A stretch of DNA of 34,158 bases from a virus: IMG/VR virus record IMGVR_UViG_3300039100_000009, positions 1 to 34,158 of that record, one strand, 5' to 3'. The first letter of the stretch is position 1. Every line of letters begins with the position of its first letter. The notes below the pieces were generated by a model. It did no database searches. It worked only from the letters and a program-made list of their open reading frames with translations, and was not told the origin of the DNA. Positions 1 to 34,158 of this stretch are shown here, one piece after another. Position numbers and translations under genes: made by a program.

Positions 1-121
1 CTTCTACAAGTCTCTTCGCTAGAATCTAAATAAGCCTGTTTTATCTGCTCCTTCTCCATTTCTTTGGCATCAATTAAAATCTTGAACCAAGTTAATTTAT
101 CCTTTGATGTTTCCCATAGAT
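1..121. repeat. Terminal direct repeat, left copy (pairs with 34038-34158)
   Basis: Bases 1-121 align without gaps to 34038-34158. Positions 1-91 are identical and the last 30 carry five transitions (92, 96, 102, 105, 107). In the minus-strand gene that crosses it, the changes are three synonymous third-position changes plus Ser/Pro and Thr/Ala. This fits an assembly closing on itself with two sequence variants present. A true terminal repeat would normally be identical, so a fixed physical redundancy is less likely. Confidence 0.85.
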
Positions 122-155
122 GGTCAAACATCCAATCTGTTGCTGTCTGTTTCAT
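1..155 (-). CDS. Small conserved phage protein, N-terminal part (continues at 34158)
   Basis: The gene starts at ATG 155-153, overlapping the TGA of the Gp157-like gene (ATGA, 152-155), and runs off the left edge. Joined to the right edge it continues in frame to a TGA at 33964-33962, giving about 76 residues rich in Lys, Glu and Asp and predicted helical (it contains AKEMEKEQIKQAYLDS). This type, a short protein with an AKEMEK stretch, recurs in Bacteroidota phages as far as I recall; no function is known to me. Its interruption by the window edges is the best evidence that the genome is circular or circularly permuted. The copy at the right edge differs here by two amino acids (Ser/Pro and Thr/Ala). 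Confidence 0.75.
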   Translation of the reverse strand, partial: MKQTATDWMFDHLWETSKDKLTWFKILIDAKEMEKEQIKQAYLDSSEETCR

Positions 156-634
156 TTGATTGATAGGTTAAAGTTTTCAATTAATCTAGCACCGGTTATT
201 GAGTACCCTTCCTTGATTGCCTTTTTGATTGCTACCTTGTCAGCTGTGATGGTTACCTTCTTTACCTGCCAATCTACGGGTAAAGCCTCTGGTACTTCTA
301 CTTCAACCGCTTCGGATCTTCTCAAAGAGATCTTGAATAGTGGTGAATCTATCTTCTCGATTCCGCTCACTAGCATCGCATTCTTGAGGCTTTCTGTTAG
401 CCATGTGACCTTCTTATCCCGGCTTTCTTTTAAAGCCTTCAGCCTCTTTATTTCGGCATCTATTTGATCGCTTTCGCTTTGGTAGTTTGCGATTACCTTG
501 GCATAGTTTATACCCTTGCTTTGTAGCTGCTCTTGGTTGATTAGAAGTTCTGCTTCTAGTTCCGGGGTGAGTTCTTCGGTTTCAAGAAGCGCAGCTAGAT
601 ACTGCGCTTCCTGTGTGATTTGATATAGATTCAT
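152..634 (-). CDS. Gp157-like siphovirus protein
   Basis: 160 residues that follow the pattern of the siphovirus Gp157 family: an N-terminal helix starting MNLYQITQEAQ, a Glu-rich segment with INQEQLQSKGINYAKVI (about 33-49), a coiled-coil of Lys/Glu/Arg to about residue 90, then a beta-rich C-terminal part with PLFKISLRRS and ending NLSIK. The family was first named in Streptococcus thermophilus phages and is usually encoded next to single-strand annealing proteins; its molecular role is unsettled. Here it follows the ERF gene with a 4-nt ATGA overlap (631-634) and precedes the small edge-spanning gene with another, so the three are translationally coupled. Confidence 0.85.
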   Translation of the reverse strand: MNLYQITQEAQYLAALLETEELTPELEAELLINQEQLQSKGINYAKVIANYQSESDQIDAEIKRLKALKESRDKKVTWLTESLKNAMLVSGIEKIDSPLFKISLRRSEAVEVEVPEALPVDWQVKKVTITADKVAIKKAIKEGYSITGARLIENFNLSIK

Positions 635-1179
635 AGTCCTTCGATTATTTCAAGTTGATCATTTGTTAAGCTGTATTTTTTTAGTGCCTCCTTAGCCATC
701 TTCTGCTGCTCTGGAGTTCCGTTCAAGTACTGAACTATTCCTGCAAACTGCGCTTCTGTAGGTGCTACCTTTACCGGTGCAGGGCTTTGTCTCAAGGGCT
801 TCATAGCTGCCTCTGCGTCATCATCTGAAATAGCTAGATTTAGTACTGAAGTCAAGCCGTATCTCCGGGCATAGCTGATAGCAGATCCCTGAGCCTGCGG
901 ATCATTCTGACGAACTACCTGAAGCGTGTAGGTAGCTGAAATATACTCACCGCTTTCTGCGTGAATCAGCATAGTAGTAAGCCCATCGCCATTAGGGAAT
1001 TGGGTGATGACTAGCCCGGCTTTTTCCAGAGGATCTGCAACTTCCGTGATGATGTGCGGAAGGCTTGCGTAGTTACTTTTGAAAAAAGGATTCTTTGCAT
1101 CCTTAGAAATGCGCCCTACCATAGCGTGAAACTTGGCTAGACCTTGGGCAAGGTTTTGGATTGAATTTGATTTTTCCAT
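631..1179 (-). CDS. erf: ERF-family single-strand annealing recombinase
   Basis: 182 residues. The region from about 5 to 130 fits the ERF superfamily: SKDAKNPFFKSNYASLPHI, then PLEKAGLVITQFPNGDGLTTML, then QAQGSAISYARRYGLTSVLNLAISDDDAE. ERF proteins anneal complementary single strands in phage recombination and genome circularisation. The C-terminal 50 residues are a Pro-rich linker and a small helical tail. I chose ATG 1179 over an in-frame ATG 33 nt upstream because 1179 is preceded by ACAAACAAACCA, the leader type seen before many genes here, and because the upstream start would overlap the previous gene. Neighbours are the Gp157-like gene and, further along, a RusA-type resolvase, a consistent recombination set. 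Confidence 0.9.
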   Translation of the reverse strand: MEKSNSIQNLAQGLAKFHAMVGRISKDAKNPFFKSNYASLPHIITEVADPLEKAGLVITQFPNGDGLTTMLIHAESGEYISATYTLQVVRQNDPQAQGSAISYARRYGLTSVLNLAISDDDAEAAMKPLRQSPAPVKVAPTEAQFAGIVQYLNGTPEQQKMAKEALKKYSLTNDQLEIIEGL

Positions 1180-1195
1180 TGGTTTGTTTGTTTGG

Positions 1196-1462
1196 TTAAT
1201 AGTTTCTTTCAATTTCTAGTTCTATTTCCATCAAGATAGAAGTAGTAGGTTTTACCTCAATAAAAAGATCTTGTTCTTCATCATAGTAGCATAGGCTAGT
1301 AGTATGATCTATTCTGATTTCCATCTCCCCGTAGGCAGGAGCAAATTCGCTTTCATGTTCCCCGGTGTGTTCTATGGTGTAGTCACCTACCCAGTTGTAT
1401 TCCGTACCTTCGTAGGTGAATTGGATCAATTGATCGTGATAATTTTCTGTTTCGTAGTTCAT
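1196..1462 (-). CDS. Very acidic small hypothetical protein
   Basis: 88 residues with about 22 Asp/Glu and only three Lys/Arg, plus many Tyr and Thr. I do not recognise a family. The start ATG 1462 is preceded by AACCAAAACCAA, the leader motif seen at several genes of this strand. The gene lies second in the early operon, directly before the ERF gene. Strong net negative charge in a small early phage protein is compatible with DNA mimicry (as in Ocr or ArdA) but many acidic proteins are not mimics; this is only an inference. Confidence 0.75.
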   Translation of the reverse strand: MNYETENYHDQLIQFTYEGTEYNWVGDYTIEHTGEHESEFAPAYGEMEIRIDHTTSLCYYDEEQDLFIEVKPTTSILMEIELEIERNY

Positions 1463-1486
1463 TTGGTTTTGGTTTTTTTTATTAAA

Positions 1487-1771
1487 TTATATTGCATCCC
1501 TATAAACATGAGATGCATAAGATAGGCCTCTAGAACTAGTCCAAAACATACGGATAATATCACCACCCTCTAACTCTATAAATTTTCGGAATGTCTCAAC
1601 AGAACCCCCATACTGAAGTATAGTATCTTCTTTTATCGACTTAACTTTCTTGGTCACATTTCTTTCGTGAGTGTTGACTGCCGATGGATACCCTGCAACC
1701 CCATGTACTGAAACTGTTGCAAAGGTAATTTCTTCGAATTGACTGTCTTTTTTAATGTCTTGAATTTTCAT
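1487..1771 (-). CDS. Hypothetical early protein, first gene of the early operon
   Basis: 94 residues, mixed alpha/beta by composition, no cysteine and no membrane segment. It is not a family I recognise. The start ATG 1771 lies about 38 nt downstream of the promoter-like box at 1809-1816 and is preceded by AACCATTAACCAAAACC. Being the first gene after the promoter, it is likely among the earliest expressed. The next gene follows after 24 nt. Confidence 0.75.
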   Translation of the reverse strand: MKIQDIKKDSQFEEITFATVSVHGVAGYPSAVNTHERNVTKKVKSIKEDTILQYGGSVETFRKFIELEGGDIIRMFWTSSRGLSYASHVYRDAI

Positions 1772-1808
1772 GATGTTTTTTGGTTTTGGTTAATGGTTAA
1801 TTATAAAA

Positions 1809-1841
1809 CAAATATCGAAGAAATAAATTAGAATAAAAAAC
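1809..1841 (-). promoter_or_regulatory. Early promoter, minus strand (copy 1 of a repeated element)
   Basis: On the minus strand the element reads GTTTTTT, 18 nt, then GATATTTG, which is close to the Bacteroidota vegetative promoter (TTTG-like -33 box, TAnnTTTG -7 box, one mismatch at the first T). A 33-nt segment with only two differences occurs at 33481-33513, also just upstream of minus-strand genes. A 14-bp perfect palindrome, AGAAAATATTTTCT, lies immediately upstream at 1847-1860 and extends imperfectly to 1841-1868. It could be an operator or an A/T-rich upstream element. Confidence 0.65.
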
Positions 1842-1920
1842 TTTTTAGAAAATATTTTCTACAAAAAGTGAGATTTTTTTCAAGCCTACTTTTTAATCCT
1901 TATAACTTGCAAATAAAACT
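1842..1920. promoter_or_regulatory. Divergent intergenic region with 14-bp palindrome
   Basis: This A/T-rich stretch separates the leftward early operon from the rightward cassette. It contains the perfect palindrome AGAAAATATTTTCT (1847-1860). For the plus-strand gene at 1921 the best -7 candidate is TATAACTTG (1901-1909), a weak match to TAnnTTTG at an awkward distance from the ATG. The plus-strand promoter is therefore uncertain. Confidence 0.4.
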
Positions 1921-2172
1921 ATGGAAGAAATCGAGATCATCAACCCCTTCGGATACGGGAAAGCCTTCAAGGTTATGGATGAGAACCGCAAGCCTGCCGA
2001 TTGGTGGATAGACTACATTCAATTCAATGAGGTAGTAGCAGAAAATGAATTCTATATTCTCTTTGCAGATGGCTTTCTGATCAAGAAAGGAAGGTCAAAG
2101 TTCCGCAGCAGCCAGTACCTGATCGGGGATAAGTTTAGATCATTTGCCAAATGCCATGAAGCAGGAATATAA
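1921..2172 (+). CDS. Hypothetical protein, first gene of plus-strand cassette
   Basis: 83 residues with aromatic-rich N-terminal half (PADWWIDYIQFNE) and a basic C-terminal half (KKGRSKFRSSQYLIGDKFRSFAK). I do not recognise it. It opens the only rightward gene group in the window; its last 17 nt overlap the next small gene. The preceding sequence TTGCAAATAAAACT is A-rich, as expected for a Bacteroidota start without Shine-Dalgarno sequence. Confidence 0.7.
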   Translation: MEEIEIINPFGYGKAFKVMDENRKPADWWIDYIQFNEVVAENEFYILFADGFLIKKGRSKFRSSQYLIGDKFRSFAKCHEAGI

Positions 2173-2266
2173 ATCATTTTTCTTTTGGACAGGTCTAGCT
2201 TTATTATTTGCTTTGCTTACTATTTGGTGGTACCACTTTCTTCAAATTAATCCCCTGCCCTTTTAA
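2156..2266 (+). CDS. Single-pass membrane peptide
   Basis: A 36-residue peptide starting MKQEYKSFFFW with one hydrophobic helix (about residues 8-27, including TGLALLFALLTIWWY) and a short tail ending NPLPF. It overlaps the previous gene by 17 nt and its TAA shares a base with the next ATG (TAATG at 2264-2268). Such tight packing supports a real gene. Function unknown; small membrane peptides in accessory phage cassettes often act on the host envelope, but nothing here proves it. Confidence 0.6.
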   Translation: MKQEYKSFFFWTGLALLFALLTIWWYHFLQINPLPF

Positions 2267-2583
2267 TGGAAAATTTTGCTAACAAAGTATCTTCCTATCT
2301 CCTTGAAATCCGGGAACTGCTAGTATCAAAAAATCTGAAGTACGGGAATTCTGCTCTTGAGCCTCTAGGAGTATTCAGCAAGTTGTCCGCAAAAGAAGGA
2401 CTACTGGTGCGCATAGATGACAAACTGAAGCGGATCAAAAACGGAAGCCTAGAAAAGGATGATGAAGATGTAATCAATGATCTAGTAGGCTACCTAGTCC
2501 TGCTCAAGATTCAAACCCTAGAAGAAAAGTACAAAAGGAATAGGGATGCAAGAATAAAAAATAGGATAGCGAATGAAGATTAA
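2266..2583 (+). CDS. Putative nucleotide-modification-associated (DUF1599/Nmad1-like) protein
   Basis: 105 residues. The central pattern KYGNSALEPLG, then AKEGLLVRIDDKLKRIKNG, then DEDVINDLVGYLVLL resembles the all-alpha DUF1599/Nmad1 group, related in fold to MazG-like NTP pyrophosphohydrolases, where acidic residues coordinate metal. Nmad1 was named for its association with modified nucleotides in phages. Here the acidic residues in the DD, DED and ND positions are present. The C-terminal 25 residues are highly charged. The assignment is by pattern from memory, so moderate; a plain structural helical protein is the alternative. Confidence 0.6.
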   Translation: MENFANKVSSYLLEIRELLVSKNLKYGNSALEPLGVFSKLSAKEGLLVRIDDKLKRIKNGSLEKDDEDVINDLVGYLVLLKIQTLEEKYKRNRDARIKNRIANED

Positions 2584-2586
2584 ATC

Positions 2587-2778
2587 ATGAGCCCTGACAT
2601 CACCATGTGCCGGGGGACAAATTGTCCCTACAAAGAAGGCTGCTACAGGTACACCGCCAAGCCGGGAGAGTATCAATCATTCTGGATGACCCCACCTTTT
2701 AAAGATGGCAAATGTGAGATGTATTGGGGAGATCTGCAATCTGAAATCTGGAAGCAGCTGAAGGATATCGTAAAGTAA
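2587..2778 (+). CDS. Small cysteine-rich conserved phage protein
   Basis: 63 residues with four cysteines: CRGTNCPYKEGC near the N terminus (8, 13, 18) and one in GKCEMYWG (about 43). The segments CYRYTAKPGEYQSFW and PPFKDGKCEMYWG have the look of a recurrent small Bacteroidota phage protein that I remember without a function. The four cysteines could bind one zinc ion. It is the last gene of the plus-strand cassette, 3 nt after the previous stop, and is followed by hairpins in the convergent region. Confidence 0.75.
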   Translation: MSPDITMCRGTNCPYKEGCYRYTAKPGEYQSFWMTPPFKDGKCEMYWGDLQSEIWKQLKDIVK

Positions 2779-2785
2779 AAGGATT

Positions 2786-2811
2786 TTTACAAATCTGCTG
2801 CTCTTTGTAAA
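2786..2811 (+). terminator. Hairpin after plus-strand cassette
   Basis: TTTACAAA (2786-2793) and TTTGTAAA (2804-2811) form an 8-bp A/T-rich stem with a 10-nt loop, just past the last plus-strand stop codon. There is no clear U-tract, so termination would be weak or shared with the next hairpin. Confidence 0.35.
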
Positions 2812-2823
2812 TTGTACTTAACC

Positions 2824-2845
2824 AATTCGGAAAAAAAACCGAATT
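2824..2845. terminator. Bidirectional hairpin between convergent genes
   Basis: AATTCGG (2824-2830) pairs with CCGAATT (2839-2845) around an all-A loop of eight. It overlaps the TAA stop (2844-2846) of the leftward late operon and lies 46 nt past the rightward cassette, so it separates converging transcripts. The tract of identical bases is in the loop instead of after the stem, so it is not a textbook terminator. Confidence 0.4.
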
Positions 2846-3089
2846 AGTCTAGTTGCCCTTCCTGATCTAGGTGAAGGATCTCATCCCGGATCTCTTGGTA
2901 GCTGCCCCGGATCAAACAGGAATTCTTATCGTAGAAGTACATCACCTGAATATCATTCACCAATTCCTGCACATAGGCGATGTCATCAATCCTGACCATG
3001 CGCCTTACAAATTCATGTTTGACTTCTAGACCAAGTTCCTGCCAATCCATAGTACTCCCGGCAAGCATTACATCTATTTCAATCCACAT
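2844..3089 (-). CDS. Hypothetical protein, last gene of the late operon
   Basis: 81 residues, acidic, with MWIEIDVMLAGS at the start and FVRRMVRIDDIAYVQELV in the middle. Not recognised. The start ATG 3089 shares a base with the TAA of the spanin-like gene (TAATG), indicating translational coupling. It lies at the end of the late transcript, immediately before the convergent hairpin. Confidence 0.65.
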   Translation of the reverse strand: MWIEIDVMLAGSTMDWQELGLEVKHEFVRRMVRIDDIAYVQELVNDIQVMYFYDKNSCLIRGSYQEIRDEILHLDQEGQLD

Positions 3090-3628
3090 TAGAACAGCTT
3101 TTTTGAAATTCCCAAGCTGTGAACTTTTGTCACAGGTTGATACTGGTATTCAAATAGATATTTATTATCCAAGTAGGAAAGTTTTGCGCCGGGTTGCAGA
3201 AGTGAGTTAATCCCTGCACCTAGGTAGATTCCCTTGGGCTTCTGGATTATTGTCTTGGTTTCCGTGTTGGTTATTGTGTTTGTTACCACAGGAATCTTAA
3301 AATCATTCGTAGCAGTCATTTTTAGGACTTCTCCAAGGACTTCACCGCTTACATGGGTACTTCCATACTCCGAAGGAATGGAGGTCTTAAACAGGCTTAT
3401 TTGAGGCTTAAAATCCACAAGGACTGTATCCCTTAAAACTTCGGTTTTAATGTTGTTTTTAGGCACATAAACTGTGTCCACCACTCGAGTGTAAATTGTG
3501 TCTGATTCTACCTTCGTTTCAAATTTATATACGGTCTCTACCTCTGGTCTAGGGTAGACCACAAAAGCTACAATTGCCCCAGCAATAAAAGCTAAAATTG
3601 CAACTACTATTCTTTGATCTTGCATCAT
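3089..3628 (-). CDS. Spanin-like envelope protein (candidate)
   Basis: 179 residues. An N-terminal transmembrane helix (about 7-25, VVAILAFIAGAIVAFVV) has a short cytoplasmic side (MMQDQR), so the rest should be periplasmic. Residues 30-130 are rich in Thr, Val and Asp with repeated DTVYV/RDTVLVD-type strands. The last 45 residues (GIYLGAGIN, YLFEYQYQPV, HSLGISKKLF) alternate polar and hydrophobic residues and end in phenylalanine, like outer-membrane beta-barrel strands with their BAM signal. Spanning from inner to outer membrane is what spanins do in the last step of Gram-negative lysis. The location downstream of the endolysin supports this. It is not a known spanin family to me, so this is inference. 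ATGA overlap with the previous gene. Confidence 0.5.
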   Translation of the reverse strand: MMQDQRIVVAILAFIAGAIVAFVVYPRPEVETVYKFETKVESDTIYTRVVDTVYVPKNNIKTEVLRDTVLVDFKPQISLFKTSIPSEYGSTHVSGEVLGEVLKMTATNDFKIPVVTNTITNTETKTIIQKPKGIYLGAGINSLLQPGAKLSYLDNKYLFEYQYQPVTKVHSLGISKKLF

Positions 3629-3846
3629 TTATCTAGGTCTATATTTTCTGCATGAATTAATTTATGAAGTTCCCTTCTGCACAATTCCAAAGTTTTGTGC
3701 TTTTCTTCATCGTGTTCTCCGTACTTGATTTCAGATCTTAGCCATTGATCAAAGTCATGGATAATCCCAAAGGTAGCACCTCCATTGATTGCCCTGTAGT
3801 AGTCATATTGATCTTCCGGGAGATTAAAAATTAAATTGGCTTTCAT
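3625..3846 (-). CDS. Small conserved phage protein
   Basis: 73 residues beginning MKANLIFNLPEDQYDYYRAINGG and containing DFDQWLRSEIKYGEH and a helical C-terminal half. This layout (MKA-L-F-NLPE, then W-D-LR-IKYGE) is one I remember from short hypothetical proteins of Bacteroidota phages and prophages near the lysis genes; no function is known to me. It is joined by ATGA overlaps to both neighbours (3843-3846 and 3625-3628). Confidence 0.75.
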   Translation of the reverse strand: MKANLIFNLPEDQYDYYRAINGGATFGIIHDFDQWLRSEIKYGEHDEEKHKTLELCRRELHKLIHAENIDLDK

Positions 3847-4727
3847 AGTGGTATCTTAATTGAATCAATCAAAAGTTCATAGCCCTTATTCCCTTCCTTG
3901 TCTAGTTTTGCAAAGCCGTCAAAGGTCAAGATCCTTCCACCGGTAGGTTTGACCGGTGCGCCTCTTTCAATATGCCAACCCCCGAATCCATCCCCATATT
4001 CTTCCTTGTAAGTCCCAAGAATAGCTTGGTGAATATGTCTCTGCTCTATCTCATAGCATCGCTTCCCTTGATTATAGTGAATCGAATCCCTTACATCATT
4101 TCTACTAGAGTTCTCGTGTATGTGACCCATCACAAAAATATCCATGTTTTCATAGATCTCTAAAGCCCTAGTCAAGTTTATAGCCCCGCGTGTAACAATG
4201 CCACCGCCTGCGCTCCCATGAAAATATTTCATAGTCTTGGTCAAAACTGTAGTTTCATAAACCTTGTATTTAAACACGATCCAACCCCCATAGCCACCGG
4301 TATATACCTGAGTCTTATTCTTGTAGTTCAATAGATCTACAAATCTCTGCAGGACATCTGTCTCCTGATATTTAATGATCGAAGTCTCATGATTCCCGTA
4401 GCCGATTACAGTAATCAAATGCGCATAGGGTGACCACCAATCAACTGCAGTATCAATTACAGAATCTAAATACCTTGCATTATTGTGCTCTGGAAGAATG
4501 TCGCTTTTGTTTCCTCTTTTATCGCCCCTGCCCTGCATGAGGCAGAGTAGATCCCCATTGATAAAAATAGGGATCTGATGTTCAAGAAAATAGTCCAGAT
4601 GCCTTTTTAATTTTACCCGGTCACACTTTGGATTATCCCAGTGAATATCCGATAGTAAGGCTATTCTTTTTTCATCCCTATCAAGCGTAATAGCGTGAAG
4701 GTTTCGGCTTATTTTTTTGACTTCCAT
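3843..4727 (-). CDS. Calcineurin-like metallophosphoesterase
   Basis: 294 residues with the full motif set of calcineurin-like phosphoesterases: LLSDIHWDNP (Asp27, His29), INGDL (Asp59), GYGNHE (Asn112, His113), FHGSAGG (His170) and MGHIHEN (His202, His204). These bind two metal ions and hydrolyse phosphate esters; the substrate could be nucleic acid, nucleotide or protein. The ATG at 4727 overlaps the endolysin stop by one base (TGATG); the longer frame would begin with an out-of-character TTG. The C-terminal 60 residues are not part of the core fold. Position between endolysin and spanin-like genes is odd for a nuclease and is treated as a finding. Confidence 0.9.
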   Translation of the reverse strand: MEVKKISRNLHAITLDRDEKRIALLSDIHWDNPKCDRVKLKRHLDYFLEHQIPIFINGDLLCLMQGRGDKRGNKSDILPEHNNARYLDSVIDTAVDWWSPYAHLITVIGYGNHETSIIKYQETDVLQRFVDLLNYKNKTQVYTGGYGGWIVFKYKVYETTVLTKTMKYFHGSAGGGIVTRGAINLTRALEIYENMDIFVMGHIHENSSRNDVRDSIHYNQGKRCYEIEQRHIHQAILGTYKEEYGDGFGGWHIERGAPVKPTGGRILTFDGFAKLDKEGNKGYELLIDSIKIPL

Positions 4728-5188
4728 CAAATAGGTAGATAGGTGGTCTTGCCTCCAGACCTAACAGCCTTAAGTTTCTGCTTCCGGTTGCCCGTCTTGG
4801 TGTAGCTAACATGAACCCAGTCCGGGTTTGAATCTGTGCCAAACTCCCAGATAAGCTGATCAAAGTCTAGCTTCTCTTTGATAAAGTCAAAGATCATTTT
4901 GTTTGTCACCCCGTTGCTGCTTCCATCCATATCGATATCAATGGCTTCACCCTTGCAATGCTGAGAGGATAAACTCCCCTTGACGAACTGATTCAAAGCC
5001 TTGCTTCTGTATCCGCTCGAAATATGGATAGGAACTCCGAAGTGCGCCCGGATAGGCTCAAATACTTTCTCTGCTAGTAGCTTAAAGTTTTCCAAATGTT
5101 CAGCTGTAGGAGTGTTATCTATCCCGTGCCTCTTGGCTGAATCGCTTCTGGTCACTTCGGAAAGTGATAGGTGTTGACTAATTTTCAT
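4727..5188 (-). CDS. Endolysin, M15-type peptidase
   Basis: 153 residues of the M15A (VanY/DD-carboxypeptidase-like) type: SSGYRSKALN (58-66), HCKGEAIDIDMD (zinc ligands His77 and Asp84), QLIWEFG (Glu115, probable catalytic base) and DWVHVS (third zinc ligand His126). Such enzymes cleave peptides of peptidoglycan and act as endolysins in many phages. No signal peptide is seen, so export depends on a holin, in line with the neighbouring membrane proteins. ATGA overlap with the PAS gene upstream. The basic C-terminal tail (about 133-153) may help bind the wall. Confidence 0.92.
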   Translation of the reverse strand: MKISQHLSLSEVTRSDSAKRHGIDNTPTAEHLENFKLLAEKVFEPIRAHFGVPIHISSGYRSKALNQFVKGSLSSQHCKGEAIDIDMDGSSNGVTNKMIFDFIKEKLDFDQLIWEFGTDSNPDWVHVSYTKTGNRKQKLKAVRSGGKTTYLPI

Positions 5189-5937
5189 TCTTTATTTTTT
5201 TTATCTTCTGATGTTGCGTATTTAATACCCATGATCGTGCCTACAATAGAGAAGGCATTTGTTAATAAAACTGAAAACATATTTGACCAAGTAGATCCGA
5301 TGATCTGAGTGTCCTTATTTGATAGGATTGCAAAAGAGTACATTATCGTAGTAATAAATCCAACAGACATAATCACAAATAAGGCAGACTTTACAATTAC
5401 TTTGATTAATTCGTTTTGACTTTTCTTGATAGTAGCATCCAAGTCATTAACCGCTGCATCCTTTTCTATTTCAATCGCTTCTCTTAGCTTGTTTGAATTT
5501 TCTAATTCAGCCTTGACTTTATTTGAAAGTTCTTCAATAGTATTTTTGCTTTTAATAGTTTGGGTAATATCAGTAGCAATCTTCATGATCTTAGTTATTT
5601 CACCAATCTCATTAAAGATAGGATTATAAGTAGCCTGCAAGTAGATTGGACTCCCATCTATTTTTCGCCTTTCAAATTCTCCTTCATAGAACTTTCCTTC
5701 TCGAAGCGTTTCCCAAAATTTAGTGTAATCCTCAGACTTTGAATATTCGTAGCTGACAAAAATAGAATGGTGTTTTCCTATTAGCTTATTGTGTTCGTCT
5801 TCACCTAAGCCCATAGCCTTTAAAAAAATAACATTTACCCCAAGGATAAAACCATTAAGATCAAAGTAAATAATCGCATTGCTGCGATTAATTGCCTCCA
5901 TTCTACTTAATAGTTCTTCCTTGCTTAGGTTTTTCAT
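5185..5937 (-). CDS. PAS-domain protein with two-helix membrane anchor, in the lysis cassette
   Basis: 250 residues. Residues about 20-127 form a PAS domain of the type found in bacterial chemoreceptors and Aer/BdlA-like proteins: AIIYFDLNGFILGVN, LIGKHHSIF, FWETLREGKFYEGEFER, DGSPIYLQATYNPIF and ATDIT at the end. Residues 130-176 are a coiled coil. Two hydrophobic helices follow (about 180-204 and 217-240) with a short loop between, ending in the charged tail SEDKKNKE, so the PAS domain should be cytoplasmic. PAS domains of this group often bind flavin or haem and sense oxygen or redox state; the ligand here is not visible. No kinase, MCP or cyclase output domain exists. It is coupled by ATGA overlaps to the holin-like gene before and the endolysin after, suggesting a role in lysis control. 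Confidence 0.85.
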   Translation of the reverse strand: MKNLSKEELLSRMEAINRSNAIIYFDLNGFILGVNVIFLKAMGLGEDEHNKLIGKHHSIFVSYEYSKSEDYTKFWETLREGKFYEGEFERRKIDGSPIYLQATYNPIFNEIGEITKIMKIATDITQTIKSKNTIEELSNKVKAELENSNKLREAIEIEKDAAVNDLDATIKKSQNELIKVIVKSALFVIMSVGFITTIMYSFAILSNKDTQIIGSTWSNMFSVLLTNAFSIVGTIMGIKYATSEDKKNKE

Positions 5938-6170
5938 TCCCCTGAGTTAGGCTTTTTAAAAATCTTTTCCGCTGCACTAATTCCTAAGGCAGCAGCAGAC
6001 AAAGCAGCCACCGAATAAACCAAAGCCTCTGAAGGCTCATTTACCGCATCGTGATTTGCGTAAAGAGTATAGCACAAAGCTACCGCACTAAATACTCCTA
6101 CAAATCTTTTACTAGAAGCCTGTCCATTTTCAGACAAGAATCCTGATGACCATTCAAAAAACTTTTTCAT
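5934..6170 (-). CDS. Holin-like small membrane protein
   Basis: 78 residues with an N-terminal amphipathic stretch (MKKFFEWSSGFLSENGQ), then two hydrophobic helices (about 23-39, FVGVFSAVALCYTLYAN; and 48-67, EALVYSVAALSAAALGISAA) and a lysine-bearing tail. Size, two helices and the position upstream of the endolysin are typical of phage holins, which form the lethal lesion in the cytoplasmic membrane. I recall similar small proteins with SSKR before the first helix in Bacteroidota phages. ATGA overlaps connect it to both neighbours. Confidence 0.7.
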   Translation of the reverse strand: MKKFFEWSSGFLSENGQASSKRFVGVFSAVALCYTLYANHDAVNEPSEALVYSVAALSAAALGISAAEKIFKKPNSGE

Positions 6171-6292
6171 CTTCCTTGACCCCTGTATTTTTTAGGCTTG
6201 TTTAAACTTTTGGAATATGCTTTTTTTGCCTTTCCGTTTCTCCTTTTCCCGAAGGTTATTTTTATCTGTGCTACTGCTTTAGCCTTTGCCAT
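6167..6292 (-). CDS. Small basic conserved phage protein
   Basis: 41 residues, starting MAKAKAVAQIKITFGKRRNG and ending KKYRGQGR, with 15 or more Lys/Arg. It is too short for most gene callers. The C-terminal YRGQGR ending is one I remember from a recurrent tiny protein between connector and lysis genes of Bacteroidota phages. Strong positive charge suggests nucleic acid binding or packing inside the head. It ends in an ATGA overlap with the holin-like gene (6167-6170) and overlaps the previous gene by 14 nt. Confidence 0.7.
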   Translation of the reverse strand: MAKAKAVAQIKITFGKRRNGKAKKAYSKSLNKPKKYRGQGR

Positions 6293-6467
6293 TGTTTTTC
6301 TTTATTTCGCCCCGTATTTTATAAACCAAATAAACAATAGATAAAATAGAAATTACCGAAGTAAAAACTAAGTTAACAAATTGAAGTCCTGCCATAGCAC
6401 TAACATTTGCAAAGATTGCTACAAAGGTAGACGGCACTCCTAGTTCATCGCTCTTCAAGACATTCAT
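6279..6467 (-). CDS. Small membrane protein, second holin-like candidate
   Basis: 62 residues with two hydrophobic stretches (about 12-29, TFVAIFANVSAMAGLQFV; and 31-48, LVFTSVISILSIVYLVY) and a basic tail KIRGEIKKNNGKG. Start ATG 6467 lies one base from the stop of the upstream connector gene. Size and layout fit a class II holin or antiholin. With another holin-like protein and the PAS protein encoded next to it, the cassette would have up to three small lysis membrane proteins; which one forms the hole cannot be told from sequence. Confidence 0.65.
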   Translation of the reverse strand: MNVLKSDELGVPSTFVAIFANVSAMAGLQFVNLVFTSVISILSIVYLVYKIRGEIKKNNGKG

Positions 6468-6468
6468 T

Positions 6469-6906
6469 TTAAGCTATTGTTGGAATTGAACAAAAATCTA
6501 AAGGCATAGGAGCAGTAATCTGGATATCAATGGATACACCCGCTGTAAAGTCATCGAAGCGTTCTTGAAAGAATTCGATAGAAGCATTAGGCGCAGTATT
6601 AAAGCTGTAATCATTATCTAGTTTTAGTTTTGCTAGGACATCCAAAGCCACTAGCATCTGATCGCTCTGGATCTGCAGCCGGTTGCTTTTATCCTCTGTT
6701 AATAGGTCAGCAAAAAGAAGGACTAGATCATAGCGCAAAGTAGTACTAGAATATACGGAAGGCTTGACCACAGTCCAGAGAACCGGGTATTCAATCTCAC
6801 CGCCATTATCTACATAATCGTAGATGTCACCCTCTCCGAAGGTTCGGATCATTGGGTGCGCTTCTTGGATTGCTTTTAGTTTTTTGACTAGTTCTACTAA
6901 TGTCAT
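6469..6906 (-). CDS. Putative tail terminator / head-tail joining protein
   Basis: 145 residues. The pattern AHPMIRTFGEGDIYDYVDNGGEIEYPVLW followed by a segment LRYDLVLLFADLLTEDKSNRLQIQSDQMLVALDVL is one I associate with a neck or tail-terminator type protein of Bacteroidota phages. It sits two genes after the portal, right where connectors are expected. The N-terminal helix and beta-rich remainder fit the small alpha/beta fold of tail terminators. Which neck position it occupies is not decided by sequence. Confidence 0.6.
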   Translation of the reverse strand: MTLVELVKKLKAIQEAHPMIRTFGEGDIYDYVDNGGEIEYPVLWTVVKPSVYSSTTLRYDLVLLFADLLTEDKSNRLQIQSDQMLVALDVLAKLKLDNDYSFNTAPNASIEFFQERFDDFTAGVSIDIQITAPMPLDFCSIPTIA

Positions 6907-6958
6907 CTTGTTTGGATAAGAATTCTTTGAGCTTCTTTTCGTTTTTGCTGTAAGCCAT
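6827..6958 (-). CDS. Possible 43-residue protein overlapping the terminator gene
   Basis: A short frame starting MAYSKNEKKLKEFLSKQDD at ATG 6958, only two bases after the TAA of the connector gene, and ending at a TGA inside the following gene (about 80 nt overlap). Its Lys-rich helical start and tight coupling argue for translation; the large overlap and low-complexity end (SNPRSAPNDPNLRRG) argue against. Without it there would be a 54-nt gap between the neighbouring genes, rare in this operon. Confidence 0.35.
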   Translation of the reverse strand: MAYSKNEKKLKEFLSKQDDISRTSQKTKSNPRSAPNDPNLRRG

Positions 6959-6960
6959 TT

Positions 6961-7554
6961 TTAAAATGGTTTTTTGTATCTATTCCCTTGGTATCTTTCA
7001 GAGTATGGTCTGTGATCTTCATAGTCACCCCTGCCTAGATTAATAGCCACCTTGTACTGGTTAGATACAGGCTGAATAGTAGTGACATCGCTGCCGGGAT
7101 TCAAGTACTCAGGGTACTGCTCAGAGTTTGCGCATAGGTAATTGATCGCCCGTTCTGCGTACCATTCCGCATATCCCTTGTAGTATTGGCTGATGCTCTG
7201 CAATTCTGCAAAGGTAGGTTCTGTGATGTTCTCGCTTTTGCGCTTTACTACTCCCTTATTTACAAATTTGTACTGCATCGCCATAGGCAATTCACCTAGT
7301 ACATAGTTGAAAAGGGTATCCGTTAGATAGTTATCTAGGAAAGTCTTGTAGACCGCATTCCCGCCAGATCCTATTGTCCCGTTTGAGATCAATGTCAGGA
7401 TCTTATCGTAAAGCGCAGTCCCGCAGATAGGATGTATATACCTGTCCTGCGTCATCTTAATTACCTGAGTGACATTCTTTAGATCTATGTTTGCGGAAGC
7501 TACGGTGAAGTCCTTGAAGGACTGCTCCGATATCATTAATACATTAGCGCTCAT
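6961..7554 (-). CDS. Putative head-tail connector (adaptor) protein
   Basis: 197 residues from ATG 7554, which overlaps the portal stop as ATGA (7551-7554); an in-frame ATG 36 nt upstream lies inside the portal gene and is less likely. Features are SEQSFKDFTVASANIDLKNV, then MTQDRYIHPICGTALYDKI, then a helical part with LPMAMQYKFVNKGVVKRKSENI, and a Tyr/Arg-rich tail ending RYKKPF. I recall this layout from adaptor proteins of Bacteroidota phages (DUF6712-like). Adaptors dock beneath the portal and make the docking site for the tail. Confidence 0.65.
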   Translation of the reverse strand: MSANVLMISEQSFKDFTVASANIDLKNVTQVIKMTQDRYIHPICGTALYDKILTLISNGTIGSGGNAVYKTFLDNYLTDTLFNYVLGELPMAMQYKFVNKGVVKRKSENITEPTFAELQSISQYYKGYAEWYAERAINYLCANSEQYPEYLNPGSDVTTIQPVSNQYKVAINLGRGDYEDHRPYSERYQGNRYKKPF

Positions 7555-9557
7555 CGTGATGTTTTTTCTACTACTACATTTCTTTTCCACTCATGTCTGC
7601 AGAAAGGAGTTCTTCTGCCTGTGTTAGGATTTGTGTACCATCCTCCGCAAAGTTGGAATACAGAATAGCCTAGCTGATTGGATATGTTTTGGATTTCTTC
7701 TCTTGTAAAGAATAGACCGCTACCATATAGCCTCTCGCACAAAGGTCTTGATCCGCTTTTAGCGGCAGGTACATTTGGTCTTTCTTCGTAGCTGTATAGC
7801 ACCTTAAAAGAAGTGACAGGCTGAAGTCTCTTGATAGCTGCATCCCCTGTCCGGGTTACGGATCTGGTGATCAACCCTTCCCGGCTGATTTTTTCCACCA
7901 AGACCTGATCATCAATCAAAGTATTAATTCTGGAGATGACAGAAGCCTCATCTATACCTATAATTTTTGCAAGCTGTGGAACTGTGATATTTTCGTCTCT
8001 TTGAATTTGAGTGACTATCTTTCTTTGGATTTCATTCAGTTGGTATTCAGCAAAAAGATCCTGCTTGATAAAATCATCCATGCTTGAGAAGTGCATCTTT
8101 GTGCTTTCAATTACCTTGAATCTTTCCTTAGATACTCCTTTGCCTTCAAACTTTTCTAGGATCGCTGCATCGTATTCTGAGATGCTGCATTCAAGGTATA
8201 GGTGATCTGAAAATATTTCAGAAGGTGCTTCTCCAAGCGTATCAGGTGTAGTAATTTCAGCCCGCACAGGAAGCCCAATCAACTGTCTTAATTCATTCAC
8301 ATCCATAGACTCCACTACCTTAGTAGCAATCAATGGAGATAGGCTGTTCAAAGAATTTATAACATCCTGCGCTCCTTGAGTTTCCTTCTTCTCGATAGGT
8401 GCAAGTCCTAGCTTCTCCCGGATCTCATCCTGAGTCATGTTAGTGCTGATGATCTGCTCGCTAAATTGGAAAGAGATAGGCTCTGTTTTCTTGATCTCAA
8501 GTTCAGCAATAATATCATTGAACTTCAGAAGGTAGTTAATTACTTCCTCAAGTGCCTGCTGCTTTGCATTTACATAGGTATTCTGGAATAGTTCAGAAGC
8601 CTCCCGCATTTCTGCCCTTCCGCCTAGCTGCCCTTCAGTTTTAACCCCAAAAAGCATTGGGCTAGTAACTTTATGCCCGGTGAAAATCTCCTGCTGTACG
8701 GTCTTATTTAGTAGGTCAAAATGCTTGTCTAATTCAGTACCCGAAAGATCTACGATTGAAGGCTCGTTCTCCTTGCTATCATTGAAGGCAAGCATGAATT
8801 TTCCTGCGTTCTTAGATCCAGAGAATTTATCTTTAAATTGTCTCTCGATTCGATCCTCTTCCTCTTGGCTTACTTTTCCCCCGTTCAGGTTGATCAGCTT
8901 GCTTGAGAACATTCCGTTATTGATCGTGTTTAGGTGGTACTCGCCAATCGAAATATCTAGTTCAATATAGCTGATCGCACCCCGGTAGTCTGGAAGTGAA
9001 TAGGTATTGGCTCCCGCTCTGTATTCTTTGAAGTACAGAATCTGTGTCCCGGTGGTGTTGTTTGGATCAAATGCCGGGTAAGTATCAAAGTCCGGTCTAG
9101 GGTTGACATTATCATTTTTGATCCAATTGTCAGAGACATAAAACTCGCTATTGTCTGCGTTCGTTCTGACCTTGTAATAGTCAACATGGTAAAGTTCTGC
9201 GATCTCCCCGGTTCCCTTAGTCCAGATCACCTGAAGGTAGTAACCGCCAAAAATAGAAAGATCCGTGACTAGCTTTTTTGTCAGTTCATTTAGGCTTTCC
9301 TGCTTGGTGTTGATTCGATCAATTAAGCCAAAAACCTTTGCCTTCTGCATCTCATCTTCAGCCTTCACAGTCCACCCGTTGCCACAGATATAGTCTACCT
9401 TGCCGGTTATAATAGCGTTATTCTTTGCGCTGTTATTGTAGATCCTTAGCAGGTAGTTAGGATAATCATTCTTCTCCCCGTAGTAGATGTATTCCTTTCC
9501 TTTTACTTCTTTGTAAACGGGCAAAGGCACTTGATCGAATTTGAATAATTTTATCAT
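7551..9557 (-). CDS. Portal protein with C-terminal winged-helix and Cys/His region
   Basis: 668 residues. Residues 1 to about 430 have portal features seen in Bacteroidota phages: IYYGEKNDYPNYLLRIYNNSA near the start (AKNNAIITGKVDYICGNGW), FGGYYLQVIW, a helical stem region, and HKVTSPMLFGVKTEGQLGGRAEM, the typical portal wing/crown patch. Residues about 505-556 (EIQRKIVTQIQRDENITVPQ, then SVISRINTLIDDQVLVEK) look like a winged helix-turn-helix. The last 65 residues carry LCERL, QLCGGWYTNP and PFCRHEWK, similar to the Cys/His C-terminus of MuF-like minor head proteins. The portal is the DNA gateway bound by terminase. Fusion to these extra parts is unusual. ATGA overlaps on both sides. Confidence 0.85.
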   Translation of the reverse strand: MIKLFKFDQVPLPVYKEVKGKEYIYYGEKNDYPNYLLRIYNNSAKNNAIITGKVDYICGNGWTVKAEDEMQKAKVFGLIDRINTKQESLNELTKKLVTDLSIFGGYYLQVIWTKGTGEIAELYHVDYYKVRTNADNSEFYVSDNWIKNDNVNPRPDFDTYPAFDPNNTTGTQILYFKEYRAGANTYSLPDYRGAISYIELDISIGEYHLNTINNGMFSSKLINLNGGKVSQEEEDRIERQFKDKFSGSKNAGKFMLAFNDSKENEPSIVDLSGTELDKHFDLLNKTVQQEIFTGHKVTSPMLFGVKTEGQLGGRAEMREASELFQNTYVNAKQQALEEVINYLLKFNDIIAELEIKKTEPISFQFSEQIISTNMTQDEIREKLGLAPIEKKETQGAQDVINSLNSLSPLIATKVVESMDVNELRQLIGLPVRAEITTPDTLGEAPSEIFSDHLYLECSISEYDAAILEKFEGKGVSKERFKVIESTKMHFSSMDDFIKQDLFAEYQLNEIQRKIVTQIQRDENITVPQLAKIIGIDEASVISRINTLIDDQVLVEKISREGLITRSVTRTGDAAIKRLQPVTSFKVLYSYEERPNVPAAKSGSRPLCERLYGSGLFFTREEIQNISNQLGYSVFQLCGGWYTNPNTGRRTPFCRHEWKRNVVVEKTSR

Positions 9558-9913
9558 GCTGTTGTATAGGTCTTATAAGTACCATTATAGCCGTTGTATC
9601 TAACTACTCCAGTAGTAGAAAGATTAGGTGCAGTCAATTCCATTTTTCCGGTAGCAATAATATCAGCACCGCTTCCCGTTTGGGTTACATAGTACCGCCA
9701 GAATCCCACCGTTGAAGAACTGAAAGAGGCTTCGCTAATTGCAAACTCAGAATATCTATCTTTGAAATCGCTCACATCTGTTAGGTTTAAAGTCACTTCT
9801 TCCTTTGTTACTTCATGCTGAAATAAAAAGGTATAGGTATTGCTGCTAGTTTCTTTTTTGTCAAACAGGGCTATATAGATCACGCTATTTGCACCCTTCT
9901 CGATTATCACCAT
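9554..9913 (-). CDS. Small beta-rich virion-associated protein (hypothetical)
   Basis: 119 residues, almost all beta-strand by pattern: MVIIEKGANSVIYIALFDKK, FLFQHEVTKEEVTLNL, DVSDFKDRYSEFAI, GFWRYYVTQ. Proteins with this MVIIEKG start and an Ig-like/BppU-like strand order occur in structural blocks of Bacteroidota phages, as I recall. Position between tail tube and portal suggests a virion role such as decoration or neck protein. It lies just after an intrinsic terminator, so its transcription depends on read-through or an unseen promoter. ATGA overlap with the portal. Confidence 0.6.
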   Translation of the reverse strand: MVIIEKGANSVIYIALFDKKETSSNTYTFLFQHEVTKEEVTLNLTDVSDFKDRYSEFAISEASFSSSTVGFWRYYVTQTGSGADIIATGKMELTAPNLSTTGVVRYNGYNGTYKTYTTA

Positions 9914-9947
9914 ATCTATAAATACAAAATCCTTTCTTTATGTACAC

Positions 9948-9978
9948 AAAAAAAACAGCCCCAAAATTGAGGCTGCTT
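9948..9978 (-). terminator. Intrinsic terminator after the tail tube gene
   Basis: On the minus strand CAGCCTCA pairs with TGGGGCTG (9956-9975; 8 bp including one G-U, loop of four) and is followed by eight T (9948-9955). This is a good intrinsic terminator. It lies 27 nt after the tail tube stop and would lower expression of portal and connectors relative to capsid and tube. Confidence 0.8.
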
Positions 9979-10004
9979 TTCACATCTAAACAACAAACCA
10001 AATA

Positions 10005-10508
10005 TTAGTCTAAAGGAGGAGTGCCGGTAAATAGGGCAGCAAGTTCCTTTTCGTTACCTGTAAAGGTCAAGGTGTAGCCATTTCGATCACCGAAAGCAGT
10101 ACCTGATCCTGATCCGCCACCAGTCAAGTCAAGTCCGTTAACTTCTCCAAGAACCCAAGTCTTGCCGTTATTGTCTTTTACCAAGGCAACAAGTCTATTT
10201 TTCGCAAGAAGAAGGATCTCATTTCGAGTATTCACTTGCAATTTGTTTAGGATGATCTCCAGAGTTTGAGCGTAGAATACAGTGCCATTCTGAACATTGG
10301 TATTGACAGCTTCAGCAAAGTTGGAAGATTCTTTTACAAGATCGTACTTCCAAAAATATTTGCCTGAATCCATAGTCACACCGGTGTAAGTTCCGGCAGT
10401 ACCTGTCCAAGATGCAATATCTTCTACGGCTGCGAAATATACTTCCTTCAAACCGCCGATAGAATCTTTGCAGTCAAGGGTATAGTTTTGAGTTAATGCG
10501 CAAGCCAT
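10005..10508 (-). CDS. Putative major tail tube protein
   Basis: 167 residues beginning MACALTQNYTLDCKDSIGGL followed by KEVYFAAVED. The C-DSIGG-KEVYF start is a recurrent pattern that I associate with the tube protein of Bacteroidota siphoviruses. Length, beta-rich make-up and a Gly-rich loop (LDLTGGGSGSGTAFGDRNGY) fit a tail tube subunit. The gene is placed directly after the major capsid gene between two hairpins, as expected for a protein made in very high copy number. Alternative: a head decoration protein. Confidence 0.65.
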   Translation of the reverse strand: MACALTQNYTLDCKDSIGGLKEVYFAAVEDIASWTGTAGTYTGVTMDSGKYFWKYDLVKESSNFAEAVNTNVQNGTVFYAQTLEIILNKLQVNTRNEILLLAKNRLVALVKDNNGKTWVLGEVNGLDLTGGGSGSGTAFGDRNGYTLTFTGNEKELAALFTGTPPLD

Positions 10509-10535
10509 ATATTTTTTATTTTAAGATTTGTGAAA

Positions 10536-10558
10536 GGGCAGGAGTGAATCCCCTGCCC
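10536..10558 (-). terminator. Hairpin between capsid and tail tube genes
   Basis: GGGCAGG (10536-10542) and CCTGCCC (10552-10558) form a 7-bp GC-rich stem with a 9-nt loop. On the minus strand it is followed by TTTCACAAATC, a poor U-tract. It lies 11 nt past the capsid stop codon and could be an attenuator or a 3' stabilising hairpin for the capsid message. Confidence 0.5.
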
Positions 10559-10568
10559 ATGATTTTAA

Positions 10569-11525
10569 TTAAGGTGCTACATACTTCTTCCAGAATACTA
10601 CTTCATCCGGGAAGGCAATTTGTACACCCAATTTGAATTCTACTACGAATCTCATCTCATCCGCCTCTTTTGCGTAGAACAACTCAAAGCGATCTTGCTC
10701 ATTCAAAAGGTCAGTACCAAGGTACATGTTGCTCATAGAAAGTCCGAAAAGCTGATCAGTTCCGTTCAATCCGTTAACACCAATCAATTTGATAGCAGTG
10801 CCGGGAACAATTAGTTCCATGTTAGCAGCATCAACAGGGTAGTGGTAAAGGTTAGCGTCTCTCAAGGCAAGTACATACTCACGGAAAGTATCATTACCGC
10901 AGAAGATAACTACATCAGACTTGTCCAACAAAGCAGCAGGAAGGGCAGCGAATACCATGTCCACAGCAGCGATAACATTGGAAGTAGTCAAGGTAGTCTG
11001 GTTAGCAGTGTTACCATTGATAGGATCGCCTGCACCACCGAATCCAAGGGCATTGATAATAGTTCCGAATCCTTGGAACTTGTTCAACTGACCATCAGAA
11101 GAAGCAGTGTTACCCTGCCAGATAGCAGTCTCAAGGGCTGCGCCAATTCTAGCTACTTTCTGAGCAGAATACTCAGCACCGTAAGCCATGTAGTCATAGG
11201 TAGATCCTTCTCTCAAAGCCTTCTGAGTGTATTTAGCTTCAAATGCCTTAGGGCAGATGCTTTCCTGAATCTTAATTTTACCTACAGTGATAGTACGCTG
11301 AGTGATGGTAGTAGTTCCAGAAGAAGAGAACCCGCAAGTTCCGCCTGCTTGGAATACCGCATCGGTAGTCATGATGTTGATAGTTTCAGCGGATTTGATA
11401 CCCACCTGAACATTACCAAGTGCTTCGATCAAAGAAGCAGTTTTTGCAGAGAAGATAGCTGCAGATGTCAACTGCAATTCGTTCTCCTTCACATAGTTAG
11501 TTAATCCTGATAAATCTAGTGCCAT
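10569..11525 (-). CDS. Major capsid protein
   Basis: 318 residues, starting MALDLSGLTNYVKENELQL and ending DEVVFWKKYVAP, with a long mixed alpha/beta body. The region with VNVYIKIQES-like strands (TITVGKIKIQESICPKAFE), the helix YMAYGAEYSAQKVARIGAALE, the loop with WQGNTA and the late segment SDVVIFCGNDTFREYVLALRD fit HK97-fold capsid proteins of Bacteroidota phages. It follows the scaffold-like gene by one base and precedes the tube gene. No N-terminal delta domain is present, in line with a separate scaffold protein. Confidence 0.8.
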   Translation of the reverse strand: MALDLSGLTNYVKENELQLTSAAIFSAKTASLIEALGNVQVGIKSAETINIMTTDAVFQAGGTCGFSSSGTTTITQRTITVGKIKIQESICPKAFEAKYTQKALREGSTYDYMAYGAEYSAQKVARIGAALETAIWQGNTASSDGQLNKFQGFGTIINALGFGGAGDPINGNTANQTTLTTSNVIAAVDMVFAALPAALLDKSDVVIFCGNDTFREYVLALRDANLYHYPVDAANMELIVPGTAIKLIGVNGLNGTDQLFGLSMSNMYLGTDLLNEQDRFELFYAKEADEMRFVVEFKLGVQIAFPDEVVFWKKYVAP

Positions 11526-11526
11526 T

Positions 11527-12114
11527 TTATTTTTGTTTTAATTTTTGAAATGCGTTTTGAAGGCTGTTATACCTGTCTACTTTTTCTTCTTTGATTTGCT
11601 TTGCAAATTGGTTAGGTGCTGTGATAGCTTTATCGCTTGGCTCTTTTGCTAGAGACTCAAGAACTACGGCAGACATTTTCACCGCTTCCTTAACTTCTTC
11701 AGCTTTCTCTTCCATAGCCTTAACCTTTGCAGTCAATTCTTCTACCTTTTTCTCAAGGTCACCCATTGCTTGCTCAACCTTTGCCATTGCTTCATCCTTT
11801 ACAGGCTCTTCAGCAGGTACTTCTTCAGCAGCTTCGATCTCAATTTCAACCTTTGCCTCTGCTTGCTTTACCTCTGCAATTTTACCTTCTTCAAGGACTA
11901 CCACGATTTCACCTGATTCAAGTTGATGCTCCCCAACCGGTGCAGGGATCTGAGCCCCATCTTCACCAATTACGAAAATATCACCCGCCTCAAGGTCATA
12001 GGCAACCGCTGTGCCATCTACTAGCTTACCTTCAACCAATGCGAAGGCAGCCTCTTTCTCCTGCTCAGAGAAAAGAAGTTTTTTGATTTCTACTAGTGCG
12101 TCTTTTGCGTTCAT
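11527..12114 (-). CDS. Putative capsid scaffolding protein
   Basis: 195 residues from ATG 12114 (MNAKDALVEIKKLLFSEQ). An in-frame ATG 33 nt upstream lies inside the previous gene and is less likely. Residues 40-85 are beta-rich (EAGDIFVIGEDGAQI, GEHQLESGEIVVVLEEGKI); 90-165 are an acidic Ala/Glu/Lys coiled coil; the C-terminal end is basic (RYNSLQNAFQKLKQK), as in scaffold proteins whose basic tail binds the capsid protein. Position between protease and major capsid is the classical scaffold place. Confidence 0.7.
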   Translation of the reverse strand: MNAKDALVEIKKLLFSEQEKEAAFALVEGKLVDGTAVAYDLEAGDIFVIGEDGAQIPAPVGEHQLESGEIVVVLEEGKIAEVKQAEAKVEIEIEAAEEVPAEEPVKDEAMAKVEQAMGDLEKKVEELTAKVKAMEEKAEEVKEAVKMSAVVLESLAKEPSDKAITAPNQFAKQIKEEKVDRYNSLQNAFQKLKQK

Positions 12115-12136
12115 ATAAGTAAATATTAAATTGTTT

Positions 12137-13177
12137 TTACTGTTCAATTTGGCTTAGAATTTTGAAGATCTGAGCCATGATCTGTTCTTCCTTGCTTACT
12201 ACCTTGTTTGTCTTTTCATAACGGAAAAGTCCCTCCACAGAAAAGCCTTTGAAAGTACCTGCCTTCACTTCATTCCAGATCTTGTCATTATCAACTTTAA
12301 AGCTGCCGAACCATGATCCATTTGAAATGTCCTCAAATCCTTTTGGAGGCATGATTCCCTTCTCCCGGTCAATGATAAAACTTTCAAACATATATACCCC
12401 ATCTACCGGGGTGCTATGCTCTACATTTACCTTTGACTGGTAGCCTTTTTTAAAGAATCGCTGTACTATCTTCTTGATCTCAGCAGCTGAAAAGCTGACA
12501 TAGTACTCCTCATCTTCATCCCTTCTGTAGATCGGAAGATCCGCAATCATCAAAGCCCCGGTAACTATTCGCTGCTCTTGGTTTTCAATATTAAATTTGT
12601 TGAAGCCTACAGCCCTGAAGTCTTCCTGATTCATTTTGCTTTCTGCCCATCTTAGCATTGGCTCACCACCCCAGAGAAGATAGCTGATAGTCCCGCAGGC
12701 TTCAGTATCTTCCGGGTTATAATATTCTGCAGCCCTGCTTAGGTAGGAATATGTCCTTCGGATGGTCTCCCTAGACAGGTTTTCTCCTGCCATTATTTGA
12801 GTCGCTCTGACTTTTCCTACCTGAGTAGCGCATCTATTCCCTACTGCCTCATTTAAGCTGATACCACGCTCTGCGTTATCCTTAGCTGATTGAGGGTAAT
12901 CATTATATGAATCTTCTTGGAATCTACCTTCCCATTGGCTTGAGCAGATAGCTACCGCCTGCTCTGATTCCTTGCCTTCATTTATCATGTATTCTATGCA
13001 TCTAGGAAGAAAGTCCTCTTTGCTTTCCCCTTGGCTAGGCTCTACAAACTGCTGCGAAAAGGCTAGGAAGTTTTTCTGAATTGCAGGGTATTCTACTAGG
13101 GCTATGAAGTCTACTTCTTCTTCGCCTTCGATCGTATCCCCGATCATCATCTCATATAGTGGTAGTTTCTTTTCCAT
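12137..13177 (-). CDS. XkdF-like prohead protease with an inserted domain
   Basis: 346 residues. The XkdF-type serine protease region appears in two parts: residues 20-42 (EEEVDFIALVEYPAIQKNFL) and 195-318 (RIVTGALMIADLPIYRRD, VNVEHSTPVDGVYMFESFII, GTFKGFSVEGLF), with His254 and Ser314 as likely catalytic residues. Between them, residues about 50-190 hold another module: FLPRCIEYMINEGKESEQAV followed by AICSSQWEG, then NAERGISLNEAVGNRCATQ, RETIRRTYSYLSRAAEYY and SYLLWGGEPMLRWAES. I have seen such a module attached to structural proteins but know no function. The protease matures the prohead. It precedes the scaffold gene by 22 nt. Confidence 0.75.
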   Translation of the reverse strand: MEKKLPLYEMMIGDTIEGEEEVDFIALVEYPAIQKNFLAFSQQFVEPSQGESKEDFLPRCIEYMINEGKESEQAVAICSSQWEGRFQEDSYNDYPQSAKDNAERGISLNEAVGNRCATQVGKVRATQIMAGENLSRETIRRTYSYLSRAAEYYNPEDTEACGTISYLLWGGEPMLRWAESKMNQEDFRAVGFNKFNIENQEQRIVTGALMIADLPIYRRDEDEEYYVSFSAAEIKKIVQRFFKKGYQSKVNVEHSTPVDGVYMFESFIIDREKGIMPPKGFEDISNGSWFGSFKVDNDKIWNEVKAGTFKGFSVEGLFRYEKTNKVVSKEEQIMAQIFKILSQIEQ

Positions 13178-13188
13178 ATCTTTAAGTA

Positions 13189-15303
13189 TTAAAATCCTGC
13201 CCTGCGTTCAATATCTGCTACTCGCTTCTGAGTGCCAGTCACATCGCTTTCCACCACATACGCACGCAAAGGTTTTGCAGGTTGCATAGCTGCCCCTAGT
13301 GCTGTGATCGGGCTGTTCCCAATAGTAGGTACTTGCGGAACTCCACCCGGTGCAGAAGCAGAAATAGAAGGAGCAGAAACTGCACCCGCTCCGGGTACTT
13401 TTGTCTTGACAATTTCACGCACATTCTTGATACCGCCTGCCACCGCAATAGCAGCAGCAATAGCAGCACGAATAGGGGAAGAAGGATCTGCAGGAACTAG
13501 CTGAGAGACATAAGCCTTCTGCGCACCCAGATAAGTGTCAATCGTAGTAGCTGCGATAGCCGTAGCCTTTCCTGCTGCCGTATTTTTACCTACTAGATCA
13601 GAGACCGTATTCAATAGCCCTGCTGCCATAGCAGCGTTCTGCATCTTAGCCTCATTCTCTTTCCGATCAATCTCGATTCTTGCCTCAGAATAGCCTTTCA
13701 TAGCTTCATTGAATTGCTGCTCATTAATTAGACCCTGCTGATATTGCTCAAGTGACAAGGCTTCTTTCCTGTCAATCAAATCCTTCTGAATCTGGTAGCT
13801 TGCATCCGCCTCTTTCATTTGCATGTCAAGATCAGCCAAAGCCTTTTCTGCATTCTGCTGATCAATGGTAAGCTGAAGGGCTGCAAGTTGCTGCTGCTCC
13901 TGCTGTGCTAGTTCTAGCTGCAGTGCGATCCGCTGTTCACCGGTCAGTTTCTCATTTGCTAGAATATCCTGTCGCTTGCTTTCAAAGTCAAGAAGTATCT
14001 GCTGTCTAGCCTTCTCATTTTCATCCTTGATCCCGGCAAGTCTGATCTCTGTTCGGATATCATTTAGCCTTTTCTGGAATTCCTGCTCCCGGCTATCTTC
14101 TTCTTCTTGGTACTGCTTTCTAATTTCAGCAAGTCTGTTCTGCCGTGCCATTTCTAGGCTGCCGTCATCCTTGATCCCTGCCTCTTTTAGCTTCTTTCTC
14201 TTGGCTTCATATTCCTTCTCTACCGCTGCTTCTTCCTGCTGTCTCTTGTCTAGCAGTTCTAGCTTCGCATCTTCTAGTATGCCCTGCGCTTCAAGTTCCA
14301 AAGCCCTTCTTTTATCGGCTTCTACTTTTGCCTTTTCCGCTGCTGCCTTGCTTTTCTCTGCTGCTGCTTTCTCCTGCTCCTGAGTAAACTTGTAGTAGTT
14401 GGCTGCTTCCACAGCGTTCTCTGTTAAAAGTTCCTTCTGCCGTTTCTGTTCTTCGTCTGTGAGTTCGCCCTTAGTTTTTTGAGTCTCTTCAAGTAGCTTT
14501 AATTCACCGTTGATCTGCTGCCTTCTAAGATTATAGATCTCTGCCTCTTTTCCGCCTTGGGCAGATAGTAGCTTGATTTTATTGTTGATGTCATCATTCA
14601 GCTTCTGATTAGTTTTGCCCAATGCTTCTAGGTTTCTTTCTGCCTCAGAAGTCAAGCCTATAAAGTCTGTGAATCCGGTGATGATTCCGCTGATGAATTT
14701 TCCTAGCTGTTCAAAAACAGGGAATAGCTTCATCATTACTTCCTTCACTTTGTCAAAGTTTGCAATCAGCAAACCTAGGGCAGCTACCAAAGCACCTACA
14801 CCGGTGGCTATAATCGCCTTGCTAAGTCCTTTCGTTCCCTTGGTAAGTCCATCCGTTGCCGTAGTGGCAGACTTTGCAGATACAAATAATCCCCTGAAGG
14901 ATAGCTTTAATTGCTCTGTGACCTTCCCTACATCTTTTAGTTGGGAAAGCCCCTGAGAAAGTGCCATTGCACCCTGTACTTTTAGGAGAGCCTTTTCTAC
15001 TTCTTCGGATTCAGAACCGAATAAAGCCATAGCACCCTGAACCGCTGCAATCCCACCGGCTGCTGTGGAGGCTGCCGTAGTTAATGCCTGAAATCTTTTG
15101 CCCGGATCAAATAGCTGCGATGCCTCATTTGCATCTTCAATAGAATCTCGGATGCTTGCTACCTTTTGCGCTGCCCGTACTGCTTCATCTGAAAATTCAC
15201 CGTACTTCTGCCGTGCTACTTGTAGTTCTTGAGTCGCTTCCCTTAATTGTTTCTTGAGGGGTTTGACGTCCGCATCTAAAATGATTTTATTTTCTTCAGC
15301 CAT
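13189..15303 (-). CDS. Tail tape measure protein
   Basis: 704 residues, mostly helical. Residues 1-60 start MAEENKIILDADVKPLKKQL; residues 60-130 are Ala/Gly-rich; a hydrophobic segment lies at 161-182 (AIIATGVGALVAALGLLIAN); 225-520 is a long coiled coil of Gln, Glu, Lys and Ala; and the end is Ala/Pro-rich with ITALGAAMQPAKPLRAYVVE, a C-terminal pattern I recall for tape measures of Bacteroidota phages. Using the usual rule of about 0.15 nm per residue, a tail near 105 nm is expected. Uncommonly, it lies downstream of the fibre genes and upstream of the head genes. Confidence 0.85.
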   Translation of the reverse strand: MAEENKIILDADVKPLKKQLREATQELQVARQKYGEFSDEAVRAAQKVASIRDSIEDANEASQLFDPGKRFQALTTAASTAAGGIAAVQGAMALFGSESEEVEKALLKVQGAMALSQGLSQLKDVGKVTEQLKLSFRGLFVSAKSATTATDGLTKGTKGLSKAIIATGVGALVAALGLLIANFDKVKEVMMKLFPVFEQLGKFISGIITGFTDFIGLTSEAERNLEALGKTNQKLNDDINNKIKLLSAQGGKEAEIYNLRRQQINGELKLLEETQKTKGELTDEEQKRQKELLTENAVEAANYYKFTQEQEKAAAEKSKAAAEKAKVEADKRRALELEAQGILEDAKLELLDKRQQEEAAVEKEYEAKRKKLKEAGIKDDGSLEMARQNRLAEIRKQYQEEEDSREQEFQKRLNDIRTEIRLAGIKDENEKARQQILLDFESKRQDILANEKLTGEQRIALQLELAQQEQQQLAALQLTIDQQNAEKALADLDMQMKEADASYQIQKDLIDRKEALSLEQYQQGLINEQQFNEAMKGYSEARIEIDRKENEAKMQNAAMAAGLLNTVSDLVGKNTAAGKATAIAATTIDTYLGAQKAYVSQLVPADPSSPIRAAIAAAIAVAGGIKNVREIVKTKVPGAGAVSAPSISASAPGGVPQVPTIGNSPITALGAAMQPAKPLRAYVVESDVTGTQKRVADIERRAGF

Positions 15304-15325
15304 TGGATAGGTATTTTAAAGGTTT

Positions 15326-15347
15326 GGGGAATCCCCAAGAATTCCCC
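15326..15347 (-). terminator. Hairpin before the tape measure gene
   Basis: GGGGAAT (15326-15332) pairs with ATTCCCC (15341-15347). The same bases can instead form TTGGGG/CCCCAA with a 3-nt loop (15324-15338), so two structures compete. It lies between the 48-residue gene and the tape measure start. The minus-strand sequence after it is AAACCTTTAAAATACC, without a U-tract, so it may act as an attenuator or processing site. Confidence 0.4.
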
Positions 15348-15356
15348 ATTTGATTT

Positions 15357-15503
15357 TTACTCTGCTTCTGCTTCTTCCTTCGGGTTCTGCTCCTGCACTT
15401 GCTGCGCTAGGAATTGAATGAAGGACATCCCGTACTTGGTAGGCAACTCTTGTGCCCATGCTTCTAGCATTTTGATTTGGTCCTCGTTAAGTGTTACTTT
15501 CAT
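15357..15503 (-). CDS. Small protein between tail fibre and tape measure
   Basis: 48 residues, starting MKVTLNEDQIKMLEAWAQEL and ending in an acidic tail (NPKEEAEAE); predicted helical throughout. It overlaps the end of the fibre gene by 17 nt. Its ATG (15503) is preceded by AAAACGAAAACCAAAC, the leader type of this genome. No family recognised. It fills what would otherwise be a 183-nt gap in a tightly packed operon. Confidence 0.65.
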   Translation of the reverse strand: MKVTLNEDQIKMLEAWAQELPTKYGMSFIQFLAQQVQEQNPKEEAEAE

Positions 15504-18500
15504 CTTCTGTTTGGTTTTCGTTTTGTTCTTCTACTATTTTAACTTTATCTTTTAAAGGTTCTACAATTACTTTACCATTTTCATCTGTCCAATCAGTATC
15601 AATCATGTGTTGGTCAATTCGTTCACCAATGATAAGCCATGAAATGGTATCCTTGCATTTTGAGTCTTGTGCTTCAATCTTCAAGATATTTCCCTCGACT
15701 TTTCCTTTTACCGGAGTCCATCCGCTTTCATTCGAAGTGAAACATTGAATGTTTCCATTCAAAAGTACAAATGTTCCTTCACTCATGCCCGATGAATTAT
15801 CAATATTTACTTCGGCCGATCCATGTACTAATTCAATTTTTCCTCTGTATATATTGTCCGCTTGTGGTCCTTCAATAAATGAATGAACAAGGTGATGAGT
15901 GTCTTTTTTCTCGGGTAATGGATGATCAATTTTAAATGATCCCGAACCTTTTGAAAGTGATCCGGAAACTGCAAGTCCACCGGTGATATTCCATCTTGTA
16001 TTCAAATAACTATACCTTAGTCTTTCGGTTGTGGATGCTTCTAATATTCTAAAATCATCGCCATCCGTACCAAGTCTATAATTGTAATTTGTTTGACTAC
16101 CAATTGTTATTTGTCTATTTACGCCATTTGGTAAATTTATATTTCCAACAACAGTCAAAATATCGCTTGGATTATCAGTGCCTATACCTACTCGACCATT
16201 ATCTGTAATACGGATTCGTTCTACTCCATTAGTCCCAAGTAATAAATTTCCCGCTCCATTTACCCAACCATATCCATTGGTCGAACTATACCCCGCCGTT
16301 AAACTACTTGAAAACCAATCCGAAATAGGACGATTTCCTGGCATATATAATCGGTCATTACTTGAAAGAAATCCACTTGATGTGACATTTCCAAAGAAAG
16401 TAGAGTCTCCGCTTGAAGATATTCTAAATCTGTTTATATCTCCAACTTGAATAAATGCGGCACCAGTACCCGTAGGATTCAAAGTCAAATATGAGTCTGA
16501 ATTAGTACCCGAACTTTGAAGCCTTAAATGAGAATATGTTGTTGAGTTTTCTATTTGCAAACCTACACCCGCCGTACTTCTTGAAATTAGCAAAGGATAA
16601 TTCGCACTTGAAGTAATTCCTATTCCTACATTTCCGGTAAAGGTCATGTTTAAAGTCCCAGTGGGATTATACATTATCCCATTGGTACCCGCATCAAGTA
16701 AAGCAAAGTTTGCAAAACTACCTGTTCCGGCAGTTATCTGTGTTCCCCAAAAACCGCCTTGAGAAAGCGCCCCGTTGCCCGTGTTAAACCTATTAGCCGT
16801 AGCCACTCCTGATGATGATACGCTAAAAAGATTTGTACCTCCCGTGTTTTGAAGGTTGTAATCTCCCGCCGTTACCGATGTTAGGTTATTGCTTCCCGAT
16901 GGAAAACCTATCACATTAATATCGGCACCATCCGCTCTTTTTGCAGTTAAATAGTAACCATTAAATAATCTAAAATTACCTGCTGTAGAAGTAACATTCC
17001 CACTAAAACTTGCAGTAGTTCCACCCAAAGCACCGGTGAGGGTTACTGCGCCGGTAGATGCCAAAGTAACTTGAGCATTACCCGCCCCTGCTCTTAGCTT
17101 TAATTCAGAACCTGAAGTGAAAATCTCTAAAGGTAGATTAGTAGATTCTATTCTGTTTGTAGTGCTTGCTAGGTTTGCTGTTAAAATAATAGAACCTCCC
17201 GGATTTGAAGCAATTAACCTAGTTGAGGTTTGAATATCACCGCTAAAACTAGCACTAGTACCCCCTAAAGAACCTGACAAAGTTCCACCTATTAAAGGTA
17301 GGTACGCATTAGAATCTACTGATCCATCCGCCTTTAAGAACTGAGAAGAAGTACCACTAGATTTTATAAATGAATTCCCGGTAATATTACCTTGAGAATC
17401 TATTTTTGCTTTTACAAAAGCAGCACCACCAAGGCTATAAACAAAAGGATCACCGGTAGCCCCAGATGCGTTATCTATATATAATCCCTTGCCTGTCGAA
17501 GTATTGCCTATCAATATCCCAGTTCCTGTGCTTGAGTTATTGGCAAAAATACCTTGACCTATTCCGGCATTGCTTACTCTTATTCCTGTACCATTTGTGT
17601 TTTTTTCTATATTAATAGCCCCGTTTCCTGTGGAATTTGAAATGATATTAATACTTGAAGCAGTTCCTGTATCGGTTAGCTGCACAGTTCCTCTCAGATA
17701 GGTATTTGTTATGCTTGAATTACCAATGGTTACAGTGTTGCTGCCGTTTCCGATAGCATTGTGACCGATTACTATCTGATTAGTTTGGTTATTGACTGAT
17801 GATCTTGTTGATACACCTATAAAAACCGAACCGTTTGAAATTGAATTTTGACTACTTCCATCTGTAAGAAAAACACCTGCCGCTACCCCAACTGCCACAT
17901 TATCATTTCCAGTAGTATTATTCATCAAAGCACCTTCACCTATTGATGTATTCCTAGCCCCTGTGGAGTTATTTCCTAAAGCAAGCAAACCTACTCCTGT
18001 ATTGCTACTTCCTGTGGTATTATTTGTTAAAGCACTAGTGCCAACTCTTGTATTAGTTGAAATTGATCCCGATCCTCTACCAACATTTACTCCATTAATA
18101 ACTGCATCCACAGAAAATGTCTTAGCACCCGCAATAGTCTGAGATCCGGTAGTAATTAAGCCCCGATTATCAGCCGAAGCACTTGGAATATTGAAAGTAT
18201 GCGTAGTTCCAGAACTTGAAATATTGAAATCAGTTCCACTTGTGCCGGTAGCGAAGTTCTGCACCTGTGCAGTCAACCCATTCAAAGCCGTCAATCCTGT
18301 GGTGAAGGTGGTGATGATTTGGCAAAGCGTATTATTTTCCGTGTGGAGGGTGATAGTCCTTCCTGAGTGCGTTACATAGTAACGAATCGCAAGCCTATCT
18401 GTAAGGGCAAGCGTCGTGGTAGGTACCGCAAGGCTTGAAAAGTATGGAGTGATATTTGTCCCGAATGCAATCAACTCAGGGCTTCCGCTACTAGTAGCAA

Positions 18501-19095
18501 TCAAGGTAGCAGTAGATCCGCTGACCTTGTAAAGTTCTACATAAAAGGTAGGGCTTCCGCCTCCAGAAGATGCCTGAAAATAAGTCTCAAAATTCCAGTT
18601 TCCACCGGGAATTTGTAGCAAGCTAGGATCACCTGCATCCGTTATGAATGAAGCAATATAGCCGTCAGCATTAATAGTGAAGTCTGTGCCTGCTCCCAAA
18701 ATGGGAACTTTGCTCAACTCTGTGTAAGCAACACCGCCAATAGTACCCTGAGATACCGATCCGTTCAAATAGTAAGATACTGAAGATCCGCCTCCAGAGA
18801 TTGAAGGGAAGTCTGCAAGGCTACCATCACCCCGGATATATTGGGAGACAGTACCCGCACCCGCCACAGAGATATTCCCTGAAGTAGTTACCGGGCTATT
18901 GGTTACCGTGAAAGCTGATGGCATAGATAAGCCTACGGAAGTGACCCCTACATCTAGGTTCTCCTGCATCCAGTCTTGGATCGTAGAAATAGTGACCTTG
19001 TTGGTAGTGGTAGCACCGCTTGCTACTATCGGAAGGACATCATTATTTGCGATATCCGTTCTTTCAATCAGTTGACTTATTCTCTTATCTGCCAT
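15487..19095 (-). CDS. Tail fibre / receptor-binding protein with YadA-like repeats
   Basis: 1202 residues. The N-terminal part (MADKRISQLIERTDIANNDV) is the virion-attachment end typical of Bacteroidota phage fibres. Then follows a Thr/Ser-rich part with VEFYVELYKVSG-like strands (about 165-235), and at about 345-410 repeats of the type NTxVGxxALxNNTTG as in heads of YadA-like adhesins. Residues 480-1040 are Gly/Ser/Asn-rich with repeated TSASFSGDI/TTASFSGNV units. The C-terminal module (about 1050-1180) has FKIDHPLPEKK, LVHSFIEGPQADNIYRG, GTFVLLNGNIQCFTSNESGW and IDTDWTDENGKVIVEPL, a fibre module I associate with marine and freshwater myoviruses. No S74 chaperone is visible. It likely binds the host surface. 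Confidence 0.85.
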   Translation of the reverse strand: MADKRISQLIERTDIANNDVLPIVASGATTTNKVTISTIQDWMQENLDVGVTSVGLSMPSAFTVTNSPVTTSGNISVAGAGTVSQYIRGDGSLADFPSISGGGSSVSYYLNGSVSQGTIGGVAYTELSKVPILGAGTDFTINADGYIASFITDAGDPSLLQIPGGNWNFETYFQASSGGGSPTFYVELYKVSGSTATLIATSSGSPELIAFGTNITPYFSSLAVPTTTLALTDRLAIRYYVTHSGRTITLHTENNTLCQIITTFTTGLTALNGLTAQVQNFATGTSGTDFNISSSGTTHTFNIPSASADNRGLITTGSQTIAGAKTFSVDAVINGVNVGRGSGSISTNTRVGTSALTNNTTGSSNTGVGLLALGNNSTGARNTSIGEGALMNNTTGNDNVAVGVAAGVFLTDGSSQNSISNGSVFIGVSTRSSVNNQTNQIVIGHNAIGNGSNTVTIGNSSITNTYLRGTVQLTDTGTASSINIISNSTGNGAINIEKNTNGTGIRVSNAGIGQGIFANNSSTGTGILIGNTSTGKGLYIDNASGATGDPFVYSLGGAAFVKAKIDSQGNITGNSFIKSSGTSSQFLKADGSVDSNAYLPLIGGTLSGSLGGTSASFSGDIQTSTRLIASNPGGSIILTANLASTTNRIESTNLPLEIFTSGSELKLRAGAGNAQVTLASTGAVTLTGALGGTTASFSGNVTSTAGNFRLFNGYYLTAKRADGADINVIGFPSGSNNLTSVTAGDYNLQNTGGTNLFSVSSSGVATANRFNTGNGALSQGGFWGTQITAGTGSFANFALLDAGTNGIMYNPTGTLNMTFTGNVGIGITSSANYPLLISRSTAGVGLQIENSTTYSHLRLQSSGTNSDSYLTLNPTGTGAAFIQVGDINRFRISSSGDSTFFGNVTSSGFLSSNDRLYMPGNRPISDWFSSSLTAGYSSTNGYGWVNGAGNLLLGTNGVERIRITDNGRVGIGTDNPSDILTVVGNINLPNGVNRQITIGSQTNYNYRLGTDGDDFRILEASTTERLRYSYLNTRWNITGGLAVSGSLSKGSGSFKIDHPLPEKKDTHHLVHSFIEGPQADNIYRGKIELVHGSAEVNIDNSSGMSEGTFVLLNGNIQCFTSNESGWTPVKGKVEGNILKIEAQDSKCKDTISWLIIGERIDQHMIDTDWTDENGKVIVEPLKDKVKIVEEQNENQTEDESNT

Positions 19096-19100
19096 AATTC

Positions 19101-21290
19101 TTAAATATAAAATCTTGAAGTCCCGTTTTCCTGAAGCATGTACGAATCATCTTCCAATAGAATGAAGTCATAGTCTGCAGGGCTGATATTTGTAAGGATC
19201 TTGAATAGGGATACATAGCTTAGACCGTTTGCGATCGGGTTATACTTATCAACTTTCTCAAGCTGAAAATAGTGAACACCTACTTTGATGATAGTCCTAA
19301 AATCTAGGTTCATGATGTCCGTAGGTGTGAGGTAGAAATAGCCCTCCAGAAGCCTGCTGTTCCGGTCTCCTATCGAAGTGATAAGCCTTTCGTAGTAACC
19401 CTGATACAGGTTATCTCCCGGATATACTCCGATCGAGAAATAGACTTCTCTAGGATTGGCAAATAGAACATCTGCCGAAGGTGTAATAGGATCATCTAGG
19501 TGACCTGCATACGGGTAATTGGTGTAGGCTATATCGCCTGAAGCATATTCTATATACCAAGTAGAACATTCTACCTGAGGCTTCCAGTACGCTATTCTAG
19601 GCTTGAAGTTGTCCGGTATTTTGACCCCATTTTCTACCTTATAAAGGTGGATCATGATCTGCCCCGGCACTTCCTCCCGCATTACCGGTGGACTAAATAC
19701 CACTTTCACCGTCTTGGTATCTAGCACGAAATCATTATCAATGATAGTTCTGCTTTCCCCGTAGGCTTCATTGAATTTGGTTTTGTAAAAGGTACTCCAG
19801 TAGTCCGCATCATCATCGAAGGTAAGCCTGTATTCCTTGGCTGTCAATTCTGAAAGTGGAGTGATCGAGATCTCCTGACTTTGATCTAGCTTATCTGACC
19901 AATCCAAAGCCTGATCCTTGAAGGTTCTGTAGAACTCATTATAAGGCACGATTTCAAGGACATTTGTCCGAAGTTTGTCCTGCGTTACATACAAGTTGTA
20001 CATGGAGATAATTGACTTTAAAAAATCCCTCTGCTTTAAAGATTTCGGCAGCGTATATTGGATTTTCATGGTATCCCCTTCTTCGAGTTCTACTGCTACG
20101 GGTACCGTGTTGCCGATCTTGAATGATCCAGTAGGCACTACCACTACCTGCGTTTCTAGGTTTGGATTATAGCCTCCGCCTCCACCGGCAACTGTACCGG
20201 TTAGCCTGATTTCAAAGTAATCATTAGTCGCAAGGGCAACCCCTTCAGAGATCGCTACATCCCAACTGAATACCTGACCGGGTGATATGAAAGTCACATT
20301 CCTAGAAGCAGAATAAATCTGTGATCCGTTTTTCAAAACAGAGACAGTCCAGATATTGTCTGTATATCCCTGAAGCGAAGTCAATGCAATTCTTAAATTC
20401 AGGTTTAATCCTGTGTTTAAAGATTGCGCTTTAGTCCATCTAAATCTGGTGCCTCCGTTTTGAATTGTAAATCCTGAAGCCTCTACGCTAGAAAAAACTA
20501 GTAGGTGCGTAAAGCTAGGAGTACTGGTGACATTCTGCTGAAATAAGCTAGGATTCTGGTTTAGCAAAGTTGTGCTTTCCCGTGTGATGGTTTTTTCTGC
20601 CGTGATCAAAAGCAGCTTTCTGAAATAGAAGCTACTGAAGAATGGTGCTTGAATCTCAAAGTTTGCCTCTGCAAAGATCCGCTTCAGAATTTCGCTAATG
20701 AATACCGCAGGCTTGAAGTTCTTTATAGGGAATATTGGATTATCATTAATCGTACCAGCTAAATATCCATAATCTACCAAAGGATAAACATAGTTATCTC
20801 CGCCATCAACCCATTCAGTTCGATCCCAAGAATCTTCTATATTCGTTCTATTCCAAGTGTGGTCATAGTCATCAAAATCAAGATCCGCCAGAGTCTTATC
20901 CCCTAGTTCGTGAAGGATATCCCGAAGCCTACCGAATACATTGACTTCATAAACTATGTCCCCTTCCAGAGAATTGATCTTCATCATCCTTAGAACTCCG
21001 TCAAATATCTTGACATTATCTAGGAAGATCTGAGCCTGCGCCTGCTTTGCCGGGTTAAAGTTCACCCCGATATTCGCATCCTCTGCATAAAAATCATTAT
21101 TGACTGAAATGTCAAAGATGTTCCCGAATAGCTGCTGATTCTTTGCCGTGCTTGGCAGGGTTATAGTCTTGGAATAGGCAGTATTTCTCCTTTCAATATC
21201 GCTGATGTCAGAAACCGAAAAGGTGAAATCTACATCAATATCCCCAAGGGTGTCCGCTTCAATTCCTTCTACAAATAGTCTTGCGCTCAT
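19101..21290 (-). CDS. Large tail protein (distal tail/baseplate type)
   Basis: 729 residues, beta-rich. The start MSARLFVEGIEADTLGDIDV and the stretch RRNTAYSKTITLPSTAKNQQ, then LFGNIFDI are a pattern recurrent in long tail proteins of Bacteroidota phages; the function there is thought to be tail tip or hub. A middle part (about 240-370) looks like a carbohydrate-binding-type jelly roll (lectin-like strands around FRWTKAQSLNTGLNLNLRIA). The C-terminal 300 residues have many short strands and end in EDDSYMLQENGTSRFYI. It lies between two other tail genes, 5 nt before the fibre start, so a baseplate hub is the best guess. Confidence 0.65.
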   Translation of the reverse strand: MSARLFVEGIEADTLGDIDVDFTFSVSDISDIERRNTAYSKTITLPSTAKNQQLFGNIFDISVNNDFYAEDANIGVNFNPAKQAQAQIFLDNVKIFDGVLRMMKINSLEGDIVYEVNVFGRLRDILHELGDKTLADLDFDDYDHTWNRTNIEDSWDRTEWVDGGDNYVYPLVDYGYLAGTINDNPIFPIKNFKPAVFISEILKRIFAEANFEIQAPFFSSFYFRKLLLITAEKTITRESTTLLNQNPSLFQQNVTSTPSFTHLLVFSSVEASGFTIQNGGTRFRWTKAQSLNTGLNLNLRIALTSLQGYTDNIWTVSVLKNGSQIYSASRNVTFISPGQVFSWDVAISEGVALATNDYFEIRLTGTVAGGGGGYNPNLETQVVVVPTGSFKIGNTVPVAVELEEGDTMKIQYTLPKSLKQRDFLKSIISMYNLYVTQDKLRTNVLEIVPYNEFYRTFKDQALDWSDKLDQSQEISITPLSELTAKEYRLTFDDDADYWSTFYKTKFNEAYGESRTIIDNDFVLDTKTVKVVFSPPVMREEVPGQIMIHLYKVENGVKIPDNFKPRIAYWKPQVECSTWYIEYASGDIAYTNYPYAGHLDDPITPSADVLFANPREVYFSIGVYPGDNLYQGYYERLITSIGDRNSRLLEGYFYLTPTDIMNLDFRTIIKVGVHYFQLEKVDKYNPIANGLSYVSLFKILTNISPADYDFILLEDDSYMLQENGTSRFYI

Positions 21291-22468
21291 ATTACCTGTC
21301 TGGTGTTAAGAAGTTGAAACTCCACATCCAATTCAAGATTGAACAGCTTATCCGAAGCCGTTTTCTTCACTTCGTAGGTGGTAGCGTTTGGCTTGACAGG
21401 AATCCAAGAAGGAGTGATATAGTTATCATTCACTAGGTTCAAGTAGACCAAAGGTGAAGAGTATAGTTCCCGGATAAGTTCCGCCTGAACATCATTCAAG
21501 TAGTCAGAAATGATTCTCCAGTTCTGAGTTTCTTTTGTGAAATATACCGGGTTCACATTCTTGACCACGATCCCATTTGCCTCATAGATATCCCCGCTGT
21601 AGTTTCTTTCATAGCCTTTCTTCTCGATCTGGAATGTAGTCTTATTAACTAGATCAAAGTTGAAGAAGTCAAAAGCCCCGTACTTATTCAGGTAAGCTAT
21701 TCGCATCGGATCGTATCGACCGCAGGATTGGGTATATAGGGTTGCAAATTTGTACCGCCTTGCAGATCCGTTATTCCAGTTGACAAAAAGCTGAATAGAA
21801 GCTACACCTGATCCGTAGGTCAAAGGTGTGATCTGAATGTAGGTAAAGCTTGGAGTTGATACGGAAGTAGGTGTGATGTAGTAGGTTTGAGTGGTAGCGT
21901 TTGTATAGGTTACTAGCAGTTCACAATTCACCAAAAGCCCGGTGTTAATGAATCCGAATATCTGAGCATCTGTCTCCCGCACCTTGATCGTGTCCCAATC
22001 TGTCAAAGGCTTGTAGATTGAATTGCTAGATCCCCAATATTGAGCCTGTTCTGCGTACCAATTTTTCAATTCTAGCAAAGGGAAAGCCCCAGCAAAAGCG
22101 TACTTAGTTTCACTGACCACTTCACTAGCTAAAACAATAACAAATTCACCGCCTACCTCATAGTACTCATAGCACTTCAAGTAATAGCTTTTAATCGCAT
22201 TGGTAGAACTAGAAGAAGTAGCCGTCTCATAGAATCCTTTGCTGTAGCTAAAATCTACAGAGACATACTTGGAAACATCGAACTCCACCGGATCGCTTGG
22301 ATCTGCCGGGCTGTCATAGTAGGCAGTGGTCACAAGTTCATCTGCTGAATTGTAGACTTTCACAACATACTTGAAGCCTACTTCTTCTGAGTTCGTGCTG
22401 CTGATCGTGTAGTTAATCCTGTTGAATGCAGGAAGGATGTCTATGCTAGGTTCTACTAGGGTTATCAT
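21287..22468 (-). CDS. Tail protein, beta-rich (distal tail/tip candidate)
   Basis: 393 residues. The N-terminal 130 residues form Ig-like strands (MITLVEPSIDILPAFNRINY then VVKVYNSADELVTTAYY). The segment GRYDPMRIAYLNKYGAFDFF with following NFDL is a strongly conserved mark, in my memory, of a tail protein encoded near the tape measure in Bacteroidota phages. The C-terminal part ends NLELDVEFQLLNTRQVI. It overlaps the genes on both sides by 4 nt. Role in the tail tip is inferred from context. Confidence 0.6.
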   Translation of the reverse strand: MITLVEPSIDILPAFNRINYTISSTNSEEVGFKYVVKVYNSADELVTTAYYDSPADPSDPVEFDVSKYVSVDFSYSKGFYETATSSSSTNAIKSYYLKCYEYYEVGGEFVIVLASEVVSETKYAFAGAFPLLELKNWYAEQAQYWGSSNSIYKPLTDWDTIKVRETDAQIFGFINTGLLVNCELLVTYTNATTQTYYITPTSVSTPSFTYIQITPLTYGSGVASIQLFVNWNNGSARRYKFATLYTQSCGRYDPMRIAYLNKYGAFDFFNFDLVNKTTFQIEKKGYERNYSGDIYEANGIVVKNVNPVYFTKETQNWRIISDYLNDVQAELIRELYSSPLVYLNLVNDNYITPSWIPVKPNATTYEVKKTASDKLFNLELDVEFQLLNTRQVI

Positions 22469-23085
22469 TTGCTTATTCTTAAAATGAGTGAGTCTGTTCC
22501 AATGGTTTTGATATCAACATTGAATTCTGGAGTAGCTTCATCTATTGACTTTTTGATAAATTGCCTTCCTTCAATACCGTACTTTTTAATATAGTAGGCT
22601 AATCGCTTGGCACTACTTGAAATTTGTGGCAGCATACTTCGACCCTCGATCAGGTTGGTAGCTTCTATCTCCATGTTCTTCCGCTTCATCCATCCTTCCA
22701 ACTGCTTCAAAGCTGCTGCAGGCATGTAGTAGGTTTTGAACTGGTAGAATCTCCCCTCTTCATTCTTGTAGGTCTTGCGCTTGTTTTTAATGCCCTTGAC
22801 GCCCTTATCTATGTAGTCAGCATAGTCAACCCCTACTTTTATTTCAAGCCTGTATCCGGTCTTAGTTTCGCTTACTCCGATCACAGAGAAAGAAGAAGAC
22901 AACTTCCCAGAATCGGCAGGGGAATACTTTGCTAGATTGGTGACAATATTGCCACCTAGTTTCAGCATCGCATCCTTAACATTTGCAACAGCAATTTTCT
23001 CTACTTCCTGAATGTATTCATTGGGCTGAAGTTTCCTTCCCCCTACATTTAGGTTTGCTACTTGACTTTTTGTTGCAACTGCCAT
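22465..23085 (-). CDS. HK97 gp10-like head-tail/tail completion protein
   Basis: 206 residues. The core (about 30-110: MLKLGGNIVTNLAKYSPADS, GKLSSSFSVIGVSETKTGY, IKVGVDYADYIDKGVKGI) matches the HK97 gp10-like layout: helix, S-P-DSG-L-S, strands, then YA-Y-d-G. The DYADYIDKGVKG loop is diagnostic. Such proteins sit in the tail completion or neck complex. It overlaps the frameshift frame of the chaperone gene by 28 nt. Its position beside the chaperone fits tail assembly. Confidence 0.7.
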   Translation of the reverse strand: MAVATKSQVANLNVGGRKLQPNEYIQEVEKIAVANVKDAMLKLGGNIVTNLAKYSPADSGKLSSSFSVIGVSETKTGYRLEIKVGVDYADYIDKGVKGIKNKRKTYKNEEGRFYQFKTYYMPAAALKQLEGWMKRKNMEIEATNLIEGRSMLPQISSSAKRLAYYIKKYGIEGRQFIKKSIDEATPEFNVDIKTIGTDSLILRISK

Positions 23086-23324
23086 TTTTTTAACTGCGCT
23101 TCCTTGTCCTTATTGTAATCTTTTAAATATGCTAGGGTATTCAGGTACTCAATTACCCTCATTTCATAGCCTTCGTTTACTGTTATATTCTGGAAGTCTG
23201 CGACCTGCTTAGTGCTAAATACCCAGCCCCACCTTGCCATAAATCCAGTACCTTCTTCGCCATCTTTTGATTCTCCATTGAGAAGGTTATGGTAGTTCCG
23301 ATTAATTCGCTGAATAATTGACAA
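23058..23324 (-). CDS. C-terminal extension of the tail assembly chaperone, reached by -1 frameshift
   Basis: This frame encodes 88 residues (SIIQRINRNYHNLLNGES near its start, then MARWGWVFSTKQVADFQNI, and a Lys/Gln-rich helical end WQLQQKVK). It has no ATG at its beginning; the only early start would be a TTG inside a run of T. A TAG lies a few codons upstream in this frame. All this fits production as the second half of a fusion with the gene starting at 23785, by slipping back one base on the T run at 23331-23323. The fusion would have about 154 + 88 = 242 residues. G/GT-type chaperone pairs of tailed phages are made this way. Confidence 0.75.
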   Translation of the reverse strand: MSIIQRINRNYHNLLNGESKDGEEGTGFMARWGWVFSTKQVADFQNITVNEGYEMRVIEYLNTLAYLKDYNKDKEAQLKKWQLQQKVK

Positions 23325-23785
23325 AAAAAAAGCATACAGCTATATACTTCTATGAATTTTGCCCCTAGCAAATCATCCGCTACCACATCATGAGGCACCA
23401 CCCCATAGCCTTGATATTTGTCTCCTTTCATCGGAAGAAAGAAGCAGGCAGCAATCTTATTAATCTGCATGATCTCACCGCTAAAAGCCAAGATATCAAT
23501 GTATTGCCCTGCCGTGATCTCGTGTAGTTCATAGCAGAACTTGTATCTATTTTCCCCTACCTGCAAATAGTCCGCAGGCTTTTTATCCGGGATATTGTCA
23601 AAGAAGGACAGCTTCTCTGCGTACTCGTGCATCAGATCCCGGTACTTGTAGGTATCGTAGATCTCCTCATCCTTCCCCTCCACGATTGCAAGCATCTTCT
23701 GCTGCTTCTCGATTATATTCAGGTTTGCATTTGTCTCAATATCGTACAGGCTAATGAACTGCCCAACAGTCAATTTATCCCACAT
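23183..23785 (-). CDS. Tail assembly chaperone (short form, zero frame)
   Basis: 200 residues beginning MWDKLTVGQFISLYDIETNA. The first 150 residues (KLTVGQF, PADYLQVGENRYKFCYELHE, GQYIDILAFSG) have the layout of gpG-like tail chaperones in Bacteroidota phages (they start with a substrate-like GQF/GQY repeat). A run of nine T on the coding strand falls at codons CTT TTT TTT TGT; a -1 shift there joins residues 1-154 to the 88-residue downstream frame. The two products, 200 and about 242 residues, would correspond to G and GT, which coat the tape measure before tube assembly. Ordinarily this gene directly precedes the tape measure; here four large genes lie in between. Confidence 0.75.
   Translation of the reverse strand: MWDKLTVGQFISLYDIETNANLNIIEKQQKMLAIVEGKDEEIYDTYKYRDLMHEYAEKLSFFDNIPDKKPADYLQVGENRYKFCYELHEITAGQYIDILAFSGEIMQINKIAACFFLPMKGDKYQGYGVVPHDVVADDLLGAKFIEVYSCMLFFCQLFSELIGTTITFSMENQKMAKKVLDLWQGGAGYLALSRSQTSRI
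23323..23335 (-). other. Probable -1 programmed ribosomal frameshift site
   Basis: The coding strand reads ATG CTT TTT TTT TGT. The heptamer T TTT TTT fits the X XXY YYZ rule, allowing both P-site and A-site Phe tRNAs to re-pair after slipping back one base. The -1 frame opens a few codons before (TAG) and stays open for 89 codons. No stem-loop was confirmed downstream by eye. Slippage of polymerase on nine T could give the same products. Confidence 0.7.
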
Positions 23786-23817
23786 AGTTTTAAATATATT
23801 TTTTTGGTTTGATGTAT

Positions 23818-24978
23818 CTATCTGAAGGAGTACTTCCCTAGATGGCTGTTGCTGATCTTATTCACCACGGAATAGCGCAGGGCATCCAAAGCGTGATTGA
23901 AATTATCTACTGGCTTGTTGGTGATCTGCCCATTCTTATCTTCGATGTACTTGTAGTTCCGCAGTTCTTTGATCAGATTATAACTTCCTTCTGTAGCATA
24001 CAGGTTATACCTGCGGATGATATCTATACCTAGGTTCACAGCCCCCTTGATTACCGGCTTCACATTCCATCCCATTCGGTAGATCTCCTCTATACTTTTT
24101 GGCTCTGCTGAATCAGCAAAGATTTCATTAGCTTTTTCTAGCCCAAGGATCTGCATCTCTTTGGCTATGTCTTGGTTGGTCATTCCTGTTCGGTAGATCA
24201 ATTCATCTACATACATCGCATCATCTAAAATGTAAGTCCGAACCAATGCCGTAGGATCATTTGAGAATCCAAAGTCAAGCCCGTATGCTACTAGCTTAGC
24301 TTCTTTCGGGATCTGCTTGGTAGTACTGAAAGTATATACTAAGGATCTGCTCTGACCCCTTTCTCCTAGCCCGTAGACCCTCCAATAGTTTTCGTCTATA
24401 TCTTTGAGCCTTTCAATTTCTGACTTGATCTCAGCCCCTAAAAATGGGTTATCCTTGTAGGTAGTCTGATAGAACTCTACATCCTTCCGGGTTAGAACCT
24501 GATCGTAGATCCAGTGGAATTCTTCCGAAGGGTTAAAGTCAATGATCACCTTTTCATTTGTACGGAAAAGAAGCTGCTGCCAATCTTCAAAGGTCAGTTC
24601 GTTTGCCTCATTTGCGAAAAGCAGATCCCGCTTTCTACCCCGGATCTTCTGTGGCATATCTAAAGAAATGAATTCAATCGTGTTGCCGTTCAGCTTGTAT
24701 TCTGAGGCTGTCTTGCTGTGATCATCTTCTGAGTAGATCTCGTGATCCTTGAGGATAGTTAAAAAGTCCCGCATGACGGTACCCCTCAAAGCCGGGTAAG
24801 TCTTCCTGCAGATGGTGATGATCTTGCCTTCGTTTCTTTGGCAGTAGCTGAAGATGATCCAGAGAAGGATATTGTAAGTTTTCCCGGATCTGGTACCACC
24901 TTGCTGTACTACTATCTTTGATTTGCTAGTCTCAAGGTGACGGAATACCTTATTTGTTTTGATGCTAGATACTGTCAT
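23818..24978 (-). CDS. terL: Terminase large subunit
   Basis: 386 residues with both halves of a TerL. ATPase: Walker A GGTRSGKT (27-34), an adenine/coupling region ICRKTYPALRGTVM, and Walker B LLFANEANE. Nuclease: GLDFGFSNDPTALVRT (first acidic residue), EIFADSAEPKSIEE (second) and NFNHALDALRYSV (third). It is close to the compact Terminase_3/XtmB-like group. TerL translocates DNA into the prohead and cuts the concatemer. It overlaps the TerS gene by 14 nt and is followed after 32 nt by the tail chaperone gene instead of the portal, which is unusual. Confidence 0.95.
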   Translation of the reverse strand: MTVSSIKTNKVFRHLETSKSKIVVQQGGTRSGKTYNILLWIIFSYCQRNEGKIITICRKTYPALRGTVMRDFLTILKDHEIYSEDDHSKTASEYKLNGNTIEFISLDMPQKIRGRKRDLLFANEANELTFEDWQQLLFRTNEKVIIDFNPSEEFHWIYDQVLTRKDVEFYQTTYKDNPFLGAEIKSEIERLKDIDENYWRVYGLGERGQSRSLVYTFSTTKQIPKEAKLVAYGLDFGFSNDPTALVRTYILDDAMYVDELIYRTGMTNQDIAKEMQILGLEKANEIFADSAEPKSIEEIYRMGWNVKPVIKGAVNLGIDIIRRYNLYATEGSYNLIKELRNYKYIEDKNGQITNKPVDNFNHALDALRYSVVNKISNSHLGKYSFR

Positions 24979-25300
24979 CCACTATCTTGACTTCAAATAT
25001 TTTTTGACCTTTTGAAGTGATATCTGTTTTTTGCTCAATCTTTCCATGAGCGGAATCCATAAGTTCTTTATAGGCTTGCACATCACCTTCCCTAGCCTTT
25101 TTAATTAAGGCTAAGGTCATCATGTCCTGCTGCTCTAGTTCTTCAGTTTGACCCGTAATAGGGTTTCTTTCTTTCATCTTTACCTCGAGCCATTCCCGTA
25201 CTAATGTCGATCTATTTCTAGCCCCTTTTGGTCTTCCATTTGGGTTACCACTTTCACCGGGCTGAAATTTGTACTGTTCTATATTTTCGGGGTTTGGCAT
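24965..25300 (-). CDS. terS: Putative terminase small subunit (DUF5681-type)
   Basis: 111 residues. The N-terminal FQPGESGNPNGRPKGARNRS (12-31) is the basic DUF5681 signature, found in proteins encoded just before terminase large subunits. The rest is a helical region with VREWLEVKMKERN and ALIKKAREGDVQAYKELMD, typical of the multimerising helices of small terminases. TerS recognises the packaging site. The immediate overlap with the TerL gene gives the function; DNA recognition was not shown directly. Confidence 0.75.
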   Translation of the reverse strand: MPNPENIEQYKFQPGESGNPNGRPKGARNRSTLVREWLEVKMKERNPITGQTEELEQQDMMTLALIKKAREGDVQAYKELMDSAHGKIEQKTDITSKGQKIFEVKIVDDSI

Positions 25301-25317
25301 CGCTGTATTTTCCTTGT

Positions 25318-25512
25318 TTAGTCTAGTTTTTCGTTCGTTACTTCCGTAGCCTCTGGAGTTTCTATATCCTTCTCCTCTAGCTTGTTTTCGATCCCTGCAT
25401 CATCTAGCAACTTCTTAAACAAGTAGGCAAGTTGAAAGATTCCTTCCTCATGATCTAGGGTGATGCTGATTACCTTTTTAGGGCTGTTAAAATTTAATTG
25501 AAAGTTTGACAT
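25318..25512 (-). CDS. Small hypothetical protein upstream of terminase
   Basis: 64 residues, acidic C-terminal half (NKLEEKDIETPEATEVTNEK). The N-terminal half, FNSPKKVISITLDHEEGIFQ, then LAYLFKKLLDDAG, suggests a short beta-alpha unit. Not recognised. Its ATG is preceded by AAAAAACCACAAACC, the A-rich leader of this genome. Part of the block leading into the packaging genes. Confidence 0.7.
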   Translation of the reverse strand: MSNFQLNFNSPKKVISITLDHEEGIFQLAYLFKKLLDDAGIENKLEEKDIETPEATEVTNEKLD

Positions 25513-25525
25513 GGTTTGTGGTTTT

Positions 25526-25813
25526 TTAAAATGGTAGATCGTATTCTTCGGCTTGATAAGGAACAGGAGCGGAAGGCATTTTATTATCCTTTGGGTTAAT
25601 ATTTTCTTCCTTTTTGTAATCGTTTAAGGTAATAGCAACATCCTTCCCGTAATCATTTGGCTGATCGTAGATATTGATATTTAGGTTCACATACTTTTTC
25701 CCATTGTAGGTGTAAGCGTGAGCCTCAGCATCGGATAAGCAGATCGCAGCCGTAAGCCATGATCCGCTTCTTTTCTTTCCGTTGCCTAGTCTAATTTTTG
25801 GTTTGTTGTCCAT
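25526..25813 (-). CDS. Putative single-stranded DNA-binding protein with SSB-like tail
   Basis: 95 residues. The start IRLGNGKKRSGSWLTAAICL and the segment YNGKKYVNLNINIYDQPNDY, then GKDVAITL have the strand pattern and aromatic/basic residues expected of a small OB-like DNA-binding protein. The end is acidic and finishes EEYDLPF, like the DDDIPF tip of bacterial SSB proteins that recruits replication and repair partners. No standard SSB motif is clear, so ssDNA binding is inferred from the tail and from the lack of another SSB gene. Confidence 0.5.
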   Translation of the reverse strand: MDNKPKIRLGNGKKRSGSWLTAAICLSDAEAHAYTYNGKKYVNLNINIYDQPNDYGKDVAITLNDYKKEENINPKDNKMPSAPVPYQAEEYDLPF

Positions 25814-25821
25814 CTGTGTAT

Positions 25822-26160
25822 TTATTTGGTTTTTCTTCTTCTTTTGACCGGCTTGTTTTCGATCACCGTGGTTCCTGTTGTGAAAGTTGCTTCCTGAACT
25901 TCGGCACTTTCTTCAGTTTGCTGCCGATACCAAGTTGTGTTTTCCTCATTGGTGTACCAACCGTACAGGTAGTTCACTAGTTCTGCCCGGCAGCTACTGC
26001 ACCAATGGCTGAAGGTATGCTTCGGATTGACATAGGTAGTGTATAGGTGGATAAGTTCCGCATAGACTTCCTTGGAATAGTTCCGGATGAATGCGTGCTT
26101 CTTGTAGCATTCGTATAGTTCAAAATGCTTCTTGAATAATTCGTGATCTTCAGGTGTCAT
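25822..26160 (-). CDS. Hypothetical protein, possible zinc-binding, basic tail
   Basis: 112 residues. The N-terminal half is rich in Tyr, His and charged residues (DHELFKKHFELYECYKKHAF), the centre has HWCSSCRAELVNYLYGW with CSSC-type cysteines and nearby His residues, and the end is KPVKRRRKTK. Four Cys/His could bind a metal. The arginine/lysine tail suggests nucleic acid contact. Function unknown. ATGA overlap with the membrane protein gene before it. Confidence 0.65.
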   Translation of the reverse strand: MTPEDHELFKKHFELYECYKKHAFIRNYSKEVYAELIHLYTTYVNPKHTFSHWCSSCRAELVNYLYGWYTNEENTTWYRQQTEESAEVQEATFTTGTTVIENKPVKRRRKTK

Positions 26161-26423
26161 AGTTCAAATTTGTTAGTGAAATGATCCTCCACATATAGGT
26201 ACATGAAGGGTACTGCGCTACTGATAAATATTGCAGAAAGCAAATCCGTTTTTAATATTAGAAAAAAGAAGCTGATCCAGAAGGACATACAGAAAGAACA
26301 GCTAAAAGGCTTGACCAAATTTCTTCCTGTGACTTTCTTAAAAAATTTAGGAAAGTTGAGGATGTAGAAGTAGATCAGGGTTATCCCGATTGATCCTAAT
26401 ATACTAGCTGCTGCTTGATACAT
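26157..26423 (-). CDS. Small polytopic membrane protein
   Basis: 88 residues with about three hydrophobic segments (5-24 including SILGSIGITLIYFYILNF; 45-58 CSFCMSFWISFFFLIL; 62-79 LLSAIFISSAVPFMYLYV). The pattern KPFSCSFCMSFWISF, a CxxC at the membrane start followed by aromatic residues, resembles the DUF1360-like membrane proteins I recall in Bacteroidota phages. Function not known; placed between a sigma-like gene and the packaging genes, not with the lysis genes. Confidence 0.65.
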   Translation of the reverse strand: MYQAAASILGSIGITLIYFYILNFPKFFKKVTGRNLVKPFSCSFCMSFWISFFFLILKTDLLSAIFISSAVPFMYLYVEDHFTNKFEL

Positions 26424-26881
26424 TTTCTAATGTTTTTAATTGTGATAAAAATAGAAGTATGCGGAATGCCTGTCTGCTTGCTTACCTTCCTGACTGACCC
26501 CAGTTCTACATACATCTTGAGTATCTCTTGATCGTACCAATAAAGCGTTTCAATGATCTTTAATATCGAGTCTGCAACCCCTTGGCTGTTGTCTATTTCT
26601 TCTTCTTCTTTTACAAACTTGACTATATCCTCCACCGGTACTAGGGCTGCGTACATCCTACCGAACTTCCCGTATTTGCTATTGGTCTGGTTACAGCAGA
26701 TCCGAACTATCCAAAACTTAAATACCTGCTTGCCTTTGGCTTCTAGCTCCTTGAGTTTAGTTTGATCGTAGTCTAGGACTATTACCGCAACTTCCTGCCG
26801 TAGATCTTCCCAAAGATCCTTCCCTATGTTCTGGAATACATATTTAAAATCTTGATCGTATAGCCATTCAATCGCTTTCAT
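26396..26881 (-). CDS. Sigma-factor-like regulatory protein (putative late activator)
   Basis: 161 residues. The first half (KDLWEDLRQEVAVIVLDYD, FKFWIVRICCNQTNSKYGKF) resembles region 2 of sigma-70 family proteins as found in small phage sigma-like proteins (DL-QEV--I-L, then F--WI-RI). The last 50 residues (YWYDQEILKMYVELGSVRKV, then SKQTGIPHTSIFITIKNIRK) form a helix-turn-helix of the region 4 type. I recall such proteins just before terminase genes in Bacteroidota phages. A role in switching on late genes fits the location but is inference; it might also be a transcription cofactor. Confidence 0.6.
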   Translation of the reverse strand: MKAIEWLYDQDFKYVFQNIGKDLWEDLRQEVAVIVLDYDQTKLKELEAKGKQVFKFWIVRICCNQTNSKYGKFGRMYAALVPVEDIVKFVKEEEEIDNSQGVADSILKIIETLYWYDQEILKMYVELGSVRKVSKQTGIPHTSIFITIKNIRKCIKQQLVY

Positions 26882-27129
26882 TTAAGGCTTATAACTTCGC
26901 CCGTAGGCAGTCCTGCATAGTCACACAGCCATCCGTTCCATTCAAACCTTACTTCCTTTTCTCTGCCCTTGTATGAGGCTGCCAGAATCCTTATCTGACT
27001 CTGGACTAGTTCAATGTTTTGAAAGCTGCCTTTTCCCTTATTCATCCACTTAGACCACTCCCCATTTGAAAGCCTGTACCGGATCTCAAGTGAGTAATCT
27101 AGTTTCGATTTGGGAAGCATTCTAGGCAT
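26878..27129 (-). CDS. Small hypothetical phage protein
   Basis: 83 residues. It contains EIRYRLSNGEWSKWMNKGKG and SQIRILAASYKGREKEVRFE, a short alpha/beta layout met in other Bacteroidota phage hypothetical proteins, with no known function. Its start (ATG 27129) lies 20-odd bases past the structured repeat (27153-27214) and after a run of A. ATGA overlap with the sigma-like gene. Confidence 0.65.
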   Translation of the reverse strand: MPRMLPKSKLDYSLEIRYRLSNGEWSKWMNKGKGSFQNIELVQSQIRILAASYKGREKEVRFEWNGWLCDYAGLPTGEVISLK

Positions 27130-27152
27130 TCTATTTTTTTTTATCTTAATAA

Positions 27153-27214
27153 GGAAGGCTACCTACTAACACCTCACATCCGATTTGTAGGCAGGTCGGA
27201 TCACTTAGCCTTCC
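27153..27214. other. Nested inverted repeats between regulator and next gene
   Basis: GGAAGGCTA (27153-27161) and TAGCCTTCC (27206-27214) are perfect complements 44 nt apart. Inside lie ATCCGA/TCGGAT (27178-27183 and 27196-27201) and, in competition with it, CCTAC/GTAGG. The outer right arm includes the stop codon of the XRE gene. A folded RNA with a 9-bp basal stem and an inner hairpin is likely; it has no U-tract on the minus strand, so a plain terminator is unlikely. Confidence 0.5.
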
Positions 27215-27411
27215 CTCTTTTCTTTAATCACTACCTCAAGACCTACAGCCTCACAGATCATTCTAAGATTGAACAGGCTGATTGACTCCCATCCGTTCTC
27301 TACTTGATTGATAGGTGCATGGCTTATGCCTAGTTTCTTGCAGAGTTCTAACTGAGTGAAGCCGCTTTTCTTTCTGGCTTGCCTGATGAATCTTCCTTCT
27401 TCTACGCTCAT
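27205..27411 (-). CDS. XRE/Cro-CI-type transcription regulator
   Basis: 68 residues, one helix-turn-helix domain of the Cro/CI (HTH_3) type: FIRQARKKSGFTQLELCKKL, GISHAPINQVENGWESISLF, NLRMICEAVGLEVVIKEK. The short length means it has no oligomerisation domain. Its promoter-like box lies just upstream (27429-27436). The A/T-rich palindromes near the two early promoters are possible targets. As no integrase is present, a lytic timing role is more likely than lysogeny. Confidence 0.85.
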   Translation of the reverse strand: MSVEEGRFIRQARKKSGFTQLELCKKLGISHAPINQVENGWESISLFNLRMICEAVGLEVVIKEKREG

Positions 27412-27428
27412 TTGGTTTGTTATTTATT

Positions 27429-27457
27429 CAAATATAGGATAAAAATTAATATGCAAT
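27429..27457 (-). promoter_or_regulatory. Promoter of the XRE regulator
   Basis: On the minus strand TATATTTG (27436-27429) matches the Bacteroidota -7 consensus TAnnTTTG exactly; ATTG at 27457-27454 is a fair -33 box 17 nt upstream. It lies 18 nt before the ATG of the regulator, between a terminator and the gene, where a promoter is needed. Confidence 0.65.
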
Positions 27458-27495
27458 TTTAAAGGCTGTTTTTTGTCTAATTAATTGATAATAAA

Positions 27496-27523
27496 AAGAC
27501 CTTGACTACATAGCCAAGGTCTT
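27496..27523 (-). terminator. Intrinsic terminator after the helicase-methyltransferase gene
   Basis: On the minus strand AAGACCTTG pairs with CAAGGTCTT over 9 bp with a 10-nt loop (27496-27523) and is followed by TTTATTATC after the stem's own TT. It lies 21 nt past the stop of the fusion gene and ends the replication block. Confidence 0.8.
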
Positions 27524-27543
27524 AGTATGAATGAATAAGCCAA

Positions 27544-29745
27544 TTAGAAAAGAGTCAAAGTAGATTTTTGCATCACAGCATTTTTATGATTCTGAACATT
27601 TACCTTGAAATAGCTTTCTTTAAGTTCTATGCTTACTGACTTTCTGCCCATCTTCAAAGCCTGATATCCTTCAGATCCAATACCACCAAAGAAAGATCCT
27701 ACTGTCTCTCCTTCATTGCTGTACAAATGAATAACTCTTTCAATTGTATCTAACTGCAAAGGGCAAATATGCTTCTCATCATTTGAATCTCTAGCAGTAG
27801 TGTATTGCAAAGTCCTAGAATAATCAACATCATACCAAACAGGGCTAGCATATTTTTGCCAAAGATCTACAGGCAAATAGTCTGGCTTGCTTGAGTCTTG
27901 ATCTTGGTGAGTTATTGGAATTAGATTATCTCCTTCATTTCTAAAAAACAAAATGTAATCAGGAATACCTACCCTACTCATTGAACTATCTTTTTTGATA
28001 GTTTTATGCAACAGACCTAGTGCCTTGGTTCTTTGCATTTCAGTTACAGGGTTTTTCCATATTGTGGTTCGTGCATGGTATACAAATCCATTGTCTGCAA
28101 ACCATTTAATAAGCATTCCTGAGAAGTCTCTTAATCCAATAAATCCTTCTTTGCCCTTCTGAATAGGAAGATCCATGCAGTGAATAGCGCAGATCCTACC
28201 CGGCTTTAATGTTCTTTTAATTTGAGGGATCAAATATTGAAAGTGCTTTTCAAATTCTTGATAGTTAGCCACATTCCCCATATCCTCAGGCTTATCTGAA
28301 TAAACATAAAGCTCAGCGAATGGGGGGCTGAATACCACTAAATCTAATTCATTATCTTTAATGTCTTTTGATCTTTGAACACAGTCTCCAATTAAACATT
28401 TAAAGTCTTTTGTAATTAGATCATTATATTGACCTAGATCCTTCTTGAATTCTTTATACTCGCTTGATTTCTTTGCTAGTTCTGATATCATTTTCTTATG
28501 CTTTTTTTCTGATTCTAGTATTTTACCCTTTACATTTATTTGATTCTTAGGTGTAAGTATGTGGACATTTACCTGATTCTTTTGACCGAATCTATGCATT
28601 CTCCTTACCCCTTGATAGAACTTCTCAAATGAAAAGTCGTAGGCTAGAAAAATCATATTATTTGCATTCTGATAATTTAGACCCATTCCTGCTATGCTTG
28701 TTTTGGTTATCAAGTATTTGATATCACCATCACCAAATGCTAGTAAATTTTTAGCTTTTTGCTCTGGTGTATCAGATCCTTTAACATTTATAGATCCAAA
28801 TATTAATTTTTGAAGCGCTTCTGTTTCAGTATTTGAAAGCCCCCAAATAAGAAACTGATCATCCGGCTGATCTTTTAATATTTGTAAAACAGAATTAAAT
28901 CTATCATGTTGGCTTGCTTTTAATTCTTTGTGTAGATCAGTTGCTGATACTATAGCCTCACCGAATAGATCTGTTTTATCTGAAGCGACATCTATCAAAT
29001 GCTCTATGTAGTTAACTTCAGGCAAGTCATATCCTGTGCCATCAAATCCAAATGTTTTGGGATTATCAATTGCTATAGCCCATGAAAGCACAAAATCCCA
29101 GAAGTCTTTTTCAGCGTGCTTTCTTAGTCTCCATTTAGAAGTTTCTCCACCATCATGAACAAAGTACTGCGCTAGCATTTCATGATAGGAGCATACATCT
29201 AAAAACTCAGCATGGTTTCCTAGTTCCATGTGATCATTTGGGCTAGGTGTTGCTGAACATGCTAATTTGTAAGGAGTTAATTTAAAGCAGTCAATGATCT
29301 GCTGTCTAGTTTTTCCAGATTCATTTTTAAGGATTGAAGATTCATCTAGTACTACCCCTGAAAATAATGAAGTATTAATATTATCAAGTTGGTCATAGTT
29401 AGTGATATACACCGAATTAGATAGAACCTGATCATCTAAATGTTGGCATTCAAGTTTCCACTTCTTAGCCTCCTTTATTGTTTGACTTACCACAGCCAAA
29501 GGTGCTAAAATTAAAACAGGCTCATTGGTATGCTTTAAAACATGGTTAGCCCATTCTAACTGCATGAATGTTTTTCCTAGTCCTGTATCTGCAAATAAGG
29601 CATACTTACCATGCTCTAGTGCTTTTTGAACTATGAACCTTTGAAAATCTTTCAACTTAGGATTAAGTTGATCCTGATCTAGTTTAAATCCAGACCTTAA
29701 AGCCTTGCGCTTTTTTGTTTCGATAAATTGGCAGTAATCATCCAT
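27544..29745 (-). CDS. SNF2-type helicase fused to a DNA methyltransferase
   Basis: 733 residues. Residues 1 to about 430: superfamily 2 helicase with ADTGLGKT (Walker A, near 53-60), VVLDESSIL (DExx box), LACSATPSPND (motif III), TKTSIAGMGLNYQNA and QGVRRMHRFGQKNQ (motif VI). Residues about 450-733: methyltransferase with VVFSPPFAELYVYSD (motif IV, SPPF) before GSFFGGIGSEGYQALKMGRK (motif I, AdoMet), the order of the beta class, which includes N4-cytosine and N6-adenine enzymes. A helicase would help scan or open DNA. Protection of phage DNA from host restriction, as for P1 DarB which also joins these functions, is a reasonable inference. Terminator follows; leader AACAAACCAAAAAACA precedes. 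Confidence 0.9.
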   Translation of the reverse strand: MDDYCQFIETKKRKALRSGFKLDQDQLNPKLKDFQRFIVQKALEHGKYALFADTGLGKTFMQLEWANHVLKHTNEPVLILAPLAVVSQTIKEAKKWKLECQHLDDQVLSNSVYITNYDQLDNINTSLFSGVVLDESSILKNESGKTRQQIIDCFKLTPYKLACSATPSPNDHMELGNHAEFLDVCSYHEMLAQYFVHDGGETSKWRLRKHAEKDFWDFVLSWAIAIDNPKTFGFDGTGYDLPEVNYIEHLIDVASDKTDLFGEAIVSATDLHKELKASQHDRFNSVLQILKDQPDDQFLIWGLSNTETEALQKLIFGSINVKGSDTPEQKAKNLLAFGDGDIKYLITKTSIAGMGLNYQNANNMIFLAYDFSFEKFYQGVRRMHRFGQKNQVNVHILTPKNQINVKGKILESEKKHKKMISELAKKSSEYKEFKKDLGQYNDLITKDFKCLIGDCVQRSKDIKDNELDLVVFSPPFAELYVYSDKPEDMGNVANYQEFEKHFQYLIPQIKRTLKPGRICAIHCMDLPIQKGKEGFIGLRDFSGMLIKWFADNGFVYHARTTIWKNPVTEMQRTKALGLLHKTIKKDSSMSRVGIPDYILFFRNEGDNLIPITHQDQDSSKPDYLPVDLWQKYASPVWYDVDYSRTLQYTTARDSNDEKHICPLQLDTIERVIHLYSNEGETVGSFFGGIGSEGYQALKMGRKSVSIELKESYFKVNVQNHKNAVMQKSTLTLF

Positions 29746-29819
29746 TGTTTTTTGGTTTGTTGTTTATGGTGTAAATGTAATGAAATTATTAAAATCTAAT
29801 AATCAAATAAAAAAAATAT
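29746..29819 (-). promoter_or_regulatory. A/T-rich gap before the helicase gene, possible promoter
   Basis: 74 nt of A/T-rich sequence. On the minus strand TACATTTA is a one-mismatch -7-like box and a TTTG lies upstream, but the spacing is about 24 nt, longer than usual. An internal promoter for the fusion gene is possible but not shown. Confidence 0.3.
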
Positions 29820-30161
29820 TTAAAAAGGTAGCATCTTATAGATCCCCATGTGAATAAATTCTTCTCCTTTCTTCACTATGCACTTTCTGACATTCAACTC
29901 GAAGACCATCTTATCATTAAATCCGTACTTCTTCTGAGCCAAATCTAGGGTGACTTTTATGCCATTGTCAATGTCGGAGGCTTTGCTGCTGAACCCAAAA
30001 AATAATTCCACTCGAAGCATTACATTAGGATCTACTTTTCCAGCAGGCATTCTCAGAAGCATACTTTTTTCATGTTCCCTGTATGCCGCAGATTTTATCT
30101 TTCTACCTAAGAATGCCCCATTGACTGAAAGAGGCTTTTCATTTATCTTGAATTGAATCAT
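29820..30161 (-). CDS. rusA: RusA-type Holliday junction resolvase
   Basis: 113 residues, the usual RusA length. The start PLSVNGAFLGRKIKSAAYRE, the acidic block SKASDIDNGIKVTLDLAQ with two essential Asp residues, and FNDKMVFELNVRKCIVKKGE match RusA. RusA cuts Holliday junctions and branched DNA to prepare concatemers for packaging. It overlaps the stop of the membrane gene upstream as ATGA (30158-30161) and ends 74 nt before the helicase gene. Confidence 0.9.
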   Translation of the reverse strand: MIQFKINEKPLSVNGAFLGRKIKSAAYREHEKSMLLRMPAGKVDPNVMLRVELFFGFSSKASDIDNGIKVTLDLAQKKYGFNDKMVFELNVRKCIVKKGEEFIHMGIYKMLPF

Positions 30162-30334
30162 TTGCAGATCTTATAGAGTAGATCCATTCCAATAGTATAA
30201 AGCGCTACTATCACAATAAACAAAAGCCCAAAATCAAATTTGAAATGGAACAGGGCAAAGATTGAAAGCAAGGTAGACTGGATGCTGAATAGATCCTGCT
30301 TGCTAGGGATAAATTGATTAAGTATCTTTTTCAT
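30158..30334 (-). CDS. Small membrane protein in replication block
   Basis: 58 residues starting MKKILNQFIPSKQDLFSIQS and containing two hydrophobic stretches (about 18-30 and 36-52, FGLLFIVIVALYTIGMDLLY). It begins directly after the TAA of the previous gene (zero gap) and ends in an ATGA overlap with rusA. No family recognised. A membrane protein among replication genes might tether replication to the membrane, but this is a guess. Confidence 0.6.
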   Translation of the reverse strand: MKKILNQFIPSKQDLFSIQSTLLSIFALFHFKFDFGLLFIVIVALYTIGMDLLYKICK

Positions 30335-30514
30335 TTAGGATATAGTTATTTTGACAGTGTTAAATTTAGTTTCCGATTTCATAGCCTCACTTATTTCAAT
30401 CAAAATCTCTGAGTTCAAAGCTATTTTTTTGCGCTTTAAAAACATTTGAATCTGCCTGAGTAATTGATGCCCATTCTTTTCTTTTCTGTTGGATAAAAAA
30501 TAAGTGGCTTTCAT
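30335..30514 (-). CDS. Small basic helical protein
   Basis: 59 residues beginning MKATYFLSNRKEKNGHQLLR; rich in Lys with a helical middle (IQMFLKRKKIALNSEILIEI) and no cysteine. It overlaps the preceding gene by ATGA (30511-30514). Unrecognised. Its size hides it from usual gene calling, but the exact start-stop coupling on both sides makes it credible. Confidence 0.6.
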   Translation of the reverse strand: MKATYFLSNRKEKNGHQLLRQIQMFLKRKKIALNSEILIEISEAMKSETKFNTVKITIS

Positions 30515-31140
30515 ATTAGCTGATCTAGGTTTCTATTTTCCTTAATTGATTCCAGAATAAATAGCTTCCAGATCTTATTCTTTGACTTTGCCCCTACGGT
30601 GACTTCATCTATGTGCCGGGTACTGATCCTTAATTCCCTTCGTACATCCTTTTCAATGTCTTCTACCGGATACTCCCAAGGCTTTAGTATTCCTTTCTCT
30701 TGGAACTTATTAAACCAATTAGCACCCCACTCAGCTAGATCCTTGCAGAAGCCGTGATCTTTTGCGTACTGGTAATTATCCCGGAATATCTGCTTCCCTA
30801 CTCCGATCCAGTATTCTATTTCTTCATTGGTAGGCTCTTGATCTTTGTTGTTCATTGCCTGTACTTCCTGTACTATTTGGCTCTGGTGGTGCGTATAGTA
30901 TTGATTGATCCAACCGCTTACATTCTTTTCGTTAACATGGTAAAAGTCCCCGTACTGCCCCCGCATCCCTGCATGAAGAATGTAATCAACCCGGTTTTCA
31001 CTCATCCACCCATAGCTAGTAAATAGCTTGTTTAGGCAGTCAAGAAGTTCCTTTGCATCTTCTTGGCTGTACTCTTTAAATTGCTTAAGCCCACAAACGA
31101 ATTCCATCTTTTGCAGGTGTTTCAGAATTATTGCTTTCAT
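30511..31140 (-). CDS. Hypothetical replication-block protein
   Basis: 209 residues, mostly helical, rich in aromatics: SYGWMSENRVDYILHAGMRG, QYGDFYHVNEKNVSGWINQY, NEEIEYWIGVGKQIFRDNYQ and WKLFILESIKENRNLDQLI. In Bacteroidota phages a protein of this sort follows the DUF6291-like initiator. I think of a helicase-loader partner or a DnaT-like helper, yet have no motif to prove it. ATGA overlap with the initiator gene upstream. Confidence 0.55.
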   Translation of the reverse strand: MKAIILKHLQKMEFVCGLKQFKEYSQEDAKELLDCLNKLFTSYGWMSENRVDYILHAGMRGQYGDFYHVNEKNVSGWINQYYTHHQSQIVQEVQAMNNKDQEPTNEEIEYWIGVGKQIFRDNYQYAKDHGFCKDLAEWGANWFNKFQEKGILKPWEYPVEDIEKDVRRELRISTRHIDEVTVGAKSKNKIWKLFILESIKENRNLDQLI

Positions 31141-31835
31141 TGGTTTGCTTGTTTTTTAAGTTCTTCTTCCTTGAGTAGTTCTTGGTACATATCCGCAAAT
31201 ATGTTTTTGCTCTTAGGCTTTTCTTCTTTTGCCCGGTAAGTATTGACCCTTGACTGCTTAAACCTGCTTGCGTTATTTTTTACAAACAAGATAAAACTAT
31301 TTTTTAAATGCTTTTCGCTTTCAAAGGTTCTATCATCATGGGTAAGATCCCATTCCTGATATAGCTTCTGAACTTGATCATCTGTAAGATCGTAGATGTG
31401 AGCCATATCTTCAAATAGGTTTTTTCCTCCTAGCCTCCTAGTAGTAAAAATAGTAATAGAAGATATTACATTATCATTTACATTACCATTTACATTTACA
31501 TTACCATTTACATTTACAGCTAGGTTTGCTACATTATTTGTAGCATTGCTAGGTTTTGCTAGATCATTTCTAGCATTGCTAGCTTTTGCTAGACCGCCCT
31601 TCTTTCCCGCCTCTGCCCTTTGCTCCTTCTTTTCATCCCAGATCCTAAGATCTCTTTTTAGCTGAGTCTTAATAGGAAGGAATGCCACCTTGATAAGTTT
31701 GTCCTCTGTGACTGGATCTTCATCATTCACATAGGAAAAAATATGCTTGATCAACTTCCCGGCATCTTCATCTGAAAGTTCATCAAAAACTTCCCGCTGA
31801 TCCGTGTACAAAACAAATGATTTTTTACCCTGCAT
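31137..31835 (-). CDS. DUF6291-like phage replication initiation protein
   Basis: 232 residues. The start KSFVLYTDQREVFDELSDED then AGKLIKHIFSYVNDEDPV, and LIKVAFLPIKTQLKRDLRIW then DEKKEQRAEAGKKGG is the DUF6291 layout of putative replication organisers. Residues about 80-125 are low complexity (SNARN/SNATN and NVNGNVN repeats), derived from DNA repeats. The C-terminal half (QVQKLYQEWDLTHDDRTFES, HLKNSFILFVKNNASRFKQS) is helical and may be DnaD-like. Its ATG follows an intrinsic terminator by only a few bases, so expression depends on read-through of the leader RNA. It begins the replication block. Confidence 0.75.
   Translation of the reverse strand: MQGKKSFVLYTDQREVFDELSDEDAGKLIKHIFSYVNDEDPVTEDKLIKVAFLPIKTQLKRDLRIWDEKKEQRAEAGKKGGLAKASNARNDLAKPSNATNNVANLAVNVNGNVNVNGNVNDNVISSITIFTTRRLGGKNLFEDMAHIYDLTDDQVQKLYQEWDLTHDDRTFESEKHLKNSFILFVKNNASRFKQSRVNTYRAKEEKPKSKNIFADMYQELLKEEELKKQANQ
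31467..31520. repeat. Three tandem 18-bp A/T-rich repeats inside the replication gene
   Basis: Units at 31467-31484, 31485-31502 and 31503-31520 share ACCATTTACATTTACATT; the second and third differ in two bases, the first in four. They encode the NVNGNV stretch. The run is A/T-rich and lies next to a second repeat family. Confidence 0.75.
31531..31590. repeat. Two tandem 30-bp repeats inside the replication gene
   Basis: Units 31531-31560 and 31561-31590 share 20 bases, TAGCATTGCTAGSTTTTGCT, with one change, and a partial copy (TAGGTTTGCT) precedes at 31521. They encode the repeated SNARN/SNATN segment. They resemble iterons in arrangement: short direct repeats beside an A/T-rich region within an initiator gene, as in the lambda O origin. 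Confidence 0.7.
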
Positions 31836-31840
31836 TTTAG

Positions 31841-31930
31841 AAAATAAAAAAGCCCAACTGGTGGTAGACAGCCGGGCTTAGGTTTAGTTAACCTATGGAA
31901 TTATTCTTGCTACCACACAGGAATAATTCG
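31841..31930 (-). ncRNA. Structured leader RNA with loop-loop complementarity
   Basis: Three hairpins follow a promoter box on the minus strand. H1: GAATTATTC/GAATAATTC, 9 bp, arms 31929-31921 and 31906-31898, loop of 14 nt. H2: TAGGTT/AACCTA, 6 bp, loop of 5, at 31895-31879. H3, the terminator: AGCCCGGCTG/CAGTTGGGCT, 10 bp with two G-U, loop TCTACCAC, at 31878-31851, then six T. The H1 loop holds GTGGTAG (31916-31910), the exact complement of CTACCAC in the H3 loop (31867-31861). The RNA could be a stand-alone small RNA of about 85-90 nt or the attenuator of the replication gene that starts 16 nt past the stem. Confidence 0.75.
31846..31878 (-). terminator. Intrinsic terminator in the leader of the replication gene
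   Basis: A 10-bp GC-rich stem with an 8-nt loop ends directly in TTTTTTATTTT on the minus strand, the textbook form. Its U-tract ends about 6 nt before the ATG of the DUF6291-like gene (31835), a position that makes sense for attenuation and not for ending the upstream gene alone. Confidence 0.85.
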
Positions 31931-31935
31931 ATGTA

Positions 31936-31943
31936 CAAATATA
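31936..31943 (-). promoter_or_regulatory. Promoter -7 box of the leader RNA
   Basis: TATATTTG on the minus strand matches the Bacteroidota -7 consensus TAnnTTTG exactly. It is placed about 7 nt before the first base of hairpin H1. The -33 box is not obvious (an A/G-rich region lies there). The upstream gene stops at 31957, so the box is intergenic. Confidence 0.6.
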
Positions 31944-31956
31944 AAACTTTTTTCAT

Positions 31957-32106
31957 TTACCCTACTAGAGATCTGCGTTTTAGATGAAAAAAAACGCATG
32001 AGTAGCTTACCCCCAGTTCCAAGGCTATTACCTTAGTTGGAACTCGATCCTGCCATCTGGAAAAGATCAATTCCTTTTCGTATTCAGTTAGGTTGCGCCT
32101 TCTCAT
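31957..32106 (-). CDS. Small helix-turn-helix protein
   Basis: 49 residues, starting MRRRNLTEYEKELIFSRWQD and then VPTKVIALELGVSYSCVFFH, LKRR: a single helix-turn-helix of about 22 residues with a basic start and end. It resembles the DNA-binding part of resolvase/homeodomain-type proteins. It overlaps the previous gene by 23 nt, and stops 14 nt before the leader-RNA promoter box, so it is a candidate regulator of that promoter. Confidence 0.65.
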   Translation of the reverse strand: MRRRNLTEYEKELIFSRWQDRVPTKVIALELGVSYSCVFFHLKRRSLVG

Positions 32107-32449
32107 TTTTATCTAGGATTTCTTCTACAGCATTTAGACAGTCATGGAATATAGAACCGCCTGAGTCGATAGCAGTGTGCAGCCTTTCAAATAGCGTTAC
32201 AAACTCATGAAATTGCTTGATAGTAGCTTCTCCAGAATCGTATCCTTCCAAGTACCGGAAAGCCTGTGTAGACTTCCGCTTTAAAGCATTGATAATGTTC
32301 TTGTGCTTTGTCTGTAGATCCAAATCAAAGAACTTGAGCATGGATACATCTTCGTAGTAATCAAGCATGATCTCCTGTAGGGCTAAATACACCAAGTACT
32401 TCTGAGTATTACGGTGATTCAATTCAGTAATTATTTCTTCTCTGGTCAT
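32084..32449 (-). CDS. Hypothetical helical protein
   Basis: 121 residues, nearly all helical: NTQKYLVYLALQEIMLDYYE, LQTKHKNIINALKRKSTQAF, TIKQFHEFVTLFERLHTAID. No motif recognised. I recall similar helical proteins near HTH_39 proteins in Bacteroidota phages, without function. ATGA overlap (32446-32449) with the upstream HTH gene. Confidence 0.65.
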   Translation of the reverse strand: MTREEIITELNHRNTQKYLVYLALQEIMLDYYEDVSMLKFFDLDLQTKHKNIINALKRKSTQAFRYLEGYDSGEATIKQFHEFVTLFERLHTAIDSGGSIFHDCLNAVEEILDKNEKAQPN

Positions 32450-32652
32450 CTTTGCAGGTAGTATTTAGCGATTCTTTTATCATTTACCGTCACCATGTCG
32501 GTGATGATATCTAGCCCTTCATCCCGTAGGTTAGCGATCCTTGCGGATAACCGGAAGCAGCCAAACATATTCAGGGCATCTAGCTGAGTGATGGAGTAGC
32601 CATTTAATAGCCATCCTTTGATCAAGGCAGTTTGTGAGTCTGTGGATTTCAT
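32446..32652 (-). CDS. HTH_39-like helix-turn-helix protein
   Basis: 68 residues from ATG 32652, which overlaps the stop of the previous gene as ATGA; an ATG 24 nt upstream is less likely. The sequence TALIKGWLLNGYSITQLDAL, NMFGCFRLSARIANLRDEGL, DIITDMV is the HTH_39 pattern (small winged helix, with the typical S-I-T--EAL--FGC-RL). These proteins are thought to act in phage gene regulation or early replication. No DNA target known. Confidence 0.85.
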   Translation of the reverse strand: MKSTDSQTALIKGWLLNGYSITQLDALNMFGCFRLSARIANLRDEGLDIITDMVTVNDKRIAKYYLQR

Positions 32653-32954
32653 AGGCTTAAAATAAATTTTTTGCACTCGTTTAGATTGATGTTGAATTCT
32701 TCCTCTGTGATCTCCTTGTAGTTCTCAGGCTTGACTATGTACTGAACATAGCGGATATTCTCAACCCGGATGCTAGGGAATAACTCCAGAGAAAAAATTG
32801 TATCCTTTCTATTTGGGTAATAGGTTACAGCTACGCAGGTGTTTTTGTCTAGCAGCTTATAGCTTGTGTACTGGTTAATGGTGAAGTAGGTAGATAGGGT
32901 GAACTCGCTTTCTAGTTCTACTGACTTGAGGGTTTTAATAGTTAGATTTTCCAT
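32649..32954 (-). CDS. Hypothetical early protein
   Basis: 101 residues with beta-rich middle (YKLLDKNTCVAVTYYPNRKD, TIFSLELFPSIRVENIRYVQ) and an acidic helical end. Not recognised. The leader AACTAACCAAAAACACCT precedes its ATG. Followed by an ATGA overlap with the HTH_39 gene. Confidence 0.65.
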   Translation of the reverse strand: MENLTIKTLKSVELESEFTLSTYFTINQYTSYKLLDKNTCVAVTYYPNRKDTIFSLELFPSIRVENIRYVQYIVKPENYKEITEEEFNINLNECKKFILSL

Positions 32955-32966
32955 AGGTGTTTTTGG

Positions 32967-33149
32967 TTAGTTGTTTAAAATAGTTAATACTTCTTCTTCA
33001 GTCATTTGGATCTGTGGAGCAAATGCCGGTAAATAAAAGAACTGCTCATCTTTGTAAAATAGCGTTCCTTCGCCTCTGAATTTAGGATGCCTCACAAAGA
33101 ATCTGTGACCTACCTTCTTGAGTGATTCTAGCTTTGTTGTCTTTTGCAT
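32967..33149 (-). CDS. Small hypothetical protein
   Basis: 60 residues: MQKTTKLESLKKVGHRFFVR, HPKFRGEGTLFYKDEQFFYL, PAFAPQIQMTEEEVLTILNN. It is basic in the first third and acidic at the end. Unknown function. It starts one base after the stop of the 29-residue membrane peptide, so the two are coupled. Confidence 0.65.
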   Translation of the reverse strand: MQKTTKLESLKKVGHRFFVRHPKFRGEGTLFYKDEQFFYLPAFAPQIQMTEEEVLTILNN

Positions 33150-33150
33150 A

Positions 33151-33240
33151 TCAGGATAATTTAAGACCTAGCATGTAGAACAGCGCAAAGATTGGAGCGA
33201 ATGCCAGAATTGCGTAAAGGATTTTTCCGATAATTTTCAT
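33151..33240 (-). CDS. Single-pass membrane peptide
   Basis: 29 residues, MKIIGKILYAILAFAPIFAL then FYMLGLKLS: one hydrophobic helix with a lysine-bearing start. It lies right after the UUCG hairpin and one base before the next gene. Very short, so the confidence is limited; the coupling supports it. Small membrane peptides in early phage operons may act on the host membrane. Confidence 0.5.
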   Translation of the reverse strand: MKIIGKILYAILAFAPIFALFYMLGLKLS

Positions 33241-33254
33241 AGTGTAGAAATTAA

Positions 33255-33268
33255 AGCCCCGAAGGGCT
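33255..33268 (-). terminator. UUCG-tetraloop hairpin, terminator or attenuator
   Basis: On the minus strand AGCCC-TTCG-GGGCT is a 5-bp stem closed by C(UUCG)G, the most stable RNA tetraloop, followed by TTAATTTC. It lies 4 nt after the stop of the 58-residue gene. The stem is short and the U-tract weak, so partial termination or mRNA stabilising is likely. Confidence 0.65.
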
Positions 33269-33272
33269 GTGA

Positions 33273-33449
33273 TTAGTTAAGGATTTTAGCAGCCCATTTC
33301 TCTGCATTCTTGATACTTGAAAAGTCCTTTGCTAGTAGTACCTGATCCATGCCTTGAAAGAACTGAACATAAAATGCTCTGAATCTACCTGTAGCATCTT
33401 TGCTGATTTTTACTGCCTTGCTTCCGGATGTGTTTGTAATAGTTTTCAT
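33273..33449 (-). CDS. Small hypothetical protein, first gene after second early promoter
   Basis: 58 residues, MKTITNTSGSKAVKISKDAT, GRFRAFYVQFFQGMDQVLLA, KDFSSIKNAEKWAAKILN. It reads like a small beta-hairpin plus helix domain of the type that binds or modifies a partner protein (resembles DUF-type tail-less small proteins). No family named. It begins about 30 nt after the promoter at 33481-33513 and is ended by the UUCG hairpin, so it may be made in excess as a single-gene message. Confidence 0.6.
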   Translation of the reverse strand: MKTITNTSGSKAVKISKDATGRFRAFYVQFFQGMDQVLLAKDFSSIKNAEKWAAKILN

Positions 33450-33469
33450 AGTGTGAAGGGGTTAGAGTT

Positions 33470-33485
33470 ATTTGATAGATCAAAT
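33470..33485. promoter_or_regulatory. Operator-like palindrome at the second early promoter
   Basis: ATTTGAT-AG-ATCAAAT is a perfect 7-bp inverted repeat around a 2-bp centre. It overlaps the -7 box and the likely start site of the promoter at 33481-33513. A repressor bound here would block RNA polymerase. The equal position at promoter copy 1 lacks it, so control of the two promoters may differ. Confidence 0.6.
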
Positions 33486-33513
33486 ATCTTAGAAATAAAT
33501 TAGAATAAAAAAC
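33481..33513 (-). promoter_or_regulatory. Early promoter, minus strand (copy 2 of the repeated element)
   Basis: The 33 bases match 1809-1841 with two differences. On the minus strand GTTTTTT, 18 nt, GATATTTG. It lies between the stop of the HTH gene (33517) and the 58-residue gene (33449). An A/T-rich imperfect palindrome (around 33516-33533) lies upstream, as at copy 1. Confidence 0.65.
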
Positions 33514-33516
33514 ATT

Positions 33517-33846
33517 TCAAGAAAATTTTTGAATCAATTTTTTATCAGTAGCCTCCTTGATCAGATCGCTGACTAGCTTTTCTTTTACATTTAGATCTTC
33601 AGCTATCTCCTTCTTGGAGTATCCCCAACAGGCAAGGGTTATCACCCGGTTGACTAGTTCCCTTGGCATCTCATTTACTAGGTTTCCTCTTGGGTTATTT
33701 CTCTGCACTTCCAGAATTCCGTATAGGATGTAGTTAACCGCTGCCAAGCCTACTCCCATGATCTCAGCTATCTGGTGCTTTGTATTCCCTTGTGTGTATA
33801 GTTCCCTGACCAAAGGCACTAGGGCTTCATGTTTGCAAGCTGCCAT
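33517..33846 (-). CDS. Protein with two helix-turn-helix segments
   Basis: 109 residues. The first HTH is near 20-43 (TKHQIAEIMGVGLAAVNYIL) and the second near 75-100 (YSKKEIAEDLNVKEKLVSDL). Both follow the A-x(3)-G/N-V-x(5)-V pattern of sigma-region-4/Fis-like helices. A cysteine-containing short start is present. It may be a DNA-binding regulator of early genes or of replication. It overlaps the small gene upstream by 28 nt; promoter copy 2 starts just past its stop. Confidence 0.65.
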   Translation of the reverse strand: MAACKHEALVPLVRELYTQGNTKHQIAEIMGVGLAAVNYILYGILEVQRNNPRGNLVNEMPRELVNRVITLACWGYSKKEIAEDLNVKEKLVSDLIKEATDKKLIQKFS

Positions 33847-33965
33847 ATCCTTTCAAAGGTTTCGTTGAATGGTAGTTTTTCAGTTTGGTAGGTAGACCTA
33901 ACACCTTTCGGTGCTAGATCTCCCGGTCTCTGAATTTCTTTTCCTAGATAGAAGTACTTTCTCAT
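33819..33965 (-). CDS. Small basic hypothetical protein
   Basis: 48 residues, MRKYFYLGKEIQRPGDLAPK then GVRSTYQTEKLPFNETFERI, WQLANMKP. Not recognised. Its ATG (33965) overlaps the stop of the edge-spanning gene (ATGA, 33962-33965), and its end overlaps the start of the HTH gene by 28 nt. Tight packing on both sides supports translation. Confidence 0.6.
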   Translation of the reverse strand: MRKYFYLGKEIQRPGDLAPKGVRSTYQTEKLPFNETFERIWQLANMKP

Positions 33966-34158
33966 TTCTTTTCGTAGGTTTTTTTATAATATAATTCTGC
34001 AAATTTTGGATCATCATGTGGAGCTTCTTCTCCATAACTTCTACAAGTCTCTTCGCTAGAATCTAAATAAGCCTGTTTTATCTGCTCCTTCTCCATTTCT
34101 TTGGCATCAATTAAAATCTTGAACCAAGCTAACTTATCTTTCGGTGTTTCCCATAGAT
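33962..34158 (-). CDS. Small conserved phage protein, C-terminal part (continues from position 1)
   Basis: Same gene as the one starting at 155. In the right-edge copy the frame enters at the window end and reads through the repeat to CRSYGEEAPHDDPKFAELYY then KKTYEKK and a TGA at 33964-33962. The last 25 residues, which lie outside the repeat, exist only here, so the left copy needs this end to be complete. The two copies of the shared part differ by Ser/Pro and Thr/Ala. Confidence 0.75.
   Translation of the reverse strand, partial: LWETPKDKLAWFKILIDAKEMEKEQIKQAYLDSSEETCRSYGEEAPHDDPKFAELYYKKTYEKK
34038..34158. repeat. Terminal direct repeat, right copy (pairs with 1-121)
   Basis: Right partner of the 121-bp terminal repeat. 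The first 91 bases of the copy (34038-34128) are identical to 1-91; five transitions follow. Removal of one copy gives a closed molecule of 34037 bp. Confidence 0.85.

Follow-up and report, generated by a model that had tools for sequence, protein, structure and literature searches.

Leader RNAs of a set of phages carry two hairpins, the first and the terminator, whose loops (L1 and L3) are complementary, and this complementarity is real. In the sequence analysed here, a virus record of 34,158 bases referred to below as the window, the 7-nt match alone is only suggestive; its conservation in all 88 readable leaders of near relatives, rather than the statistics of the window, settles the observation. 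The letters of the two loops change rapidly and together, and they differ between the RNAs of a single genome. No description of such a kissing-loop leader family was found in literature searches.

Anatomy and conservation of the leader

The main genes of the window are on the minus strand, and so is the leader, which runs from 31943 to 31846 (Table 1). An earlier reading of the letters alone (hereafter the sequence-only reading) had proposed two hairpins with complementary 7-nt loops, a small hairpin between them, a -7 box upstream and the ATG of a replication-type gene just downstream. Every one of these elements is present, the ATG (31835) being located 10 nt after the T-run. Folding of the window RNA on the correct strand gives -32.3 kcal/mol with z = -5.0 (RNAfold). 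The layout supports an RNA of ~85 nt, from promoter to terminator, as a predicted unit; we infer that it is transcribed and that attenuation takes place.

Table 1. Coordinates of the leader elements, of the downstream gene and of a set of three leaders from one contig
Feature	Position	Strand	Basis or remark
Promoter -7 box TATATTTG, Bacteroidota-type	31936..31943	minus	Sequence; TANNTTYG box common in relatives
Hairpin H1	31898..31929	minus	Outer stem of 9 bp, extended inward by 2-3 bp in RNAfold
L1 GTGGTAG, H1 loop	31910..31916	minus	Complementarity to L3 conserved, with covariation
H2, small spacer hairpin (AGGTTAACTAAACCT core)	31879..31895	minus	RNAfold
Terminator hairpin H3	31851..31878	minus	10 bp, 8-nt loop UCUACCAC; RNAfold; compensatory stem changes
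L3 CTACCAC, terminator loop	31861..31867	minus	Exact complement of L1
U-tract (T-run) of intrinsic terminator	31846..31851	minus	Sequence
PF19808 (DUF6291) / phrog_19415 protein gene	31137..31835	minus	Weakly like phage primosomal proteins (phrog_6451)
Three leaders of one phage contig (L283)	8218, 7363, 865	minus	Before antirepressor, replication operon, small membrane-like gene

The product of the adjoining PF19808 gene is 232 aa long and some of its relatives are annotated 'replication protein'; the terminase lies ~7 kb from the leader RNA. On the other side, an HTH-like ORF of 49 aa (MRRRNLTEYEKELIFSRWQDR...LKRRSLVG, 32106-31957, minus strand), absent from the ORF list with its cut-off of 60 aa, stops ~15 nt before the promoter box and could regulate the leader promoter. 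By a loose motif test, 40 of 61 relatives have a short ORF ahead of the RNA, and most of the ORFs listed end in a similar LKKRxLVG. Two further ORFs of the window were observed in passing. One of 733 aa (27544-29745, minus strand) fuses a SNF2-type helicase with an N6/N4 DNA methylase. The other, of 250 aa (5937-5185, minus strand) and without PHROG match, occupies an unusual place beside the lysis genes and looks to us like a PAS-type sensor domain accompanied by membrane segments.

A chance match between two such loops had been put at the order of one in a thousand, which is too generous: when the loops were shuffled with their own composition kept and the first was compared to the last over 7 nt, 0.7% of the shuffles reached 7 nt. 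Relatives were fetched from viral contigs by means of the downstream protein alone, the RNA being left unused. Scanning with the DUF6291 protein gave 46 loci, and with the Lin1244_N-type protein, its replacement in sister phages, 61 loci. The 7-nt complement is kept in 35/35 and 53/53 readable near-relative leaders respectively, so that the conservation proposed beforehand as a check is found throughout; L1 is GTNNNAG and the terminator loop carries the sequence exactly complementary to it, and six loop pairs are present in the set. Two loops complementary over at least 6 nt with conserved pairing are features that the RNA shares with the kissing-loop structural class. Among distant relatives, the complement was not seen in L040 and L141, and L140 (47% protein identity) displays a different loop pair, AGGGCATG / ATGCCC.

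The H1 loops are unequal and misaligned by MAFFT, so that covariation was counted on a gapless cut-out instead of a covariance model. In the 29 sequences used, some of them scanner-found members for which complementarity was required, pairing of the loop helix is 100%; at its three variable pairs all 32 changes affect both sides, and neither a one-sided change nor a mismatch occurs. These positions display 2-4 Watson-Crick types (GC/AU/CG, GC/AU and GC/UA/AU/CG) and never a wobble. The covariation score of the whole structure is 0.362 versus 0.133 in shuffles, and the signal is lost when the partner is slid by one column (0.038-0.120). Compensatory changes are found in the terminator stem as well. 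The covariation analysis called for by the sequence-only reading thus returned paired changes throughout, and together with conservation it supports selection on the loop-loop helix.

Occurrence and diversity of the family

The wider search employed a script that looks for a hairpin followed by a terminator hairpin, with a 7-mer of the terminator loop complementary to the first loop. On the first set it produced 135 matches versus 19 on reversed sequence; complementarity being a condition of the script, independent evidence for it comes from the protein-anchored set alone. Scans with the loop pair and terminator reached further contigs with unrelated flanks. Over all loci, 61 distinct RNAs were collected, with other loop sequences in addition to ten GTNNNAG pairs (GUNNNAG/CUNNNAC as RNA): GTGGTAG, GTGGAAG, GTAGGAG, GTAGCAG, GTGAGAG, GTCGGAG, GTCGCAG, GTCGTAG, GTTAGAG and GTTGGAG. 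A constant GUNNNAG loop holds in the close group and fails in phage 11b (CGGGCAGG), G015, G003, L191 and L140. Apical loops are mostly of 7-8 nt (L1) and 7-9 nt (L3), and H2 folds in 57 of the 61 RNAs and is missing in 4. TANNTTYG is located 19-27 nt before L1 in 52/61 (9% in shuffles), and an ATG follows the T-run within 45 nt in 59/61. Copies without this box include two in L069 and one in L174, whose GC is 40-52% and whose promoters we read as sigma70-like (TTGACG-17-TATAGT, TTGACC-18-TATAAT and TTGACT-17-TATACT); these features suggest that the family probably extends beyond Bacteroidota phages.

The genes following the leaders encode replication proteins, helicase-related products and antirepressors (KilAC, Bro-like). 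The position before replication genes is thereby borne out; a role in replication initiation alone, as first envisaged, is too narrow, since the leader also precedes antirepressor and other early genes. Related leaders with loop complements of 8-9 nt and without an obvious gene start after the T-run were observed in L191 and L237 (contigs G005 and G004) and are possibly free-standing versions.

Two cultured phages carry the leader. In Flavobacterium phage 11b it is found at 33,644, within roughly 33,620-33,730 of NC_006356 (CGGGCAGG / CCTGCCCG, after a TATATTTG box) and precedes PHG11b_62 and the DUF6291 homologue PHG11b_63; in Olleya phage Harreka_1 it is found at 30,092, within roughly 30,070-30,170 (GTGGTGG / CCACCAC), before genes leading to a replication protein. 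The scanner alone expects 0.4-0.5 loose matches per genome of this size, and what makes both matches convincing is that a promoter box, a terminator and the appropriate gene accompany them. The scanner found no such leader in phages tooticki6-1, elemoC_14-1A (first 50 kb) and Porphyromonas phage005b, the stray matches in the first and the last being devoid of the leader layout. In bacterial genomes a single match was obtained, on a Sediminibacterium MAG contig, and among 395 genomes of the same phylum matches look, by an approximate tally, no commoner than in the reversed-pattern control. As far as these scans reach, the leader RNA belongs chiefly to phages that are not integrated. At the Rfam gathering threshold no match was returned for the window and just a tRNA for seven diverse loci, and extension to E = 10 gave nothing credible in the window region, neither C4 nor isrK. 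Nucleotide searches of phage records gave no match with the window leader and short chance-like matches only with three other leaders.

Loop turnover is fast. At 90-95% identity of the downstream proteins, a loop is shared by 32% of the pairs of Lin1244_N type and 21% of those of DUF6291 type, and the protein trees require at least 17 and at least 14 loop changes respectively. The proteins of L012 and L013 are 99.6% identical while their loops are GTGGTAG/CTACCAC and GTGGAAG/CTTCCAC. Three contigs contain several RNAs (three in G015, two each in G001 and G003), always with different loops. In G015, GTACGAA stands before a KilAC antirepressor, GTGAGAG before the replication operon and GGTCAAG before a small membrane-like protein; the second RNA of G003, with loop GCTTCGA, is weaker. 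Cognate loop duplexes reach -6.9 to -10.7 kcal/mol and within-genome cross pairs -2.2 or weaker. Between alleles of different phages, GTCGTAG L1 pairs with GTCGCAG L3 at -8.5 and GTTGGAG L1 with GTCGGAG L3 at -8.6, so that not all alleles are orthogonal by this simple duplex measure. Some phages seem to exchange whole leader cassettes and not single loops, and recombination would account for part of the turnover.

Proposed mechanism and rival explanations

We put at about an even chance that the RNA is a leader attenuator whose antisense loop is self-specific, the short RNA pairing in trans. The proposed mechanism can be summarized as follows. RNA polymerase would start at the TATATTTG promoter and H3 would end most transcripts, leaving a compact RNA of ~85 nt, while in the remainder transcription would continue into the early gene. 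A complex of 7-8 bp would then form between L1 of one molecule and L3 of another, with both stems intact; complementarity confined to loops of 7-9 nt on intact stems indeed suggests a kissing complex. As L3 would leave the polymerase while the terminator forms, the free or engaged state of L1 and L3 could set termination. With the build-up of genome copies and of short RNA, the latter would bind nascent leaders and shift the termination frequency, more termination rather than less being the favoured direction. The outcome would be a dosage feedback on early operons and an interference among phages sharing a loop type; such interference would select new loop pairs and would favour loop pairs that differ from operon to operon within a phage. 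The downstream replication and antirepressor genes, being of the kinds controlled by P4 CI and IsrK, were counted in favour of the attenuator.

The main rival is an element acting in cis only, in which an L1-L3 pseudoknot within the same molecule would set terminator strength or RNA stability and the loops would merely avoid a side effect in trans. The order of the two partners never varies and both always belong to one short RNA; at the exit channel, L1, which is made first, could capture L3; and avoidance of cross-talk would also account for the loop differences within a genome. The hairpins, however, seem too long for a one-molecule coaxial kiss when H2 is folded: an estimate from helix and linker lengths, crude in that an opened H2 or opened stem ends could permit pairing within one molecule, allows it in 2/61 RNAs; in 33/61 loop contact is possible but requires helices bent to 60 degrees. 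Action in cis does not by itself account for several loop types among phages that are 90-99% alike either, and we judge it unlikely, if worth serious attention. No length limit applies between two molecules, for which a closed dimer comes naturally; the limit within one molecule favours pairing of accumulated short RNA with new leaders, as in the trans attenuator. Pairing with copies of itself, one of the options named by the sequence-only reading, is now a serious one, favoured by the fast loop turnover, the within-genome loop differences and this rough geometry.

The same two loops of 7-8 nt per molecule would permit closed dimers with short linkers, and there are precedents for phage-linked RNAs that homo-oligomerize through intermolecular kissing loops (PMC12286853). 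A structural RNA forming dimers or rings by head-to-tail pairing, with the terminator merely as its 3' end, is nevertheless improbable: the leader is nearly always located directly before a gene, with as many as three in a genome ahead of different operons, which fits regulation better, and is without long conserved sequence elsewhere in the RNA. A trans-acting small RNA directing L1 against messengers of the host or of other phages would agree with the free-standing promoter and terminator and with the exposed 7-nt loop; we find it highly improbable, as the rest of the phage sequences shows no specific enrichment of cognate 7-mers, the loop letters differ among near-identical phages and L3 would be left without a role. 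Dispersed L1 targets were considered in this connection. GTGGTAG occurs in 10 copies in the window versus 1.6 expected; a similar excess exists in some relatives with other loops, and that of the window is probably a coding bias. Eight further copies of GTGGTAG/CTACCAC were observed in structural genes (11898-23386), above the shuffle prediction. Finally, origin hairpins acting as DNA would adjoin the replication gene as the leader does and could form in single-stranded DNA too. With a promoter directly before and a U-tract directly after on the same strand, and with up to three copies per genome that also precede antirepressor and other genes, such a DNA element is barely credible.

A broader and more tentative proposal, which we hold possible while leaning against it, is a widespread phage RNA compatibility system: every early operon would have a loop pair taken from a repertoire of types, self-recognition in trans by the terminated RNA would cause interference within a loop type and leave other types unaffected, and selection would maintain the diversity of the repertoire. 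Such same-type-only interference is likened to that of plasmid incompatibility RNAs.

Relation to known RNAs and significance

In our best reading, the kissing-loop leader would work like P4 CI, P1 C4 and IsrK while being built differently. P4 CI is a small RNA from the leader of its own replication operon, which pairs with sequences of the same transcript and controls termination before the replication genes (PMC4825925). A longer transcript is processed to yield CI in this satellite phage, and the targets of CI, seqA and seqC, are external to it, whereas the kissing-loop RNA targets its own terminator loop, exists in many coexisting loop types and has no Rfam match. C4 of phages P1 and P7 consists of antisense stem-loops upstream of an antirepressor gene, on the same transcript as their target. 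Several kissing-loop relatives likewise precede KilAC or Bro antirepressors; the window and the seven loci searched do not match the C4 model, however, and the targets of C4 are downstream of it and not in its terminator. Compared with the C4/P4 CI type as a whole, the present RNA shares a location in the leader of replication or antirepressor operons and departs from it by a target within its own terminator loop instead of outside the antisense RNA, with no match to the Rfam covariance models (C4, isrK). IsrK of Gifsy-1 has a terminated short form and a long form reading into the antirepressor operon (PMC4825925). It differs from the kissing-loop leader in acting by freeing a ribosome site, and its Rfam model gave no match here. 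To our knowledge, IsrK has no internal kissing pair.

Loop pairing between molecules is found in the phi29 packaging RNA, with two complementary loops per molecule, and in GOLLD/ROOL cages. Unlike the packaging RNA, the present leader ends in a terminator and has neither a packaging-gene context nor an Rfam match. In ColE1, 7-nt kissing loops of RNA I and RNA II decide the replication event, RNA I being made from the opposite strand and complementary throughout; in the leader both kissing loops are on one strand and complementarity is confined to them.

Diverse phages thus have, ahead of replication and antirepressor operons, an RNA family without Rfam 15 entry whose promoters are mostly of Bacteroidota type. 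Loops that change fast yet always stay complementary are the kind of signature that self/non-self recognition leaves, and they point to an RNA switch by which a phage recognises its own copies. The presence of the leader in two cultured phages makes this idea directly testable, and the loop pairs would supply natural kissing parts of differing specificity.
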